From: Mogibacterium sp.
GTDB lineage: Bacteria > Bacillota > Clostridia > Peptostreptococcales > Anaerovoracaceae
Length of the DNA stretch: 64,000 nucleotides
Direction: 5' to 3'
Assembly (NCBI GenBank): GCA_017512365.1
Contig: JAFWGQ010000014.1
Location: 1 to 64,000, forward strand
The notes beneath the pieces are model-generated. The model searched no databases, was not told the DNA's origin, and was given only the letters and a program-made list of their open reading frames with translations. Positions within the stretch are counted from its first letter, which is position 1. Each line of letters starts with the position of its first letter. A program made the position numbers and the translations under genes. Shown in pieces: positions 1-64,000 of the stretch.

Positions 1-168
1 CACTTCGGCGGCAAGGGTTCAGAGAACCACAAGGCTGCCGTAGTAGGCGACACCATCGGCGATCCGTTCAAGGATACATCCGGACCTTCGATCAACATCC
101 TGATCAAACTGGTATCGATGGTATCGATCGTCTTCGCCGGACTCATCGCTTCGGTAAGTATTCTGTAA
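1..168 (+). CDS. hppA: Membrane-bound proton/sodium-translocating pyrophosphatase, C-terminal end (partial)
   Basis: The first 55 codons are open from base 1 and end at TAA 166-168. The peptide has the features of the C-terminus of integral membrane pyrophosphatases: a [27 protein letters not shown] stretch (pyrophosphate-binding Asp/Lys residues near the last membrane helices) followed by a hydrophobic helix. The enzyme couples PPi hydrolysis to H+ or Na+ export. The N-terminal part lies outside the window, so ion specificity cannot be judged. It is followed at once by a strong terminator, so it ends its transcription unit. Confidence 0.9.
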
Positions 169-195
169 CAGCGATACAGATCCATGAAAACAAGG

Positions 196-223
196 CGCAT
201 CCGCATCCTGCGGATGCGTTTTT
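196..223 (+). terminator. Rho-independent terminator after hppA
   Basis: A perfect 10-bp stem (CGCATCCGCA / TGCGGATGCG) with a 3-nt loop is followed by five T. It separates hppA from the next operon. Confidence 0.9.
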
Positions 224-260
224 GCACCTCTTTAGAAGTAGAAAATGCCGTAATTTATGC

Positions 261-275
261 TATACTAATTATGTA
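261..275 (+). promoter_or_regulatory. Probable -10 element with near-leaderless start
   Basis: TATACT at 261-266 lies only 8 nt before the ATG at 275. No convincing -35 hexamer sits 16-18 bp upstream and no Shine-Dalgarno sequence lies between. If used, transcription would start at about 272-274, giving a leaderless or almost leaderless mRNA for the MATE fusion gene. Confidence 0.4.
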
Positions 276-2068
276 TGCATGCTAATGAAGATAAAAGAGA
301 TGAAGGGAAACTTCTGAGGTCGGACAAGCTCCTGCTCCGCAAGTTCTCGCAGTACCTGGTGCCGACGATGATCACCTACGCGGCGCTGTCGCTTAACGAG
401 TTCGTTGACAGCATGCTGGTGTCCAATCTTCTCGGCAGCGAAGCGATGGCGATCGTCAACATCGGAGTACCCGTTGTGCTCCTCATGGCAGCTGCCTATG
501 CGCTGCTCGGACAAGGCGGAGCGACTTTATATGCCATAGCTGCAGGCCGCCGCGATCAAAGGACTGCCGGAGAGAGCCTGACAGCTTCAATGATGCTGTC
601 TCTTGTCATCGGATTTATCATAATGATCCCCGGCATAATGCTGCTCGATCCTGTTGCAGGCATTCTCTGCAAAGAAGAGGCCCTGCGCGGATCGTTCGAC
701 GTATATCTCAGAGTGCTGCTTTTATTGGCTCCTCTTGAGGTCATGATCCTTACGCTGGCGACTTTTCTGCCTGCGGCGGGTTATCCCGGACTGTCGACCG
801 CGGTCAATGTGGTCGCGAACATCGTGAACATCATGATGGATGTCGTATATATAAAGGTCTTCCATCTGGGAGTGGAGGGAGCCGCCTGGGCGACTCTGAC
901 AGGATACATAGCCGCCGGTCTGCTCGTGGCAGCGGGTGCGATGTCCGGCAGGGTGAAATTATATATCAGCAGGGACATAAAAAGTTCCATGGGCTGCGTA
1001 CGGGAGATCTTCGACCTGGGCAAGCCGGATGCGATGAACCAGATAGGACTGTCGATGCAGTTTGCCGTCTGCAACAGACTTGCGATGGCGGCCGGAGGCG
1101 CCAACGGGATCGTCGCACTGTCGTTCTGCATGCAGTCAAGTTCCGTCATGTCTGTGTTCGTCGGCGCTGTCATCGGAGCCTCCGTGCCTCTGATGGCCGT
1201 CCTGCACGGACAGTCGGACTACAGGGGCGAGGCGGGTATACTGAAGACTGCCATGATAAGCCAGTTCGTCGTTTCACTGGCGGGCACCGTGCTCATGTTC
1301 GTGTTCGCACCGCAGGCAGCCGCTCTTTACAATATAAAGGAGGCGGCCAGGCTTGCGATGTCTGTACATGCATTCAGGATATATGTCCTGATGTTCGTTC
1401 CTAGATACGCGCTGGTCGTTTATTACCGCTATCTGAAGGTGATAGGACTGACCGGATACTCGACGGTCCTGAGCGCTCTTGACAGCTTTGCCGCTGTGAT
1501 CCCCGTAGCATGGATCATGGTGAAAATGACCGGCATAGACGGTCTGTGGTGGTCGTTCCCGCTGACAGCTGTCCTGCTGATCATCCTTACTCTTGTCTGC
1601 AACGGCATGTACGCAGCCAGATCCGGAGGAAGGCTCAGAGGACCTCTGCTGATCGAGTATGAAAAAGAGGGCGATCCCGAGACCGTCATGGACGCGACGA
1701 TAACCAGGGATTCGACAGATATTTCTCTTATCAGCGAGAAGGTCCAGGAGATATGCGAGGAAAGAGGCCTTGACAAGATCGACGCGATGCGCGTCGCCAT
1801 GGCCGTGGAGGAGATCGCTGTATACACTGCCAACAGGCAGACGGAAAGTTCATACGCCGATGTGCTGGTGCGTATATACAGGGGGAATGTGGAGATCGAT
1901 TTCCGCAGCATGGGAGAGGTCTTCGACCCGAACGCGGACTACGAAGGCGACATAGCCGAGAATGTGCAGATACTAAGGAGCATAGTTTCGGATATCAGCA
2001 ATGAATACATACTGGGCATGAATTCGACCCGGATCACTATAAAAGGAAAGAACGAAGATGGAGAATAA
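275..2068 (+). CDS. MATE-family efflux transporter fused to a C-terminal GHKL/RsbW-like domain
   Basis: 597 aa. Residues about 20-450 form a 12-helix MATE (NorM/DinF-like) transporter, opening with a KFSQYLVPT..AALSLNEFVDS helix. MATE proteins export drugs or metabolites using Na+ or H+ gradients. After a short linker, residues about 474-597 look like an anti-sigma/histidine-kinase ATPase fold: the AMRVAMAVEEI helix and an MGEVFDPN turn resemble the N-box and G1 regions of RsbW. By eye the N-box Asn is replaced (EEIAVYTANR) and the G1 Asp is missing, so ATP binding is doubtful. Ordinary MATE proteins are about 450 aa and lack this tail. The stop overlaps the next gene by 11 nt, and a PP2C phosphatase follows, so the tail may be a regulatory partner domain. 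The transporter call is firm; the tail fold is inferred from motifs. The start is the only in-frame ATG before TM1. Confidence 0.8.
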   Translation: MHANEDKRDEGKLLRSDKLLLRKFSQYLVPTMITYAALSLNEFVDSMLVSNLLGSEAMAIVNIGVPVVLLMAAAYALLGQGGATLYAIAAGRRDQRTAGESLTASMMLSLVIGFIIMIPGIMLLDPVAGILCKEEALRGSFDVYLRVLLLLAPLEVMILTLATFLPAAGYPGLSTAVNVVANIVNIMMDVVYIKVFHLGVEGAAWATLTGYIAAGLLVAAGAMSGRVKLYISRDIKSSMGCVREIFDLGKPDAMNQIGLSMQFAVCNRLAMAAGGANGIVALSFCMQSSSVMSVFVGAVIGASVPLMAVLHGQSDYRGEAGILKTAMISQFVVSLAGTVLMFVFAPQAAALYNIKEAARLAMSVHAFRIYVLMFVPRYALVVYYRYLKVIGLTGYSTVLSALDSFAAVIPVAWIMVKMTGIDGLWWSFPLTAVLLIILTLVCNGMYAARSGGRLRGPLLIEYEKEGDPETVMDATITRDSTDISLISEKVQEICEERGLDKIDAMRVAMAVEEIAVYTANRQTESSYADVLVRIYRGNVEIDFRSMGEVFDPNADYEGDIAENVQILRSIVSDISNEYILGMNSTRITIKGKNEDGE

Positions 2069-3764
2069 AGGCAGCAGAAAGTCCATAGTGATATGCGAAT
2101 ATATCTCGACCGGCATCAATTACGTCGATGACGCTCTGGCGCGCGGCTATACGCCGGTGCTTGTAGAGGGACCGTATGTCGGCTCTCCCGAGGATGTGGA
2201 GCGACTGAGAGCGGTCCGCGAAAGGATCAACAGGCGCATGAAGGGCAAGGTCAGGATCATAAAGGAAGATCCGGACTATGACAATATCCTCAGGCAGGTA
2301 AAGGAAACGGATCCTGAGGTCGTACTGGCAGGCAGCAAATTCGGGGTGGCTCTGGCCGCCAGGCTCGCTGCGGATCTCGGACTCAAGGGCAATCCTGTCG
2401 AAAGGATACCGTACATGATCCGGAAGGACATGATGCAGAAGGCGCTCGCGGAACACGGCCTCAGGACTGTTCGGGGAAGGGCTGTCCGGTCTGACAGGGA
2501 AGCGCTGGAGTTCTTCAGACATCTCGGCAAAAACGAAGTCGTGGTCAAACCCGTACGCGGAGCCGGTTCCCAGGGCGTCCATCTGTGCAGGGGACAGGTC
2601 GAGATGCTGGAGATGGTGAGAAATCATCTGAACGAACTGCGGGAGCAGGGCGCCGAGGACCCCGCGGTCCTTGTTCAGGAATGCATCAAAGGCACAGAGT
2701 ATGTAGTGAATACGGTCTCGTGCAACGGCAAACACAGGGTCGTGTCGGTCGGAGCGTATGACAAATACAGACTGGACAACGGCTCGATAGCGTATAATTA
2801 CTTCAGATACATAACGAGGCTCGAGGTGGGGCACTCCAGGCTCCTCAGATACGCGTGCAGCGTGGCTGACGCGATCGGCATCAAATACGGTCCCGTGCAC
2901 GGAGAATACATGGTGGACGAAGAAGGACCGGTCCTTATAGAGGTCAACTGCAGGCCGATGGGAGGAGGGCTCATGCGAAAGTATTCGGAGCTCATCTCCG
3001 GCCAGCACGAGACCGACTCGGCTCTGGACAGCTATCTGGATCCGGAAAAATTCCATCTGGATTCGCTGAAGCCGTACAGCGTCAAGCGCTTCGGAGTGAG
3101 CAAGGACCTGGTGCTCACATCGGATACCGAAGTCATCTCGGCTCCCGTGCTGCAGATATGCAAAAGGCTCAAAAGCTATTACTCGGCGTCGTATGATCAG
3201 ATAGGAAGGACGACGATGCTTCAGCAGACTACGGACATGGAGACTGAGGCGGGCCTTGTATACCTTATACACGATGATGAGCAGCAGGTAAGAGAGGACT
3301 GCGAACTGCTGCATCTGCTTGAACTGAGATATCCGGACATACTGTTCCAGAAGTCGGATGAAGGCAAAACTGCGCCGAAAGTAACGAGAGATATCGGACA
3401 TGTGATGGAAGCCGCTGAATGCCATGGCGCGACAGTGGTCTTCAGCGATCGTCACGAAAAGATAAGCGGGGCGGCCGTCATCACACAGGAAGAGCTCAAA
3501 AACGCATACGACAGCTATGATCAGGGAATAATCGATCTGTCAGATCCCCGTTCATTCGCGGATCTTGAAAGTGTGATACAGCAGATTTTCGTGTTCATGG
3601 ACAAGGTGCGTGCAGGCGGGCGCGTGATCGTGCCGGAGAGCACATATTGTCACCTGCCTTACGGCATCGAGGGCATGGAGATACTTTTCAGGGTATCCGG
3701 AATGCTGTTAGAGCTGCCGGCAGCGGACGAGTCGGGACTTCTGATCGCGACAGTACAGGAGTAA
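2058..3764 (+). CDS. ATP-grasp domain protein with extra C-terminal domain
   Basis: 568 aa. The N-terminal 110 residues are Rossmann-like (ICEYISTGINYVDDALARG). Residues about 115-320 are an ATP-grasp core: VVVKPVRGAGSQGVHL (ATP lysine and glycine loop), VLVQECIKGTEYVVNTVS, and GPVHGEYMVDEEGPVLIEVNCRPMGGG (Mg-binding Glu/Asn). This fits carboxylate-amine ligases of the BacD/carbamoyl-phosphate synthase type. The last ~150 residues are not typical of the family; the segment AGGRVIVPESTYCHLP followed by GIEGMEILFRVSG recalls the end of a class I methyltransferase, but no clear SAM motif I is visible. The substrate is unknown. It starts inside the MATE gene and lies 12 nt before the phosphatase gene, so the three are probably co-translated. 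A peptide-like product exported by the MATE protein is a possible but unproved link. Confidence 0.75.
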   Translation: MENKGSRKSIVICEYISTGINYVDDALARGYTPVLVEGPYVGSPEDVERLRAVRERINRRMKGKVRIIKEDPDYDNILRQVKETDPEVVLAGSKFGVALAARLAADLGLKGNPVERIPYMIRKDMMQKALAEHGLRTVRGRAVRSDREALEFFRHLGKNEVVVKPVRGAGSQGVHLCRGQVEMLEMVRNHLNELREQGAEDPAVLVQECIKGTEYVVNTVSCNGKHRVVSVGAYDKYRLDNGSIAYNYFRYITRLEVGHSRLLRYACSVADAIGIKYGPVHGEYMVDEEGPVLIEVNCRPMGGGLMRKYSELISGQHETDSALDSYLDPEKFHLDSLKPYSVKRFGVSKDLVLTSDTEVISAPVLQICKRLKSYYSASYDQIGRTTMLQQTTDMETEAGLVYLIHDDEQQVREDCELLHLLELRYPDILFQKSDEGKTAPKVTRDIGHVMEAAECHGATVVFSDRHEKISGAAVITQEELKNAYDSYDQGIIDLSDPRSFADLESVIQQIFVFMDKVRAGGRVIVPESTYCHLPYGIEGMEILFRVSGMLLELPAADESGLLIATVQE

Positions 3765-3776
3765 AGGAAAACAGAA

Positions 3777-5528
3777 ATGGCAAAGAAGAAAAAAGGAGAT
3801 AATCAGCTCAATGAGGTGCGCCGTTCACTCGGCACGAAGACGTTCCTGATCACGCTTGCGCTTACGATGGGTATCGGAGCGACAGTGCTGATATTCGGGT
3901 TCCTGCTGTATGTCGTCGGCGTCATGCACGAATACATGGTCAACACCTGGAACCAGGCAAATGCTGAGGCCGCAGTCATCAGCCAGACCGATTACCGCAG
4001 ACTGAGCGAGACCGTGATGAGTATTTATGACAGCATCCCGGATGAAGAAAAAGGAGACGGAACATCTGAGGAATATATCGCGAAGTACGCAGGCATCAGG
4101 GAGTCTGATGAATTCCAGGGCGTTCTGAAAGCGATGAAGAGCCTGCAGAACAGGAACGGCCCGCTCAATGCCTTCATGGTGGCCATCGATCTGGAAAGCA
4201 ACAGGATGATATATATAGTGGACGCTGATCAGAAAGAAGACAGCACATGCCGCCCGGGCACATGGGATGAATATCCTCATGAGGAACTCGAGCAGCTCAT
4301 CTACGGAAGAAAGCGCTCATCCCTCGACAAACAGCAGGGGGTGAAGTCCGGAATCCAGGCTGTGTTCACGAACAGAGCCAAATACGGTCCGCGCTGCACC
4401 GCTGCATCGACCATGTGCGGGATCAGGAAGTATACGATACTGGTATGCGTAGACGAGAAGCTGAACCCTATGGTCGAGGCCAGCAAGCGATTCTTTGCTG
4501 AGTACGTCGCGCTTCTTGTGGTCGTGACTCTCATAGCCTCATATATCGGAATGAAGCGCATGAAGAAGGCGTTGATCGATCCGATCGACAAGCTTGCAGC
4601 TGCGGCTGTGGAATACAGCGATGATGAAAACAAGAAGGACGGCGAGAGACACTTCGCCGGTCTTGACATACACACAGGAGATGAGATCGAACGTCTGGCT
4701 GTGACGCTGCGCGACATGGAGACCGACGTCGCGGAGTACATGGACGACCTGACTGCCGCGACTGCCGAAAAGGAGCGTCTGGTCACCGAGCTGGCGCTTG
4801 CTGCCAAGATACAGATGAGCGTGCTGCCTGCTGTGTTCCCTCCGTTCCCTGACAGGAAGGAATTCGACCTTTTCGCTTCGATGGAGCCTGCAAAGGGCGT
4901 CGGAGGAGACTTCTACGACATGCTGATGCTCGACGATGATCATCTGGCGATAGAGATCGCCGACGTTTCGGGCAAGGGCGTGCCGGCCGCTCTGTTCATG
5001 ATGATATCAAAGATCATGCTCTCGGATACGATGAGAGACACACTGTCTCCGGCCGCCGTTCTCGAAGAGGTCAACAACAGGATATGCGAAAAGAACGAAG
5101 AAGAGATGTTCGTGACCGTATGGCTCGGCATACTTGAGATATCCACCGGAAGGCTTACAACAGCCAGCGCCGGACATGAGTATCCTGTGCTGGTGCATAC
5201 TGACGGCAATGCTGAAGTCATACGCGACAAGCACGGTTTCGTCGTAGGCGGTCTGGAAGGAATGAAGTATGAGGACTATGTGATACAGCTTGAAAAGGAC
5301 GACAGCATATTCGTATATACAGACGGCGTTACGGAGGCGACTTCGGCATCTGACGAGCTCTACGGCATGGACCGCATGGTCAGGGCGCTCGATAACGCTC
5401 CTGCGGGGGCGGCGCCGTGGGAACTGATGAAGTCCGTACGCAATGACATCAATGAATTCATCGGAGATGCAGAGCAGTTCGACGATCTGACGATGCTGTG
5501 CCTCAGGTACAACGGAAAAAGCGAATAA
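3777..5528 (+). CDS. Membrane sensor SpoIIE-type PP2C serine/threonine phosphatase (HAMP)
   Basis: 583 aa. Order: TM1 (about 20-45), extracytoplasmic sensor region (about 46-235, with a Cys pair in RCTAASTMCG), TM2 (about 238-258), HAMP and a short coiled coil (about 260-345), then a SpoIIE/RsbU-type PP2C domain (about 350-583). Metal-binding Asp motifs are all present: GGDFYD (near 375), DVSGKGVPAALF (near 394), TDGVTEA (near 515) and DDLTM (near 568), so it should be active. Family members dephosphorylate STAS anti-anti-sigma proteins in partner-switching systems. No STAS gene lies in the window, but the neighbouring GHKL-like domains are the other usual partner. It is 12 nt after the ATP-grasp gene. 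Phosphatase activity is a confident call; the target is unknown. Confidence 0.88.
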   Translation: MAKKKKGDNQLNEVRRSLGTKTFLITLALTMGIGATVLIFGFLLYVVGVMHEYMVNTWNQANAEAAVISQTDYRRLSETVMSIYDSIPDEEKGDGTSEEYIAKYAGIRESDEFQGVLKAMKSLQNRNGPLNAFMVAIDLESNRMIYIVDADQKEDSTCRPGTWDEYPHEELEQLIYGRKRSSLDKQQGVKSGIQAVFTNRAKYGPRCTAASTMCGIRKYTILVCVDEKLNPMVEASKRFFAEYVALLVVVTLIASYIGMKRMKKALIDPIDKLAAAAVEYSDDENKKDGERHFAGLDIHTGDEIERLAVTLRDMETDVAEYMDDLTAATAEKERLVTELALAAKIQMSVLPAVFPPFPDRKEFDLFASMEPAKGVGGDFYDMLMLDDDHLAIEIADVSGKGVPAALFMMISKIMLSDTMRDTLSPAAVLEEVNNRICEKNEEEMFVTVWLGILEISTGRLTTASAGHEYPVLVHTDGNAEVIRDKHGFVVGGLEGMKYEDYVIQLEKDDSIFVYTDGVTEATSASDELYGMDRMVRALDNAPAGAAPWELMKSVRNDINEFIGDAEQFDDLTMLCLRYNGKSE

Positions 5529-5550
5529 CGTTAAAGGATAAGAGCAGTAA

Positions 5551-7155
5551 ATGAACAGTAAAAGAATGGAAAGTACAAAGAACTTTCTGGCGATCATGGC
5601 GGTAGCGATAGTCATCGCTGCCGTCGCTCATGTCGTGTCGGTGATCTCGTATAACAGCAAGGTGCACAGGACACAGGGCGAGGATGACAGAAAGCAGGCC
5701 GTCATGGTCCTGAACGACAGAGAGGACAGCACCAGTTCATGGCTGAAGAGGGATTTTGACATGGACGGCAGGACTGTGGATCTTACAGGGCAGACCTTTG
5801 ACGGCGTACTTACGAACAAGTCATCCTCCGAGATCTCCGAATGGATGATGCGCATCAATATCAAGGGCGACTGTTACCTGAACAACGCCTGGTGCGGCGT
5901 CGTCGAGGTCCATCAGCACGTCGGCTCGGATAATGAGAAGGTGCAGACGCTCGATCTCAGAAAATACGAGCTTGAGGATGTGAAGCTGGATCACGTATAC
6001 GACGGAGACCTGCTCATCCCGCTTTCAAAAGGGGATTACATCATGTATTATCCTTCCGCCAAAGAGAGAGAGATGCCGGTGGCGGGCAAAACCGAGCTTA
6101 CGATAGGCATGATCCTGTACTATCTCGATGGGATAGATCTTTCGGATCACTACATCTCATACAAGCTGCATAAAAGCTTCTTTGAAGGGAAGGGCTTCTA
6201 CGCCGTTCTCGGTCTTGCACTGGTCTGGATCGCTGGATTCTTTGCATATGTCGTTGCTACGCTGTCGTACAGGAGAGCCTGGAAGGACATGGAACTCAGG
6301 AAGACCGGCGTTGCATACATGTCCGACATCTATGACATGATATACATGGCGGATCTTGTGAACGATGATATCACCACGATAAAGGGCGCTGATGCCGCAC
6401 GCGGGAGCGCACGCGGAAGCGTTGTTTCGCGCCTCGGTAAGCTGTTCATCGATGATGTCACGGACGAGTACAGGCAGGTCGCTGAGGAGTTCATGGACCC
6501 TGCTACGCTTGAGGAACGTTTTGACAGGGAGAGCATAGCCTGCCAGTACATGAGCAAAACAAAGGGGTGGTGCCTCGTCAGGCTTTTCGCCATAGACCGC
6601 AGGGAGGGCGAGCCTCTTCGCAGGTTCATCTTTACCATACAGAACATCAACGATGAAAAGACCGAGATGGATGAGATAGAAGACAGCATCACGGGCAGCG
6701 AAAACGAGACCGCCGGCATAGTCCCGGAGTCGGTCACGTATTCGATCAGGGATATCGTGGATGAAGCTCTCGCGGATGCTTCGGAAGAGGCGGAGCTCAG
6801 GGGAACTGAAGTCACTTCGGATATAGCTGCAGATCTTCCGGAGAAGCTCACAGGTGATCCGGGAAAGCTGCGCATGGTGATCGCATGCATGCTCCTCAGC
6901 GCTCTCAGGCACGCCGGAGGCAAAAGCATCAGGCTGTCGCTCTTCGCGAAGGAGACGAAGGACGGCAAAGAGCATCTGCTGGTCTCTGTAAGGGACAGCG
7001 GAGACGGGAAAAAGGATGATGAGAAAGACTTCGGCGGTCTTGGACTGAAGGCAGCCGAAGAGATGCTCAGGATAATGGACTCAGAGCTCCGCTCCATCTA
7101 TGAAGAGGGAGCCGGAAGCGAGCTTTATTTTGAGATAGAGCAGGAGAAAGCATGA
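5551..7155 (+). CDS. Membrane histidine-kinase-like protein lacking a phosphoacceptor His (probable pseudokinase)
   Basis: 534 aa. TM1 about 12-33, periplasm-facing region about 34-212, TM2 about 213-238, a cytoplasmic region, then an HATPase_c domain (about 395-534). The segment before the ATPase (YSIRDIVDEALADASEEAE.RGTEV, then GDPGKLRMVI) is typical of hybrid histidine kinases, but the upstream dimerisation helix with its SHELRTPL-type H-box is absent. In the N-box, LLSALRHAGG has Ser450 where Asn is expected. The G1 (VRDSGDG) and G2 (GGLGLKAAEEML) boxes remain. It may bind nucleotide but is unlikely to autophosphorylate on His. It lies 22 nt after the phosphatase gene and overlaps the HD-GYP gene by 4 nt (ATGA). 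Possible roles are a scaffold, or a kinase for another residue. Confidence 0.75.
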   Translation: MNSKRMESTKNFLAIMAVAIVIAAVAHVVSVISYNSKVHRTQGEDDRKQAVMVLNDREDSTSSWLKRDFDMDGRTVDLTGQTFDGVLTNKSSSEISEWMMRINIKGDCYLNNAWCGVVEVHQHVGSDNEKVQTLDLRKYELEDVKLDHVYDGDLLIPLSKGDYIMYYPSAKEREMPVAGKTELTIGMILYYLDGIDLSDHYISYKLHKSFFEGKGFYAVLGLALVWIAGFFAYVVATLSYRRAWKDMELRKTGVAYMSDIYDMIYMADLVNDDITTIKGADAARGSARGSVVSRLGKLFIDDVTDEYRQVAEEFMDPATLEERFDRESIACQYMSKTKGWCLVRLFAIDRREGEPLRRFIFTIQNINDEKTEMDEIEDSITGSENETAGIVPESVTYSIRDIVDEALADASEEAELRGTEVTSDIAADLPEKLTGDPGKLRMVIACMLLSALRHAGGKSIRLSLFAKETKDGKEHLLVSVRDSGDGKKDDEKDFGGLGLKAAEEMLRIMDSELRSIYEEGAGSELYFEIEQEKA

Positions 7156-8846
7156 TAACTGCCATCTACAGCCTGTGCCTGCTCGTATGCATCCTGATGC
7201 TCCTGAACATGGCGCAGAAGAACTACAACAACATAGACATCTATCACTGGACCATACTGATCCTGATACCCGTCATCATCATGGCGTACTGGCTCAAGAC
7301 GATGGTGACCAGCCCCGACGCTGCTTACGCACTGATGTGCTTCCAGTATCTGGACAGCACATTTCTGGTGGTCGCGGTAATATTCTATCTGCTGCACAAC
7401 GCGGGCGTGACAGCAAAGCCCTGGATGAAAACAGCTCTGTACGGGCTGGGGGTCGTCCATCTGCTCATCATATGCCTCTGCATCAACACAGACCTGTATT
7501 ACAGCAGTGTCGAGGTCATAGAGTCCTCCGCGGGCAATATCGTCCGCATCAGCAGCGGTCCGCTGATGGTGTTCCACTACATCTATCTCGCCGTGATCCT
7601 GCTCTGTTTTATCGCTGTCATGGCGGCGGGCGTCAGGCGCAGAGGAAGCTATGCGAACGCCAACATGCTGGTATATCTTATACTGCCGCTGATCAGCCTT
7701 GCTGCATATGCGGTCGAAGGCATGACCGGCCAGGACTATTCCATGCTTCCGGTGGCGTACGCCGTCATGGATGTGGTCATCGCTTTGTTTTATGACGGCG
7801 CGCATACTCACGACATCTCGTTTCTTATCGCGGATCATCACAAATCCGAGGCGTCAAGAGCCTATGCCGCATTCGCGCTGAACGGAAGGTTCCTGAGCTG
7901 CAATGAAAAGAGCTATGAATTCCTGCCGTTCCTGAAGGAGATCAAAGTCAACGACATGCCTCCTGAAGGAGACAGGATCGCGGACATCATCTATGATCTT
8001 TTCGATTCGTTCGAACGCGGTGAGGTGAATACGGTGAGATACCCCCTCGGAGACATGACCTGCGAATGCGGGATATCCTATTTCTCACTGCGCGAAGGAG
8101 GCAGCAGGCACGGATATCTTCTCGATATACGTGACGCGACAAAAGAGCAGGAAGCCTACGATCTTATGCAGAGCTACAACGAGAGGCTCAATGAAGAGGT
8201 CGAGGAGAAAACCGAGAATATCCGTGACATCCAGCGCAAGATCGTCCTGGGGATGGCGGGCATGATAGAAAACCGTGACAATAACACGGGAGGCCATGTA
8301 AAAAGGACAAGCGACATAATAAAGATCATCGTGGATGAGATAATGGCGCGCGGCACCATGGACATCAGCGAGCAGATGGCGGAAGACATAGTCCGGGCTG
8401 CCCCTACGCACGACCTGGGCAAGGTCACCATAGACAACAGCATCCTCAACAAGCCGGGCAGGTTCACCGATGAGGAATACGAGATAATGAAGACCCACTC
8501 GACGAAAAGCGGCGAGATGGTGATGATACTGCTCGACGGCGTCGAGGAGGAGCGATTCGTAAAGGTGGCGTACAATGTTGCGCGCTATCATCATGAAAGA
8601 TGGGACGGACGGGGCTATCCTGAGGGGCTTGTCGGCACGATGATACCTCTGGAGGCAAGGATAATGGCCATAGCGGATGTGTATGACGCGCTTGTAAGCA
8701 AGCGCGTTTACAAGGATGCGATGAGCTTCGAAAAGAGCGCGTCGATCATGTGCGAATGCATGGGCACTCAGTTCGATCCCAACATGAAGGCGGTTTTCCT
8801 GGGATGCAGGGAAAAGCTCGAAGAATACTATTCAGCCAACGAATAA
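7152..8846 (+). CDS. Membrane HD-GYP domain protein, putative cyclic-di-GMP phosphodiesterase
   Basis: 564 aa. Residues 1-220 hold about seven membrane helices in the pattern of 7TM sensor modules. A PAS-like stretch follows (about 225-330; ALNGRFLSCNEKSYEFLPF), then a coiled coil (LNEEVEEKTENIRDIQ) and an HD-GYP domain (about 360-564). Catalytic motifs are intact: GMIENRDNNTGGHVKRT, THDLGKV (His-Asp near 419) and HHERWDGRGYPEGL with the GYP signature near 487. HD-GYP enzymes hydrolyse c-di-GMP. The start overlaps the previous stop (ATGA), so this is the fifth gene of the 275-8846 operon. No terminator follows, so read-through into the HypD pair 67 nt away is possible. Confidence 0.85.
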   Translation: MITAIYSLCLLVCILMLLNMAQKNYNNIDIYHWTILILIPVIIMAYWLKTMVTSPDAAYALMCFQYLDSTFLVVAVIFYLLHNAGVTAKPWMKTALYGLGVVHLLIICLCINTDLYYSSVEVIESSAGNIVRISSGPLMVFHYIYLAVILLCFIAVMAAGVRRRGSYANANMLVYLILPLISLAAYAVEGMTGQDYSMLPVAYAVMDVVIALFYDGAHTHDISFLIADHHKSEASRAYAAFALNGRFLSCNEKSYEFLPFLKEIKVNDMPPEGDRIADIIYDLFDSFERGEVNTVRYPLGDMTCECGISYFSLREGGSRHGYLLDIRDATKEQEAYDLMQSYNERLNEEVEEKTENIRDIQRKIVLGMAGMIENRDNNTGGHVKRTSDIIKIIVDEIMARGTMDISEQMAEDIVRAAPTHDLGKVTIDNSILNKPGRFTDEEYEIMKTHSTKSGEMVMILLDGVEEERFVKVAYNVARYHHERWDGRGYPEGLVGTMIPLEARIMAIADVYDALVSKRVYKDAMSFEKSASIMCECMGTQFDPNMKAVFLGCREKLEEYYSANE

Positions 8847-8912
8847 CGGCTGTTTGTATGCCCGCAGCTCAGGCGCAGCGGATCAGACACAGAGGAAGGA
8901 AACCGCAGATAT

Positions 8913-9824
8913 ATGCACGCAGTAACCAACATACAGAAATATTCGATACATGACGGAGACGGGATACGCACCACGGTATTCTTCAAGGGATGCCACCTGA
9001 GGTGCTGGTGGTGCCATAACCCGGAAACGCAGCGCTTTGAGCCGGAACTGCAGGTCGACTCGGACAGATGCACCGGATGCGGCCGCTGCGCCGCAGCCTG
9101 TCCCACGGGGGCTGTAAGCTTCGGCGACGACCGCAAGGCTCTCATAGACCGTGAGAAGTGTCTTGTGTGCGGCCGCTGCGCTGATGTGTGCCCCGGCAAT
9201 ATAAGGACTCTGGTAGGCAGGGACTACAGCGTAAAGGAACTCGTAAAGATATGCCTGCAGGATCAGATGTTCTACGAGGAATCTCACGGGGGCGTCACTC
9301 TGTCCGGCGGCGAGGTCATGGCCATGGATCCGGATTATATCCTTGAGCTCGTCAGGGCGCTCCGCCGCGAGGGCATAGACATCACGATTGATACCTGCGG
9401 CCAGGCTCCGTACGCCAATTACGAAGCTCTGCTGCCTTATGTACATACATGGCTCTACGACATCAAGGTCATGGACCGTGATAAACACAGAAAGTATATC
9501 GGGACGGACAATAACATTATACTGGACAACCTGAAAGGCATCGCAAAGGCGGGTGCCAGGATATACGTAAGGATACCAACGGTAAGGGAAGTCAACGGCG
9601 ATCCTGAGTCCATGGCTGCGATAATGGACTTCCTCAAAGAGAACGATATCAGGCCGGCGCAGGTGAATCTGCTGCCTTATCACAGCACAGGCTCCCACAA
9701 GTACGGCAAGCTCGGAAGGGAGTACCGGGCGTCGGAGCTGACGGCGCCTTCGGACGAAGAGATGCAGGGCTTTGTAAAGCAGTGGAACGATGCCGGCTTC
9801 ACAAACGTGATGATAGGCGGATAA
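8913..9824 (+). CDS. Glycyl-radical enzyme activase for HypD (radical SAM)
   Basis: 303 aa. The radical SAM cluster motif is GCHLRCWWC (Cys27, Cys31, Cys34), preceded by the SIHDGDGIRTTVFFKG signature of PflA-type activases. Two inserted ferredoxin clusters follow (Cys53/56/59/63 and Cys83/86/89/93), as in activases of GREs other than pyruvate formate-lyase. GGVTLSGGEV and DIKVMDRDKHRKYIG are further family marks. It generates the glycyl radical on its partner using SAM and an electron. The partner gene begins 47 nt downstream, which assigns the substrate. SD-like AGGAAGG precedes the ATG. Confidence 0.92.
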   Translation: MHAVTNIQKYSIHDGDGIRTTVFFKGCHLRCWWCHNPETQRFEPELQVDSDRCTGCGRCAAACPTGAVSFGDDRKALIDREKCLVCGRCADVCPGNIRTLVGRDYSVKELVKICLQDQMFYEESHGGVTLSGGEVMAMDPDYILELVRALRREGIDITIDTCGQAPYANYEALLPYVHTWLYDIKVMDRDKHRKYIGTDNNIILDNLKGIAKAGARIYVRIPTVREVNGDPESMAAIMDFLKENDIRPAQVNLLPYHSTGSHKYGKLGREYRASELTAPSDEEMQGFVKQWNDAGFTNVMIGG

Positions 9825-9870
9825 GAGGCGTAAAGCTGTCTCTCATTATAAGCATAAACGGAGGAAAAAC

Positions 9871-12243
9871 ATGGAAGAAAGAGGAATGAACGAAAGGGTC
9901 AGGGCGCTCAGAAAAGTGAGCATGGAGACCCAGCCGCACATCGATCTCGAAAGGGCGAAGATCGAGACGGAGGTATACAAAAAATACGAAGGCAAGGTTT
10001 CCCTTCCGGTGCTGAGAGCCATGGTCCTCAGGGAGTATTTCAGCAAGAAGACGCTCTACCTCGGCGAGGGCGAACTCATCGTAGGCGAAAAGGGAAGGGA
10101 TCCTCAGTCATCTCCTACTTTTCCTGAACTGACATGCCACACGCTCGAGGACATGTATATCATGAACGACAGAAAGGTCGTCAACTACACCGTCACGGAG
10201 CAGGATCTGAAGGACCAGAAGGAGATCATCATTCCTTTCTGGCAGGGCAAGTCCATGAGAGACAAGCTGCTCGCGAGCATGACCCACGAATGGAGGAAGT
10301 GCTACAGAGCGGGCATGTTCACGGAGTTCATGGAGCAGAGAGGACCGGGACACACCTGCGGCGGAAAGAACGTATTCAACAAGGGGTACGAGGAATACAA
10401 AACAGAGATACAGGCTGCGATCGACGCGCTCGACTTCATGAATGATCCGGAGGCTCTCGAGAAGAAGGACGAGCTCGAGGCCATGCTGATCGACTGTGAT
10501 GCGGTGATGACTCTCGGCAGGAGATATCAGAAGCTTCTGAAGGATGAGGCCGGCAAATGCACGGATGCCGTTCGCAGGGCGGAGCTTGAGCAGATGGCGG
10601 CGAATCTGGATGTGGTGCCGGCTCACAAGCCTGAGACATTCTGGCAGGCGATCCAGCTCTACTGGTTCACCCACCTTGCTGTAACGACAGAACTCAACCC
10701 ATGGGACGCATTCAGCCCGGGCAGGCTAGACCAGCACCTCTTCCCGTACTACGAAAAGGATACGGAGGACGGCATACTCGATGATGAAAAGGCGCTCGAG
10801 CTTCTCGAATGCCTGTGGATCAAGTTCAACAACCAGCCGGCTCCTGTAAAGGTCGGAGTGACTCTCAGAGAGAGCGGCACATATACCGACTTCGCCAATA
10901 TCAACACCGGCGGCATAAGGGAGGACGGCACCAACGGAGTCAACGCCGTAAGCTACCTGATCCTCGACTGCATGGACGAGATGAGACTGGTGCAGCCTAA
11001 CTCGAACGTACAGATCTCAAAGAAGACTCCCAACAGGTTCCTCAGGAGGGCATGCGAGATATCCAGAAAAGGCTGGGGACAGCCGGCTTTCTATAACACG
11101 GATGAGATCGTGCAGGAGCTCCTTAACGCGGGCAAGACTCTCGACGACGCGAGGCAGGGAGGTTCGTCCGGATGCGTCGAGACGGGCAGCTGGGGCAATG
11201 AAGCCTATATCCTCACAGGATACCTCAATATCCCTAAGATACTGCAGCTCACTTTATACAACGGATTCGACAATCAGTCGGGCAAGCAGCTCGGACCTAA
11301 GACCGGATACGCATGGGATTTCGACACTTACGAGCAGCTCTTCGACGCATTCGCAAAGCAGCTCCATCACATGGTGGACGTAAAGGTGCGCGGCAACAAC
11401 GTCATCGAGAAACTCTACGCCAACTACATGCCTGCTCCGTGCCTCTCGATCGTCACAAACGACTGCATCAGCAAGGGCAGGGACTACAACAACGGCGGTT
11501 CGAGATACAACACGAGGTACATCCAGGGCGTCGGCATCGGCACGGTCACAGACTGCCTCGCGGCGATAAAATACAACGTATATGACAATAAGAACTTCAC
11601 CATGAAGGAGCTCATCGAAGCCATGGATGACAACTTCCTCGGCCACGAGGACATACTCAACATGGTGCAGAACAGGACTCCTAAATACGGCAACGATGAC
11701 GACTATGCCGACGACATCATGCAGGCTGTTTTCGAGCTGTACAGAGACGAGGTCACAGGCAGACCGACCATGTGCGGCGGGCAGTACCATGTAGACATGC
11801 TGCCTACGACATGCCACATATACTTCGGCGAAGTCATCGGAGCCACCGCGAACGGCAGACTCGCAAACAAGCCTGTGTCCGAGGGCATCTCGCCTGAAAA
11901 GTTCGCAGACACGAACGGACCTACCGCGGTCATCAAGAGCTGCGCCAAGATGGATCACTGCAGCACGGGCGGAACACTTCTGAACCAGAAATTCACGCCG
12001 GCAGCCATCGCGGGAGAGAAGGGACTCGACAATCTGGCAAGCCTGATAAGAGCGTATTTCGCGATGGACGGACATCATATCCAGTTCAATGTATTTGACA
12101 AGGAGACGCTGCTCGAGGCTCAGAAGCATCCTGATGACTATAAGGACCTCATAGTCCGCGTAGCCGGATACTCAGACTACTTCAGGAACCTCGACAGGGA
12201 GCTGCAGGACGAGATCATCAACAGGACAGCGCAGTCATTCTGA
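9871..12243 (+). CDS. hypD: trans-4-hydroxy-L-proline dehydratase (glycyl radical enzyme)
   Basis: 790 aa, the usual length. It dehydrates trans-4-hydroxy-L-proline to 1-pyrroline-5-carboxylate (P5C), which ProC reduces to proline. Recognition is from recalled similarity to the Clostridioides difficile enzyme along the whole length: HTCGGKNVF, PAHKPETFWQAIQLYWFTHLA, FANINTGG, the active-site loop GGSSGCVETG (thiyl Cys435, base Glu437), and the glycyl radical motif RVAGYSD (Gly766) near the C-terminus. The spacing of Cys and Glu matches HypD rather than PFL, which has adjacent cysteines. An SD (GGAGG) sits 9 nt before the ATG. The activase gene is directly upstream, and proC lies 11 kb away on the other strand. 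This hypD is unrelated to the hydrogenase maturation gene of the same name. Confidence 0.92.
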   Translation: MEERGMNERVRALRKVSMETQPHIDLERAKIETEVYKKYEGKVSLPVLRAMVLREYFSKKTLYLGEGELIVGEKGRDPQSSPTFPELTCHTLEDMYIMNDRKVVNYTVTEQDLKDQKEIIIPFWQGKSMRDKLLASMTHEWRKCYRAGMFTEFMEQRGPGHTCGGKNVFNKGYEEYKTEIQAAIDALDFMNDPEALEKKDELEAMLIDCDAVMTLGRRYQKLLKDEAGKCTDAVRRAELEQMAANLDVVPAHKPETFWQAIQLYWFTHLAVTTELNPWDAFSPGRLDQHLFPYYEKDTEDGILDDEKALELLECLWIKFNNQPAPVKVGVTLRESGTYTDFANINTGGIREDGTNGVNAVSYLILDCMDEMRLVQPNSNVQISKKTPNRFLRRACEISRKGWGQPAFYNTDEIVQELLNAGKTLDDARQGGSSGCVETGSWGNEAYILTGYLNIPKILQLTLYNGFDNQSGKQLGPKTGYAWDFDTYEQLFDAFAKQLHHMVDVKVRGNNVIEKLYANYMPAPCLSIVTNDCISKGRDYNNGGSRYNTRYIQGVGIGTVTDCLAAIKYNVYDNKNFTMKELIEAMDDNFLGHEDILNMVQNRTPKYGNDDDYADDIMQAVFELYRDEVTGRPTMCGGQYHVDMLPTTCHIYFGEVIGATANGRLANKPVSEGISPEKFADTNGPTAVIKSCAKMDHCSTGGTLLNQKFTPAAIAGEKGLDNLASLIRAYFAMDGHHIQFNVFDKETLLEAQKHPDDYKDLIVRVAGYSDYFRNLDRELQDEIINRTAQSF

Positions 12244-12310
12244 CGATGACAGAGTTTTGCCGGCATGAGTTGTGTAATATTTCAGAAAAAAAGCCGGCCG
12301 GTACACATTT

Positions 12311-12330
12311 ATGTAAAGAAAACTTTACAT
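12311..12330. repeat. Palindrome copy 1 (TGTAAAG-N4-CTTTACA)
   Basis: ATGTAAAG-AAAA-CTTTACAT: 8-bp perfect arms around a 4-nt spacer. One of four copies in the window (others at 12446, 18141, 48267). It may be an operator or a short RNA hairpin. Confidence 0.7.
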
Positions 12331-12380
12331 TTTGTGCCGCGAATCTGCCGGATCGTGTATAAAATCCCGGAAAGTGAAAG

Positions 12381-12428
12381 ACCATACACACTTTCATTGA
12401 AAAAAATGTGTATGGTTTGTTCTTTTTT
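12381..12428 (+). terminator. Terminator hairpin downstream of hypD
   Basis: A 10-bp perfect stem (ACCATACACA / TGTGTATGGT) with a loop that can pair further (TTTC/GAAA) is followed by TTTGTTCTTTTTT. It is 140 nt after the hypD stop. Confidence 0.8.
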
Positions 12429-12445
12429 GGGATATTTTACACATC

Positions 12446-12465
12446 AGGTAAAGTATACTTTACAT
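12446..12465. repeat. Palindrome copy 2 (TGTAAAG-N4-CTTTACA type)
   Basis: AGGTAAAGTATACTTTACAT, with the 16-bp core GTAAAGTATACTTTAC perfectly palindromic. All 20 bases are identical to the copy at 48267-48286. Confidence 0.75.
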
Positions 12466-12489
12466 TTTGACGTGTCCTGCCGCCTTTTT

Positions 12490-12531
12490 TGTGTATCGAT
12501 GAGGCTTTTCTGAAGCGTGATACACATTTTT
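12490..12531 (+). terminator. Second terminator-like hairpin in the hypD/S66 spacer
   Basis: Arms TGTGTATC and GATACACA enclose a second small stem (GCTT/AAGC) and are followed by TTTTT. Confidence 0.6.
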
Positions 12532-12554
12532 GCGGGAAGCGGCGGTATGTGTTC

Positions 12555-13586
12555 CTATTTAAGCTCCATCGAAAGGCTCGCACGGCCGCTGTCGAAAGTC
12601 AGGCGGCCCATCGCACCGTTGATGATGGTAAATGACGGCTTGGTGTGACCGATGTCGGCGTTCCATATCACCGGGACTTCGGTCTCCGCGAATACTCTTT
12701 CTATCTGCTCGAGGTATTCGATGTCAGTCGCTTCGCCCGGCAGGAAGGTGCGTCCGATAACTACTGCGCGCGCGTTTTCGAAGAGGCCCATGAGCTTCAT
12801 CTTGGAGAGCGCATACTGGAGCGTCAGCGGATCCAGGCTGAAGTTGTCGAAGAACCAGATGAGCCCGTCATCCGCGTAGCGCTCAGCAAAGCCCTTCATG
12901 TCTTCGTATGGCGTGCCTGCGGCCTCGTAGATGACGTCTATGCAGCCTCCGATGAGTCTGCCCGTCACATCGAGATGCGAAGCTTCGGCGAGCTCGCGGT
13001 CGTACCCGCTGCCCGAAGGTACGAAGAGTTCCCATTCTACCGGAGCATCCATCGGGTAGCAGTCGTTCTCTTCGTCATATCCGCCCGATGCCCACATGTC
13101 ATAGGAATGCTGGACCGGGATGTCGCCTTTAAGGACCGACAGGGCATTCAGCTGGTATTCGTGCAGAGGCCTCCAGTCGAAAGCTCCTGCGTTGAATCCG
13201 TAGACTGTGGCGATATCCAGCTTCGTGGTAAGCAGAAGCTCGATGCCGGTAGGATCCGAATAGCCGCAGAACCACTTGGGGTTTCTGATGACAGCTTCCT
13301 GATCGATGTACGGCAGCATCTCGAGGACGTAGTCTCCTCCTGATGCGCAGAGGACTGCGGATAATTCGGGATCGCTGAAAAGACAGCTGAACTCGCTGCC
13401 TCTTATGACCGCAGGAGCTGAAGGGTAGCCGTCGCTCCTGACGCAGTCTGTTTCGAAAATCTCATATCCTTCGCCGCGAAGGGTCTCGAGCGACATATCG
13501 AAGGATTCGAGCTTGCCGCCCACGCCGGCGCTCGGCGCGCATATGCCTAACGTCGAGCCCGCTTTCGGAAATTCCGGGTATATCAT
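12555..13586 (-). CDS. S66-family LD-carboxypeptidase / MccF-like serine peptidase
   Basis: 343 aa from the chosen start. It shows the S66 fold: GSTLGICAPSAG at the N-terminus, ALCASGGDYVLEMLPYID, the nucleophile Ser in FCGYSDPTGI, the GGCIDVI segment and the His of NADIGHTKPS near the end. Family members cleave LD-peptide bonds of muropeptides or inactivate microcin C-like peptide nucleotides; the two cannot be separated here. No signal peptide, so it is cytoplasmic. A longer frame starts 12 codons upstream, but an AGGAG lies about 8 nt before the ATG at 13586, so I use that. It is divergent from hydCBA and converges on hypD. Confidence 0.85.
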   Translation of the reverse strand: MIYPEFPKAGSTLGICAPSAGVGGKLESFDMSLETLRGEGYEIFETDCVRSDGYPSAPAVIRGSEFSCLFSDPELSAVLCASGGDYVLEMLPYIDQEAVIRNPKWFCGYSDPTGIELLLTTKLDIATVYGFNAGAFDWRPLHEYQLNALSVLKGDIPVQHSYDMWASGGYDEENDCYPMDAPVEWELFVPSGSGYDRELAEASHLDVTGRLIGGCIDVIYEAAGTPYEDMKGFAERYADDGLIWFFDNFSLDPLTLQYALSKMKLMGLFENARAVVIGRTFLPGEATDIEYLEQIERVFAETEVPVIWNADIGHTKPSFTIINGAMGRLTFDSGRASLSMELK

Positions 13587-13692
13587 GTTTCTTTCTCCTG
13601 TAGTTTTGCATTGAGTATACATCAGAGGAAGGGCTTGTTGACACAGATCAGGCAGATTGTACTGTTTTGTTTTTTATCCACGATTAGATAAT

Positions 13693-13710
13693 TCTTTAAC
13701 GATATAACAA
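13693..13710. promoter_or_regulatory. Possible Rex-like operator before hydCBA
   Basis: TCTTTAA-CGAT-ATAACAA matches 11 of the 14 fixed positions of the Clostridial Rex site TTGTTAA-N4-TTAACAA. It abuts the -35 element at 13711. Redox control of hydrogenase genes by Rex would make sense, but the match is partial. Confidence 0.3.
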
Positions 13711-13739
13711 TTGATGAAGACGCTTTATTATTGTAGAAT
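13711..13739 (+). promoter_or_regulatory. Sigma-A promoter of hydCBA
   Basis: TTGATG (13711-13716), a 17-bp spacer and TAGAAT (13734-13739). Transcription should start near 13746, about 70 nt before hydC. Confidence 0.75.
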
Positions 13740-13817
13740 GTTTGTGTATGGATGATTCTTTTTCCATAATCCAAGGTAGATATTTCTTATCTGAGAGATG
13801 AAGGAGGAGCTAAGCAG

Positions 13818-14306
13818 ATGAAAGTATCAAGCGTTCCTTTCAGCGGAACCAAGGAACAGGAAGCCAAGCTGCTCGAAGTGATCGCAAAGTATAAGGACAT
13901 GAAGGGCGCTCTCATGCCGATCATGCAGGAAGCCCAGGAAATCTACGGATACCTTCCTTATCAGGTGCAGAAAATCATTTCCGACGAGACAGGCATTCCA
14001 ATCGAGAAGATTTATGGTGTAGCTACTTTCTATGCGCAGTTTTCGATGGAGCCGAAGGGCAAGTACACGGTGGCCGTTTGTCTGGGCACTGCGTGCTATG
14101 TAAAGGGCTCCGGCGCCATCCTCGAGGAAGTCGAGAAGGTTCTCGGCATCTCTGATGGCAGCTGCACGGCGGACGGCAAGTTCTCGATCGAGACATGCCG
14201 CTGCGTAGGTGCATGCGGACTCGCGCCGGTCATGATCGTAGCCGGAGACGTATACGGCAAGCTCAAGCCTGAAGACGTAGAGGGCATTCTTGCCAAGTAC
14301 GAGTAG
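13818..14306 (+). CDS. hydC: Electron-bifurcating [FeFe] hydrogenase, NuoE-like subunit HydC
   Basis: 162 aa thioredoxin-like [2Fe-2S] subunit of the NuoE family. A helical N-terminus (LPYQVQKIISDETGIPIEKIYGVATFYAQF) is followed by the cluster cysteines in CLGTACYVKG and CRCVGACGLAP. Together with HydB and HydA it couples NADH and ferredoxin oxidation to H2 production, or the reverse. GGAGG lies 9 nt before the ATG. hydB starts 16 nt after the stop. Confidence 0.93.
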   Translation: MKVSSVPFSGTKEQEAKLLEVIAKYKDMKGALMPIMQEAQEIYGYLPYQVQKIISDETGIPIEKIYGVATFYAQFSMEPKGKYTVAVCLGTACYVKGSGAILEEVEKVLGISDGSCTADGKFSIETCRCVGACGLAPVMIVAGDVYGKLKPEDVEGILAKYE

Positions 14307-14322
14307 CATAGGAGGTTATGTC

Positions 14323-16200
14323 ATGAAATCACTGCAAGAGTTAAAAGAAATCAGAGAGGCCAAGGCAGGCCAGGTGGATATCAGGTTCAATCCTGATACT
14401 GCTGAAGAAGCACTGAAGACATACGTCCTCGTATGCGGAGGTACAGGCTGCACATCCAACCACAGCTGGGAGATTATGGACGAGCTCAGGAAGCTCATCG
14501 CGGCTGCCGGCAAGAAGGATGAGATCCAGATCATCCAGACAGGATGCCAGGGACTCTGCGCAAAGGGCCCTATCCTGGTAGTGCATCCGGGCAACGTCTT
14601 CTATCAGGAGGTCACTCCTGAGATGGTAGATCAGATCTTCAACGAGCACATCATCGGCGGCAAGCCTGTAGAGGAGTTCCTGATGATGGAGGAGCTCACA
14701 AGCGGAGAGAAGATCCATTACGTTGATTCCGCATTCTACAACAATCAGATGAGAATGGCTCTCAGGAACTGCGGAAAGATCGATCCTGAGGACATCGACG
14801 AGTATATCGCGAGAGACGGTTACATGGCGCTCAATAAGGCGCTCAATGAGATGACTCCTGATGATGTCATCAAGGAAGTAGTCGACTCGGGTCTGAGAGG
14901 ACGCGGAGGCGGCGGATTCCCTACCGGAAAGAAGTGGATGTTCGCGTCTGCAAACAGAGGCGAAGTCCAGAAGTTCGTAGCCTGCAACGCCGACGAAGGC
15001 GACCCGGGCGCGTTCATGGACAGGTCCATCCTTGAGGGAGACCCTCATTCGGTACTCGAGGCCATGGCCATCGCCGGCTATGCTATCGGCGCGAACCAGG
15101 GCTATATCTACGTAAGAGCTGAGTATCCTATCGCCGTGGACAGACTCAAGATCGCTCTCGATCAGGCAAGAGACTACGGCGTGCTCGGCAAGAACATCTT
15201 CGGCTCGGGCTTCGACTTCGATGTCGACCTGAGACTCGGCGCAGGCGCGTTCGTATGCGGCGAAGAAACTGCCCTGATGACTTCGATCGAAGGCAACAGA
15301 GGCGAGCCTCGTCCGCGTCCGCCGTTCCCGGCTGTAAAGGGTCTGTTCGCTCAGCCTACAGTTCTCAACAACGTTGAAACATACGCGAATATCCCTCAGA
15401 TCATCCTGAACGGCGCAAGCTGGTTCAACCAGTACGGAACTGAGACATCAAAGGGCACGAAGGTATTCGCTCTCGGCGGCAAGATCAACAACACGGGTCT
15501 TGTAGAGGTGCCGATGGGAACGACTCTGAGAGAGGTAGTCGAGGAGATCGGCGGCGGAGTGCCTAACGGCAAGAAATTCAAGGCCGCTCAGACAGGCGGA
15601 CCTTCCGGCGGATGCATCCCGGCCAAGTCCTACGATGTGCCTATCGACTATGAGTCGCTCAAGGAGATCGGCTCCATGATGGGATCCGGCGGAATGATCG
15701 TACTCGACGAGGACAACTGCATGGTGGATATCGCGAAGTTCTACCTCGGATTTACTGTAAGCGAATCCTGCGGAAAGTGCACGCCTTGCCGTATCGGTAC
15801 CAGACGCATGCTTGAGATCCTCGAGAAGATCAGCGAGGGCAGAGGAGAACTCGAAGACCTCGACAAGCTGCATGATCTCGCCAAGTACATCCAGGCGAAC
15901 GCACTCTGCGGTCTCGGCCAGACAGCTCCTAACCCTATACTTTCGACACTCGAGCACTTCAGGGATGAGTACGAAGCTCACATCGTAGACAAGAGATGTC
16001 CGGCAGGCGTCTGCAAGGCACTCCTCAACTACGTCATCGATCCTGACAAGTGCAAAGGCTGCACGAAGTGCGCCCGCAACTGCCCGGTACAGGCGATCAG
16101 CGGAGAGGTCAAGCAGCCACACGTTATCGATTCGAGCAAGTGCATCAAGTGCGGAGCCTGCATGGAGAACTGCGCGTTCGGTGCAATAAGCAGAAAGTAG
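14323..16200 (+). CDS. hydB: Electron-bifurcating [FeFe] hydrogenase, NuoF-like flavin subunit HydB
   Basis: 625 aa. An N-terminal thioredoxin-like [2Fe-2S] domain (VCGGTGCTSNHSW, then TGCQGLCAKGP) is followed by the NuoF core with the NADH/FMN site (GLRGRGGGGFPTGKKW; ACNADEGDPGAF), an SLBB domain, the N3-type cluster motif ESCGKCTPCRIGT and two C-terminal ferredoxin clusters (CKGCTKCARNCP and CIKCGACMENC). This is the subunit that binds NAD(H) and flavin. A longer frame opens inside hydC at 14290, but AGGAGG at 14310-14315 precedes the ATG at 14323, which is the start used here. Confidence 0.94.
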   Translation: MKSLQELKEIREAKAGQVDIRFNPDTAEEALKTYVLVCGGTGCTSNHSWEIMDELRKLIAAAGKKDEIQIIQTGCQGLCAKGPILVVHPGNVFYQEVTPEMVDQIFNEHIIGGKPVEEFLMMEELTSGEKIHYVDSAFYNNQMRMALRNCGKIDPEDIDEYIARDGYMALNKALNEMTPDDVIKEVVDSGLRGRGGGGFPTGKKWMFASANRGEVQKFVACNADEGDPGAFMDRSILEGDPHSVLEAMAIAGYAIGANQGYIYVRAEYPIAVDRLKIALDQARDYGVLGKNIFGSGFDFDVDLRLGAGAFVCGEETALMTSIEGNRGEPRPRPPFPAVKGLFAQPTVLNNVETYANIPQIILNGASWFNQYGTETSKGTKVFALGGKINNTGLVEVPMGTTLREVVEEIGGGVPNGKKFKAAQTGGPSGGCIPAKSYDVPIDYESLKEIGSMMGSGGMIVLDEDNCMVDIAKFYLGFTVSESCGKCTPCRIGTRRMLEILEKISEGRGELEDLDKLHDLAKYIQANALCGLGQTAPNPILSTLEHFRDEYEAHIVDKRCPAGVCKALLNYVIDPDKCKGCTKCARNCPVQAISGEVKQPHVIDSSKCIKCGACMENCAFGAISRK

Positions 16201-16211
16201 GAGGTGAAACC

Positions 16212-17972
16212 ATGGCAGATATCAAAGTAACAGTTGATAACATTACTGTAACTGTTCCGGAAGGTTCCACCTTACTGGATGCAGCACATAAGGCCGGCGT
16301 TTACATCCCTACGCTGTGCTACTTAAGAGACATCAACGAGATCGGCGCGTGCAGGATGTGCGTGTGCGATGTCGAGGGTGCAAGAGCGCTCGTGGCTGCC
16401 TGTGTATATCCTTGCACAGACGGAATGGTCGCTCATACAAACACTGAGAAGATCAAGGAATACAGACGCAAGACTCTGCAGCTCATCCTGTCGGATCACG
16501 ATCAGGACTGCCTCGGATGCGTACGCAGCACAAACTGCGAGCTCCAGGCGATGTGCCAGAGATACGGCGTCGACAACACGGATTTCTACGCAGGCAAGAG
16601 GAACGAATTCACCATCGATGATTCGTCCGCTTCCATCGTAAGAGACAACAACAAGTGCATACTCTGCAGAAGATGTACAGCTGCATGCGAGAAGTATCAG
16701 GGCATCGGCGTCATCGGCGCCAACGAGAGAGGCTTCGATACATACATCGGTTCCGCCTTCAACCTGCCTCTCGCGGAGACGAGCTGCGTGAACTGCGGAC
16801 AGTGCATCGTTGCGTGCCCGGTAGGCGCTCTGCATGAGAAGGATTCGACAGCAGCGGTCAAGGCTGCTCTGGCAGATCCTTCAAAGACAGTCGTGATCCA
16901 GGCCGCTCCTTCGGTCAGAGTCGGACTCGGCGAATGCTTCGGCATGCCGGTCGGCGCTGAGGTGGAGGGCAAGCTCGCTGCAGGCATGAGAAGACTCGGC
17001 TTCGACGCCGTGTTCGACACGAACTTCTCGGCCGACCTCACCATCGTAGAGGAAGCCAACGAGCTGATCGAAAGAGTCACAAACAACGGAGTGCTCCCTC
17101 TGATCACTTCCTGCTCGCCGGGATGGGTCAAGTTCATCGAGCATTACTATCCTGAGCTGCTGCCTCACGTATCCAGCTGCAAATCACCGCAGCAGATGTT
17201 CGGAGCAGTGGTAAAGAGCTTCTGGGCAGAGAAGAAGGGCATCGATCCTAAGGATATCGTAAGCGTATCCGTAATGCCTTGCACAGCCAAGAAGTTCGAG
17301 GTCGGAAGACCTGATCAGGACGCCAACGGAGTTCCGGATGTGGACTACGCTCTGACAACAAGAGAACTCGGCAAGATGATCAGCGAAGCCGGCATCGACT
17401 TCCTGAGCCTGCCTGACGAGGGCTATGACGATCCTCTGGGCGAGAGCACAGGAGCTGCCGTGATCTTCGGCGCTACGGGCGGCGTTATGGAAGCTGCCCT
17501 GCGTACAGCTGTCGAGTGGATCACCGGCAAGGAGCTCGGCAAGGATCTCCTCGAGTTCCAGGATGTCCGCGGAGTCGAAGGCGTAAAGGAAGCCTCCTAC
17601 AAGGTAGGCGACCTCGAAGTCAAAGTCGCCGTAGCTTCCGGCCTGGCGAATGCGCGCAAGGTCCTCGAGATGGTCAAGTCCGGCGAGAAGGACTACACCT
17701 TCATCGAGATCATGGCCTGCCCGGGCGGCTGCGTGAACGGCGGCGGACAGCCTATCGTGCCGTCGAACGTCAAGAACTTCATGGATGTGCGTGAAGTCAG
17801 AGCGAAGGGCCTCTATGACCTCGACGCTGACAGGCCTCTGAGAAGATCTCACGAGAACCCGAGCATCAAGAAGCTCTACGACGAGTATCTCGAGTCGTAC
17901 GGCAGCCACAAGGCACACCACCTGCTGCATACAACGTATGTAGAGAGAAAGGTCAATGCTGACCACGAATAA
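16212..17972 (+). CDS. hydA: Electron-bifurcating [FeFe] hydrogenase, catalytic subunit HydA
   Basis: 586 aa, group A3-like architecture: N-terminal [2Fe-2S] ferredoxin (Cys36, 47, 50, 64), the His-Cys cluster region HDQDCLGC..C, two 4Fe-4S clusters (CILCRRCTAACEK and CVNCGQCIVACP), then the H-cluster domain. All three H-cluster signatures are intact: TSCSPGW (Cys301), MPCTAKK (Cys357) and MACPGGCVNGGGQP (Cys503, Cys507). It ends with the small-subunit-like tail containing HHLLHTTY. GGAGG precedes the ATG at 16212; a longer frame from 16050 overlaps hydB and is not used. A terminator follows. The maturases HydEFG are not in this window. Confidence 0.95.
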   Translation: MADIKVTVDNITVTVPEGSTLLDAAHKAGVYIPTLCYLRDINEIGACRMCVCDVEGARALVAACVYPCTDGMVAHTNTEKIKEYRRKTLQLILSDHDQDCLGCVRSTNCELQAMCQRYGVDNTDFYAGKRNEFTIDDSSASIVRDNNKCILCRRCTAACEKYQGIGVIGANERGFDTYIGSAFNLPLAETSCVNCGQCIVACPVGALHEKDSTAAVKAALADPSKTVVIQAAPSVRVGLGECFGMPVGAEVEGKLAAGMRRLGFDAVFDTNFSADLTIVEEANELIERVTNNGVLPLITSCSPGWVKFIEHYYPELLPHVSSCKSPQQMFGAVVKSFWAEKKGIDPKDIVSVSVMPCTAKKFEVGRPDQDANGVPDVDYALTTRELGKMISEAGIDFLSLPDEGYDDPLGESTGAAVIFGATGGVMEAALRTAVEWITGKELGKDLLEFQDVRGVEGVKEASYKVGDLEVKVAVASGLANARKVLEMVKSGEKDYTFIEIMACPGGCVNGGGQPIVPSNVKNFMDVREVRAKGLYDLDADRPLRRSHENPSIKKLYDEYLESYGSHKAHHLLHTTYVERKVNADHE

Positions 17973-17996
17973 GGCTTTCTACAGCACAGAACTGAG

Positions 17997-18025
17997 AACT
18001 GCTCCGCTCCGGCGGGGCAGTTTTT
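17997..18025 (+). terminator. Terminator of hydCBA
   Basis: AACTGCTCCGC pairs with GCGGGGCAGTT (11 bp, one G-T pair) across a short loop, followed by TTTTT. Confidence 0.88.
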
Positions 18026-18027
18026 AT

Positions 18028-18050
18028 GCCGGCATGACGGGCATGCCGGC
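18028..18050. repeat. Short perfect inverted repeat
   Basis: GCCGGCATG and CATGCCGGC (9-bp arms) flank a 5-nt loop directly after the hydCBA terminator. There is no T tail, so it is not itself a terminator. Confidence 0.6.
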
Positions 18051-18134
18051 GTGCTGCTGATCCTGTGAAGCGGAGTTAAGCCTATGCGCAGGCCCGGTTT
18101 TATGGTAAACTACTACACGTCAGTATGCGCATTG

Positions 18135-18166
18135 CGCTATATGTAAAGTATTCTTTACATATAGCG
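18135..18166. promoter_or_regulatory. 32-bp inverted repeat, extended copy 3 of the palindrome
   Basis: Arms CGCTATATGTAAAG and CTTTACATATAGCG (14 bp, perfect) flank TATT; the shared core ATGTAAAG-N4-CTTTACAT is 18141-18160. Its right arm supplies the TTTACA used as a possible -35, so a bound protein would block the promoter of the M18 gene 37 nt downstream. Confidence 0.7.
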
Positions 18167-18181
18167 GTCATCTGATATGGT
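18154..18181 (+). promoter_or_regulatory. Possible promoter of the M18 aminopeptidase gene
   Basis: TTTACA (18154-18159), a 16-bp spacer and TATGGT (18176-18181). The -35 lies inside the palindrome. Confidence 0.4.
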
Positions 18182-18202
18182 AATTCATTGACGGAGGTAA
18201 AA

Positions 18203-19582
18203 ATGATTCACGATAACGCATGGAACACTTACGGGTCTGAAGATCTGGATGCGCTCGAAAGATTCAGCGCAGATTACATAGATTTCATCAGCGAGGGCAA
18301 GACTGAGCGCGAATGTGCAGAGCTGCTCGTAGAGATGGCAAAAAAGAACGGATACAAAGATCTTGCCGATGTCATAGAAAAGGGTGAAAAGCTCAGTAAG
18401 GGCGACAAGGTGTACGCCGTTAACATGGGCAAAGCTGTCGTGATGTTCAACATCGGCGAGGACATCGTAAACAGGGGCATGAATATAATCGGCTCTCATA
18501 TAGATTCTCCGAGGCTCGACATCAAGCAGAAGCCTCTTTATGAATCAGATGAGTACGCATATCTGGATACTCATTACTACGGCGGTATCAAAAAATATCT
18601 GTACGTGGTCACGCCCCTTGCTCTCCATGGAGTGGTGGTCAGACCGGACGGCAAAAAGATCACGATCAATATAGGAGAGAAGGACGGAGATCCTGTGTTC
18701 TTCATCAGCGACCTCCTTATCCATCTGTCGAATGACCTTATGGAAAAGCCTGCTGCGAAAGTCGTGGAGGGCGAGAAGCTCGACATAATGATCGGATCGA
18801 AGCCTCTGAAGGGCGAAGAGAAGGATGCCGTAAAAGCAGCCGTACTCAAGCTTCTGAAGGATCAGTACGGGATAGAAGAGGATGACTTCCTCTCGGCCGA
18901 GATCGAGGCTGTGCCTGCCGGCAGAGCCAGAGAGGCTGGCATTGACCGCTCCATGATACTGGGATACGGACATGACGACAGATGCTGCGCTTATCCGTCG
19001 TTCATGGCCATGATGGATGTGAAGGATGCAAAGACCACGACCTGCGGCATATTCGTTGACAAGGAAGAGATCGGCAGCCTCGGAGCTACCGGCATGAGAT
19101 CGTACTTTTTCGAGAATATGGTAAGAGAAGTGCTCGACAGGATGGGCATCAGCAAAGAGACGGAACTGAAGAGATGTCTCAGAAACAGTCGTATGCTGAG
19201 CGCTGATGTGAATTCCGCCTATGATCCGCTGTATGCGGACAAATTCGAGAAGAAGAACGCGTCGGTATTCGGACACGGACTTACTTTCTGCAAGTTCACG
19301 GGTGCGAGAGGGAAGTCGGGCTCCAACGATGCGAACGCCGAATTCATGGCCTCGCTCAGATATATGATGGATAAGCACGGCGTCACATACCAGACCGCTG
19401 AGCTGGGCAAGGTGGATGCAGGCGGCGGCGGCACGATAGCTTACATACTGGCGCTGTACGGCATGGAAGTCATCGACTGCGGCATACCTGTGCTTTCGAT
19501 GCACGCTCCGTGGGAGGCGATAAGCAAGGCGGACCTTTACGAATCCTACAAAGGCTATAAGGCCTTCCTGACAGAAGGATAA
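18203..19582 (+). CDS. M18-family zinc aminopeptidase (aspartyl aminopeptidase type)
   Basis: 459 aa cytoplasmic peptidase that removes N-terminal residues, often acidic ones, from peptides. Metal-ligand motifs are visible in order: IGSHIDSPRLDIK, DKEEIGSLGATGM (Glu pair), GYGHDDRCCAYPS, and SMHAPWE near the C-terminus. The true start is the ATG at 18203, preceded by GGAGG; a TTG at 18188 opens the same frame but overlaps that SD. It lies under the 32-bp inverted repeat and is followed after 2 nt by a small membrane protein gene. Confidence 0.9.
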   Translation: MIHDNAWNTYGSEDLDALERFSADYIDFISEGKTERECAELLVEMAKKNGYKDLADVIEKGEKLSKGDKVYAVNMGKAVVMFNIGEDIVNRGMNIIGSHIDSPRLDIKQKPLYESDEYAYLDTHYYGGIKKYLYVVTPLALHGVVVRPDGKKITINIGEKDGDPVFFISDLLIHLSNDLMEKPAAKVVEGEKLDIMIGSKPLKGEEKDAVKAAVLKLLKDQYGIEEDDFLSAEIEAVPAGRAREAGIDRSMILGYGHDDRCCAYPSFMAMMDVKDAKTTTCGIFVDKEEIGSLGATGMRSYFFENMVREVLDRMGISKETELKRCLRNSRMLSADVNSAYDPLYADKFEKKNASVFGHGLTFCKFTGARGKSGSNDANAEFMASLRYMMDKHGVTYQTAELGKVDAGGGGTIAYILALYGMEVIDCGIPVLSMHAPWEAISKADLYESYKGYKAFLTEG

Positions 19583-19584
19583 TA

Positions 19585-20043
19585 ATGATAAAAGAAGCAC
19601 TGATCACATTTTTCATGGCTATGGTGCCGGTGATCGAGCTCAGGGGAGCGATACCGTACGGTGTCATCGCCGGGCTCAGCGTTCCGGCGGCGTTCATCAT
19701 AGCGGTCATAGGCAATCTCGTTCCCATACCTGTGCTCGTCGTTTTCACGCGCAAGGTGTTTGAATGGCTGCGTACGAAGAGCGGGGGGCTCGACAGATTC
19801 GTAAGCAGGCTCGAGGCCAAGGCCGAAAAAAACAAGGAAGTCGTAGAAAGATATGAGTTCTGGGGACTTGTCGTGCTGGTAGCGATCCCGCTTCCGGGCA
19901 CCGGTGCCTGGACGGGAGCTCTTGTGGCGGCGATGATGGACATGAGGCTGAAGAGGGCGATGCCTGCCATAATACTCGGCGTGATAATAGCCGGCATCAT
20001 AGTCACTACAGTTACTTACGGTGCGGGGGCGCTGCTGGGCTGA
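19585..20043 (+). CDS. Small membrane exporter-like protein (COG2426, 'small multidrug export')
   Basis: 152 aa with four or so hydrophobic helices. The N-terminal AMVPVIELRGAIPYG and the IPLPGTGAWTGALVA segment are typical of the Sm_multidrug_ex family. Substrate and direction of transport are not known for the family. It starts 2 nt after the aminopeptidase stop, so it is translationally linked to it. Confidence 0.8.
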   Translation: MIKEALITFFMAMVPVIELRGAIPYGVIAGLSVPAAFIIAVIGNLVPIPVLVVFTRKVFEWLRTKSGGLDRFVSRLEAKAEKNKEVVERYEFWGLVVLVAIPLPGTGAWTGALVAAMMDMRLKRAMPAIILGVIIAGIIVTTVTYGAGALLG

Positions 20044-20080
20044 CCGTCCGGAGGACCGTAAAGCATGGGGGGTATGAGTA

Positions 20081-23059
20081 ATGGGCAGATATGAATATTC
20101 TGATATCGAACGAAAGACGCTTGAAAGATCGAGGATGCCGTTCGCCATCTACCAGTTCGTCGACAGGAGAGTAGCGACGCTCATCCTTTCCGACGGCTTC
20201 TGCGAGCTTTTCGGTTACAGCGACCGTGCAAAGGCATATCATGACATGGATAACGACATGTATGTCGATACCCATCCGGACGATGCTTCGAGGATAGCCG
20301 AAGAAGCGCTGCGCTTTGCCACTGAAGGCGGCTCTTATGATGTGATATACCGCTCCAGGATACCGGGCACAAAGGATTACAGAATGATCCATGCAATGGG
20401 CGAGCATTTCAGAGCGGCTACAGGCGAGAGGCTGGCGGCCGTCTGGTATACGGATGAGGGCAGATACAATACAGGAGATACTTCGGGAGGTACTTTGCTC
20501 AAACGGGATCTGAGCGAAGCGCTGCACGAACAGAGCCTGCTGAAGGCGAGCAATTACGATTATCTCACGGGTCTGCCGAGCATGACTTATTTCTTTGAAC
20601 TGGCTGAATCAGCCAGACATGTACTTCTGGATGCCGGCGATGAGCCGATGATGATGTTCATGGACCTGAGCGGCATGAAGTACTATAACAGCAGGTACGG
20701 ATACAGCAAGGGGGATGAACTTCTGATATCTTTTGCGCGTCTGCTCGCGAAGTATTTCGGCAATGAGAGATGCTGCCGCGTGGGAGAAGATCACTTCGCC
20801 GCTGTAACAGGCAGAAGCGGCATAAAGGAAAAACTGGACAGCCTTTTCAGCGAATGGAAGGAAATGTACAAAAGCGACGCTCTCGCCATACGCGTCGGCA
20901 TATACCGGGAGAGCGTGGAAAGCGTGGATGTGAGCAGCGCATGCGACAGAGCAAAGTACGCCTGCGACTCGATGAGAAACGTCTATGAGTCAAGCGTAAG
21001 CTGGTTCGATGAGAAGATGCTCTATGAAGCGCGCGGCAAGCAGTACATCATAGAGAACCTTGACAGAGCCATCGAAGAGAAGTGGCTCACTGTGTATTAT
21101 CAGGCGATAGTAAGATCAACGAGCGGAAAGGTCTGCGATGAAGAGGCTCTGGCCCGCTGGATCGATCCTGAAAGAGGCATGATGTCTCCGGGATTCTTCG
21201 TGCCTGTCCTTGAGGAGGCAGGTCTGATATACAAGCTCGATCTCTTCGTGGTCGAACAGGTCCTCGAAAAGATAAAGAAAATGAAGGAATACGGTCTGCC
21301 TATAGCTGTACCTATATCCGTCAACCTTTCGAGGAAGGACTTCGAGTCATGCGATATCATCGATGAGATATGCAAGCGGGTCGATGCATCGGGGTATGGA
21401 CGCGACGCTATCAGCATCGAGATAACGGAAAGCACTGTGGCGCGCGACATCGACTTCATGAAGGCGCAGGTGGAGCGGTTCAGGGAACTCGGATTCAAGG
21501 TATGGATGGATGATTTCGGAAGCGGCTATTCATCGCTCGATGTGCTCCAGACCATAAAGTTCGATCTTATCAAGTTCGACATGCACTTCATGCAGCAGTT
21601 CGACAGCGGCAATGAATCCAGGATAATACTGACCGAGCTGATGAAGATGGCCGGCTCGCTCGGCGTCGAGACGATATGCGAGGGAGTGGAGAGAGAGGAT
21701 CAGGTGCACTTCCTGAGGGAGATAGGCTGCTCGAAGATACAGGGCTATTATTATGAGAAGCCTTTGTCGCTGGAGGCTCTTCTGGAGAAGTTCGACAGGG
21801 GGCTCGAGATAGGCTTCGAGAACCCGGAGGAGAAAGCGTATTATGAAGCGATCGGCCGCATAAATCTCTACGATCTCTCTATGATCGCCGGCAGGGATGA
21901 CAGCAGTCTGAAGAACTATTTCGACACCCTCCCTATGGCCATAATCGAGGTGAACGGAGAGGAGGCCCGCTTCCTGAGAAGCAATCAGGCCTATCGCGAG
22001 TTCGTTGAGAATGCCTTCGGATACGATCTTCCGAGAAATGTCACTGAGTTCAGCAAAACGCCGCAGGGCATAGGGCCGTGGTTCCTTGAAAGGGTCAGGG
22101 AGTGCTCTGAGACGGGGAACAGCGTGATCGTGGATGAGAGAATGAAGGACGGCACCACTCTGCATTCGTTTGTCAGGAGCATAGATACCAATCCTCTTAC
22201 CGGATCTACGGCTGTCGCAGTGGCCGTGCTTGCATTGACTGAGGACGGAGAGGGCGTCACATACGCGAACATAGCCAGGGCCATGGCTGCAGATTACTAC
22301 AACCTGTTCTATGTGGATCTCGATACAGAAGAGTTCATCGAATACAGATCGCCTGCCGGTGAAGAGACCATTGCGGTCGAGAGACACGACAGCGACTTCT
22401 TCAACAAGGCAAGAAAAGACGCTGCAGATCATATGCATGCAGAGGATCTGGTGAGCTTCCTCAGATCTTTTACCAAGGAAAACATCATCAGAACTCTTGA
22501 CGAACAGAAGTCATATACTCTCAGCTACCGCCTTCTGGTGAACGACAGACCTGTCTTCATGAACATGAAGGCAACGCGCATGCAGGACGACGACAGCAAG
22601 ATAATCATCGGCGTCAGCAATATAAACCTGCAGATGAACCAGCGCAGGGCGATAGAGAAGCTCATGCAGGAGCAGGCAATGTACAACAGGCTGAAGGCTC
22701 TGCTCGGCGACATCATGGTGATGTATACCATAGATCCGGAGACGGATGCTTTCATCGAATCCAGCGTGGACAGCCGATTCGAAGGCCTCGGCGTAGCCAA
22801 AGCCGGAGACAACTTCTTTCAGGCCAAGGACATGAACGCCGACAAGCTGATACATCCTGATGACAGGATGCGTTTCAAACTCCTGCTGGAAAAGGAGATA
22901 CTGCTGAAAAGGCTTGAGAAAAAGGGCGTGTTCACAATGAAGTACCGCATGCTCATAGACGGCGAAAGTGTTACAGTAAGGCTCAGGGCCGCCATGGTGA
23001 AGGAATCCGGAGAAAATAAATTAATAATAGCGGTAAATCACCTGCATGAAGACGAATAA
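20081..23059 (+). CDS. Multi-PAS, degenerate GGDEF - EAL c-di-GMP phosphodiesterase
   Basis: 992 aa, no membrane helix. An N-terminal PAS-like region (about 10-140) is followed by a GGDEF domain (about 160-325) in which RLGGDEF reads RVGEDHF near residue 232, so cyclase activity is unlikely. The EAL domain (about 335-585) keeps EALARW (near 354) and DDFGSGYSSLD (near 476) and should hydrolyse c-di-GMP. Residues about 590-992 hold further PAS-like segments (LPMAIIEVNGEEARFLRSNQAY; two copies of a FTxKYRML..IDGESV / TLSYRLLVNDRPVFMNMKATRM pattern). A terminator follows. With the HD-GYP protein this is the second c-di-GMP enzyme in the window; no intact cyclase is present here. Confidence 0.88.
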   Translation: MGRYEYSDIERKTLERSRMPFAIYQFVDRRVATLILSDGFCELFGYSDRAKAYHDMDNDMYVDTHPDDASRIAEEALRFATEGGSYDVIYRSRIPGTKDYRMIHAMGEHFRAATGERLAAVWYTDEGRYNTGDTSGGTLLKRDLSEALHEQSLLKASNYDYLTGLPSMTYFFELAESARHVLLDAGDEPMMMFMDLSGMKYYNSRYGYSKGDELLISFARLLAKYFGNERCCRVGEDHFAAVTGRSGIKEKLDSLFSEWKEMYKSDALAIRVGIYRESVESVDVSSACDRAKYACDSMRNVYESSVSWFDEKMLYEARGKQYIIENLDRAIEEKWLTVYYQAIVRSTSGKVCDEEALARWIDPERGMMSPGFFVPVLEEAGLIYKLDLFVVEQVLEKIKKMKEYGLPIAVPISVNLSRKDFESCDIIDEICKRVDASGYGRDAISIEITESTVARDIDFMKAQVERFRELGFKVWMDDFGSGYSSLDVLQTIKFDLIKFDMHFMQQFDSGNESRIILTELMKMAGSLGVETICEGVEREDQVHFLREIGCSKIQGYYYEKPLSLEALLEKFDRGLEIGFENPEEKAYYEAIGRINLYDLSMIAGRDDSSLKNYFDTLPMAIIEVNGEEARFLRSNQAYREFVENAFGYDLPRNVTEFSKTPQGIGPWFLERVRECSETGNSVIVDERMKDGTTLHSFVRSIDTNPLTGSTAVAVAVLALTEDGEGVTYANIARAMAADYYNLFYVDLDTEEFIEYRSPAGEETIAVERHDSDFFNKARKDAADHMHAEDLVSFLRSFTKENIIRTLDEQKSYTLSYRLLVNDRPVFMNMKATRMQDDDSKIIIGVSNINLQMNQRRAIEKLMQEQAMYNRLKALLGDIMVMYTIDPETDAFIESSVDSRFEGLGVAKAGDNFFQAKDMNADKLIHPDDRMRFKLLLEKEILLKRLEKKGVFTMKYRMLIDGESVTVRLRAAMVKESGENKLIIAVNHLHEDE

Positions 23060-23068
23060 GGATAAAAA

Positions 23069-23111
23069 ACGCCTGAGAACTGATAAAAGCTCTCAGGCGT
23101 GGTTCTTTTTT
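23069..23111. terminator. Bidirectional terminator between the GGDEF-EAL gene and proC
   Basis: A 10-bp perfect stem (ACGCCTGAGA / TCTCAGGCGT) is followed by TTCTTTTTTT on the + strand and by TTTTTT on the - strand, so it serves both convergent genes. Confidence 0.9.
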
Positions 23112-23120
23112 TGAGACGGA

Positions 23121-23918
23121 TCACTTCTTTCCGAGCTCTGCGGCGCGGTCAACGGAATTGACTACCGTGTCGATGAACGCGCCTCTGACTCCGTGCTCCT
23201 CGAGGGTCTTCATTCCCACTATGGTGTTGCCGCCGGGCGAGCAGACCTGATCCTTGAGGAAGCCCGGGTGCTCTCCGGTCTCGAGCACCATCTTAGCCGC
23301 GCCCATGACCGTCTGGGCGGCCAGTCTCTGCGCAGTCTTTCTAGGAAGGCCCTTTACGACTCCGCCGTCAGCGAGTGCCTCGATAACGAGATAGATATAC
23401 GCCGGGCCGGCGCCGGAAAGTCCGCATGCTGCGTCTATAAGGTTCTCAGGCATCCATTCCACTATGCCGATCGATTCGAAAAGCTTCCGGGCGAATTCCT
23501 TTTCTTCAGGCTTAAGATCGGTGTCCGAGTCCAGTGCGAAGGCACCCATGCCTACAAGAGCAGGGGTGTTGGGCATGAGCCTCAGCAGTCTGAAGCTGCC
23601 GCCGGTCATCTCGCGGATGCTGTCCGTTGTGAGACCGGCCATGATGGAGATCATCGCCTTGCCGTCGAGAGTGTCGCCGAGTTCTGCGAGGGCGGCAGCC
23701 GCGTACTGAGGCTTGACCGCAGACAGGAGAATGTCGACAGCCTCGCCGAGCTCCCTGTTGCTGCCGGCGATATTGCATCCCATGGCCTTATATTTGTTCT
23801 TTATCTCATCCGATACGTCAAATACATATACATCTTCAGGCTTTACCACGCCTTTTGCGACAGCGCCGGAGAGTATGGCTCCGCCCATGGCGCCCGCGCC
23901 GAGAAATCCGAGTTTCAT
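23121..23918 (-). CDS. proC: Pyrroline-5-carboxylate reductase
   Basis: 265 aa. It reduces P5C to L-proline with NAD(P)H. The Rossmann start GFLGAGAMGGAILSG, RLMPNTPALVGMGA, the substrate/dimer helix GLSGAGPAYIYLVIEALADGGV and the closing PGGNTIVGMKTLEEHGVRGA are all family marks (PGGNT where PGGTT is usual). GGAGG lies before the second ATG of the frame, so the start is 23918 rather than 23930. Besides proline synthesis it would complete hydroxyproline reduction started by HypD in this window. Confidence 0.95.
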   Translation of the reverse strand: MKLGFLGAGAMGGAILSGAVAKGVVKPEDVYVFDVSDEIKNKYKAMGCNIAGSNRELGEAVDILLSAVKPQYAAAALAELGDTLDGKAMISIMAGLTTDSIREMTGGSFRLLRLMPNTPALVGMGAFALDSDTDLKPEEKEFARKLFESIGIVEWMPENLIDAACGLSGAGPAYIYLVIEALADGGVVKGLPRKTAQRLAAQTVMGAAKMVLETGEHPGFLKDQVCSPGGNTIVGMKTLEEHGVRGAFIDTVVNSVDRAAELGKK

Positions 23919-24028
23919 ATCTGCCTCCATTGTTCATTGTGAGAGTATTGTTTACCAGATAATTGTAGCACTATGCGGGCGGGGATGGAACGCTCATGCT
24001 GATAAATAAAAAACTATGCTGCGGAATG

Positions 24029-24057
24029 TTTACAAACAGTTGTTCGGATGATATACT
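24029..24057 (+). promoter_or_regulatory. Promoter of the radical SAM - lexA operon
   Basis: TTTACA (24029-24034), a 17-bp spacer and TATACT (24052-24057). The spacer contains the LexA-like box at 24033-24046. Confidence 0.8.
24033..24046. promoter_or_regulatory. LexA (SOS) box
   Basis: On the - strand it reads CGAAC-AACT-GTTTG, one mismatch from the Gram-positive LexA box CGAAC-N4-GTTCG. It lies between the -35 and -10 elements of the operon that contains lexA, the position expected for autorepression. Confidence 0.7.
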
Positions 24058-24135
24058 TTGCACGATAAAACACACTCAATGATCATACTTTGAACAGCCG
24101 GCAGGGCACAGGGTCCTGCTGACAGGGATGCGATA

Positions 24136-24966
24136 ATGAAACAGGATTTTCCTAAGATCGGTCCTACGGTAACGATGTTCGTTCCGTATGACTGCAACAA
24201 TGCGTGCCCGTTCTGTGTCAACAAACAGGAATACAGGGACACATCGGGATTCGACATCGAGAGATGCTACAGATCGCTGGATCTGATGAACAGGATATTC
24301 CCGCACAACGATATCGTGCTGACGGGAGGAGAGCCTCTCGCCGAGCTCGACGCTCTGCAGGACATACTCGACCATATAGAAGAGGGACACCACATATATA
24401 TCAATACGACCCTTCCTGTGGGCGAGGGCAGGACTATAGAAGACGTTGCGGCCGTGCTCAATAAATACGCTGACCGTATCAGCTGCATCAATGTTTCCAG
24501 ACATCTGAAGCATTATGTAAAGGAGTGCCCTGATGAGATCTTCGATCTGCTGAAGATCAGGACGAGGATCAACTGCGTGGTATTCGAGGATGCCAAGGAT
24601 CCGGCCACCAGGGAAAAGCTCCTTAAATTCCTCGACAGGTTCAAAGGACATGAGATACAGCTCAGAGCCAATTATTCTTTCCTGACCCTGGAGAACGTAT
24701 TCGACAAGGACAATGACAACCTGTTCAGGCTGATATCCGAGATATGCGAATATAAGTATCCTCTCGAAAAGGAAAGATTCAGGACGGGCTTCGTGTTCGA
24801 GCGTGACGGCAGCAGGATCACATATCACAAGACGCTTCCGTTCGCAAAGGTCGACGGGATAGTCGGAGACATCATCATCAGGCAGACCGGCCGCATATAT
24901 GACGACTGGAACGAATACGGACACGAGCTCAACATCAACGATCTGACGGATCACAAATACAAGTGA
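24136..24966 (+). CDS. Radical SAM protein of unknown function, co-transcribed with lexA
   Basis: 276 aa. The cluster motif CNNACPFC (Cys-X3-Cys-X2-Cys) follows TMFVPYD near the N-terminus, and DIVLTGGEPLAELDALQDIL is the usual GGEP SAM-binding strand. No C-terminal SPASM or Twitch cysteine cluster is present; the C-terminal half (INCVVFEDAKD to the end) gives no hint of substrate. The closest style is MoaA/NirJ-type folds, not spore photoproduct lyase. It is the first gene after a LexA-box promoter and lexA follows 12 nt later, so it is probably part of the SOS response. A role in DNA damage is inference from position only. Confidence 0.75.
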   Translation: MKQDFPKIGPTVTMFVPYDCNNACPFCVNKQEYRDTSGFDIERCYRSLDLMNRIFPHNDIVLTGGEPLAELDALQDILDHIEEGHHIYINTTLPVGEGRTIEDVAAVLNKYADRISCINVSRHLKHYVKECPDEIFDLLKIRTRINCVVFEDAKDPATREKLLKFLDRFKGHEIQLRANYSFLTLENVFDKDNDNLFRLISEICEYKYPLEKERFRTGFVFERDGSRITYHKTLPFAKVDGIVGDIIIRQTGRIYDDWNEYGHELNINDLTDHKYK

Positions 24967-24978
24967 GGGAGATGAATC

Positions 24979-25611
24979 ATGAAGAAAAGCGAACTGCGGC
25001 AGAACGAGATCCTGGAATTCATGAAAAAGACGATAGCCAGCAAGGGTTATTCGCCGACGGTAAGAGAGATATGCGCCGCTCTGGACATAAAGTCCACATC
25101 GACTGTACACAGCGATATCAAGGTGCTTGAGGAAAAGGGCCTCGTAAAAAAGGACCCCGCAAAACCACGCACGGTGCTCCCCGTCGAGAACGAATTCATC
25201 AGGGCTGCGCAGACGTCCTTCGATACAGTGTCTCTGCCTGTAGTAGGCAGAGTAGCTGCCGGAGAACCGATCTTCGCCGAGCAGAACATCGTGGATGAGA
25301 TGCCGATACCTTCGAGGTTCGTGGGCAGCGGCAATAACTTCATCCTCACTGTCAGCGGCGACAGCATGGTCAATGTCGGCATCAACGACGGCGACTATCT
25401 GATCGTGCAGGAGAGCAGGGAAGCCTCCAACGGCGAGATCGTGGTCGCTCTTGTAAACGACGGGATGGAATCCGGCGCCACGGTCAAGAGATTCTATAAG
25501 GAAGACGGACACGTCAGGCTCCAGCCTGAGAACGACTACATGGATCCTATCATCGCCGAGGACGTCACAGTGGTAGGCAAGGTAAAGGGCGTGTTCAGAT
25601 ACCTGAATTAA
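24979..25611 (+). CDS. lexA: LexA repressor (SOS regulator, self-cleaving)
   Basis: 210 aa. An N-terminal winged helix (SPTVREICAALDIKSTSTVHSDIKVLEEKGLV) is followed by the S24 peptidase domain: cleavage site Ala94-Gly95 in GRVAAGEPI, nucleophile Ser129 in SGDSMV and general base Lys170 in TVKRFY. It represses SOS genes until RecA-stimulated autocleavage. GGGAGATG precedes the ATG. The operon promoter carries a matching box, which supports autoregulation. Confidence 0.96.
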   Translation: MKKSELRQNEILEFMKKTIASKGYSPTVREICAALDIKSTSTVHSDIKVLEEKGLVKKDPAKPRTVLPVENEFIRAAQTSFDTVSLPVVGRVAAGEPIFAEQNIVDEMPIPSRFVGSGNNFILTVSGDSMVNVGINDGDYLIVQESREASNGEIVVALVNDGMESGATVKRFYKEDGHVRLQPENDYMDPIIAEDVTVVGKVKGVFRYLN

Positions 25612-25617
25612 TATGCT

Positions 25618-25643
25618 GAAAACAGCCTTCCAAGGGCTGTTTC
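25618..25643 (+). terminator. Weak terminator hairpin after lexA
   Basis: GAAAACAGCC and GGCTGTTTC pair over about 8 bp, followed by only a short T run. It starts a few bases after the lexA stop. Confidence 0.5.
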
Positions 25644-25679
25644 ATCCCATCGTGCGACCAATTTTTGCACGGTGTTACG

Positions 25680-25716
25680 GACGGGCATTTGAGTTCTCCT
25701 CATCAGCCCGTCTTTA
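25680..25716 (+). terminator. Terminator between lexA and the Mrp operon
   Basis: GACGGGC pairs with GCCCGTC, with an inner TGAG/CTCA stem, followed by TTTATATT. Confidence 0.65.
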
Positions 25717-25718
25717 TA

Positions 25719-25746
25719 TTGTGCGGGATTTAATGTATACTATACA
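25719..25746 (+). promoter_or_regulatory. Promoter of the Mrp-like operon
   Basis: TTGTGC (25719-25724), a 16-bp spacer and TATACA (25741-25746). A second overlapping TATACT begins at 25735. Confidence 0.55.
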
Positions 25747-25777
25747 GGTAGTTTCAAGAGAATGAGAGGAAACTCTT

Positions 25778-26389
25778 CTGAGGAAAAGCAGATTTTTCAA
25801 CACCATAGAACTGGCCGCAGTGCTGTTTGCACTGTGGTTTGTTATGTCTCAGAAAACAGAATATAAATTTCTGGCTATCGGAGGCGCCGCGAGCATCATC
25901 ATCGCCGTGATGTGCATGAGGACCCTCAGCATGAAGGGCGCAAAGACCGATGCCGTCTACTATTACACCGAAACGACATTCTTCAGGATGCTGGTTTACC
26001 TTTGCTGGCTTATTGTCCAGATCATCAGATCCGCTCTTTATGTATCGATGATATCGCTTTCGAACAGATCGAAGGTCGATCCGTCGGTCGTATGGTTCAA
26101 GGCGGACTATGATTCACCGTTCGCCAGGGCTCTTCTGGCCAATTCCATCACGCTCACTCCGGGAACGATAACGATAGACATCACCGATGAGGGCTATTAT
26201 TCCGTACACGCTCTTACTCAGGAGCTTAAGGAAGGCCTTCTCGACGGCAGCATGCAGAAAAAAGTCGCCTGGGCATACAGGGAGGAGATAGACTTCAGAC
26301 CGCTCGACGAAAAGGAGATCGCCGGTATCGATGTCATAGAGCACGAGACCGCGCCGAGGACATTCAGGGGCAGGAGGAAAAAGAAATGA
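25778..26389 (+). CDS. mrpE: Mrp/Mnh antiporter subunit E
   Basis: 203 aa from the start chosen here. The sequence is typical of MnhE: two N-terminal helices, then SALYVSMISLSNRSKVDPSVVWF, LLANSITLTPGTITIDI and a cytoplasmic tail. No ATG, GTG or TTG lies early in the frame; the first GTG (25820) would cut TM1 in half and has no SD. A GAGAGGA lies 7 nt before a CTG at 25778, giving RKSRFFNTIELAAVLFALWF as a complete first helix, so I place the start at this CTG. The conventional alternative is 25820 (189 aa). First gene of the operon; it overlaps mrpF by 4 nt. Confidence 0.82.
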   Translation: MRKSRFFNTIELAAVLFALWFVMSQKTEYKFLAIGGAASIIIAVMCMRTLSMKGAKTDAVYYYTETTFFRMLVYLCWLIVQIIRSALYVSMISLSNRSKVDPSVVWFKADYDSPFARALLANSITLTPGTITIDITDEGYYSVHALTQELKEGLLDGSMQKKVAWAYREEIDFRPLDEKEIAGIDVIEHETAPRTFRGRRKKK

Positions 26390-26652
26390 TGCAGATATTC
26401 TGGACCGCCGCTCTCGGATGCCTCATAGCCATCCTCATGATCATGCTGATAATGATGTTCAGGAAGAAATACCCGCTGAACAAGCTCAACTATGTCTTTG
26501 CGATGAATACCGTCATAGTGCTTCTCATCCTGACGGTCGGATTCATAGACGGCAGGGTGGACATGTACATAGACATAGCGCTCAGCTACTCGATACTCGG
26601 ATTCGTTACATCGGTCATACTGGCCAAGTACATGGGAGGACGCAGACGATGA
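26386..26652 (+). CDS. mrpF: Mrp/Mnh antiporter subunit F
   Basis: 88 aa, three membrane helices, with NKLNYVFAMNTVIVLLILTVGFIDGRVDMYIDIALSYSILGFV matching the MnhF pattern of a charged cluster inside a hydrophobic protein. It overlaps mrpE (ATGA) and mrpG by 4 nt. Confidence 0.88.
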   Translation: MMQIFWTAALGCLIAILMIMLIMMFRKKYPLNKLNYVFAMNTVIVLLILTVGFIDGRVDMYIDIALSYSILGFVTSVILAKYMGGRRR

Positions 26653-26993
26653 ACCCACTGGAAATAGCGACGATCATCACCGGCTCTCTCGGACTTCTGT
26701 TCATGCTGATCTCGCTGATCGGCATCATCCGCCTGCCTGATTTCTTCACGAGACTCCACGCTCAGGGCGTGGGGGACACTCTCGGCGCGCTTCTCATGAT
26801 CATCTCGATGATGATGGCGGCCGGAGCGGGACTCATGAGCGTCAAGCTCTTCCTTGTAATGGTCATAATACTCGTCACCAATCCTGTCGGCACAAACCTC
26901 ATGATGATCGCAGGAATGAACAACAAGGAATACAGGGAATACAAAAAGAAAAAGCCTGAAAAGGACAAAGGAAAAGAAGAGAAAAAGCAGTAA
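26649..26993 (+). CDS. mrpG: Mrp/Mnh antiporter subunit G
   Basis: 114 aa. Three helices with the MnhG signature IIRLPDFFTRLHAQGVGDTLGALL, and a Lys-rich tail (KKKKPEKDKGKEEKK). The frame opens much earlier (26418), but the start overlapping the mrpF stop at 26649 gives the family N-terminus. Confidence 0.9.
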   Translation: MNPLEIATIITGSLGLLFMLISLIGIIRLPDFFTRLHAQGVGDTLGALLMIISMMMAAGAGLMSVKLFLVMVIILVTNPVGTNLMMIAGMNNKEYREYKKKKPEKDKGKEEKKQ

Positions 26994-27008
26994 GGGGGAA
27001 GACAAGGC

Positions 27009-27263
27009 ATGACACTTATCATCGAAGCGATACTGCTGCTGGGTCTGATAGCAATAGCCGCGGCAATAATATTCGGCAGGGATCTCATGGTCTCTGTTGT
27101 GATATACTGCGCCTTCAGCTTCATCACGATGTTCCTGTACATCATAATGGGAGCGCCTGATGTCGCCTTCACCGAGGCCGTGATCGGAGTCATCTCAACG
27201 GTCTTCTTCATCATAATACTCAGATCCATCAAAAGGGACGCAAGGAGAAGAGGGGAAAAGTGA
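27009..27263 (+). CDS. MbhD-like subunit (DUF4040), equivalent to part of the MrpA C-terminus
   Basis: 84 aa with two to three helices: the segment FSFITMFLYIIMGAPDVAFTEAVIG is the hallmark of MbhD/DUF4040 and of the corresponding part of MrpA. The conserved Asp-Ala-Phe-Thr-Glu lies in the membrane and takes part in ion transfer in Mbh/Mrp complexes. Overlaps the next gene (GTGA). Confidence 0.88.
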   Translation: MTLIIEAILLLGLIAIAAAIIFGRDLMVSVVIYCAFSFITMFLYIIMGAPDVAFTEAVIGVISTVFFIIILRSIKRDARRRGEK

Positions 27264-28027
27264 GAAAAGCGCTGACAGTCATATTGTTAATAGCCGCGCT
27301 CACGCTGCCGTTCATGTTCTTCGATATCCTGCCGGATATAGGAGATCCTGCTTCGGCGCCTAATTCGCATGTGTCCGATTATTACATAGAGCACGCTGTC
27401 GAAGAATGCAATTCGCCGAACATGGTGACGGCCGTGATCGTCGATTACAGGGCCTTCGATACCATGTTCGAGACGACGGTCATGTTCCTCGCGGGAGTGG
27501 CGGTCATTCTGATCCTCGCGTACCACCCGAAGAGGAGGCTCATCGTGCCGACGCGCTTCAGGCGTTTTGACAGGAGGACCGGCGCTCCCATGTACAATAC
27601 GGTCAACAAGGACGTCATGGTGTCGATCATCCAGTCTCTGATACTCATTTACGCGGCATATGTGCTTTTCCACGGGGAAGTCAGCCTGGGAGGCGGTTTC
27701 CAGGCGGGAGCTCTGATCGGTATGACATACCTCCTGGATGTCATGGTATGCAGAAGGGAAGTGCCGCTCTTCAGACTCAGCAAGTTCAGGGCAGGCGCTG
27801 CCGCCGGTCTCGGACCGTTCATGTACGCCGTGACGGGGCTTCTTTCGTTCGTTGGAGGAGGCCTGTACCTGCAGTATTCAAAGATGCCGTTCCCGGTGCA
27901 TGAGGCTGAGCTCCACTCGATAGGCATAACGCTGGTCGAGATCGGAGTCACCGTCGGTGTCGCCGGCACGATAATAACGATAGTAAACGCTCTGACCGAA
28001 AGGATATCCTTCGACGACGAATTATAA
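27260..28027 (+). CDS. mrpB: Fused MbhE - MrpB-like subunit
   Basis: 255 aa, GTG start overlapping the previous stop. The N-terminal ~105 residues (ALTVILLIAALTLPFMF, then YIEHAVEECNSPNMVTAVIVDYRAFDTMFETTVMFLAGVAV) match MbhE. From about 110 (NTVNKDVMVSIIQSLILIYAAYVLFHGEVSLGGGFQAGALIG) it matches MnhB/MbhF. In standard Mrp these regions are the MrpA tail and MrpB; here they form one protein while MbhD is separate. Confidence 0.87.
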   Translation: MRKALTVILLIAALTLPFMFFDILPDIGDPASAPNSHVSDYYIEHAVEECNSPNMVTAVIVDYRAFDTMFETTVMFLAGVAVILILAYHPKRRLIVPTRFRRFDRRTGAPMYNTVNKDVMVSIIQSLILIYAAYVLFHGEVSLGGGFQAGALIGMTYLLDVMVCRREVPLFRLSKFRAGAAAGLGPFMYAVTGLLSFVGGGLYLQYSKMPFPVHEAELHSIGITLVEIGVTVGVAGTIITIVNALTERISFDDEL

Positions 28028-28042
28028 AACAGCAAAAACGAC

Positions 28043-28426
28043 ATGATACCTTCAGAAGTCACCGCCTTTCTGGCGTCAAAGGGAATATACCTGCTCACAT
28101 TCATCCTGCTCTCCCTGGGAGTCGCGGGCATGATAGTGTGCAACAATTACATGAAAAAGCTGATCTGCATGAACATCATGCAGGTCGCCGTCATATTCTT
28201 TTTCCTCTGCCTCGGACAGAAGAACGGGGGAACTATCCCTGTAGCCATGGACGGGGCCGTGAAGGCGTCAGAATACATCAACCCGCTTCCGCACGGACTC
28301 ATGCTGACCGCTATTGTGGTCAGCCTCGGTACTACGGGAGTGGGTCTTTCACTGCTCCTGAGGATAAGGGAGAAGTACGGCACGGTGGAGGAGGACGATA
28401 TCATCAGGAGGGAGCAGAAGATCTAG
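28043..28426 (+). CDS. mrpC: Mrp/Mnh antiporter subunit C (NuoK-like)
   Basis: 127 aa, three helices. GIYLLTFILLSLGVAGMIVCNNYMKKLICMNIMQVAVIFFFLCLG and LPHGLMLTAIVVSLGTTGVGLSLLLRI match MnhC/NuoK. The SD is poor, so coupling to the gene 15 nt upstream is likely. The next gene starts at the base after the stop. Confidence 0.88.
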   Translation: MIPSEVTAFLASKGIYLLTFILLSLGVAGMIVCNNYMKKLICMNIMQVAVIFFFLCLGQKNGGTIPVAMDGAVKASEYINPLPHGLMLTAIVVSLGTTGVGLSLLLRIREKYGTVEEDDIIRREQKI

Positions 28427-29902
28427 ATGGCGAACATTCCCGTTCTGATAGTAATACTGCCTCTTATCGCGGCGCTCCTGTGCCTGCTGCTGACCGGGAT
28501 CAACAGACATCTCGGCGCGCTGACAACAGGGCTTGCGGTGCTCGCTTCTCTTGTGCTGTCAGTCATGCAGCTCATCACTGTCGTAATAGGAGGGCCTGTC
28601 CATTATGAGATAGGCGGCTACGCGGTGCCGTACGGCATAGAGTTCGTGATCGACTCCCTCAACGCCCTGATACTCGTCCTCGTGTCTCTGATGGGCTTCC
28701 TTACGGTGCTTTTCGCGGGACATTTCTGGAGCGATGACAGGCCGATGGTAAGGGGAGCGGCGTACTCGGTCCTGGCTCTTCTGATCACGGGCCTTCTGGG
28801 AATGACGTCCACTGGGGATGTGTTCAACCTCTATGTGTTCCTGGAGATAACATCGCTTTCGGCGTACTGCCTCATAGCTCTGGGCGGCAGCAAGGGAGTG
28901 GTATCCGCTTTCAGATACATGCTCGTCGGCACAGTGGCCGCGACATTCTATCTGCTCGGCATCGGCATACTCTACGGCGCCACGGGAACGCTCAATATGG
29001 GAGACATGAAGGCCATACTGGATAAGGGCGGCTTCGACGATGTCATGCTCGTCTCGATGTGCTTTCTTATCGTCGCTTTCGGCATCAAGATGGCGCTGTT
29101 CCCGTTCCACGGATGGCAGCCTTCGGCGTATACACACGCCGAGCCGGGAGCAAGACCTCTCATCACGGGTGTGATGGGCAAGATACCCGCTCTGGCGATG
29201 TTCAGGTTCATATACTGCATATTCGGGACCGACCTCAGATATGTCAGATATCTGCTCGTGATGATCGGAGTGCTGTCTGTGGCCGGAATGCTTTACGGCT
29301 CGATAAGGGCGATGGCCCAGAACGACATCAGAAAGGTCCTCGCGTATTCCTCCGTCGCTCAGATCGGATATATCTCGCTCGGCTTTGCTGTCGGCACTCC
29401 GCTCGCTCTGGCGGGCTCGTTCCTGCACATGATGGGCCACGCCTTCATGAAGGGAGGACTCTTCTTCTGTACGGGCGCGATCACATTCAAATACGGGACG
29501 ACTGCGCTGGACGATTTCGGCAGGATATACAAAAAAATGCCGCTGACATCGGGACTCCTGGTAATAGCGGCCCTTTCCATGATAGGCATACCGCCTACTG
29601 CCGGTTTTTTCAGCAAGTGGTATCTGGCGCTTGCCTCGGCCGGACAGAGGGAATGGATATACATCGCCGCGCTCGTGATCTCGAGCCTGCTCAACGCGGT
29701 ATACTTCTTCAGGCTGATCGAGAAGGTGTTCATACAGCAGCCTGAGGATCTGAAGGAAAGATGGTCTTCGGAGGCCGCGGAGCTCCCGCTTACACTGATC
29801 ATCCCGATCGCGGTGTGCTTTGCGGCCATACTGGGCATCGGTATCTTCAACGTAAAGATAGTCGATGTCCTGATGCTGACGCTTGAGGGGGTGGGCTTAT
29901 GA
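28427..29902 (+). CDS. mrpD: Mrp/Mnh antiporter subunit D (NuoN/NuoM-like ion channel subunit)
   Basis: 491 aa, about 14 helices. The functional residues of antiporter-like subunits are present: the TM5 Glu in FNLYVFLEITSLSAY, the TM7 Lys in AFGIKMALFPFHGWQP and the TM12 Lys in HAFMKGGLFF. This is the best MrpD match of the three large subunits because it directly follows mrpC. It conducts H+ or Na+ across the membrane. It overlaps the next gene (ATGA). Confidence 0.88.
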   Translation: MANIPVLIVILPLIAALLCLLLTGINRHLGALTTGLAVLASLVLSVMQLITVVIGGPVHYEIGGYAVPYGIEFVIDSLNALILVLVSLMGFLTVLFAGHFWSDDRPMVRGAAYSVLALLITGLLGMTSTGDVFNLYVFLEITSLSAYCLIALGGSKGVVSAFRYMLVGTVAATFYLLGIGILYGATGTLNMGDMKAILDKGGFDDVMLVSMCFLIVAFGIKMALFPFHGWQPSAYTHAEPGARPLITGVMGKIPALAMFRFIYCIFGTDLRYVRYLLVMIGVLSVAGMLYGSIRAMAQNDIRKVLAYSSVAQIGYISLGFAVGTPLALAGSFLHMMGHAFMKGGLFFCTGAITFKYGTTALDDFGRIYKKMPLTSGLLVIAALSMIGIPPTAGFFSKWYLALASAGQREWIYIAALVISSLLNAVYFFRLIEKVFIQQPEDLKERWSSEAAELPLTLIIPIAVCFAAILGIGIFNVKIVDVLMLTLEGVGL

Positions 29903-31416
29903 CAGACATCCACGCTCTCCTCGCTCTTCAGTACAGACCGCTGCTGGCTGTGCTCGTCTCACTGACGGCATCAGTTCTGATATACGTGCTCGGAGAACAC
30001 ATACACAGAAATCTCCGCGAAGGGATCACGGTCACCGCGTCCCTCGCCAAGCTCGCTCTGGTATATTCGATGGTGCCTGCTGTTCTGGCGGGCAGGGAGA
30101 TAAAGCTCAATGTATTCGAGATCGTAAAGGGCGTCACCCTGGCGTTCAATGTTGATCCGGCGGGCATGGTGTTTGCCTGTGTTGCGTCCACGCTGTGGAT
30201 ACTCACTTCGTTTTATTCGATCGGATACATGCGGGGCCACGGTGAAGAGAACCAGACCGGCTACTACGCCGCGTTCGCGATGTGCCTGTCAGCGACGACC
30301 GGCCTGTGCTTTGCCGCGAATCTCCTGACCTTCTTCATATTCTTTGAGGTGCTGACTGTGGCAACATATCCCCTTGTAGTGCATTACAGGGACGCGGAGG
30401 GCACGGCCTCGGGCAGGAAGTACCTCGCGTACACCCTCATAAGCGGGCAGATTTTCTTTGCCGCCATGGTCATAGTGTACGCTGTATCCGGGACCATGGA
30501 CTTCAGACCGGGAGGCTTCCTGACAGCTGACATGCTGCCGATGCCGTGGGCCCTGATCGTGTTCTTCATGATGGTCGGAGCGGGCATAGTCAAGGCGGGC
30601 GTCATGCCGCTGCACAGCTGGCTGCCTGCGGCCATGGTGGCGCCGACTCCGGTAAGCGCGCTTCTGCACGCGGTCGCTGTCGTAAAGGCGGGAGCCTTCT
30701 GCACGCTCAGGGTAGTGCTGTATGTGTTCGGACCGGAGCTTTCGGAATCATGCGGCGGTTCAAGGGTGCTAGCGTGGATGGCGGTGTTCACGATAATAGC
30801 ATCCTCTCTGGTGGCGATGAAAAAGGACAATCTCAAGGCGAGGCTCGCTTTCTCGACAGTGGGACAGCTCTCGTACATAGTTCTGGGCATATGCATACTA
30901 TCGCCGTTTGCCGTGGCGGGAGCGATATATCACATAGTGGCTCACGCCTTCATGAAGATCACGCTCTTCATGGCTGCGGGCGCCATATTCGTTACGACTC
31001 ACAAGAAGGACATCACGGAGATGATAGGCATAGGAAAACGCATGCCTGTGACCATGACGGCCTTTGCCGCTGCGTCGCTGGGAATAGCTGGATTCCCGTT
31101 CTTCGTGGGCTTTGTCAGCAAGGCCAATATCATAATGGGCGCGGTGTCGATGGGCATGCCGGTGTTCGTGGGGACTCTTATCGCGAGCGCACTGCTGGCA
31201 CTGAGCTATCTGATGCCTGTGGTGCTGATCGCATTCAAGAAAAACGTGGACAATCCGGAATTCGCCGAAAGAGGCGAAGCCTCGCCTGCGATGCTCCTGC
31301 CGCTTGTAATAACGGCGATAATATCCATGGTGCTGGGACTTGCTCCGAATGCGGGGCTGCATCTGCTTGATCTCGCATACACGGCAGGCAATTCGATATT
31401 CACTCCGCTGATGTGA
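29899..31416 (+). CDS. Second antiporter-like subunit (NuoL/NuoM family)
   Basis: 505 aa, about 14 helices. TM5 Glu in NLLTFFIFFEVLTVATYPLV, TM7 Lys in GAGIVKAGVMPLHSWLPAAMVAPTPVSALLHAVAVVKAGAF and TM12 Lys in HAFMKITLFMAAGAI are present, so it looks able to conduct ions. It overlaps mrpD by 4 nt. Two MrpD-like subunits in a row are common in Mbh/Mbs-type complexes and archaeal or clostridial Mrp clusters. Confidence 0.85.
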   Translation: MTDIHALLALQYRPLLAVLVSLTASVLIYVLGEHIHRNLREGITVTASLAKLALVYSMVPAVLAGREIKLNVFEIVKGVTLAFNVDPAGMVFACVASTLWILTSFYSIGYMRGHGEENQTGYYAAFAMCLSATTGLCFAANLLTFFIFFEVLTVATYPLVVHYRDAEGTASGRKYLAYTLISGQIFFAAMVIVYAVSGTMDFRPGGFLTADMLPMPWALIVFFMMVGAGIVKAGVMPLHSWLPAAMVAPTPVSALLHAVAVVKAGAFCTLRVVLYVFGPELSESCGGSRVLAWMAVFTIIASSLVAMKKDNLKARLAFSTVGQLSYIVLGICILSPFAVAGAIYHIVAHAFMKITLFMAAGAIFVTTHKKDITEMIGIGKRMPVTMTAFAAASLGIAGFPFFVGFVSKANIIMGAVSMGMPVFVGTLIASALLALSYLMPVVLIAFKKNVDNPEFAERGEASPAMLLPLVITAIISMVLGLAPNAGLHLLDLAYTAGNSIFTPLM

Positions 31417-31435
31417 CTGAAAGACGACAGGGATA

Positions 31436-31969
31436 ATGACGACGGAAATACTGAGATATCTCGGAATAGCTTTTGCAAGCTCTGCGCTTCTGCTGGTGCT
31501 GAGCAAGATCGTCATGCAGTTTTTGTTCAGAAGACCGGCCGATTATTATCTCAGGGAAGAGTACAGGCAGGAGGAGCTCATACTCAACAATGCAGGCTTC
31601 AGCATAAGCGATGAAGTTGAGACGACGCCGGAGGGCGAGGTGACGGAGGAACACGTACATGTGGAGCCGCAGATACCGAAGCCGGAACCGATACCGGAAC
31701 CTGAGCGTGAACCTGAGCCTGAGCCTTTTGTCATCCCTGTGCCGGAGCCTGTGAGGATAGCAGGACCTGTAAAAAAGCCGGAACCGGAGAAGAAGGAAGC
31801 CGGAAAGATACCTGCAGGCGTGCCGCTCACGAAGAGCGGAAAGCCTCGCAGGCCTTCGATGAACATGAAAAAGGACGAACTCATCGCGATCGCGGAGTGG
31901 AAGGGCATAGAGCTGCCGCCTGAGGCGACAAAGGCCGTCATACTCGAACTCATAGAAAGCGCAAAATGA
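31436..31969 (+). CDS. Membrane-anchored Pro/Glu-rich protein with a C-terminal SAP/HeH-like motif
   Basis: 177 aa. One N-terminal helix (about 7-30) is followed by a charged stretch and a PEP-type linker (about 75-105: repeated PEPE units), then basic residues and a closing MNMKKDELIAIAEWKGIELPPEATKAVILELIE, which has the helix-extended-helix look of SAP/HeH domains that bind nucleic acid or protein. It lies inside the Mrp operon, overlapping the next subunit by 4 nt, so it is probably made with the complex, but it is not a known Mrp component. Function unknown. Confidence 0.6.
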   Translation: MTTEILRYLGIAFASSALLLVLSKIVMQFLFRRPADYYLREEYRQEELILNNAGFSISDEVETTPEGEVTEEHVHVEPQIPKPEPIPEPEREPEPEPFVIPVPEPVRIAGPVKKPEPEKKEAGKIPAGVPLTKSGKPRRPSMNMKKDELIAIAEWKGIELPPEATKAVILELIESAK

Positions 31970-33732
31970 CAGACATAAGCAAAGACATGCTGATCAACAT
32001 GCTGCATCCCGGGATCATAATGATCGCGTTCGGAGTGATCACGATGCTGTTGCCGAGACCTTGCAGGAGGCCTCTGTCTGTTGTTGCGCCCGCATGCGCC
32101 TTCTGGGCTTTTCTGCAGATGGGAGATGACAGCAGCCTCGTATATCATCTGACACCTTACATCAGGATGCAGTTCATACACTTTGACAGCATCGCGTACG
32201 CTTTCATGATGGTGTTCTGCGTGATCGCCCTGCTGAACGGGATATACGGAGAGGGCATACAGCACAGACACGAGTGCGGCATGTCCATGATATACGCCGG
32301 CAGCGTCATGGGAGTGATACTCGCGGGCGATCTGATCTCGCTCGTGATCTTCTGGGAGATATCCGCCTTCGCGTCGATGTATGTGGTCTACTGCAAGCAC
32401 GACATGACATCCGAAAGAGCGTCGTTCCGCTACATACTCGTGCACGCATTCGGAGGCAACATGCTGCTGGCGGGCGTCATAGCTTATATATTCCATTACG
32501 GAAACAGCATAATGAACATAGCTGATCACATGGAGGAGCCGTTCTTCTGGCTGATCGCTGTCGGAGTGGCCGTCAACGCGGCGATACCTCCGCTGCACTC
32601 GTGGCTTCCGGACGCATATCCGGAGTCGACGGCAACGGGCACGGTATACCTTTCGTCGTTCACGACCAAGGCCGCGATCTACCTCATGATCAGGATGTTC
32701 GCAGGGATCGACGTTCTCATATGGATAGGGGCGGTAGTGTCCGTTTACGCGGCCTGCATGGCCATAATGGAGAACAACATCAGACGTCTGCTGGCGTATC
32801 ACATAATAAGCCAGCTGGGGATGATGATCGCGGCGATCGGAGCCGGCGGTGAAGCCGGCATAGACGCTGCGACAGCGCACGCGTTCACGAACATACTCTT
32901 CAAGGGAGTGCTGATGATGGGCGCCGGAGCCGTCATGTACGCAAGCGGACGCAGCAAGATAACAGAGCTCGGCGGCCTTGCAAAAAAGATGCCGGTAACG
33001 GCTGCCTGTTTCCTCATTTCGTCGCTTGCGATAGCGGGCCTTCCGGGCCTGTCGGGATTCGTCAGCAAGGCTCTCATAACAGAAGCTGTCACCTCGTCGG
33101 GCCATGATACCGCAGCGATCCTTCTCACTGCGGGCGGCGTAGGTACGCTGCTGTCCATCACGCTCAAGATAAACTGGTTCGTATTCTTCGGACCGTGCGA
33201 AAACGAAAAGGATTCAGAGATCACAAGGAAGGTGCCGGTCACGATGAACGCGGCCATGATCATCGGCACCGTGCTGACGATACTCATAGGAGCGTTCCCG
33301 GGCAGGTTCTACGCTCTGATGCCGTACGGCACGAACGCGCATCCTTATCATATGGCTCATGTGCTCGAATACATCGCGATATTCGTCGGCGGCTCGATAC
33401 CTTTCTTCATCTGCATAAAGAAGATGAAGCCGCATGATGAGATCACGCTCGACTTCGACTGGTTCTACAGGGTGGTGCTCAACAGGCTGGTGCTGTGGAT
33501 CTCCGGAGTCACCGAAGGCATATTCGCCCGGTGTGGCAGACACGCTTCAAAAGCAGCTGAGTATCTCAGGACCCATTTCGGGGATCCTTATCTGTGGACC
33601 GGTGAGAGCAGCAGCGTAAAGGTGAGAAAACTCTCGTTTGAAAACGAGAGCCGCCTAATAGGCGATGTGATGACCGTGATCGTGCTTGCGTTTACGGTGA
33701 TGCTGGCTCTTGCGGCATATCTTGCATCATAG
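31966..33732 (+). CDS. Third antiporter-like subunit (NuoL family) with TM7 Lys replaced by Asn
   Basis: 588 aa, about 15 helices with an extended C-terminal part (after LDFDWFYRVVLNRLVLW). The TM5 Glu (LVIFWEISAFASMYVV) and TM12 Lys (HAFTNILFKGVLMM) are present. At the TM7 site the usual K-S-A-Q/K-A-G motif before PxHSWLP reads VAVNAAIPPLHSWLPDAYPESTATG, with Asn204 in place of the conserved Lys. A Lys occurs a helix later (FTTKAAIYLMIRMF). It may be a structural rather than a pumping subunit, or it may use another residue. Last gene of the operon; a terminator follows. Confidence 0.82.
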   Translation: MTDISKDMLINMLHPGIIMIAFGVITMLLPRPCRRPLSVVAPACAFWAFLQMGDDSSLVYHLTPYIRMQFIHFDSIAYAFMMVFCVIALLNGIYGEGIQHRHECGMSMIYAGSVMGVILAGDLISLVIFWEISAFASMYVVYCKHDMTSERASFRYILVHAFGGNMLLAGVIAYIFHYGNSIMNIADHMEEPFFWLIAVGVAVNAAIPPLHSWLPDAYPESTATGTVYLSSFTTKAAIYLMIRMFAGIDVLIWIGAVVSVYAACMAIMENNIRRLLAYHIISQLGMMIAAIGAGGEAGIDAATAHAFTNILFKGVLMMGAGAVMYASGRSKITELGGLAKKMPVTAACFLISSLAIAGLPGLSGFVSKALITEAVTSSGHDTAAILLTAGGVGTLLSITLKINWFVFFGPCENEKDSEITRKVPVTMNAAMIIGTVLTILIGAFPGRFYALMPYGTNAHPYHMAHVLEYIAIFVGGSIPFFICIKKMKPHDEITLDFDWFYRVVLNRLVLWISGVTEGIFARCGRHASKAAEYLRTHFGDPYLWTGESSSVKVRKLSFENESRLIGDVMTVIVLAFTVMLALAAYLAS

Positions 33733-33774
33733 ACAGGGCAGATGACACCAGATATGGTATCTGCCCTGTTTTTA
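33733..33774 (+). terminator. Terminator of the Mrp-like operon
   Basis: An 11-bp perfect stem (ACAGGGCAGAT / ATCTGCCCTGT) with an inner ACCA/TGGT pairing is followed by TTTTT. Confidence 0.92.
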
Positions 33775-33924
33775 TGTTATCATTTACATGCATGTATTGA
33801 TTTTCAGCAGTGCTGCCGCCGTGACGGGAAGATCGTCCGGGAGGCCGTGTCTCCTGCGGCAGTACATATCCGTATAAGTAGTGTACACGACCGCATATGT
33901 TTCCAGTTGAAGGGAGGAACCAAG

Positions 33925-36231
33925 ATGAACAAGGCAAAAGTGCTTGCACTCACTATGATCATCGCGATCATGACGATGTACATGCCCGCCTGTGCTCAGG
34001 AGGTCGAAGCCGGAGACTTCACCGGTGTGCTGACTGTAGCAAACGATCAGAAGATCATCGTGAGCAACGCTCAGGAGACGAAGGAATTCGTCACCGACAG
34101 CTCCACGAAGTATGACATGGGCGGAGAGAGCACCTTCAGCATGAACGACATCGTCACTGTCAAGTATCACGGCAAGGGCAAGAAGCTCGTTGCTGAAGAC
34201 ATGACTCTCAAGAAACATGTCCGCGAGGACACTTTATTCAGCGGGACCGTTACGGGACTTGAGGAAAAGAAGAACCTGACTGTCTCCAGCAAGAGTCTTA
34301 CGGTCACATTCGCATATAACGGGAACACGACTGTCGACGGCAATCTGCGCAAGGGGGACGGCGTAAGGATCACTTATGTCGGAAATCTGTCGGAATTCCC
34401 TACGGCGACAAAGATCGTCGTTACAAAGGAAGTCCCGGAAGAGCCTAAGACTCTGAAAGTCAGCGGCATCGTTTCGGAGTTCAGCGATACTTCGCTGCTC
34501 CTTTCGATCGACTCGGCGCATTCCAGCAGGTTCACGCTTGACAAGAATACCAAGATCACCGGCGTTGCAAGCAAGCTTCAGGCAGGCGACAGCGTCAACG
34601 TCACGTTCAACAATACGAAGGATGCAGCTCCTCTTGCGGTAGAGGTCAATATCGTCAGGGAACCTGATCCGGAGGTAAGGACGATCAACGGTACCATCAA
34701 GAGCGTAGGTTCCAGCGCGCTGTCCCTCAAAACGGATGAGAAGACATACAACTTTGTCACCGATGACAAGACAAAGTACAAGGGTGTGAAGCCGGCAGTC
34801 GGATGCAAGGCCGAGATCACATACAGCGTCGTGAAGAACAAGAACCTGGCTTCAGTGGTATACTGCCAGAAGCCTGAACCTGTACCTGAGAAGCCGGTCA
34901 TCGCGAAGGGAACCATAGTCTCCTGGGGCAACGGCAACGCCACTGTCAGCGTTGACGGAACGGGCAACAAGAACTTCACATATACCAACAAGCTTGAGAA
35001 GGCATCTGACTACAAGCCTCAGGCCAAGGATTATGTACAGATCTCATACATGAAAAGCAGCAGCGTGATCACCAAGATCCAGCTCATAAAAAGGCCTGAT
35101 CCGCCGAAGCCTGTGCCGCCTGAACCGATCGTCGCCAACGGCGTTCTGAAATCGTGGGACAGCGGCAAGTGCACAGTCGTCACAGTTGACGGCGCAGATC
35201 TCAATCTGACATACACGAAGGATCTTGACATATCCCCGGGCTACAAGCCGCAGGCACAGGATGAGGTCCAGATAACCTATACAAAGGATAAAAACGTTCT
35301 TACAAAGATAGAGCTCATCAAAAGACCGACCCCGCCTGAGCCGGTAAAAGCAGAGGGAACTCTGACGGCATGGGGTATAGGCGGCGAAAACAAGTGCACC
35401 GTGGATACTGCGGATGATACTCTTGAGCTGACATACGATCCGAACTCTCTCAATATTCCGATCGGCTACATGCCGCAGGCGGATGACAGCGTCAAGATCA
35501 CATACACAAAGGAAGACATGGTCCTCAGGTCGATCGAACTCATAAAAAGACCGGATCACAGCGTAACATCGGAGGGAACTCTGACAGCATGGGGCATCGG
35601 CGGCAAAAACAAGTGCACAGTCGACATCGCAGGTTCCGGAGATCTTGAACTTACATATGATCCGGCCAAGCTGCAGATCGCACCGGGATACATGCCGCAG
35701 ACCAATGACTATGTAAGCATCACTTATACGTCGAACGACAACGTGCTGCAGAGGATAGATCTGATAAACAGGCCGGATCCTGAGCCGGCACCTGAACCTG
35801 AACCGGAACCAGAACCGACACCGGCACCTGAACCGACACCGGCACCTGATCCGGAACCGGCACCTGAACCGACACCGGCACCTGATCCGGAACCGGAACC
35901 GGAGCCGGAGCCTGAACCTGAACCGGAGCCTGAACCGGAACCGGTCCTGATCAAGGCGGAGAAGGTGACTATCGTCTCCATCAGCGGAAGCTCGTGCACT
36001 GTCAAACTCGGAAACGGCAATACAGTCGACCTTACTATCGACGATGATACATCCATCGCAGCCGGATATAATCCGCAGGAGGGAGATGTAGTCGATGTCG
36101 TATATACCAAGGACGACATGGTGCTCAAGGATATCGAGCTCAAGGACAGGCCGCAGCCTGCAGATGACGGCGGAGATGACGGCGCAGATGAAAGCGCAGA
36201 TGAAAGCGGAGATGAAGGCGGAGACGATTGA
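33925..36231 (+). CDS. Secreted protein with nine tandem beta-barrel-like repeats and a PE-rich linker
   Basis: 768 aa. A signal sequence (about 1-28) ends at ACAQE, which may be an A-X-A site or a weak lipobox around the Cys. About nine repeats of 70-80 residues follow, each of the form G-x-[VL]..W/V..(TV)..(LTYD/FTY)..GY.PQ..D.V.ITYTK...L..IELIKRP; the size and the alternation of strands suggest DUF5666/OB-like barrels. Repeats 7 and 8 are nearly identical in DNA as well as protein. A P-E/P-T/P-D linker (about 620-675) separates repeats 8 and 9, and the protein ends in a very acidic tail ([15 protein letters not shown]). No LPXTG or membrane anchor is visible. Function unknown; probably a cell-surface or secreted structural protein. 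The frame opens at 33742, but GGAGG precedes the ATG at 33925. Confidence 0.75.
35770..35945 (+). repeat. Short tandem repeats encoding PEPEP/PTPAPEP
   Basis: Six- to eighteen-base units (CCGGCACCTGAACC, CCGACACCGGCACCTGAACC-type and CCGGAACCGGAG-type) are repeated many times inside the secreted repeat protein. Such tracts change length by slippage, so the linker may vary between strains. Confidence 0.75.
36160..36226 (+). repeat. Degenerate 12-bp tandem repeat read in two frames
   Basis: GCAGATGAAAGC-like units encode the acidic [12 protein letters not shown] tail of the secreted protein in one frame and [12 protein letters not shown], a run of possible Maf start codons, in another. Confidence 0.65.
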
Positions 36232-36817
36232 TACCGGTACATCGAAGCGTATCATACTCGCTTCCGGTTCGCCGCGGAGACTCGAGATACTGAATAAACA
36301 CGGGATAGAGCCACTCGTCATGCCCTCACGGGCTGACGAGTCTCTTCCTTTGGGTACGAGCATGACGGAGGCCGTTGAGACGCTCGCCCGCCGCAAGGCA
36401 GAGGCGTGCTGCGAAGATATCAAGGATGATCCCGGCCTCAGGGACAGCCTTATCATAGCCGCCGACACCATCGTCTGGAAGGACGGTATAATGGGAAAGC
36501 CGGAGTCAGAAGCAGACGCCTTCCGCATGCTGGACGCAATAAGAGGCACTTCGCACTTTGTTGCGACAGGGGTCTGCATCATAGATACCGCCAGTGGGAC
36601 GACAGATGTTCTGAGCGATGTTACGGAGGTCTTCTGCAAAGACTATTCCGATGAGGACATCTGCGAGTACCTGTCCATGGAGGAGCCCTACGACAAGGCT
36701 GGATCGTATGCTATACAGGGGTATTTCGGACGCTACATCGATCACATAGAAGGGGATTATGAAAACGTGGTCGGACTCCCGTTCTACCGCATTGAGCCAT
36801 TTATAAAAAAACGTTGA
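36212..36817 (+). CDS. maf: Maf family nucleotide pyrophosphatase (septum-formation inhibitor homologue)
   Basis: 201 aa from the chosen start. [64 protein letters not shown], and [34 protein letters not shown] are classic Maf motifs; family members hydrolyse dTTP/UTP or modified nucleotides. The frame is open to 36095 and overlaps the upstream gene. The ATG at 36212 gives the usual N-terminus, but ATGs at 36200 and 36188 in the repeat tract are possible. Translation is probably coupled to the repeat protein. Its stop overlaps the -35 of the infC promoter. Confidence 0.88.
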
Positions 36818-36842
36818 CAGACCCTGCGCGCGTCTGTATAAT
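36814..36842 (+). promoter_or_regulatory. Consensus sigma-A promoter of the infC operon
   Basis: TTGACA (36814-36819), exactly 17 bp, TATAAT (36837-36842): a perfect consensus promoter, as expected for a ribosomal protein operon. The -35 overlaps the maf stop codon. Confidence 0.95.
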
Positions 36843-36848
36843 AGGCAA

Positions 36849-36960
36849 GGTCAAAGCAGAAGTTATCCGCTTCTCGCCTTGCAGACTCGCGTTGGCAGGG
36901 CCTCATAAGAAAGCAATTCTTATTCGCGGATGCTTGTGCGTCCGCGAATTTTTTTAAAGG
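36849..36960 (+). promoter_or_regulatory. infC leader (L20-type autoregulatory leader) with terminator
   Basis: About 140 nt of untranslated leader precede infC. It contains GCAAGG/CCTTGC and AGAAG/CTTCT pairings, then a terminator hairpin. This layout is that of the Firmicute L20 leader, in which ribosomal protein L20 promotes premature termination. The class is assigned from position and structure, not from a covariance search. Confidence 0.7.
36922..36955 (+). terminator. Regulatory terminator in the infC leader
   Basis: ATTCGCGGA and TCCGCGAAT (9 bp, perfect) flank a 10-nt loop and are followed by seven T. It lies before infC, so it acts as an attenuator. Confidence 0.88.
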
Positions 36961-36989
36961 GTTTCTCAGACGAAAGGGAGGGCAGAACC

Positions 36990-37526
36990 ATTAGCGCCAG
37001 AGATAACAGAAGAGAACAGACCCAGATCAATGAGTACATAAGGGCAAAGGAAGTCCGCCTTATCGACGAAGAGGGTCAGATGCGCGGTATCTTCAGCATA
37101 GACGAAGCGCTTGCCATGGCGGAGGACGCAGACCTCGACCTGGTAAATATTTCGCCTAATGCCGATCCGCCGGTCTGCAAGATACTCGACTACGGCAAAT
37201 ACCGTTACGAGCAGCAGAAAAAAGAAAAAAACGCCAAAAAGAACCAGCGCGTTACGGAAATCAAGGAGATCCGCCTGAGCGCCTCCATCGAAGACCACGA
37301 CATCACAGTCAAGGCCAAGGCAGCGAGCAAGTTCCTGCAGGACGGCGACAAGGTCAAGGTTTCTCTGAGATTCCGCGGCAGAGAGCGTGACTACACGCAG
37401 CTCGGCTTCGACGCGATGAAGAAGTTCGCAGACATGGTTTCCGAATTCGGCGTGATCGAAAAGGAACCTAAGATGGAGGGACGCAGGATGAACATGTTCC
37501 TCGCACCTAAGAAGGACAAAAAATAG
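36990..37526 (+). CDS. infC: Translation initiation factor IF-3 (ATT start)
   Basis: 178 aa. ISARDNRREQTQINEYIRAKEVRLIDEEG is the standard IF-3 N-terminus and begins with ATT at 36990, eight bases after an AAAGGGAGGG Shine-Dalgarno. ATT starts in infC are known from several bacteria and let IF-3 limit its own synthesis. The earlier ATG at 36930 lies within the terminator hairpin and is not used. NADPPVCKILDYGKYRYEQQKKEK and MEGRRMNMFLAP mark the N- and C-domains. Confidence 0.95.
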   Translation: MSARDNRREQTQINEYIRAKEVRLIDEEGQMRGIFSIDEALAMAEDADLDLVNISPNADPPVCKILDYGKYRYEQQKKEKNAKKNQRVTEIKEIRLSASIEDHDITVKAKAASKFLQDGDKVKVSLRFRGRERDYTQLGFDAMKKFADMVSEFGVIEKEPKMEGRRMNMFLAPKKDKK

Positions 37527-37552
37527 ACTGATATACAGGAGGATGATTCAAG

Positions 37553-37753
37553 ATGGCTAAGAACAAAATGAAGTCACACAGAGGCGCAATGAAGCGTCTG
37601 CACGTTACAGGCTCCGGAAAGGTCAAGAGAAACAAGGCTTACAAGAGCCACATTCTTACAAAGAAGACCGCTAAGAGGAAGAGAGGCCTCAGGAAGGCTA
37701 CTACTCTTACAAGTGCAGATCTGAAGCGTATGCTGAGATCGATGGGCAAGTAA
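37553..37753 (+). CDS. rpmI: 50S ribosomal protein L35
   Basis: 66 aa, very basic: [45 protein letters not shown] matches L35. AGGAGG precedes the ATG. Middle gene of infC-rpmI-rplT. Confidence 0.97.
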
Positions 37754-37770
37754 TCGGGGAGGTGTAACAA

Positions 37771-38124
37771 ATGGCAAGAGTAAAGAAGGGCGTAAACGCT
37801 CACAAGAGACATAAGAAGGTACTGAAGCAGGCTAAGGGATTCTACGGAAGAAGGAAGAACACCTTCAGAGCAGCCAACCCGGCAGTAATGAGAAGCCTGA
37901 GATCCGCATACATCGGACGCAAGAACAAAAAGAGAGAGTACAGAAGACTCTGGATCGCAAGGATCAACGCTGCGACAAGAGCAAACGGCATCTCCTACAG
38001 CAGGTTCATGAACGGACTCAAGAAGGCGGGCATCGAGATCAACCGCAAGATGCTCTCCGAGATGGCCATCTATGACGCTGCAGGCTTCGCAGAACTCTGC
38101 GAGACAGCAAAGAAAAACATCTGA
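37771..38124 (+). CDS. rplT: 50S ribosomal protein L20
   Basis: 117 aa, the usual length. [41 protein letters not shown] and [40 protein letters not shown] match L20, which assembles early on 23S rRNA and in Firmicutes represses this operon through the leader. Its stop overlaps a small downstream ORF. Confidence 0.97.
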
Positions 38125-38297
38125 TGGAATACTTTGCGAGCCATATCGTGATAATTTTCCTGGCGGCATGCTTCGTGGCTGTCTGCGCCGTGGGATGGTG
38201 GCTTCTCACAGAGAGGAACGCTGTTCTCAGGAGGCAGAGGGCAGAGGCAAGACGCAGGGCGGCTGCGGAATCGGCCGGCAAAAAGGATAATGAATAA
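38124..38297 (+). CDS. Small single-span membrane protein, coupled to rplT
   Basis: 57 aa, starting with ATGGAATAC whose A is the last base of the rplT stop (TGATG). One N-terminal helix (HIVIIFLAACFVAVCAVGWWLL) is followed by a basic, Ala/Arg-rich cytoplasmic tail (RRQRAEARRRAAAES). It ends one base before a strong terminator, so it fits the transcription unit exactly. No homologue is recognised; the coupling, gene-like ending and composition support a real gene. Confidence 0.6.
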   Translation: MEYFASHIVIIFLAACFVAVCAVGWWLLTERNAVLRRQRAEARRRAAAESAGKKDNE

Positions 38298-38340
38298 CAC
38301 AATGAAAAACTCCGGCCTGGTGCCGGAGCTTTTCATTGTG
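38298..38340. terminator. Long hairpin terminator of the infC operon
   Basis: CACAATGAAAA plus ACTCCGGC pairs with GCCGGAGC plus TTTTCATTGTG: a 19-bp stem with one mismatch and a 5-nt loop. The A/T-rich lower stem gives a T run after the GC part on both strands. Confidence 0.88.
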
Positions 38341-38483
38341 CGAAAATATCTAACTAAGAAAGAACAATCAAAAGAAAAAGGTAAACTGTCGAATATCTCT
38401 TTCGACACCATCATATTAACACGTGAATGTGTAGGAATTATCGTGCAAATGTGAAGAAAATGTCACAAAAGCCCGATAGCTGC

Positions 38484-38492
38484 TGGTATTAT
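38484..38492 (+). promoter_or_regulatory. Possible extended -10 promoter of the secreted protein gene
   Basis: TGG-TATTAT is an extended -10. No good -35 is seen. The rest of the 38341-38562 spacer is AT-rich, with a 7-bp hairpin (TGTCGAA / TTCGACA, 38387-38407), and holds nothing else I recognise. Confidence 0.4.
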
Positions 38493-38562
38493 TAATGTAA
38501 AAGAAAATCGACCTCGTAGAAAGGGATTTTCATATCCGGAGCGGAAAGGAGACGGCAAAGAG

Positions 38563-39498
38563 ATGAAGACCTTAAAGACCAATGGCAGCAGAGCAATGCA
38601 GGTTTGCGCTGTGATCGCATCTGTATTGACATGCTTTATTATCGCGGGCACAGTGCTTGTATTTACTGCAGCTTCAGCGCCTGCTTATGCGGAAGATGCT
38701 GAAAACCCTTACAGCAGTATTTCAGAAGGCGGTATCGAGCCGGGCTCTGCAACGCAGCCGGGTGGCTGGAGCATCCCTGATCCAAGAAGCATGTTTACGC
38801 TTGATCAGGAGACCAGTACAGATGAATCGATCGAGTATGGCTGCAGAACCATTTCCGGATCCACAAAGGAGGGAACTACAGTAAGTGTGATCATCAACAA
38901 TAAGACCTATTCCTGTGTCGCAGGCAGCGAGGATATGATCACCAACTTCTCCATCAATATCCCTCTGGTCAGGATCGGTACACTTACGGTCAATTTCGTC
39001 AATGGAAATGAGACATGTACAAGAAATGTCAAAGTCGTAAAAGACAGCGAAATAGAAACCACCGGCTGGGTGCTGAAGAACAGCACAAAAGTCCCTGTGC
39101 TCGTAACGAATGCTCATAAAGGAGATATCGTCAAGGTCACTATCGGCAAGAAGGTATACAAGAAAAAAATCACGAAAAACAAAGCAAAACTGAAGCTCAA
39201 AATCAAAATAAAGAAGCCGGGCAGGTACAAACTCAGGATGAAAACTGTTCTCTATAATAAATTCGGACAGGTCCTTGCCAGGGAGAATGAGTATGTCTAT
39301 CTTTCCAATACCGTCCATGTCGGAGACAGCAAAAAGAAGGTCAGATGGCTGGCGTCCTGGAGCAAACCATACAGGAAGAACAAGTATACGAACTCTGAGC
39401 AGTGGTGCTATGACTGGGATGACGATCCGGGCATGGACGCATACCTGTATTTTGACAGCAGAGGCAGAGTTACAGGATGGCAGAAATTCGGCGTGTAG
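38563..39498 (+). CDS. Secreted protein with Ig-like basic middle and C-terminal SmpA-like domain
   Basis: 311 aa. A long signal sequence (hydrophobic about 14-37) ends at AYA-E near residue 43. Residues about 85-165 look like beta-rich surface modules. Residues about 170-240 are strikingly Lys-rich (KKVYKKKITKNKAKLKLKIKIKK). The C-terminal 60 residues (VHVGDSKKKVRWLASWSKPYRKN..EQWCYDWDDD..DAYLYFDSRGRVTGWQ) have the SmpA/BLIP-like pattern of G-D-S-K-x-x-V and a final GRV-x-x-W strand. It uses more A/T-rich codons than its neighbours. Function unknown; likely at the cell surface. The ATG has AAAGGAG upstream. Confidence 0.65.
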   Translation: MKTLKTNGSRAMQVCAVIASVLTCFIIAGTVLVFTAASAPAYAEDAENPYSSISEGGIEPGSATQPGGWSIPDPRSMFTLDQETSTDESIEYGCRTISGSTKEGTTVSVIINNKTYSCVAGSEDMITNFSINIPLVRIGTLTVNFVNGNETCTRNVKVVKDSEIETTGWVLKNSTKVPVLVTNAHKGDIVKVTIGKKVYKKKITKNKAKLKLKIKIKKPGRYKLRMKTVLYNKFGQVLARENEYVYLSNTVHVGDSKKKVRWLASWSKPYRKNKYTNSEQWCYDWDDDPGMDAYLYFDSRGRVTGWQKFGV

Positions 39499-39527
39499 CA
39501 GAGCAATAGGTTTCGGAGAGGATCGAA

Positions 39528-41078
39528 ATGAGGAAACGCGTATCTTTCATCTGCATGCTTGCGCTTTTGATCTGCATGCTGCTCGCAGCATGCGGCGGGA
39601 GCAATAAGAGCAGCGTTACCGCTGACATGCAGAACTATAAGGATCTGAACAGGCCCGGGATCAAAGTCGGCGCACTGAACGGAGGCATAGGGCCCGAACT
39701 GGTGGAAAAAGAACTGCCGGAGGCCGAGCTCATGACGTATAACAATTACGCGGACCTGCTGATGGCGATAGACTCGGGCAAGGTCGATGCCATTGTCGAA
39801 GACGGCTGCACGCTCATATACCATAATATGCAGATGGATGACAGATACCGTAAGCTTGACGGTTATCTGAAGGATTTCTCATACGGATATGCCTTCGCAA
39901 AGAATGACAAGGGCCGGGCTCTTGCTTCACAGATGAGCGAGTTCATCGGAAAATGCAAAGAGGACGGAACTCTCGACGAGGAATTTACGAACTGGCTTAC
40001 AAAGGAAGGTGAAGCCAGTATGAAGGTCGACTACGCAGCTTTGCCGGCGACGAACGGCGTGATCCGCATGGCGACTACATCCACATCGCCTCCGTTCACG
40101 TATGTTGAAGACAATAAGACCATAGGATACGACATCGATCTGGTAGCGCGGTTCTGCGAGGAATACGGCTACGGACTGGAGCTGTCCTCAATGGCTTTCG
40201 ATGGACTGATACCGGCCGTAAGCTCCGGCAAATGTGATCTGGGCGGAGCTGCGATAGTCATCACTGACGAACGTAAAGAGAGCGTAGAGTTCTCAGAGGC
40301 ATATTTCGACGGCGGTCAGGCGGCGGCAGTTCTGGCAGATCCGTCACGGAGCTCAGAAGGGTTCTTTCGGCAGATGAAGGACAGCTTCGTCAAGACCTTC
40401 ATCCGGGAAGACCGCTATAAAATGTTCGTAAACGGCATTCTCACGACGCTTGTCATAACAGTGCTGTCGGCGATATTCGGAACATTGCTCGGCTTCGCGG
40501 TGTTCATGTGCTGCCGCGGAGGAAACCGTGCAGCCAATACGATCACGAGGATATGCACCGGTCTCATACAGGGACTGCCTGTCGTAGTCATCCTTATGAT
40601 ACTCTACTATATCGTATTTGCGAAAGCTCCTGTCACGGGTGTCTTCGTATCGGTCATCGCTTTTACGCTTACGTTCGCTTCTGCGGTATACTCGATGGTC
40701 AGGACAGGCGTCAGTGCCATAGACACAGGTCAGACGGAAGCGGCATACGCGCTCGGTGTAAGAAAGAACAAGACCTTCTTTAAGATCGTTCTTCCTCAGG
40801 CGATGCCGTTCATACTGCCGCAGTACAAGGGCGAACTGGTGTCCCTGATCAAGGCTACCGCGATCGTGGGATATATCGCGGTAAGCGACCTCACCAGGAC
40901 AGGAGATCTGATAAGAAGCCGCACATATGAGGCTTTCTTCCCGCTGATCGCCGTGGCCGTCATCTATTTCCTGATGGCGAGGATACTTATATTCGCGGTC
41001 GGCAGGATCGAGGTCAGGACAGACCCTAAACGCAGAAGGAGGGAAGACATACTGAAGGGGGTGACAGTACATGATTGA
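39528..41078 (+). CDS. Polar amino acid ABC transporter: fused substrate-binding lipoprotein and permease
   Basis: 516 aa. Lipoprotein signal with LLAAC (Cys22). Two SBP_bac_3-type segments follow: a short, probably partial one (about 40-160: GIKVGALNGGIGPELVEKELPEAELMTYNNYADLLMAIDSGKVDAIVED) and a fuller one (about 175-290: GVIRMATTSTSPPFTYVEDNKTIGYDIDLVARFCEEYGY; LIPAVSSGKCDLGGAAIVITDERKESVEFSEAYFD). A HisM/GlnP-type permease occupies about 295-500, with the EAA-loop TEAAYALGVRKNKTFFKIVLPQA. Fused binding-protein/permeases occur in Firmicutes; amino acid specificity is not readable. The next gene overlaps it by 8 nt. Confidence 0.87.
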   Translation: MRKRVSFICMLALLICMLLAACGGSNKSSVTADMQNYKDLNRPGIKVGALNGGIGPELVEKELPEAELMTYNNYADLLMAIDSGKVDAIVEDGCTLIYHNMQMDDRYRKLDGYLKDFSYGYAFAKNDKGRALASQMSEFIGKCKEDGTLDEEFTNWLTKEGEASMKVDYAALPATNGVIRMATTSTSPPFTYVEDNKTIGYDIDLVARFCEEYGYGLELSSMAFDGLIPAVSSGKCDLGGAAIVITDERKESVEFSEAYFDGGQAAAVLADPSRSSEGFFRQMKDSFVKTFIREDRYKMFVNGILTTLVITVLSAIFGTLLGFAVFMCCRGGNRAANTITRICTGLIQGLPVVVILMILYYIVFAKAPVTGVFVSVIAFTLTFASAVYSMVRTGVSAIDTGQTEAAYALGVRKNKTFFKIVLPQAMPFILPQYKGELVSLIKATAIVGYIAVSDLTRTGDLIRSRTYEAFFPLIAVAVIYFLMARILIFAVGRIEVRTDPKRRRREDILKGVTVHD

Positions 41079-42165
41079 ACTGATCCATCTCAGAAAAGAG
41101 TTTGAGACCGTAACGCCCCTCAGAGATGTGAATGCTGTGATAAAAAGGGGAGACGTGATCTCCGTTATCGGACCGTCCGGTACGGGCAAATCAACGCTGC
41201 TCAGATGCATGAACCTCATAGACCCTCCGACTGACGGCAGGATCATATTCGAGGGCGAAGACATAACGGCGCCGGGATATGACGCATCGATGGCGCGCCG
41301 CAGGATCGGGATGGTATTCCAGTCCTTCAATCTGTTCGGACACCTGACGGTCGTCGAAAACATAATGTTCTCTCCTGTGGAGACGCTCGGAGTCAGCAGG
41401 CAGGATGCGTATGACAAGGCGATGCAGCTGCTGAAACAGGTCGGCCTTGCGGACCGGGCGCTCAGTTATCCTGATGAGCTCTCCGGAGGCCAGAAGCAGC
41501 GCGTTGCGATCGCAAGGGCTCTTGCCATGGATCCGGATGTTATCCTGCTCGATGAGCCTACGAGCGCGCTGGATCCGTCACTCGTAGGCGAGGTGGAGGC
41601 CGTGATAAAGGATCTCGCACAGAGCGGCAAGACCATGCTCATAGTGACACACGACATGAGGTTCTCGCGTTCCATTTGCAACAGAGTGTTCTACATGGAT
41701 GAAGGCGGGATCTATGACGATGATGTGCCGGAGGTCATCTTCGATGCGCCCCGGAAAGAAAAGACCCGCCGCTTCATAAAGCAGCTCAAGGTACTCGAGC
41801 TCATGATCGAGAGCGATACGTATGACTTTCTCGGGGACGGTGCCGAGGTCGACATGTACTGCTACAGGAACCAGCTCTCGCCAAAGCATGCGTACCGGAT
41901 CCGCAGCGCAATAGAGGAACTCGTAAGACAGATACTGCTGCCGGAGCTCGCTGACCCGAAGATCAGCGCTGTTGTCGAATACAGCGAGAAAAGCGACAGG
42001 ACAACGATCACGGTCAGGTATAACGGGCCTCCGTTCGACCCGGAAGATACGGAGAACGATCTTGCGCTTTCGATGCTCAGGATCGCTTCTGACAGTATCG
42101 TTTACGACAGGATAGACGAGGACGGCTTTACGAACCGCGTTACGATGGAGCTCAGCCAGTCCTGA
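41071..42165 (+). CDS. Amino acid ABC transporter ATPase with C-terminal GHKL-like domain
   Basis: 364 aa. Residues 1-240 are a GlnQ-type ATPase: Walker A GPSGTGKST, Q-loop VFQSFNLFGHLTV, signature LSGGQKQRVAIARAL, Walker B VILLDEPTSALDP and switch His VTHDM. Normal GlnQ proteins end here. The extra 240-364 region (KHAYRIRSAIEELVRQILLP, then ITVRYNGPPFDPEDTENDLALSMLRI, then NRVTMEL) follows the RsbW/anti-sigma ATPase pattern, but the N-box Asn reads Arg/Gln and the G1 Asp is replaced by Tyr or Asn (RYNGPPFDP). The same sort of tail is found on the MATE protein at 275. GGGGG precedes the ATG. A terminator follows the gene. Confidence 0.85.
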   Translation: MIELIHLRKEFETVTPLRDVNAVIKRGDVISVIGPSGTGKSTLLRCMNLIDPPTDGRIIFEGEDITAPGYDASMARRRIGMVFQSFNLFGHLTVVENIMFSPVETLGVSRQDAYDKAMQLLKQVGLADRALSYPDELSGGQKQRVAIARALAMDPDVILLDEPTSALDPSLVGEVEAVIKDLAQSGKTMLIVTHDMRFSRSICNRVFYMDEGGIYDDDVPEVIFDAPRKEKTRRFIKQLKVLELMIESDTYDFLGDGAEVDMYCYRNQLSPKHAYRIRSAIEELVRQILLPELADPKISAVVEYSEKSDRTTITVRYNGPPFDPEDTENDLALSMLRIASDSIVYDRIDEDGFTNRVTMELSQS

Positions 42166-42173
42166 TACGGTAT

Positions 42174-42198
42174 CACCCTGCGGCAGCAGGGTGTTTTT
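42174..42198 (+). terminator. Terminator of the amino acid transporter operon
   Basis: CACCCTGC pairs with GCAGGGTG (8 bp) across a 4-nt loop and is followed by TTTTT. Confidence 0.88.
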
Positions 42199-42247
42199 AT
42201 GCGCGGATCTCAAAAGGTTAACGTTCTTTTATCTTAATACCGGTTTA

Positions 42248-42276
42248 TTGATAAGACACTATATCTTGTGATAACA
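42248..42276 (+). promoter_or_regulatory. Promoter of the trigger-factor lipoprotein - nrdR unit
   Basis: TTGATA (42248-42253), a 17-bp spacer and ATAACA (42271-42276); alternatively GATAAC at 42270 with an upstream TG. The NrdR-like box fills the spacer. Confidence 0.6.
42256..42271. promoter_or_regulatory. NrdR-box-like operator
   Basis: ACACTATATCTTGTGA matches about 14 of 16 positions of the NrdR box (ACACWATATATWGTGT). It lies between -35 and -10 of the promoter upstream of the unit that contains nrdR. NrdR boxes are usually paired; I see only one here. Confidence 0.5.
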
Positions 42277-42316
42277 TCCCGATGTGTGTACAAGCACCTA
42301 GTATTCGGAGAGAACA

Positions 42317-43402
42317 ATGAGAACAAAAAACAAATTTTACACACTGCTGATCGCACTGCTTGCAGCTGTGACGATGGCAGCCTGCTCGGGCGGATCGACG
42401 GCGTCCTTTCTCAGCGGATATGATTACGATGATCTTACGCAGTTCATAAAGCTGGGAGAATACAAGGGCATCGAGTATAAAAAGACGGAGCCTGTCAGCG
42501 ATGATGATGTAAAGGCCAGGATCGATGAGGATCTGTCGCAGAACGCGGAGGAAACAAAGATCGAATCCGGCACAGTGACGGAAAACAGCATAGTGAACAT
42601 AGACTATGTCGGCAGCATCGACGGGGTAGAGTTCGAAGGCGGAACTGCCCAGGGGGCTGAGCTCGACATAGCCAACAGCAATTACATCAAGGGATTTGCC
42701 GAGGGCATAGTCGGGCACGATGTCGGCGAGACCTTCGACCTGCACGTGACATTTCCCGAGGATTACGGAAAGGAAGAACTCAACGGCAGGGACGCGGTGT
42801 TCAAAACAACGATCAACTACATGATCGAGAAGAAGCCTGCCGAATATACAGACGAGTGGGTAAAGAAAAACACCGAGTATAAGGACAAGGCTTCGTACGA
42901 GGCCGCCGTCAGAAAGGAACTCGAGGAAGAGCAGGCCGCGAATGCCGAGACCCGGGAAAGATCACAGGTGTTCGGAACGATCTTCGATGCTTCGGAGGTC
43001 ACGGAGTATCCTGAAAAAGAGCTTAAGGACTCTCATGACAGGATCGCCAAGTCATATGAGACCGCTGCAAAGAACGCGGGGACCACTCTCGAAGATTACA
43101 TCTCTTCGATGGGCATGGATACCGACAGCTTCAACAAGGCCGTCGATGAAGACGCTGAGAAAAACGTAAAGACCGAGCTCATCCTGCGTCAGATCGCAAA
43201 GGAAGAGGGCATCGAATTCACTGAGGACGACTATAAGGACTATCTGAAGAACATGCTCGATGAAGCCGGCTATACAGAGGAACAGTTCAAAGAGCAGAAC
43301 GGCATGGATCTCATGCAGTATGCCGAGGAGAACAGTTTATATGTCCTGTACATGTATGACAGAGTCATGGACAAGGTCATGGAATACAGCAAGGCCGTAT
43401 AA
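42317..43402 (+). CDS. Surface lipoprotein of the trigger factor family (FKBP-type PPIase)
   Basis: 361 aa. The lipobox MAAC places lipid on Cys23. Residues about 75-170 are an FKBP-type peptidyl-prolyl isomerase (NSIVNIDYVGSIDGVEFEGG, then IKGFAEGIVGHDVGETFDLHVTFPEDYGKEELNGRDAVFKTTINY). Residues about 175-361 follow the trigger factor C-terminal arm (YTDEWVKKNTEYKDKASYEAAVRKELEEE...). The N-terminal ribosome-binding domain is replaced by the signal, so it must act outside the cell as a folding factor. It shares its promoter region with nrdR; no terminator lies between. Confidence 0.88.
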   Translation: MRTKNKFYTLLIALLAAVTMAACSGGSTASFLSGYDYDDLTQFIKLGEYKGIEYKKTEPVSDDDVKARIDEDLSQNAEETKIESGTVTENSIVNIDYVGSIDGVEFEGGTAQGAELDIANSNYIKGFAEGIVGHDVGETFDLHVTFPEDYGKEELNGRDAVFKTTINYMIEKKPAEYTDEWVKKNTEYKDKASYEAAVRKELEEEQAANAETRERSQVFGTIFDASEVTEYPEKELKDSHDRIAKSYETAAKNAGTTLEDYISSMGMDTDSFNKAVDEDAEKNVKTELILRQIAKEEGIEFTEDDYKDYLKNMLDEAGYTEEQFKEQNGMDLMQYAEENSLYVLYMYDRVMDKVMEYSKAV

Positions 43403-43457
43403 ACAGTAAAACGGGATCAAAGGGTATTGTGATCGGAAGCACAATGGAGGTAAGCAT

Positions 43458-43913
43458 ATGAAATGTCCGTACTGCAATTATGAGGACACAAAGGTAGTCG
43501 ATTCGAGGCCTGTCGAGGACGGGCTGGCTACCAGAAGAAGACGCGAGTGCACCAAGTGCAAAAAGAGATTCACGACCTTCGAGAAGATAGAGAATTCTCT
43601 GCTTGTCGTAGTTAAGAAGGACGGCACGCGCGAGAGCTTCGACAAGAACAAGATCATCAACGGCATCATGAAGGCCTGCCGGAAAACGAAGGTCACATAC
43701 GAGGATGTCCAGAGGATCGCGGACAATATAGAGCGCGGCCTTTCCAACACCATGGAAAAGGAGATCCAGTCGACGAATATCGGCCTCCTCATCATGGAAG
43801 AACTCAAATCCATCGATCAGGTCGCTTATGTAAGGTTCGCTTCTGTATACCGTGAGTTCCAGACCATCGACACATTCATCGATGAGATCAACAAGCTCAA
43901 CGGACACAAGTAA
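43458..43913 (+). CDS. nrdR: Transcriptional repressor NrdR (ribonucleotide reductase regulator)
   Basis: 151 aa, standard length. A zinc ribbon (Cys3, Cys6, Cys31, Cys34) with VDSRPVEDGLATRRRREC is followed by an ATP-cone (VVKKDGTRESFDKNKIINGIMKACRKT). It represses ribonucleotide reductase genes according to the ATP/dATP balance. GGAGG precedes the ATG. An NrdR-like box lies in the promoter two genes upstream, suggesting autoregulation. cmk begins 13 nt later, so two nucleotide-metabolism genes are linked. Confidence 0.96.
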   Translation: MKCPYCNYEDTKVVDSRPVEDGLATRRRRECTKCKKRFTTFEKIENSLLVVVKKDGTRESFDKNKIINGIMKACRKTKVTYEDVQRIADNIERGLSNTMEKEIQSTNIGLLIMEELKSIDQVAYVRFASVYREFQTIDTFIDEINKLNGHK

Positions 43914-43926
43914 CAGGGAGAGGACG

Positions 43927-44583
43927 ATGCTCAGAGTTGCAATAGACGGACCGGGAGGCACCGGCAAGAGCACGATCGCGAAAGCCGTTGCCGAACGCTT
44001 TGGAATAGAATACATCGATACCGGCGCCATGTACCGCGCGCTCGGACTCAAGTCGAAGAGGCTGGCCGTGGATCCGGCGGACGAGTCGGAGGTCAGGACC
44101 ATGCTGGATGATACGGTCATAGACTTTTCGGGCGGACGCACCATGCTCGACGGAGAGGATGTGAGCGGACTCATAAGGACGGGCGAGATCTCGATGGCCG
44201 CTTCGGATATCTCAAAACTCGCGATAGTCAGAGCAAAGGTGGATGAAGTCAGCAGACATCTGGCCGCGACAAAGGATGTAGTGATGGAGGGCCGCGATAT
44301 AGGCACAACCGTCATACCCGACGCCGAGGTGAAGATATTCATGACCGCGTCTCCCGAGATAAGAGCGAAAAGACGCTATGACCAGCTTATCGAGGCCGGC
44401 AAAGAGGCTGATTACGATCAGATCTATAAAGAGACGATGGAAAGAGACTACCAGGACTCTCACAGAGAAGTCAGTCCTCTGCGGCAGGCGGAAGATGCAG
44501 TCCTTCTCGACACCTCGGATCTGACTCTCGAGGGGAGCATCGACGCAGTCGCGCGGATAATCACCGAAAAGACGCAAAAATAG
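43927..44583 (+). CDS. cmk: Cytidylate kinase
   Basis: 218 aa. P-loop GPGGTGKSTIAKAVAERFG, the CMP-site YIDTGAMYRALGLK, and MEGRDIGTTVIPDAEVKIFMTAS are Cmk marks. It phosphorylates CMP and dCMP. GGGAGAGG precedes the ATG at 43927; a frame opening at 43852 within nrdR is not used. A terminator follows. Confidence 0.95.
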   Translation: MLRVAIDGPGGTGKSTIAKAVAERFGIEYIDTGAMYRALGLKSKRLAVDPADESEVRTMLDDTVIDFSGGRTMLDGEDVSGLIRTGEISMAASDISKLAIVRAKVDEVSRHLAATKDVVMEGRDIGTTVIPDAEVKIFMTASPEIRAKRRYDQLIEAGKEADYDQIYKETMERDYQDSHREVSPLRQAEDAVLLDTSDLTLEGSIDAVARIITEKTQK

Positions 44584-44622
44584 CACGTTTCAATGATGTG
44601 GAAATCTACACGAAATCTACAG

Positions 44623-44650
44623 ACCGCGTTCTCACGGGCGCGGTTTTTTT
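44623..44650 (+). terminator. Terminator after cmk
   Basis: ACCGCG pairs with CGCGGT across a 10-nt loop and is followed by seven T. Confidence 0.82.
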
Positions 44651-44688
44651 ATATATGATATGAGTGTGTGCTCCGGAAAGGAGAATAT

Positions 44689-45378
44689 ATGCATATCAAG
44701 CAAATGCCTGTGACGGAGAGGCCTCAGGAGAAGTTAGTGTACGGAGGCGCTTCGGGTCTGAGCAATTCAGAGCTTCTGGCTCTCATAATCAGAACGGGAA
44801 CGAACGACAAGTCCGCGATCAGGCTTGCGGATGAGGTCATTTCCTATGCGAACGCCAACATAGGAGATCTGGGAATGGCCGAGGTCAGAGAACTGACTGA
44901 GATCGACGGCATAGGCGAAGCCAAGGCATGTTCCATAGTGGCGGCAATGGAACTCAGCAAGAGACTTATCTCTGACAGGCAGGGGGCCTTCAGGGAAAGA
45001 GTCAGGGACAGCCGCCAGGTGGCAGAGCTTCTGATGGAAGAGATGATGTACGAGAAGAGAGAGCTCTTCATGACCATCAACCTTGATTCAAAGCTGCGCA
45101 TCCAGTCAAAATCTGTCATTTCGATAGGCAATGTCGACAGCGCGCCGGTGCATCCGAGAGAGGTGTTCGCACCGGCGATCAGAAGGGGTGCTTCGGCGGT
45201 CGTGGTGGCGCACAATCACCCGAGCGGAGATCCGACGCCGAGCGCTCAGGATATCGATGTGACCAAAAGACTGATCGCGGCATCGGAGATCATAGGCATA
45301 AAGCTGCTGGATCACGTGATAATAGGAAACGGAGTGTTCACCAGCATGAAAAGCGAAGGCTGGTTCCCGGAACAATAA
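44689..45378 (+). CDS. radC: RadC family JAMM-domain protein
   Basis: 229 aa. An N-terminal helix-hairpin-helix region (LTEIDGIGEAKACSIVAAMELSKR) is followed by an MPN/JAMM domain with the metal motif HNHPSGDPTPSAQD and the upstream Glu in APAIRRGAS. Despite its name, no role in DNA repair is established. AAAGGAG precedes the ATG at 44689; an upstream ATG at 44668 in frame overlaps this SD. Confidence 0.93.
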   Translation: MHIKQMPVTERPQEKLVYGGASGLSNSELLALIIRTGTNDKSAIRLADEVISYANANIGDLGMAEVRELTEIDGIGEAKACSIVAAMELSKRLISDRQGAFRERVRDSRQVAELLMEEMMYEKRELFMTINLDSKLRIQSKSVISIGNVDSAPVHPREVFAPAIRRGASAVVVAHNHPSGDPTPSAQDIDVTKRLIAASEIIGIKLLDHVIIGNGVFTSMKSEGWFPEQ

Positions 45379-45386
45379 GCTTTTCA

Positions 45387-45415
45387 TTGACTGGAATTGC
45401 GGGCATATGTATAAT
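45387..45415 (+). promoter_or_regulatory. Promoter of rny
   Basis: TTGACT (45387-45392), a 17-bp spacer and TATAAT (45410-45415). The leader to the rny ATG is about 112 nt. Confidence 0.88.
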
Positions 45416-45533
45416 ATATGGGTAGGTTTATGCAGTCTAACCGTATATGTTGTATAAAAATCACATGATAATATCAACATATGCGCAGATCATGTATATA
45501 TTACAAATTTAATAATTGATAAGGGGGGTGCCT

Positions 45534-47075
45534 ATGTCACCGGTTTTAACTGTTGTGATCAGCATTGTAGTCCTTATCGTCGGTATAGCAATAGGATATG
45601 TGCTCCGCAAGAACTTCGGAGAGAAGGCAATAGGAAGCGCTGAGCAGCAGGCTCAGAACATGATCCTTGATGCAAAAAATACTGCCGAGAACCTCAAGAA
45701 GGAAAAGGTGCTTGAGGCTAAAGAGGAAATACATAAGCTGAGAAGTGATTACGAAGGAGAGCTCAAGGCCAGAAGAGCCGAAGTCTCCAAGTCTGAAAGA
45801 AGGATACAGCAAAAGGAAGAGAACATCGACCGCAAGCTCGAGAGCATCGAAAAGAGAGAGAACAATCTCACGAAGAAAGAGCAGTCGATGAACGAAAAGC
45901 ACAAAGAGATAGATTCCTATCTCGCCAAACAGGTAGCCGAGCTCGAAAGGATCTCGGGCTATACCAAGGAAGAGGCCAAGCACCTGCTCCTGCAGGAGCT
46001 CGAGACCGACATCCGCAAGGAGGCTTCGGAACTCATCACAAGCATCGAGAGCGAAGCCAGGGAGGAAGGCGACAAGAAAGCCAGAGAGATCATCACGACC
46101 GCTATCCAGAGATATGCGGCGGATCAGGTCACAGAGACCACAGTATCCGTAGTAAGTCTGCCTAACGACGACATGAAGGGCAGGATCATCGGAAGAGAAG
46201 GACGCAACATCAGGGCGATCGAGACCCTCACCGGAGTCGACCTGATAATCGACGATACGCCTGAAGCGGTCATTCTCTCGGGATTCGACCCTGTGAGAAG
46301 GGAGATCGCGAGGATCGCACTCGAAAAACTCATCGTGGACGGAAGGATACATCCGGCCAGGATCGAGGAGATGGTCCAGAAGGCGACCAAGGAAGTCAAC
46401 AACATCATCAAGGAAGAGGGCGAGAGAGCCTGCTTCGAGACAGGCGTGCACAATCTGCATCCTGAGCTCGTGAAGCTGCTCGGAAGACTCAAATACAGGA
46501 CTTCGTACGGTCAGAACGTGCTGCAGCACTCGATAGAGGTAGCGACCCTGGCAGGCATGATGGCCGAAGAGCTCGGACTCGATCCTAAGCTCGCAAAGAG
46601 AGGCGGACTCCTGCACGATATCGGCAAGTCCATAGACCATGAGGTCGAAGGCACTCACGTCGAGATCGGAGTCAATATCTGCAAGAAGTACAAGGAATCC
46701 TGGAAGGTCATCAACGCCGTAGAATCGCATCACGGCGACGTCGAGGCTACAACGCTCGAATCCATGCTGGTAGGAGCGGCCGACGCTCTTTCGGCAGCAA
46801 GACCGGGCGCCAGAAGAGAGACTCTCGAGACGTATATCAAGAGGCTTGAGAACCTCGAGAACATCGCCAATACAACGAAGGGCGTCGACAAGTCCTACGC
46901 CATACAGGCCGGACGAGAGATCAGAGTCGCAGTCAAGCCTAACCAGGTCAAGGACGACGAAGTGCCTATGCTCGCCAGAGAGATCGCCAAGAAGATCGAG
47001 GCTGAGCTCGAATATCCGGGCCAGATAAAAGTCAATGTCGTAAGAGAGACAAGGGCGACCGATTTCGCCAAGTAG
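45534..47075 (+). CDS. rny: Ribonuclease Y
   Basis: 513 aa. N-terminal membrane helix ([20 protein letters not shown]), long coiled coil (about 30-205), KH domain ([28 protein letters not shown]) and HD domain ([22 protein letters not shown]). It is the main mRNA-cleaving endonuclease of many Firmicutes and sits at the membrane. AAGGGGGG lies before the ATG at 45534; a TTG 18 nt upstream in frame is not used. Confidence 0.96.
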
Positions 47076-47083
47076 CAGATAAG

Positions 47084-48268
47084 ATGATCTATCTCGACAA
47101 CAGCGCGACAACAAGACAATACGATGAAGTAACGGAACTGATGTACAGGGCTGCCAAAGACAACTTTGGCAACCCTTCATCTTTGCATGCCCTCGGATTT
47201 GAGGCGGGGAACCTTCTTTACGATGCCAGAAGGCAGGTCGAGGCGCTGCTTCCTCCGGCGGGAAACATCATATTCACATCGGGAGGCACTGAGGGAGACA
47301 ATATGGCCCTCATATCCGCCGCGCATAAGCTGAGACGCAGGGGAAACCGCATACTCACAACCAGGGTAGAGCACCCTGCAGTGCTCGAGACCTGCAAAAG
47401 GCTCGCTGATGAAGGCTTTGAGATCGCATATCTCGATGTGGATGTCGACGGATATGTCGAGGAACAGGCAGTCAGAGCGGCGATTGATGATAACACTATT
47501 ATCGTCTCCATCATGACTGTGAACAACGAAGTGGGCACCATAGAGCCGGTCTACCCGGTCAGCAGGATGCTGAGGGAGTACAACAGACAGCACGGTACGG
47601 AGATCATCTTCCATACCGATGCCGTACAGGCATTCGGCAAGCTTCCGATGGACGCCGTCGATGCCGACATCATCGTTGCCAGCGGGCACAAGTTCCACGG
47701 ACCTAAGGGAACGGGCCTCGTATACATCAAAAAGAGGCACAAACTGCCGCCGTTCATCACCGGAGGCGGTCAGGAGGGCGGGCTCCGCTCATCCACGGAG
47801 AACACGCCGGGCATAGCCGGACTCGGTCTTGCGGCGGAAATGTCGGCGGACGATATGGTGATGAAGATAAGCAGGATGGGCATAGTGAACAACTACCTGC
47901 TCAACGGGCTCAAGACCGAGATAAGCGATATCATCGTGAACGGACCGGAGGAGCTCGGATACACGCTGCAGGATCACGGCAGACGCTGCCCGACAGTCCT
48001 GAATGTTACTTTTGAGGGCACAAGGGGCGAGGTGCTTCTGCACACTCTCGAGCAGGACGGCATATATGTATCTACAGGGTCCGCGTGCTCGTCGCACAAG
48101 ACGGGCGACAGCCATGTGCTGAGCGCGATGTCGATGACACACAAGGAGATAGAAGGCGCGATACGCTTCAGCTTTTCGGAATTCAACACAGTCGAGGAGA
48201 TGGACGAAGTCATCGCCCGCACCAAGACTGCGGTAGAGCGCTTCCGCAGACTGGGCAGTTTCAGATAG
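47084..48268 (+). CDS. Cysteine desulfurase (NifS/IscS family)
   Basis: 394 aa PLP enzyme that takes sulfur from cysteine. YLDNSATTRQYDEV start, PLP Lys203 in SGHKFHGPKGTGLVYIKK, and the active-site loop STGSACSSHKTGDSHVL with Cys335. It lies 8 nt after rny and 32 nt before thiI, so it probably supplies persulfide for 4-thiouridine synthesis by ThiI. The palindrome copy at 48267 covers its stop codon. Confidence 0.92.
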   Translation: MIYLDNSATTRQYDEVTELMYRAAKDNFGNPSSLHALGFEAGNLLYDARRQVEALLPPAGNIIFTSGGTEGDNMALISAAHKLRRRGNRILTTRVEHPAVLETCKRLADEGFEIAYLDVDVDGYVEEQAVRAAIDDNTIIVSIMTVNNEVGTIEPVYPVSRMLREYNRQHGTEIIFHTDAVQAFGKLPMDAVDADIIVASGHKFHGPKGTGLVYIKKRHKLPPFITGGGQEGGLRSSTENTPGIAGLGLAAEMSADDMVMKISRMGIVNNYLLNGLKTEISDIIVNGPEELGYTLQDHGRRCPTVLNVTFEGTRGEVLLHTLEQDGIYVSTGSACSSHKTGDSHVLSAMSMTHKEIEGAIRFSFSEFNTVEEMDEVIARTKTAVERFRRLGSFR

Positions 48269-48286
48269 GTAAAGTATACTTTACAT
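48267..48286. repeat. Palindrome copy 4, between cysteine desulfurase and thiI
   Basis: AGGTAAAGTATACTTTACAT, identical over 20 bases to the copy at 12446. It begins within the desulfurase stop codon and ends 14 nt before the thiI ATG. No promoter is obvious after it. Confidence 0.75.
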
Positions 48287-48300
48287 TTAGAACGAATCAT

Positions 48301-49479
48301 ATGGAAAAGAATTTATACATCGTGAGGTGCGGCGAGGTCGCACTCAAGGGAATGAATAAGCCGTACTTCGAGCGCGTGCTCCTCGAGAGGGTGTGCAGGG
48401 CGCTTGAAGTCTATGAAGACGCCGAGGCAAAGTGGATCGACGGTCTGATGTTCGTCAGGGTGCCTGAAAAGTACAACGAGGATGAAGTCATCGCGAGCTG
48501 CGTAAGAGTTTTCGGCGTGGCGTCGGTGAGCCCTGCGGTCGAAGCGCCTAAGGACATCAACGAGATCGGACGCATCGCCGGAGAGTACATGCTGAAGGTC
48601 ATCGAAGAAGAGGACATAAAGACCTTCAAGGTCAAGGGCAAGAGGGCAGACAAGAGCTTTGCCGTCGAATCTCCGGAGATAGCCAGGCAGGTGGGAGGCA
48701 TGGTACTCAAGGCCTGCAAAGTGCTCTCCGTAGATGTGCACAGGCCCGACTGCGTGCTGACCGTCGATGTGAGGCGCGAGGCGGCGTATATCTTCAGAGA
48801 CAAGATCAAGGGCTTCGGAGGGCTCCCTCTGGGGACCAACGGCAAGGGTATGATACTCATGTCCGGCGGCATAGACAGTCCGGTCGCAGCCTTCATGATG
48901 GCAAAGAGGGGCATGAGCATAGAAGCCGTGCACTTCCATTCATATCCGTACACGAGCCAGAGAGCCCAGCGCAAGGTCGAGGATCTTGTAAGGGTGCTCG
49001 CCGGCTACATGGGTACGGTGAAAATGCACGTAATAAACCTTCTTCCTATACAGGAAGAGATCGTAAAGAACTGCCCTGAGGATGAGACGACCCTGCTGGT
49101 GAGGCGCTTCATGATGAGGATAGCCGAGCAGATCGCGATAAAGAACGGCGCCATGATGCTGATCACCGGCGAGGATCTCGGCCAGGTCGCGAGCCAGACG
49201 GCAGAGGCACTGGTTGTCACGGACAGCGTCGTATCGATGCCTGTCATGAGGCCGCTGATCGCCATGGACAAGGTGGATATCATGGACAAGGCCCGCGAGA
49301 TAGGGACCTACGACATCTCGATCCAGCCATACGAGGACTGCTGCACGGTGTTCCTGCCGAAGCATCCTGTCACAAAGCCTAAGCGCGAGAGGATCGAAAA
49401 GTCGGAGTCGGCTCTCGATGTCGATGCTCTTGTAGAAGCGGCAGTCGCTTCTGAGGAGACCATAGAGATCAGACCGTAA
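48301..49479 (+). CDS. thiI: tRNA 4-thiouridine synthase ThiI
   Basis: 392 aa. N-terminal ferredoxin-like and THUMP domains (about 1-170), then the PP-loop ATPase (MILMSGGIDSPVAAFMMAKRGMS) and HFHSYPYTSQRAQRKVEDL. There is no C-terminal rhodanese domain, as is usual in Firmicutes. It adenylates U8 of tRNA and inserts sulfur delivered by the upstream desulfurase. The frame opens at 48085 inside the desulfurase gene; the ATG at 48301 gives the family N-terminus (NLYIVRCGEVALKGMNKPYFE) but has no clear SD. Confidence 0.94.
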   Translation: MEKNLYIVRCGEVALKGMNKPYFERVLLERVCRALEVYEDAEAKWIDGLMFVRVPEKYNEDEVIASCVRVFGVASVSPAVEAPKDINEIGRIAGEYMLKVIEEEDIKTFKVKGKRADKSFAVESPEIARQVGGMVLKACKVLSVDVHRPDCVLTVDVRREAAYIFRDKIKGFGGLPLGTNGKGMILMSGGIDSPVAAFMMAKRGMSIEAVHFHSYPYTSQRAQRKVEDLVRVLAGYMGTVKMHVINLLPIQEEIVKNCPEDETTLLVRRFMMRIAEQIAIKNGAMMLITGEDLGQVASQTAEALVVTDSVVSMPVMRPLIAMDKVDIMDKAREIGTYDISIQPYEDCCTVFLPKHPVTKPKRERIEKSESALDVDALVEAAVASEETIEIRP

Positions 49480-50822
49480 TGGATAAAAGGGACTTGGTTG
49501 AGAAAAGAGAAATAAAAGAACCTTCAGTTAATAAAGTATTGGCCGTACAGATAGTCACGATGCTGATAAGCGTCATCGCGATGTTTATTGACAGCGTCAT
49601 AATCAGCCTTTTCCTCAAAGGTGACGCGCTGGCTTCGTACGGCTTTACTAATCCCGTAATTCTTCTGATCACGGCTTTCGGCGGAATGATAGGAAACGGA
49701 GTGCAAGTGCTGGCGGGGGAGAGCTCCGGCAAGGGAGAGACTGAGACGCTGAACCGGATACTGTCTACCGCACTTGCGGGCGGCGTGACGGGATCCGCAT
49801 TGCTGATGCTTGTGATGCTGCTGTTTCCGGAATCGGCAGCGGCATTCCTGGGAGCCAGGAGTGCTGCCGTTACAGCGATGACGGCGGACTATCTGAAGGG
49901 GCTGTGTTTCGCTTTTCCTGCTATCGTGATCATGCTAAGCGTACCGGTCTTCATGCAGCTCGACGGCGGAAGGACACAACTGCTCAGAGGAGCTCTGCTC
50001 CTGATAGTGCTGGACGTGGCATTTGATCTCATAAATGTTACCGTGCTGCACGGCGGCATGTTCGGCATGGCGATGGCGACTACCCTGAGCTACTGGATCA
50101 CGCTGGCTTACAATTATCTCTGTTTCTTCCGAATGAGCAGATACAGAGTATCTTTCAGCGCGGTATCAGGCGCAATAATGAAGGCCATATTCCGTTTCGG
50201 CATGCTCTATCTTACCTATAAGATGTGTCAGGTGATCCTCAGCTATGCGATCAACCGCATGCTGGCGTCTTTTGGCGGGGAAATGTATGTAGCTGCGAAT
50301 TCCATCATATCCTCATTCAATCTGGTGACCGGGGCAGTTCCGTCAGGATTCGGGAGCACGACCACTATGATATGCAGCTTCTACTACGGAATGGGCAGCA
50401 AAGAAAAGTTCAGGGCGTTCATATCGCATATCACGAAGCTTTCGGTCAGACTGGACTCAGCGATAGCAGTCATCAGCATCGCGGCGGCGCCTTTGCTCGT
50501 GCTGCTGTTCAGACCGGACACAGCAATTGTCAGTGATACGGCAGTATTCGGACTCAGGCTGTTTTCGGCCAGCATAATATTCAACACACTCAACTACATC
50601 ATAAAGAACAGCTGTCAGAGCGTCAGGAACAACCGGGCGTCCTATGCGATATGCATTATGAACGACCTCGCACTTCCGCTCGCGGCAGCGATTATCATAG
50701 TTCAGCTGCTTCCTGTGGGATGGATATGGGCCGCATATACGATCGGCCAGTTTCTCACATGGCTCGTAGTATGGACCCGGGCAGGAGGATTCAGTAAGGG
50801 AGGACCAGAGATTTGGAAATAA
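49479..50822 (+). CDS. MATE-family transporter (no C-terminal extension)
   Basis: 447 aa, about 12 helices, MATE pattern (TMLISVIAMFIDSVIISLFLKGDALASYGFTNPVILLITAFGGMIGNGVQVLAGESSGKG). It starts inside the thiI stop (TAATG) and overlaps the next gene by 10 nt. The second gene is a lipid-type ligase/acyltransferase, so a lipid or lipopeptide substrate is possible. Unlike the MATE protein at 275 it has no GHKL-like tail. Confidence 0.87.
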   Translation: MDKRDLVEKREIKEPSVNKVLAVQIVTMLISVIAMFIDSVIISLFLKGDALASYGFTNPVILLITAFGGMIGNGVQVLAGESSGKGETETLNRILSTALAGGVTGSALLMLVMLLFPESAAAFLGARSAAVTAMTADYLKGLCFAFPAIVIMLSVPVFMQLDGGRTQLLRGALLLIVLDVAFDLINVTVLHGGMFGMAMATTLSYWITLAYNYLCFFRMSRYRVSFSAVSGAIMKAIFRFGMLYLTYKMCQVILSYAINRMLASFGGEMYVAANSIISSFNLVTGAVPSGFGSTTTMICSFYYGMGSKEKFRAFISHITKLSVRLDSAIAVISIAAAPLLVLLFRPDTAIVSDTAVFGLRLFSASIIFNTLNYIIKNSCQSVRNNRASYAICIMNDLALPLAAAIIIVQLLPVGWIWAAYTIGQFLTWLVVWTRAGGFSKGGPEIWK

Positions 50823-53455
50823 AAAACAGCTTTGAGGAATACAGGGAGAAAGTGCTCGGTGCGGCATCGGACAGGCCCGAAAAGTATATGATCCGTTGCC
50901 TTATGACTAACGGCAGGATACAGAACATCAAATGGTCGAAATTCCTGAGACTCGCAGAGAAGTTCAGGGATACCAAGGAAAGATACGGGCTCAGGGACGG
51001 TGACAGGGTATATCTGCTGACGCCGTATACAGCGGATGCTCTTCTGAGTTTTGCCGTTCTTTCAGTAAATCATCTGACGGTGGTATTCGGAGATCCCGGC
51101 ATCCCGAAAGAAGAACTGATCTACCAGACCGGATGCACTGAGATAAGCGCCGTGTTTGCCGACCGGAAGCTTGTACATGTTCTGGACGGAGTCACTGACG
51201 TGCCTCTTTTCAGCACATTCGGACTCAGGAATGACATGGCCCTTGTGCGCGAGGCTGAAAGGCCGCATGCGAATTTCGATCGGACACCCGAGAGTCTTGC
51301 GATAATATTCTCATCCGGTACCACATCGAGGATGAAGCCCGTGGAGATAACATACGAAGCGATCCTGCTGTCGCATAAGAGCACTCTTAAGGATGCCGCG
51401 CTCGAAGAAGGAGACGCAGACATCCCTAGCATACTCGTGTTCCCGATGAACCATATCTCAGGCCTGGCTGCATCGATGTCCGTTCTGCAGGACGGATTTA
51501 CAGCCGCCACGGTAGAGAAACTGGATTCTGTCTCTCTGGTAAAGATGGTCAGCATCTTTGAGCCGAAGACGCTTTCGATGGTACCTAAGGTACTCGCAAT
51601 GTTCATAAACCGGCTGGAGGAGGAACTCAGGAAGCAGGGTAAATACGAGCTTTATCTGGCACTCAAGCAAAAGAGCTGCGACGCACGCGAAAAAAACGGG
51701 GACCGCGCTACCGGCAGAAAACTCATGGAGCCGTTCCGCCGTTCACTGCTGGGAAAAAACATGAGGAACATATACTCGGGCGGAGGACCGTGCCCGCCTG
51801 ATCTGGCAAAGGGCATACTGGACCTGGGCTTCAACTTCGTGGTCAATTACTCTTCGACTGAATGCGGCGTGCCTATAGCCCAGACAGACAGCGGCATCAA
51901 CGACTGTTATGACTGCGTGGGGCGCGCGGACCGCGATCCGAATGTAAGGATAAAGATAAACATGCCTGATGCTGACGGCATCGGAGAGATATATGTAAAT
52001 TCCCGGTACATCATGAGGGGATATTACAATGATCCCGAAAAGACCGCGGAGGCCTTCGACGGGGAATGGTTCAGGACCGGCGACAACGGATATATCGACG
52101 AAAGAGGATATCTGCATATCTCGGGCAGGTCGAAGGACAGCATCATGCTGGAGAGCGGAAAGAAGGTCTCGCCGGATGATATCGAAATTATGCTGATGCC
52201 GCTCATGGGACTTGAGATACCGTACTCGGTAGTGGGAGTGACGGACAAAGACAGCGGATATGACAAAATACATATTTTCATCGCGGGAGACCTCAGCGCA
52301 GAAAAGAAGGTTTCCATAGCGGGAGATATACGCAGCTGGCAGCGGACCGAGGCAGCGCTCTATCCTATAGAAGGCATACATTTCATAAGGGAGCTTCCGA
52401 AGACATCGATAGGAAAGATCAAAAGAGTCAAACTCAGGGAGATGGTGATATCCGGAGAGATCCCGGAAGAAGCAGCAGACATCATCGCCGCTCCTGCCGG
52501 AGAGACTGTCGCAGCGGAAGGAGATTCCGTGCTCGACAGAGTCAACTCCATCGTGGCCCGTGTTGCCGGGCTGGAGAAGGCTCCCGAAGGCTCCGAGGAT
52601 CTTACGAACGATCTGGGACTGGATTCTCTTGCGATGCTCGAGATATGCAACGAGATAGAGAATGAGTTCGGAGTGTTCATAGGCAGCTACATGCGCGTGC
52701 TTCCGAACACCAGGGAGATAGCGGACTACATCGGGGATCCTTTCTTTCAGCAGATGCTGGAGGAAAGGAAGAAACAGCAGGAGGAGAGCTTCGACGCATT
52801 CGAGTTCCCGGCGCCGCGCACTGTAGAACACAGGAAGGCTTTCGAAAGCTATCTTGACAAATACCGCAGCGAGCTGGACTTTGAAGTTCGCGGACTCGAA
52901 AACATCGAAAAGGGAGAATCCTATATATTCTGTCCTAATCATCAGACGCACGCTGACGGGCTCTGGGTGTGGCTCGCTCTCGGAGACAAATGCCCGCCTC
53001 TTGACAGTATCGGCTGCATGGCAAAGGCAGAACACCTCGATGATCCGGAGTCGGCGTTCAGGATGACGGTCCTCGGCGGCATCCCGGTAGACAGGGAGGG
53101 CAACACCATGGACTCGTTCAGAAGATCAATAGACTATATCCGCGAAGGAAACAGCTTTCTGATCCATCCGGAAGGCACCAGGACCAGAAACGGGAGACTC
53201 GGAGAATTCAAAGATGGAGCCGCTCAGATGGCGATAGATTCAGGTGTGAGCATCGTTCCTGTGACAATAGACGGCGGACTCGATGTATGGAGCTATGACA
53301 TGGAGAGACCGGAAACGAAAAATCCGGAGACCGGAGAGAAGAAAAAGATAAGGATCACTTTCTGCAGACAGATAAGTCCGGATGAGGGCAGCGCCGGAAA
53401 GATCACGGCGATGGTCAGAAGATCCATAGCCTCGAACCTGCCTGATGAGGACTGA
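50813..53455 (+). CDS. Three-domain AMP-ligase - acyl carrier protein - PlsC acyltransferase
   Basis: 880 aa, TTG start with GGAGG 9 nt upstream, overlapping the MATE gene. Residues about 1-560: ANL adenylation domain (IIFSSGTTSRMKP, NYSSTECGVPIAQ, GDNGYIDERGYLHISGRSKDS, KTSIGKIKRVKLRE with the catalytic Lys). Residues about 565-645: acyl carrier domain with the phosphopantetheine Ser605 in LGLDSLAMLEI. Residues about 690-880: PlsC acyltransferase with CPNHQTHADG (His710, Asp715) and HPEGTRTRNGRLGEFKDGAAQMA. It could activate a fatty acid, hold it on its own carrier domain and pass it to a lysophospholipid or other acceptor. It is like E. coli Aas in reverse domain order with an added ACP. 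Product unknown. Confidence 0.87.
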   Translation: MEIKNSFEEYREKVLGAASDRPEKYMIRCLMTNGRIQNIKWSKFLRLAEKFRDTKERYGLRDGDRVYLLTPYTADALLSFAVLSVNHLTVVFGDPGIPKEELIYQTGCTEISAVFADRKLVHVLDGVTDVPLFSTFGLRNDMALVREAERPHANFDRTPESLAIIFSSGTTSRMKPVEITYEAILLSHKSTLKDAALEEGDADIPSILVFPMNHISGLAASMSVLQDGFTAATVEKLDSVSLVKMVSIFEPKTLSMVPKVLAMFINRLEEELRKQGKYELYLALKQKSCDAREKNGDRATGRKLMEPFRRSLLGKNMRNIYSGGGPCPPDLAKGILDLGFNFVVNYSSTECGVPIAQTDSGINDCYDCVGRADRDPNVRIKINMPDADGIGEIYVNSRYIMRGYYNDPEKTAEAFDGEWFRTGDNGYIDERGYLHISGRSKDSIMLESGKKVSPDDIEIMLMPLMGLEIPYSVVGVTDKDSGYDKIHIFIAGDLSAEKKVSIAGDIRSWQRTEAALYPIEGIHFIRELPKTSIGKIKRVKLREMVISGEIPEEAADIIAAPAGETVAAEGDSVLDRVNSIVARVAGLEKAPEGSEDLTNDLGLDSLAMLEICNEIENEFGVFIGSYMRVLPNTREIADYIGDPFFQQMLEERKKQQEESFDAFEFPAPRTVEHRKAFESYLDKYRSELDFEVRGLENIEKGESYIFCPNHQTHADGLWVWLALGDKCPPLDSIGCMAKAEHLDDPESAFRMTVLGGIPVDREGNTMDSFRRSIDYIREGNSFLIHPEGTRTRNGRLGEFKDGAAQMAIDSGVSIVPVTIDGGLDVWSYDMERPETKNPETGEKKKIRITFCRQISPDEGSAGKITAMVRRSIASNLPDED

Positions 53456-53476
53456 AAATGAGGACTGAGAATCATC

Positions 53477-53505
53477 TTGACAGTGAAAAACCAAAGTGTT
53501 AGGAT
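53477..53505 (+). promoter_or_regulatory. Promoter of the thrS T-box transcript
   Basis: TTGACA (53477-53482), a 17-bp spacer and TAGGAT (53500-53505). Confidence 0.82.
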
Positions 53506-53511
53506 TTTCGG

Positions 53512-53768
53512 GTAATAAAACGATGACGAGGACAGTAAGTTCACCAACGGGTCCTTCCAGAGAGGGATGGCAGCTGGAATCATCCCAGGTCCCGGTGTTC
53601 TGAAAACCACCTCCGAGTGGCACCAATCATGCCCGCCCTGGCCGCGTCAAAAGCCTGAATGAGTGCCGGTAAGAGATCTTGCCGGAAGATGGGTGGAACC
53701 ACGGATACTCATACATACCGGAGTATGCGTCCCTTCTGACAACACGTCGGAGGGGACTTTATTTTTTG
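53512..53768 (+). promoter_or_regulatory. Threonine T-box riboswitch
   Basis: Stem I begins with GACGAGGACAGTAAGTT, the usual AGTA-containing start. The likely specifier is ACC (Thr), 53606-53608, in the 3' side of the specifier loop. The T-box sequence GGGTGGAACCACGG is at 53691-53704 and pairs with uncharged tRNA-Thr; the terminator follows at 53729. It senses uncharged tRNA-Thr and controls thrS. Confidence 0.93.
53729..53768 (+). terminator. T-box regulated terminator
   Basis: GTCCCTTCTGAC pairs with GTCGGAGGGGAC (12 bp with wobble or mismatched pairs) across a 5-nt loop, followed by TTTATTTTTT. Confidence 0.88.
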
Positions 53769-53832
53769 GCCCTTCCGGGAAGCGGCCCCGCTCACGTATG
53801 GCGGAGGCAAGAGAAAGAAGGAGGAAAAGAAA

Positions 53833-55881
53833 TTGCTAGTAACACTTAAAGACGGAAGCAAAAAGGAATATCCGCAGCCGATGTCGGCATACGACATCGC
53901 GAGGGATATCAGCGACGGGCTTGCCAGAGCGGCCTGCATGGCCGAGATAGACGGAAAGGCCGTCGACCTCAGGACGATGGTCGACAGGGACTGCGAGCTC
54001 AACATACTCACATTCGATTCGGATGAGGGAAAACGCGCCTACAGACATACCTGCTCGCACGTTCTGGCAGAGGCCGTGAAGAACCTCTATCCGGATGCGA
54101 AGCTCGCCATAGGACCGTCGATCGAGAACGGCTTCTATTACGACTTCGACATGCCGCCTCTGACAAGAGAGGACCTCGACAAGATCGAGGCAGAGATGAA
54201 GAAGATCATAAAGAAGGGCGACAGGCTCGAGTATTTCGAACTTCCGAGAGAAGAAGCCATAAAGATGTACCAAGAGAAGGATGAGCCTTACAAGGTCGAG
54301 CTCATCGAAGACCTTCCTGAGGACGAGGCTATCTCGTTCTACAAGCAGGGCGATTTCGTCGAGCTCTGCGCAGGCCCTCACATCATGAGCACGAGGCCTA
54401 TCAAGGCGTTCGCCCTCACATCGAGCTCGGGCGCTTACTGGAGAGGAGACGAGCACAACAAGATGCTCACTCGTATATACGGCACCGCGTTCACGAAGAA
54501 GGATGATCTCAACGAGTACCTGGAGTACCTCGCGGACATAAAGAACCGCGATCACAACAGGCTCGGACGCGAGATGGACATCTTCACTACAGTCGATGTC
54601 ATCGGCCAGGGTCTTCCGCTCTTCATGCCTAAGGGCACCAAGATCATACAGAAGATGCAGAGATGGATCGAGGATCTCGAGGAGTACGACTGGGGCTATG
54701 TGCGCACAAGGACGCCGCTTATGGCTAAGTCCACTCTCTACAAGATCTCGGACCACTGGTATCACTACAAAGACGGGATGTTCCTGCTCGGATACGACAG
54801 CATGGACGAGATCATGGCATCCGAGGACCGTTCGCACGAGATCCACGGAGTAGAGGACCTGAACCTCATCGAGAACGATGCGGACGCCGATGTCATGGCT
54901 CTTCGTCCGATGACATGCCCGTTCCAGTACTACGTGTACAAGGCGCGTCAGAAGAGCTACCGCGATCTGCCTTACAGGATGGGCGAGACTTCGACTCTGT
55001 TCAGGAACGAGCAGGCGGGCGAGATGCACGGACTCACAAGAGTGCGCCAGTTCACCATTTCTGAAGGCCACCTCGTGTGCACGCCGGAGCAGATCAAGGA
55101 TGAGTTCAAGGGCTGCGTCGACCTGGCGAGATACTGCCTGACGACCCTCGGACTCGAAGAGGACGTCACATACCGCTTCTCGAAATGGGATCCTGAGAAG
55201 GCCGATGATTATCTCGGCGACGCCGAGTCCTGGGAGAGAGTCCAGGGACTCATGAGAGAGATACTCGACGAGATCGGCATCGACTACACCGAGGCTGAAG
55301 GCGAGGCCGCGTTCTACGGGCCTAAGCTCGACATACAGGCGAAGAACGTGTACGGCAAAGAGGATACGATGATCACGATCCAGCTCGACATGTTCCTCTC
55401 GGAGCGCTACGACATGTACTACATCGACAGGGACGGCCAGAAGAAGCGTCCGTACATCATCCACCGCACTTCGATCGGATGCTATGAGCGCACTCTGGCG
55501 TGGATGATAGAAAAGTATGCGGGCAACCTGCCTACATGGCTCTGCCCTGAGCAGGTCAGGATACTGCCTATCTCCGACAAGGTTGCCGATTACGCCGAAG
55601 AAGTACGCAAAGAGCTGCGCAGGAACGGCGTTGACGTCACTGTCGACGACAGCAGCGAGCGCATCGGATACAAGGTGCGCAAGGCTCAGATGGAGAAGGT
55701 GCCTTACATGCTGGTGCTCGGAGCCAAGGAGGCTGAGGACGGCAATGTATCCGTCCGCTCGAGATACCTCGGCGATGAGGGCGTAAAGCCTCTGTCGGAA
55801 TTCGTATCCGCTCTCTGCGAGGAGATCCGCACCAAGGAGATCCGGAAGATAGAGAAAAAGGACGACGACAAAAAAGCTTAA
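53833..55881 (+). CDS. thrS: Threonyl-tRNA synthetase
   Basis: 682 aa, TTG start with AAGGAGG upstream. TGS domain (1-60), editing domain (YRHTCSHVLAEAVKNLYP, ELCAGPHIMST), class II core (MALRPMTCPFQYYVY motif 2 region, RNEQAGEMHGLTRVRQF, YIIHRTSIGCYERTLAWMIEKYAG motif 3) and anticodon-binding domain (VRILPISDKVADYAEEVRKELRRNGV). Full length; controlled by the T-box. Confidence 0.97.
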   Translation: MLVTLKDGSKKEYPQPMSAYDIARDISDGLARAACMAEIDGKAVDLRTMVDRDCELNILTFDSDEGKRAYRHTCSHVLAEAVKNLYPDAKLAIGPSIENGFYYDFDMPPLTREDLDKIEAEMKKIIKKGDRLEYFELPREEAIKMYQEKDEPYKVELIEDLPEDEAISFYKQGDFVELCAGPHIMSTRPIKAFALTSSSGAYWRGDEHNKMLTRIYGTAFTKKDDLNEYLEYLADIKNRDHNRLGREMDIFTTVDVIGQGLPLFMPKGTKIIQKMQRWIEDLEEYDWGYVRTRTPLMAKSTLYKISDHWYHYKDGMFLLGYDSMDEIMASEDRSHEIHGVEDLNLIENDADADVMALRPMTCPFQYYVYKARQKSYRDLPYRMGETSTLFRNEQAGEMHGLTRVRQFTISEGHLVCTPEQIKDEFKGCVDLARYCLTTLGLEEDVTYRFSKWDPEKADDYLGDAESWERVQGLMREILDEIGIDYTEAEGEAAFYGPKLDIQAKNVYGKEDTMITIQLDMFLSERYDMYYIDRDGQKKRPYIIHRTSIGCYERTLAWMIEKYAGNLPTWLCPEQVRILPISDKVADYAEEVRKELRRNGVDVTVDDSSERIGYKVRKAQMEKVPYMLVLGAKEAEDGNVSVRSRYLGDEGVKPLSEFVSALCEEIRTKEIRKIEKKDDDKKA

Positions 55882-55890
55882 GAACTATTG

Positions 55891-56164
55891 CAGGCGCAGT
55901 ACAGTTGTAAGGCGAAAGTCGCGAGAGAATCCTGCCAGCTGCACCGTTATTGAAGGAGCCTAGCCTCCGAAAATCAATGCTTTCGACATAACGGCAACGC
56001 CGTATGATCAGAAGAAAGCATTTAGAAGCGATGCGAAGCGGCTGGATGTTTGAGACGGAGTCCCGGTACCCAGTGCGACGGCGAAAACTCCCCGCGCTCG
56101 CAAGCAATAAGGATGCAATGGCGGATTCTGGAGCTTTTCGCCGCGCAAGTGTACTGCCGCCTCC
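55891..56164. ncRNA. 274-nt long inverted-repeat element between thrS and pyrH
   Basis: The first ~62 nt (55891-55952) and the last ~60 nt (56105-56164) are inverted copies with roughly three-quarters identity by eye; both contain GGCG-CAGTACA, GGCGAAA, AGAATCC and TTATTG. The interior holds a further hairpin (AATGCTTTC 55976-55984 / GAAAGCATT 56014-56022) enclosing ACGGC/GCCGT. The right arm touches the -35 of pyrH. It could be a structured RNA made by thrS read-through, or a MITE-like element. No long ORF and no known riboswitch motif is seen. Confidence 0.5.
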
Positions 56165-56192
56165 TTGAAGTTAGCGATATATATGTTATTAT
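56165..56192 (+). promoter_or_regulatory. Promoter of the pyrH cluster
   Basis: TTGAAG (56165-56170), a 16-bp spacer ending in TGT, and TATTAT (56187-56192), that is an extended -10. Confidence 0.75.
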
Positions 56193-56232
56193 TAACAGGT
56201 AGGACTGATAACAAGGTAAAGGTAAGAAAACT

Positions 56233-56937
56233 ATGTCTGTAAAGTACAAAAGAGTTCTCATAAAAGTCAGCGGTGAAGCGCTTGCAGGCGAGGACAGGTT
56301 CGGTGTCAACGGAGATCAGCTCGAGAAGGTCGCGAGGCAGATCAGGGAGATCCGCGACGCCGGAGTCGAAGTAGGAGTCGTTGTCGGAGGAGGCAATTTC
56401 TTCCGGGGCCGCACCGGCGGCAGCATCGACAAGCCGACAGCCGACTACATGGGCATGCTGGCTACTGTGATGAACGGACTCGCTCTTCAGGACGCGCTTC
56501 TGTCCGTCGACTGCGAAGCAAAGCTAATGACCTCGATCGAGATCAGGGACATGGCGGAGGGCTACGCCAGGCGCAAGGCTCTCGACTATCTCGCTGAGGG
56601 CAAGGTGGTCGTGTTCGGAGGCGGCACGGGAAGCCCGTTCTTTACCACAGATACCACGGCAGCGCTGAGAGCCGCCGAGATCGGAGCGGACGTGCTGCTT
56701 CTGGCCAAGAACATCGATGCGGTATATTCCGCGGATCCTGACATCGATCCGGACGCCGAGAGGTACACCGAGCTCTCGTACATGGACATCATAGACAGGG
56801 ATCTTAAGGTCATGGACCTGACGGCTGCCACTCTGTGCAAGGACACGGGTACGAAGATATATGTATTCGCGCTTGCAGAAGAAGGCAATCTCATGAAAGT
56901 CATCAACGGTGAAAATGTAGGAACACTCATTCAATAG
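56233..56937 (+). CDS. pyrH: UMP kinase
   Basis: 234 aa. KRVLIKVSGEALAGEDRFGVN, VVVGGGNFFRGRT, MGMLATVMNGLALQDAL and AGTGSPFFTTDT-like GGGTGSPFFTTDTTAALRAAEIGADVLLLAKN are PyrH signatures. It makes UDP from UMP. First gene of the conserved pyrH-frr-uppS-cdsA cluster; frr starts 9 nt later. Confidence 0.97.
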   Translation: MSVKYKRVLIKVSGEALAGEDRFGVNGDQLEKVARQIREIRDAGVEVGVVVGGGNFFRGRTGGSIDKPTADYMGMLATVMNGLALQDALLSVDCEAKLMTSIEIRDMAEGYARRKALDYLAEGKVVVFGGGTGSPFFTTDTTAALRAAEIGADVLLLAKNIDAVYSADPDIDPDAERYTELSYMDIIDRDLKVMDLTAATLCKDTGTKIYVFALAEEGNLMKVINGENVGTLIQ

Positions 56938-56946
56938 GAGGCAAAC

Positions 56947-57495
56947 ATGGCAAAGAAATCACTCGAGGAGAGAATAGAAGGTGCCAAGGGCTACCTTAAG
57001 GAAAATCTCAACACAGTAAGAGCGGGCAGAGCCAATCCGGCGCTTCTCGACAAGATCACGGTGGATTACTACGGCACGCCTACACCTCTGAAGGCGCTCG
57101 CCAATGTCTCGGTGCCTGATCCGAGGACGCTCATGATATCGCCTTTCGATCCTAAGTCGGTAGCGGATATCGAGAAAGCAATTCTCGAGGCAAACATCGG
57201 CATCACTCCGAACAATGACGGCAAGGTCATCAGACTTGCCATCCCTCAGCTGACCGAGGAGAGACGCAAGGAGCTCACAAAGGTGGTCAAGGGCTACGGC
57301 GAGGACGCCAAGGTCGCTGTCAGGAATCTGAGGCGTGATGTGAATGACGAACTCAAGAAGGCCGAAAAGGCCGGCGAACTGACAGAGGACGATCTCAAGG
57401 ACGAACTCGAAGAGACCCAGAAGAAGGTGGAAAAGGCCATCAAGGATATCGATGAGATCATCGCAGAAAAAGAAAAGGAACTGATGGAAGTCTGA
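56947..57495 (+). CDS. frr: Ribosome recycling factor
   Basis: 182 aa. LEERIEGAKGYLKENLNTVRAGRANPALLDKITVDYYGTPTPL and TEERRKELTKVVKGYGEDAKVAVRNLRRD match RRF, which splits post-termination ribosomes with EF-G. AGGAGG precedes the ATG. Confidence 0.97.
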   Translation: MAKKSLEERIEGAKGYLKENLNTVRAGRANPALLDKITVDYYGTPTPLKALANVSVPDPRTLMISPFDPKSVADIEKAILEANIGITPNNDGKVIRLAIPQLTEERRKELTKVVKGYGEDAKVAVRNLRRDVNDELKKAEKAGELTEDDLKDELEETQKKVEKAIKDIDEIIAEKEKELMEV

Positions 57496-57517
57496 TAACT
57501 GCATATGCTTATGATAG

Positions 57518-57664
57518 TGAGCGCTTTACAGCACTCTGCAGAGTACGGCTCTCGCCTCGCTGCGGCTATATGCAGCGGTACCAGGCTCTGACTTCGCCTG
57601 ACGGCTCGTCAATCGCCAAGTGCCGGCTGCCGCAAAGCCTCTGCCCCGTGCTGTAAAGCGCTCA
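57518..57664. repeat. 147-bp element with 17-bp perfect terminal inverted repeats
   Basis: TGAGCGCTTTACAGCAC (57518-57534) and its exact complement (57648-57664) bound the element. Inside are the palindrome CTCTGCAGAG and the hairpin GCTGC/GCAGC. It fills the gap between frr and uppS. It has no ORF and no T tail. It may be a palindromic repeat element (REP/MITE-like) or an RNA processing site. Confidence 0.7.
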
Positions 57665-57682
57665 TTTATAAAACAAACGGAA

Positions 57683-58417
57683 ATGGAAAAAAGACCTTTC
57701 CCCACACATGTGGGAATCATAATGGACGGCAACGGCAGATGGGCAAAGGCTCATAATGTGCCGCGCGTCATGGGACATAACGCAGGGATGCAGTCGATGA
57801 AAAAGATCGTCATCGCCTCATCCAATCTCGGCGTAAAATATCTGACTGTTTACGCTTTCTCGACGGAGAACTGGAAGCGCAGCACCGAAGAGGTGAACGG
57901 CATATTCAATCTTATCGTCAGGTATGTCAATTCCGAACTGGAAGAGCTTGACGAAAACAATGTGCACATCAACATCTTCGGCGAGTATGACATGCTTCCG
58001 AAGGCTTCGGTCGATGCGATCGACAGGATGGTCAGCAGGCTCGAGGCCAACGACGGCCTGGTGTTCAACATTGCCCTCAACTACGGCGGAAGGGACGAGA
58101 TACTCAGAAGCGTGAAGGAGCTCGCAAGAGAGTGCGCCGAAGAAGGAAGGGATCCTTCCGGCCTTACGGAAGAAGACATATCGGCTCACCTTTACTCCGG
58201 AAGCGCTCGCTTTGATGTGCCCGATCCGGATCTGATCATCAGGACGAGCGGCGAGGAGCGCATGTCGAATTTCCTCACATGGCAGGCCGCGTACAGCGAG
58301 CTGATGTTCACTGACACGCTCTGGCCTGACTTCACGCCTGAGGAATACAAAGAGATGCTCGAGGCCTATTCGAACCGCGACAGAAGGTTCGGCGGCCGCA
58401 AGGAGGAAGATAAATGA
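57683..58417 (+). CDS. uppS: Undecaprenyl diphosphate synthase (isoprenyl transferase)
   Basis: 244 aa. THVGIIMDGNGRWAK with catalytic Asp15, GHNAGMQSMKKIV, YAFSTENWKRS, and the C-terminal DLIIRTSGEERMSNFLTWQAAYSELMFTDTLWPDF are diagnostic. It makes the C55 carrier lipid precursor for cell wall synthesis. The frame extends upstream through the inverted repeat to 57620, but the ATG at 57683 gives the family start. Confidence 0.96.
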   Translation: MEKRPFPTHVGIIMDGNGRWAKAHNVPRVMGHNAGMQSMKKIVIASSNLGVKYLTVYAFSTENWKRSTEEVNGIFNLIVRYVNSELEELDENNVHINIFGEYDMLPKASVDAIDRMVSRLEANDGLVFNIALNYGGRDEILRSVKELARECAEEGRDPSGLTEEDISAHLYSGSARFDVPDPDLIIRTSGEERMSNFLTWQAAYSELMFTDTLWPDFTPEEYKEMLEAYSNRDRRFGGRKEEDK

Positions 58418-59241
58418 AGACAAGAATACTATCCGGACTCGTAATGGCGCCGCTGCTGATACTCCTGTATCTGGGCGGATGGTGGCTCTGGGCGGCGGCT
58501 CTTCTCATAGCGGCCACAGGACTCCAGGAATTCTACAAGGGATGGGAAAACATCGATGTTCATCCTTCGAAGGAGATAGGCTATATCATGACGGTGCTGC
58601 TGTTCGTGACGGCCATACCGTACAGCGTTACGGAAAAGCATGCCGTACCGCAGTACTATGAGAACATGACATACATATGCATATGGCTGTTCATCGCTGT
58701 TGCCGCCGGGCTTATCTACGGATGGAAGATCGACAGGCGCGGACCTTACGACGCGGCAGCGACTGTCACAGGCCTCGTGTACATACCTTTCTTCACATAC
58801 CACATGATACTGATCGACATGACCGAATATAAGCTGTTCATATGGATAGTCATAATCGCGGCATTCGGATCGGACATTTTCGCGTACTTTACGGGATATT
58901 TCTTCGGAAAGCACAAGATGGCGCCGAACCTCAGTCCCAAGAAGACGATAGAAGGTGCGATAGGAGGCCTGGTCGCGAGTTCGCTCCTTTCATGGCTCTT
59001 CGGATTCATTTTCATGAGAGAGATGGCGCCTGTATGCCTCGTGCTCGGCCTTGTCGGAGGCGCTGCGGGCATGGCGGGAGATCTCACGGCGTCTGCGTTC
59101 AAGCGCAAGATGGGGATCAAGGACTACGGGAATCTGATCCCGGGACACGGCGGCATCATGGACCGCTTCGACAGCGTCATATTCGTCGCGCCTGTCGTGT
59201 ATTACGCGATCTGCGCAATGACGGGGATACTGTCGATCTGA
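58414..59241 (+). CDS. cdsA: Phosphatidate cytidylyltransferase
   Basis: 275 aa, about eight helices. The C-terminal signature SAFKRKMGIKDYGNLIPGHGGIMDRFDSV and SDIFAYFTGYFFGKHKMAPNLSPKKTIEG identify CdsA, which makes CDP-diacylglycerol. Overlaps uppS by 4 nt (ATGA). Confidence 0.96.
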   Translation: MKTRILSGLVMAPLLILLYLGGWWLWAAALLIAATGLQEFYKGWENIDVHPSKEIGYIMTVLLFVTAIPYSVTEKHAVPQYYENMTYICIWLFIAVAAGLIYGWKIDRRGPYDAAATVTGLVYIPFFTYHMILIDMTEYKLFIWIVIIAAFGSDIFAYFTGYFFGKHKMAPNLSPKKTIEGAIGGLVASSLLSWLFGFIFMREMAPVCLVLGLVGGAAGMAGDLTASAFKRKMGIKDYGNLIPGHGGIMDRFDSVIFVAPVVYYAICAMTGILSI

Positions 59242-59279
59242 ATGCAGCATACGGACGGACAGGTACGGAAGATCACCGG

Positions 59280-60392
59280 ATGAAAAACAACAGTATCATC
59301 AAAAGAATATTCATCCTGCTTCTGACGGCTCTGCTGACCATCGGCTTTTCCGCACCTGCTTTTGCTGCCGAAACGGCTGAGCAGAAAGCGGAGCGGATAC
59401 TGTCGAAGATGAGCACAGACGAAAAGATAGCTCAGATGATGGTAGTCGCCATGCCGTCGGAAAAAGCCGCTGCAGTCCAGAAGAAGCATCAGTTCGGAGG
59501 ATACATACTTTTCGGCGGAAACTTTGCCGGGACCGACAGCAAGGGGATGAAGAAGCTCGTCAGATCCTGTCAGAGATCATCGAAGGTGCCGATGCTGATG
59601 GGCACAGATGAGGAGGGCGGCACTGTTGTAAGGGCGTCGTTTTACAAAAGATACAGAAAAAGCAGATACCGCTCCCCGAGACAGGTGTACAGGTCGGGCG
59701 GATACAAGGGCATAACGAAGGACACCGGGAACAAGGACGCTTTTCTCAGGTCTCTCGGACTCAACTGCAATTTCGCTCCCGTGGCGGATGTGCCGTACAG
59801 GAGGAGCGACTTCATGTATCAGCGCGCTTTCTCGACAAATGTCGGCGGCGTGAGCAGATTCATAAAGCTCAGCGTGAAGCGGATGAGAAAGGACGATATC
59901 GTGTCTGTGCTCAAGCACTTCCCGGGATACGGAGACAATGGCGATACCCACGGAAGGATAATCCGGGACAGGAGGCCGAGATCCGCATTTGTCACAAGAG
60001 ATCTGAAGCCGTTTGAGGCAGGGATACAGTCCGGGGCAGACATGATCATGGTGTCCCACACCATAGTCAATGCCTTCGATAAAAAGAATCCGGCTTCGCT
60101 TTCGCCGGCTGTCCATGAATACATGCGCAAAAACATGGGCTTCGGCGGAGTGATAATCACGGACGGCCTCGGCATGAAGGGGGTAACGGACTTCGTCGGA
60201 GGTGACAGCGGAAAAGCCGCGGTGCGCGCGGTCAGGGCGGGCAACGACATGCTGTGCGTCACGACGGACTACAGCCGCTGCCTTTCCGCGATAAAAAAAG
60301 CCGCAGCCGGGGGAGATATATCACAGAAACAGATAGATGATTCTGTAAAAAGGATACTTCTGATGAAGATCAGAAGGGGAATAATAAAATAG
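59280..60392 (+). CDS. Secreted GH3-family beta-N-acetylhexosaminidase (NagZ-like)
   Basis: 370 aa. Signal peptide (about 1-29, cleavage at AFAA). GH3 core: MLMGTDEEGGTVVR, FAPVADVPYRRSDFMYQRAFS, the KHFPGYGDNGDTHGR His/Asp loop typical of NagZ, and the nucleophile Asp in GVIITDGLGMKGV. It would cleave GlcNAc from muropeptides outside the cell. The middle is unusually basic (YKRYRKSRYRSPRQVYRSGGYK). The frame opens at 58842 inside cdsA; the ATG at 59280 gives the signal peptide. It occupies the place where dxr stands in most Firmicutes. Confidence 0.9.
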   Translation: MKNNSIIKRIFILLLTALLTIGFSAPAFAAETAEQKAERILSKMSTDEKIAQMMVVAMPSEKAAAVQKKHQFGGYILFGGNFAGTDSKGMKKLVRSCQRSSKVPMLMGTDEEGGTVVRASFYKRYRKSRYRSPRQVYRSGGYKGITKDTGNKDAFLRSLGLNCNFAPVADVPYRRSDFMYQRAFSTNVGGVSRFIKLSVKRMRKDDIVSVLKHFPGYGDNGDTHGRIIRDRRPRSAFVTRDLKPFEAGIQSGADMIMVSHTIVNAFDKKNPASLSPAVHEYMRKNMGFGGVIITDGLGMKGVTDFVGGDSGKAAVRAVRAGNDMLCVTTDYSRCLSAIKKAAAGGDISQKQIDDSVKRILLMKIRRGIIK

Positions 60393-60408
60393 TCAGGAGA
60401 ACACAGAT

Positions 60409-61422
60409 TTGAAAACAGCCATATTATTCGTATTCATGATGCTGGTCCTGGTCATTCCTCACGAGTGGGGGCACATGATGGTGGCCAGATGGTGCGGCGT
60501 CAAAATCAAGGAATTCTCGGTCGGAATGGGACCGCTCATTTTCAAGAAGCAGAAGGGAGACACCCAGTATTCCCTCAGGCTCCTTCCTCTGGGCGGATAC
60601 TGCATGATGGAAGGAGAGGAAGAGGCTGTAGACAGCCCGACCTCGTACAGCAGCAAGACCTATCCGCAGAAGATAGCGATACTTCTGGCGGGAGTCACGA
60701 TGAACGTGATCATCGCGATAATCGCGGTCTCCGTTGCGTTATGGATCGGAGGAGCTCTCACCAACACTATCGGCGAGGTGACGCCGGGTCTGCCGGCTGA
60801 AGCTGCGGGACTCGAGGCAGGTGACACCATAGTCGCTGTCAACGGCAAGGATACTCCGGAATGGGAGGATGTCGTGGCCGCTATCGACGGCTATAAAAAG
60901 GGAGACGCTCCTCTTGCGGTCACGTATGAACGCGAAGGCAGGGAGAATACAGTGAACGTGACGCCTGAGTACAACGAGGAGAGAAAGGCATACATGCTCG
61001 GCATCACCGCCGGCGTGACGCACAGCTTTTTCAGGACCGCCGTGCACGGACCTGCTGCGACATGGGAACTCACCAAAGCCATGCTGTCAGGATTCAGGAT
61101 GCTCTTTTCCGGCAAGCTCCACAAGGACGATGTCGCGGGGCCGGTAGGACTGGTGAAGATAGTAGGCCAGGCCTCGGATTACGGCGTCGCGCCTTATCTG
61201 ATGCTGCTTGCTCTTGTAAGCCTCAACCTCGCGTTCTTCAATCTCCTCCCGATACCGGGACTCGACGGCGGCAAGATATTCTTTATCCTGCTCAAGATCA
61301 TCTCCGGAGGAAGGATAAACGACGACATGGAATACAAGGCCACGCTCGTGGGCATGGCTGTTCTGCTGATGCTCTTCGTATTCATAACGATCAATGATGT
61401 CATGAACCTGTTCGGCAATTAG
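60409..61422 (+). CDS. rseP: Site-2 zinc metalloprotease RseP/RasP
   Basis: 337 aa, TTG start with AGGAGA upstream. Zinc motif HEWGH (His18, Glu19, His22) in TM1, a PDZ domain (about 120-200: GEVTPGLPAEAAGLEAGDTIVAVNGKDTPEW) and the second metal motif LLPIPGLDGGKI. It cleaves anti-sigma factors and signal-peptide remnants within the membrane. Confidence 0.95.
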   Translation: MKTAILFVFMMLVLVIPHEWGHMMVARWCGVKIKEFSVGMGPLIFKKQKGDTQYSLRLLPLGGYCMMEGEEEAVDSPTSYSSKTYPQKIAILLAGVTMNVIIAIIAVSVALWIGGALTNTIGEVTPGLPAEAAGLEAGDTIVAVNGKDTPEWEDVVAAIDGYKKGDAPLAVTYEREGRENTVNVTPEYNEERKAYMLGITAGVTHSFFRTAVHGPAATWELTKAMLSGFRMLFSGKLHKDDVAGPVGLVKIVGQASDYGVAPYLMLLALVSLNLAFFNLLPIPGLDGGKIFFILLKIISGGRINDDMEYKATLVGMAVLLMLFVFITINDVMNLFGN

Positions 61423-61432
61423 AGGTGATGCG

Positions 61433-62494
61433 ATGTCGAGGAAAGTATATTGCGGCGATGTCGCCATCGGAGGCGGAGCGCCGGTATCCATACAGTCGAT
61501 GACCAATACGGACACCAGAGACACTGACGCTCTGGTAAGGCAGATCTGGGAACTCGCGGATGCGGGATGCCAGATCGTGCGCTGCGCCATACCGGATATG
61601 GAGGCTGCGGAATCCTTCGGCAGGGCGAAGAAGCTTGTCAGAGTGCCCCTGGTAGCCGACATCCACTTCGATCACAGGCTCGCGATAGCCGCGATCGAAG
61701 CCGGAGCGGACAAGATAAGGATCAATCCGGGCAACATCGGAAGCGCGGAGAACGTAAAAGCCGTAGTCGACAAGGCCAGGGAAAGAGATATCCCGATCAG
61801 GGTCGGCGTCAACTCAGGCTCGCTTCAGAGCGACATACTGAAAAAATACGGAGGCGTGACAGCTGACGCTCTTGCGGAGAGCGGAGCGGGCATGGTCAGG
61901 TACATCGAGGATCTCGGCTACGACAGGCTGGTCGTATCGATCAAATCCTCAAACGTCAGGATGAACTACGATGCTCACATGAAGCTCAAAGAGCTTACCG
62001 ACGCCGCGATCCACGTAGGAATAACCGAGTCAGGCACGCCGTCGAACGGAGAACTCAAGTCCGCGGTCGGCATAGGATCGCTGCTGCTCGCCGGGATAGG
62101 CGACACCATGAGAGTTTCTCTCACGGCAGATCCGGTAAAGGAAGTCCTTTTTGCGCGCCGCATACTCGAGACGGTCGGAATGAGAGAGAAGGCCATAGAC
62201 GTAGTGTCCTGTCCTACATGCGGGAGGACCGAGATAGATCTCATCGGTCTCGCGAACGAAGCGGAAGAAAGGCTGATGCCTGTCGCTCGGAAGAGGGCAG
62301 CTGCAGGTCTCAGGCCTCTTAAGATCGCTGTCATGGGATGCGCTGTGAACGGCCCCGGAGAGAGCCGCGAGGCGGACTACGGCATCGCCGGCGGCAGGGG
62401 AGAAGGGCTGGTGTTCAGCCACGGAGAGGTAATAGAAAAGGTGCCGGAAGACAGACTCATTGACCGGCTCATAGAACTGGTCGAAGCTGAATGA
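61433..62494 (+). CDS. ispG: 4-hydroxy-3-methylbut-2-enyl diphosphate synthase (MEP pathway)
   Basis: 353 aa. VSIQSMTNTDTRD, ADIHFDHRLAIAA, RINPGNIG, and the [4Fe-4S] cysteines in SCPTCGRTEIDL and MGCAVNGPGESREADYGIAGG. It performs the sixth step of the MEP isoprenoid route, feeding UppS. Its presence implies dxr must be elsewhere in the genome. Overlaps polC by 4 nt. Confidence 0.96.
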   Translation: MSRKVYCGDVAIGGGAPVSIQSMTNTDTRDTDALVRQIWELADAGCQIVRCAIPDMEAAESFGRAKKLVRVPLVADIHFDHRLAIAAIEAGADKIRINPGNIGSAENVKAVVDKARERDIPIRVGVNSGSLQSDILKKYGGVTADALAESGAGMVRYIEDLGYDRLVVSIKSSNVRMNYDAHMKLKELTDAAIHVGITESGTPSNGELKSAVGIGSLLLAGIGDTMRVSLTADPVKEVLFARRILETVGMREKAIDVVSCPTCGRTEIDLIGLANEAEERLMPVARKRAAAGLRPLKIAVMGCAVNGPGESREADYGIAGGRGEGLVFSHGEVIEKVPEDRLIDRLIELVEAE

Positions 62495-64000
62495 TCAAAA
62501 TACCCGAAGAAATACTGACCGCCGCTGAGCTTACCGAAGCCAGCGGCAAAAAAGCGGCTGATATCGACATCGAGATAACAAATGTATCGGTTTCCAGGAT
62601 CAGCGGAGGTTCGAGCGTGGCGCTTACCATAGACGCCAAGCTCAATTTTCTGATGCCGATAAAGACCGAGCGTTTGATGAAAGAGAGGATAGCCTCCAGG
62701 ATATCCTCAGTAGAGAGAGTCAGGGTCAATTATTCATACACCGGAGTCAGGATGCCGCAGCACGGCAGCGACGGACAGGATGCTTCCGGCAGACCCGGCG
62801 GCAGCGGCTGGAGCGGAAGAAAGAGCAAAAAGGACGGCCCGGCGTTCGAGAACGCAAAAGGAGAGCTCGTGCTCATGGGCTCCGACTTCAGCGAAGCCCC
62901 CGTGCCATACGGAGAGCTTGCCGCTCTTGTCGGCACGAAGGACAAGCCGGTCATCGAAGGCGAGGTCTTCAGGATAGATTCCATGCCGATAAAAAGCGGC
63001 CGCGAGCTGGTCACGATACTTATAGCGTCCGGGGCGAGGACATTCGCGATGAAGGCATTCACCGCCAAGGAAAAGCTCGCCGAGATACAGGAAAACATCC
63101 ACTCCGGCGACATGATAAGGGCGAAGGGCGCCATAGAATACGACACCTATGAGCACGAGAACCTCATGATGTTCTCATCTCTCAAGAAGGTCGAAAAGAA
63201 GCTCAAGGAAGACACTTACCCGAACGGCCGCAGGGTCGAGCTGCACTGCCACACGAAGATGAGCGACAACGACGGCTTCAACGAGGTCTCGGACATCGTA
63301 AGCAAGGCTGCTTTCTGGGGACAGCCGGCAGTCGCCATCACTGACCACGGAGTCGTGCAGGCCTTCCCTGACGCTGCCAAGGAAGCTGCCAACCAGGCAA
63401 AGAAGGGCAGAGACATCAAAGTCATATACGGAGTGGAGGGATATCTCTATCCTGACGAGGACGCCGCTCTTGATGACGGCACGATAGACATCAAAAAGAA
63501 CAGGACCTATCACATCATAATCCTGGCCAGGAACCAGGAGGGCCTGAAGAACATATACAAGCTTGTGAGCCTGTCGCACATAGATTATTTCTACAAGAGA
63601 CCGAGGATACCGCGTTCTGTGCTCGAAGCTCACAGGGAGGGGCTCATCATAGGATCAGCCTGCGAAGCGGGCGAGGTATATCAGGCAGTAGTCAGAGGAG
63701 CGGATGATGAAGAGCTCGACCGCATCGCTTCGTATTACGACTATCTTGAGATACAGCCGCTGGGCAACAACCGCTTCATGATAGAAGACGGCATTGCAAA
63801 GGACGAGAACGACCTGATAGCCAACAACCTCAGGATCATAGCATCGGCAGACAGGCTCGGCAAGATGACCGTAGCAACGACGGACTCCCATTATCCGTCG
63901 CAGGATGCATCGATCTACCGCAATATAATCATGGCGGGCATTGGCTTCCGCGACACGCCGTCGGATTCCCTGTACCTCAGGACGACGGATGAGATGATGG
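62491..64000 (+). CDS. polC: DNA polymerase III PolC-type, N-terminal part (partial), without inserted exonuclease
   Basis: 503 codons to the window end, still open. Residues about 1-75 are the polC N-terminal domain, about 125-240 the OB domain (FENAKGELVLMG, PVIEGEVFRIDSMPIKSGRELVTILIASGARTFAMKAF). The PHP domain starts at RVELHCHTKMSDNDG (near 249) and continues with AVAITDHGVVQAFPDAAKEA and VIYGVEGYLYPD. In standard PolC an ~170-residue DnaQ-like exonuclease (V-x-D-x-E-T-T-G-L) interrupts PHP here; in this protein the text goes directly to NRTYHIIILARNQEGLKNIYKLVSLSHIDYFYKRPRIPRS (near 338), the second PHP half. The frame is clean, so this is not a sequencing frameshift. Palm and fingers lie beyond the window. 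Confidence 0.92.
   Translation, partial: MIKIPEEILTAAELTEASGKKAADIDIEITNVSVSRISGGSSVALTIDAKLNFLMPIKTERLMKERIASRISSVERVRVNYSYTGVRMPQHGSDGQDASGRPGGSGWSGRKSKKDGPAFENAKGELVLMGSDFSEAPVPYGELAALVGTKDKPVIEGEVFRIDSMPIKSGRELVTILIASGARTFAMKAFTAKEKLAEIQENIHSGDMIRAKGAIEYDTYEHENLMMFSSLKKVEKKLKEDTYPNGRRVELHCHTKMSDNDGFNEVSDIVSKAAFWGQPAVAITDHGVVQAFPDAAKEAANQAKKGRDIKVIYGVEGYLYPDEDAALDDGTIDIKKNRTYHIIILARNQEGLKNIYKLVSLSHIDYFYKRPRIPRSVLEAHREGLIIGSACEAGEVYQAVVRGADDEELDRIASYYDYLEIQPLGNNRFMIEDGIAKDENDLIANNLRIIASADRLGKMTVATTDSHYPSQDASIYRNIIMAGIGFRDTPSDSLYLRTTDEMM

What the first reader, a model, noticed from the sequence alone, without database searches (positions are those of the whole stretch)
275..8846. Five-gene operon joining a transporter with an RsbW-like tail, ATP-grasp, PP2C phosphatase, pseudokinase and HD-GYP
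The genes overlap or lie within 22 nt of each other. The set combines partner-switching parts (SpoIIE-type phosphatase, GHKL-like domain) with a MATE exporter, a ligase-like ATP-grasp enzyme and a c-di-GMP hydrolase. No STAS protein or sigma factor is present, so the usual output is missing and the exporter itself may be the regulated target. I know of no named system with this content. A model: the phosphatase and HD-GYP read signals and control export of a product made by the ATP-grasp enzyme.
Basis: partly seen in the sequence, partly recalled or inferred. Interest (0 to 1): 0.75.

Follow-up and report, generated by a model that had tools for sequence, protein, structure and literature searches.

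The report
Exporter with signalling-derived tail, peptide ligase
A gut bacterium carries a small gene set that appears to make and export a tiny peptide-like molecule, using an exporter fused to a worn-out piece of a bacterial signalling switch; related sets occur in other gut microbes, including archaea.

Summary
The five genes are as described, but only two or three look like a system. (1) In 31 of 79 ATP-grasp relatives a MATE with the same tail lies within 400 nt on the same strand, in Clostridia, Selenomonadaceae, Spirochaetota and Methanobrevibacter. (2) In a survey of 391 genomes of the class, 16 of 30 MATE-tail fusions lie near SpoIIE-PP2C, STAS or RsbW-like genes and 11 of 30 near an NRPS, against 0 and 2 of 30 tail-less MATEs. 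The ATP-grasp, closest in the PDB to an L-amino acid ligase, appears to take the NRPS place. (3) The tail is RsbW-related but in the ATP-grasp-linked proteins lacks ATP-site residues: N-box Asn in 1 of 33, G1 Asp in 0 of 33, against 21 and 23 of 26 survey fusions. HD-GYP genes are not enriched; the kinase-like gene was seen only in the window and one near relative. Best reading: a small-peptide synthesis/export module whose exporter carries a partner-switching-derived, ATP-dead docking domain. Chemistry and regulation are inferred. Leahy 2010 (PMC2812497) noted NRPS + phosphatase + MatE clusters in a methanogen; I found no report of the tail or the ATP-grasp version.

The parts
275..2068 (+). 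MATE-family exporter with C-terminal RsbW-related tail
   Evidence: Pfam MatE 7.8e-23; fusion relatives; quick tree of the transmembrane part places it with NRPS- and ATP-grasp-linked exporters, SH-aLRT 98
1640..2065 (+). tail: RsbW/HATPase_c_2-related domain with Tyr for N-box Asn and Ser for G1 Asp; G2 Gly not seen by eye
   Evidence: hhalign with RsbW-like proteins 95.4%, E 1.7e-8; motif table; no Pfam hit
2058..3764 (+). ATP-grasp ligase near L-amino acid ligases, PRK07206 and dapdiamide synthase, with an extra C-terminal region (about residues 420-568)
   Evidence: Pfam ATP-grasp_4 9.9e-15; PRK07206 7.7e-71 and DdaF 4e-32, both below cut-off; PDB L-amino acid ligase 30vh 8.6e-51 over residues 71-417; tree of 78 rows
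3777..5528 (+). membrane protein with HAMP-like region (below Pfam cut-off) and SpoIIE-type PP2C phosphatase; motifs GGDFYD, DVSGKG, YTDG and DD present (by eye)
   Evidence: SpoIIE 3.1e-50; PP2C relatives near ATP-grasp in L048-L052, L063
5551..7155 (+). membrane histidine-kinase-like protein, probable pseudokinase (no phospho-acceptor His or N-box Asn seen by eye; DxGxG kept); lineage-specific
   Evidence: HATPase_c 23.4 bits against cut-off 26.4; clusters only with L048/L041 among the loci
7152..8846 (+). 7TM-HD-GYP protein, HD and GYP motifs present by eye; not a conserved part of the system
   Evidence: HD_5 2.9e-27, HisKA_7TM 1.1e-9; HD-GYP genes not enriched near ATP-grasp relatives
202..218 (+). 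terminator-like hairpin after the upstream partial gene; the unit probably starts after it

Best explanation
A two-gene core makes and exports a small peptide-like product: the ATP-grasp enzyme joins two amino-acid-like substrates through an acyl-phosphate (inferred from family), and the MATE protein exports the product (inferred). The exporter belongs to a group of MATE proteins that carry an RsbW-type partner-switching domain and otherwise lie by NRPS genes. With the ATP-grasp partner the domain has lost its ATP-site residues and most likely persists as a docking domain, binding a STAS protein or the linker of the neighbouring PP2C sensor (as the kinase-fold protein RsbT docks on RsbU, recalled), so that a membrane-sensed signal gates export or couples it to synthesis. 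Shown: gene content, recurrence, tail ancestry, loss of the residues, enrichment of partner-switching and NRPS genes near the fusions. Inferred: the reaction, the substrate, the docking partner and the direction of control.
For: MATE-tail within 400 nt, same strand, of 31 of 79 ATP-grasp loci, 19 of 50 with at least 1.8 kb on both sides. Survey not anchored on ATP-grasp: PP2C 14 v 0, STAS 10 v 0, RsbW-like domains outside the MATE 9 v 0, NRPS 11 v 2 of 30 fusions v 30 tail-less MATEs; any partner-switching part 16 v 0, Fisher p 2e-6; 0 of 4 further tail-less MATEs from fusion-bearing genomes. Compact examples: NRPS, MATE-tail, STAS, PP2C+HATPase_c_2 (L167); STAS, MATE-tail, ATP-grasp, STAS, PP2C, RsbW-like (L065). 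ATP-grasp- and NRPS-linked exporters form one group of 41 rows in a quick transmembrane-only tree, SH-aLRT 98. In 10 Methanobrevibacter genomes, chosen because they hold ATP-grasp relatives, 8 had fusions; of 18 places 6 lie by an ATP-grasp, 8 by NRPS genes, 1 by a weak NRPS-like fragment, 3 by neither. Closest solved relative of the enzyme is an L-amino acid ligase. N-box Asn in 1 of 33 and G1 Asp in 0 of 33 ATP-grasp-linked tails, against 21 and 23 of 26 survey fusions with a countable tail.
Against: 31 of 50 well-flanked ATP-grasp loci have no adjacent MATE-tail, among them all 9 Bacteroidota loci with such flanks, so the pair is not obligate. PP2C lies within 8 kb of only 13 of 79, STAS of 6 of 79; in L049 and L063 PP2C is on the opposite strand and in L052 it is 6 kb away. 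In same-genus G157 the two orthologues are about 14 kb apart with other neighbours. No STAS gene is linked in the window. Tail decay is not confined to the ATP-grasp branch: 4 of the 11 NRPS-linked survey fusions (L173-L176) have shorter tails that match no tail profile, and in Methanobrevibacter N-box Asn is no rarer with ATP-grasp (1 of 5) than with NRPS (2 of 6), by eye. In the exporter tree ATP-grasp-linked rows need 2 changes, the archaeal ones falling by L173-L176. A dead domain may have no role. Structure prediction was off, and the tail profile matches no solved structure below E 0.54. SDF transporters with a similar N-terminal domain are not significantly linked to PP2C class-wide (1 of 11 v 0 of 19).
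Confidence: 0.48

Rival explanations
1. Flux sensing: the MATE is the sensor and the tail holds or releases a STAS/PP2C partner that controls transcription elsewhere, as transport-coupled sensing does for BceAB-type systems (recalled); export is the input, not the output.
For: Fusions lie by PP2C/STAS/RsbW-like genes in 16 of 30 survey loci; the own genome has a distant STAS + STAS-APH-HATPase_c_2 pair on C72 that could serve as a shared hub.
Against: For the MATE group that holds the window protein, NRPS or ATP-grasp genes are the usual neighbours, which fits an exporter better than a pure sensor.
Confidence: 0.2
2. Detoxification or resistance: the ATP-grasp enzyme tags a toxic compound by ligation and the MATE expels it; the phosphatase tunes this.
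For: MATE proteins are commonly drug exporters (recalled); Bacteroidota loci hold the ligase with no MATE-tail nearby.
Against: Related exporters lie beside NRPS genes (L156, L164-L168, L172-L176), pointing to product export; a Treponema locus adds an AMP-binding + carrier + thioesterase protein (L058).
Confidence: 0.15
3. Chance operon: PP2C, kinase-like protein and HD-GYP have their own targets, and only MATE + ATP-grasp belong together.
For: HD-GYP is not enriched and the kinase-like gene is lineage-specific; PP2C is within 8 kb of only 13 of 79 ATP-grasp loci; in two near relatives it is on the opposite strand.
Against: PP2C is within 8 kb in six of six near relatives whose contigs reach that far (L048-L052, L063; L050 and L051 are one MAG by title), and near 14 of 30 MATE-tail fusions found without the ATP-grasp anchor.
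Confidence: 0.17

Closest known systems
NRPS / serine phosphatase / anti-sigma-factor antagonist / MatE clusters of Methanobrevibacter ruminantium M1 (mru0066-0071, mru0351-0352; PMC2812497, passages read)
   Same: MatE exporter and serine phosphatase beside a peptide-making enzyme; Methanobrevibacter fusions found here mostly lie by NRPS or ATP-grasp genes.
   Different: The paper assigns the phosphatases and antagonist to sensing and NRPS expression; the passages mention no MatE tail, and 'atp-grasp' has 0 hits in its main text. The window has no NRPS and no STAS, and its tail lacks ATP-site residues. I did not test the M1 proteins.
RsbU/RsbV/RsbW (SpoIIE/SpoIIAA/SpoIIAB) partner switching
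   Same: SpoIIE-type PP2C and an RsbW-related domain.
   Different: Domain fused to a transporter, ATP-site residues lost, no linked STAS in the window.
L-amino acid ligases (PDB 30vh, BL00235), dapdiamide synthase DdaF, BacD
   Same: ATP-grasp core; profile of 7 relatives matches 30vh at 8.6e-51, window protein matches DdaF at 4e-32.
   Different: Extra C-terminal region of about 150 residues; below the cut-offs of the NCBIfam models; activity unknown.
MATE efflux family
   Same: Pfam MatE 7.8e-23, two stretches.
   Different: C-terminal signalling-derived domain; TIGR00797 score 102.6 below its cut-off 147.4.

Membership tests
Partner-switching module (RsbU/V/W) | SpoIIE-type PP2C phosphatase | tested here: met
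   SpoIIE 3.1e-50, profile 1-191/192; motifs by eye
Partner-switching module (RsbU/V/W) | RsbW kinase with ATP-binding N and G boxes | tested here: not met
   window tail has Tyr for N-box Asn and Ser for G1 Asp
Partner-switching module (RsbU/V/W) | STAS protein encoded with it | tested here: not met
   none in the operon; genome STAS matches are on C72 and C17
Partner-switching module (RsbU/V/W) | RsbW-type domain by descent | tested here: met
   hhalign 95.4%, E 1.7e-8
L-amino acid ligase (ATP-grasp) | ATP-grasp domain with closest solved kin among L-amino acid ligases | tested here: met
L-amino acid ligase (ATP-grasp) | ATP-dependent amide-bond formation | not testable with these tools
   needs enzyme assay
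MATE exporter | two MatE repeats | tested here: met
   MatE, 2 stretches
MATE exporter | NCBIfam TIGR00797 cut-off | tested here: not met
   102.6 against 147.4 bits
M. ruminantium-type NRPS/PP2C/MatE cluster | NRPS gene in the cluster | tested here: not met
   none of the five genes matches an NRPS model; ATP-grasp in its place
Sensor histidine kinase (gene 4) | phospho-acceptor His and complete HATPase_c | tested here: not met
   HATPase_c 23.4 bits below cut-off 26.4; His and N-box Asn not seen by eye
c-di-GMP phosphodiesterase HD-GYP (gene 5) | HD and GYP motifs | tested here: met
   HD_5 2.9e-27; motifs read by eye; activity not testable

The most novel reading that the evidence does not exclude
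Partner switching here ends on a transporter instead of a sigma factor: MATE exporters fused to RsbW-type domains are post-translational outputs of PP2C/STAS circuits that time the release of small peptides, and a version with an ATP-dead domain paired to an ATP-grasp ligase has spread by gene transfer through herbivore-gut Bacteria and Archaea.
Probability: 0.3. Interest if true: 0.82.

Novelty: new variant of a known kind. Interest (0 to 1): 0.6.

Why it matters
If right, it extends partner switching from control of transcription to direct control of export, and shows a signalling kinase domain turned into an ATP-free docking piece on a transporter. It also points to an unrecognised class of small peptides shared by gut Clostridia, Spirochaetota, Selenomonadaceae and methanogens. 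A two-gene core and a well-typed ligase family make the chemistry directly testable; two records titled as strains, Treponema sp. JC4 and Prevotella sp. tf2-5, hold the ligase.

Tried and rejected
Rejected: c-di-GMP as a conserved part. GGDEF and HD-GYP genes are no denser near the 79 ATP-grasp loci (4.2 and 1.7 per Mb) than near the 30 tail-less MATEs (6.0 and 4.0 per Mb); near the 30 fusions 4.1 and 6.1. Against this, in the own genome GGDEF genes lie in the fetched stretches around three PP2C genes (L026, L151, L152) and by one SDF fusion (L155), and L052 has a HAMP-GGDEF gene after its MATE-tail.

Rejected: a general rule 'any transporter with an RsbW-like domain lies by PP2C'. The own genome has SDF symporters with an N-terminal domain of this kind after PP2C on C49 (two copies) and C51, but class-wide 1 of 11 such fusions has PP2C/STAS/RsbW nearby against 0 of 19 controls; one of the 11 (L226) showed no match to the N-terminal profile itself.

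Led nowhere: the tail profile against PDB sequences gave 3 weak hits, E 0.54 and above, none of the RsbW kind; the plasmid search gave 40 records, all under 60% identity and none covering 80% of the query.

Limits. One search scored only the three best candidates per genome and its match list was cut; the 30 fusions are all listed matches outside the own genome that reach query position 544 or more, from 24 genomes, some close species, so p-values are optimistic. The 30 controls come from the next 43 ranked tail-less matches: 13 were left out, some for long frames that might hide a tail (G331, G236, G492), stops or contig starts, some for no set reason; two controls share a genome. The 19 SDF controls were picked likewise. 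Motif counts cover 26 of the 30 survey fusions (L173-L176 have no tail match) and 33 ATP-grasp-linked tails (30 of the 31 adjacent ones, L118 being split, plus window, L027 and L047); near-identical pairs are included. In one search, 79 loci of 189 relatives were returned; 29 of the 79 have under 1.8 kb on one side. The transmembrane tree left out L048, L092, L118 and L122. Four of the 18 Methanobrevibacter places are loci already counted (L089, L107, L114, L118).

Odds: after rechecking, the best explanation was lowered from 0.50 to 0.48 and the chance-operon rival raised from 0.15 to 0.17, because tails without ATP-site residues also occur beside NRPS genes (L173-L176).
Full report
What is there. 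Downstream, 66 nt on, are the activase and trans-4-hydroxyproline dehydratase genes (both over their NCBIfam cut-offs), which look unrelated. The window is the start of a 285,633-base contig.

Which genes belong together. Searching 60 relatives with the ATP-grasp protein gave matches below 1e-90 in 6 of 36 same-genus genomes, own included (one of them, G223, with a stop inside), and in 0 of 24 other genomes of the order: an accessory, patchy gene. The named-genome scan returned 79 loci of 189 relatives. Of the 79 record titles, 34 name a ruminant or horse gut site outright, 28 carry RUG or RUI isolate codes (rumen collections, recalled) and 17 give no source. They span Clostridia, Negativicutes, Spirochaetota, Bacteroidota, Synergistota and Methanobrevibacter (groups set by me from the titles). 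In the tree of 78 ATP-grasp rows, Spirochaetota need 3 and Clostridia 6 changes even when only starred branches count, while archaeal, Bacteroidota and Negativicutes rows each form one side of a branch. Misbinning cannot explain all of this, since records titled as strains, Treponema sp. JC4 (325 kb contig) and Prevotella sp. tf2-5 (444 kb contig), carry it. Transfer between phyla in herbivore guts is the natural reading; collection bias towards rumen MAGs was not tested.

MATE-tail lies within 400 nt on the same strand in 31 of 79 loci, 19 of 50 with at least 1.8 kb on both sides; PP2C within 8 kb in 13, NRPS-like genes in 7, STAS in 6 and SDF fusions in 2 of 79. The 11 Bacteroidota loci show none of the scanned partners apart from one SDF transporter (L070); two of them (L070, L079) are cut short on one side. 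In six near relatives whose contigs reach far enough (L048-L052, L063; L050 and L051 are one MAG by title) PP2C is within 8 kb in 6 of 6, on the opposite strand in L049 and L063 and 6 kb off in L052. The kinase-like protein clusters only with L048/L041, the same contig. HD-GYP is not enriched.

A survey without the ATP-grasp anchor. 391 genomes of the class were searched with 24 aligned MATE-tail proteins. Thirty fusions outside the own genome were compared with 30 tail-less MATEs, about 16 kb each: PP2C 14 v 0, STAS 10 v 0, RsbW-like domains outside the MATE 9 v 0, NRPS 11 v 2, any partner-switching part 16 v 0 (Fisher p 2e-6), any of these or ATP-grasp 26 v 2 (2e-10). Four further tail-less MATEs from fusion-bearing genomes had 0 of 4. 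L167 reads NRPS, MATE-tail, STAS, PP2C fused to HATPase_c_2; L065 has STAS, MATE-tail, ATP-grasp, STAS, PP2C and an RsbW-like gene. L157 and L177 have a STAS-APH-HATPase_c_2 protein nearby, and the own genome has one beside a STAS gene on C72. A quick-method tree of the transmembrane part alone, so not driven by the tail, puts the tail-less MATEs in one group (SH-aLRT 99) and the NRPS- and ATP-grasp-linked exporters in another (41 rows, 98). Within it the ATP-grasp-linked rows are not one group: the six archaeal ones fall by L173-L176 (94), so pairing with ATP-grasp may have arisen more than once. In 10 Methanobrevibacter genomes chosen for holding the ATP-grasp, 8 had fusions, 18 places: 6 next to ATP-grasp, 8 near NRPS genes (one of them, L278, about 3.6 kb off and with a broken MATE), 1 next to a weak NRPS-like fragment (L267, 2e-11), 3 next to neither. 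Hence the view that the ligase and the NRPS are alternative synthetic partners of one exporter lineage.

The tail. Pfam recognises HATPase_c_2 over its cut-off in 7 of 7 fusions tested that are not ATP-grasp-linked (six, L024) and in 0 of 5 ATP-grasp-linked ones tested (window; L065:8253; L114, L089, L093). Profile comparison still finds the kinship from ATP-grasp-linked tails alone (95.4%, E 1.7e-8). Motifs: in 26 survey fusions N-box Asn 21, G1 Asp 23; in 6 other fusions 5 and 5; in 33 ATP-grasp-linked tails 1 and 0, with the preceding acidic residue kept in 33 and Asn replaced by Tyr, Phe or His in 32. Of the 11 NRPS-linked survey fusions, 7 are in that count (6 Asn, 7 Asp); the other 4, L173-L176, have shorter tails without a profile match, with no N-box Asn or G1 Asp seen by eye. 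In Methanobrevibacter, by eye, G1 Asp is in 5 of 6 NRPS-linked and 0 of 5 ATP-grasp-linked intact tails, but N-box Asn is in 2 of 6 and 1 of 5, so only G1 shows the contrast there; L279 (NRPS-linked, no tail match) was left out and does not show the Asp. So loss of the ATP site is general with ATP-grasp and occasional with NRPS. A conserved domain without its ATP site is most likely a docking piece, though decay is not excluded.

The enzyme. Its best solved relatives are L-amino acid ligases (8.6e-51 over residues 71-417), its best named models PRK07206 and dapdiamide synthase, both below cut-off. Residues beyond about 420 are an extra conserved region of unknown fold; structure prediction was off. 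Three Treponema loci have an NRPS-like protein next door (L056, L058, L061), in L058 AMP-binding, carrier and thioesterase, and two Lachnospiraceae loci a methyltransferase (Pfam on L059 only), both usual for small-peptide pathways (recalled).

Known work. Leahy et al. 2010 (PMC2812497; passages read) describe in M. ruminantium an NRPS gene with two serine phosphatases, an anti-sigma factor antagonist and a MatE protein, and propose sensing, regulation of NRPS expression and export. A rumen BGC survey (PMC8241843; passages read) reports many NRPS clusters in rumen Firmicutes and Methanobrevibacter, some alike across these phyla; its main text has no 'ATP-grasp' hit. Full-text searches for the fusion or the ATP-grasp version showed nothing on point: none held all terms; listings only (25 of 858 shown; 12 of 37; 15 of 58). 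The library lacks most subscription papers. So the neighbourhood kind is known in part; the fused tail, its lost ATP site and the ligase version appear undescribed within those searches.

Verdict. Real, conserved in its core and more than an ordinary operon; mechanism open. It works like a peptide biosynthesis-export unit with partner-switching ancestry, but the window's set is not a member of the RsbU/V/W family, since two defining features (ATP-binding RsbW, linked STAS) were tested and not met.

Noticed in passing
L026:6315-10992 (own genome C49): SpoIIE PP2C followed by two paralogous sodium:dicarboxylate symporters (SDF) with an N-terminal degenerate RsbW-like domain; another PP2C + SDF fusion on C51 (L147) and one with a HAMP-GGDEF protein on C24 (L155). 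Class-wide the PP2C link is not significant.
   Followed up: partly
L024:6246-8951 (own genome C32): MATE + HATPase_c_2 + HD-CE triple fusion, followed by a separate HD-CE protein.
   Followed up: no
L153:5120-7071 (own genome C72); also L157, L177: STAS-APH-HATPase_c_2 protein, in L153 beside a stand-alone STAS gene: a phosphotransferase-like domain between partner-switching domains.
   Followed up: no
L086, L087, L097, L100, L104: Lachnospiraceae/Eubacterium loci with a STAS protein (STAS-APH by Pfam in L086), a second ATP-grasp (Pfam on L097 only), the ATP-grasp relative and PP2C, but no MATE-tail found; condensation-like and ABC-exporter-like proteins were read by eye.
   Followed up: partly
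L027:9597-18357 (G157): The same-genus MATE orthologue is the last of a run that includes two TIR-like proteins and a channel-like protein (read by eye).
   Followed up: no
window 49455-53452: Tail-less MATE next to an AMP-binding + carrier + acyltransferase protein of 885 aa.
   Followed up: no
window 8913-12243: trans-4-hydroxy-L-proline dehydratase and its activase, over NCBIfam cut-offs.
   Followed up: no
L088:8695-12098 and L106:9983-13688: Tandem copies of the ATP-grasp gene.
   Followed up: no
L173-L176: NRPS-linked MATE proteins whose tails are shorter and match no tail profile, a possible intermediate of tail decay.
   Followed up: partly
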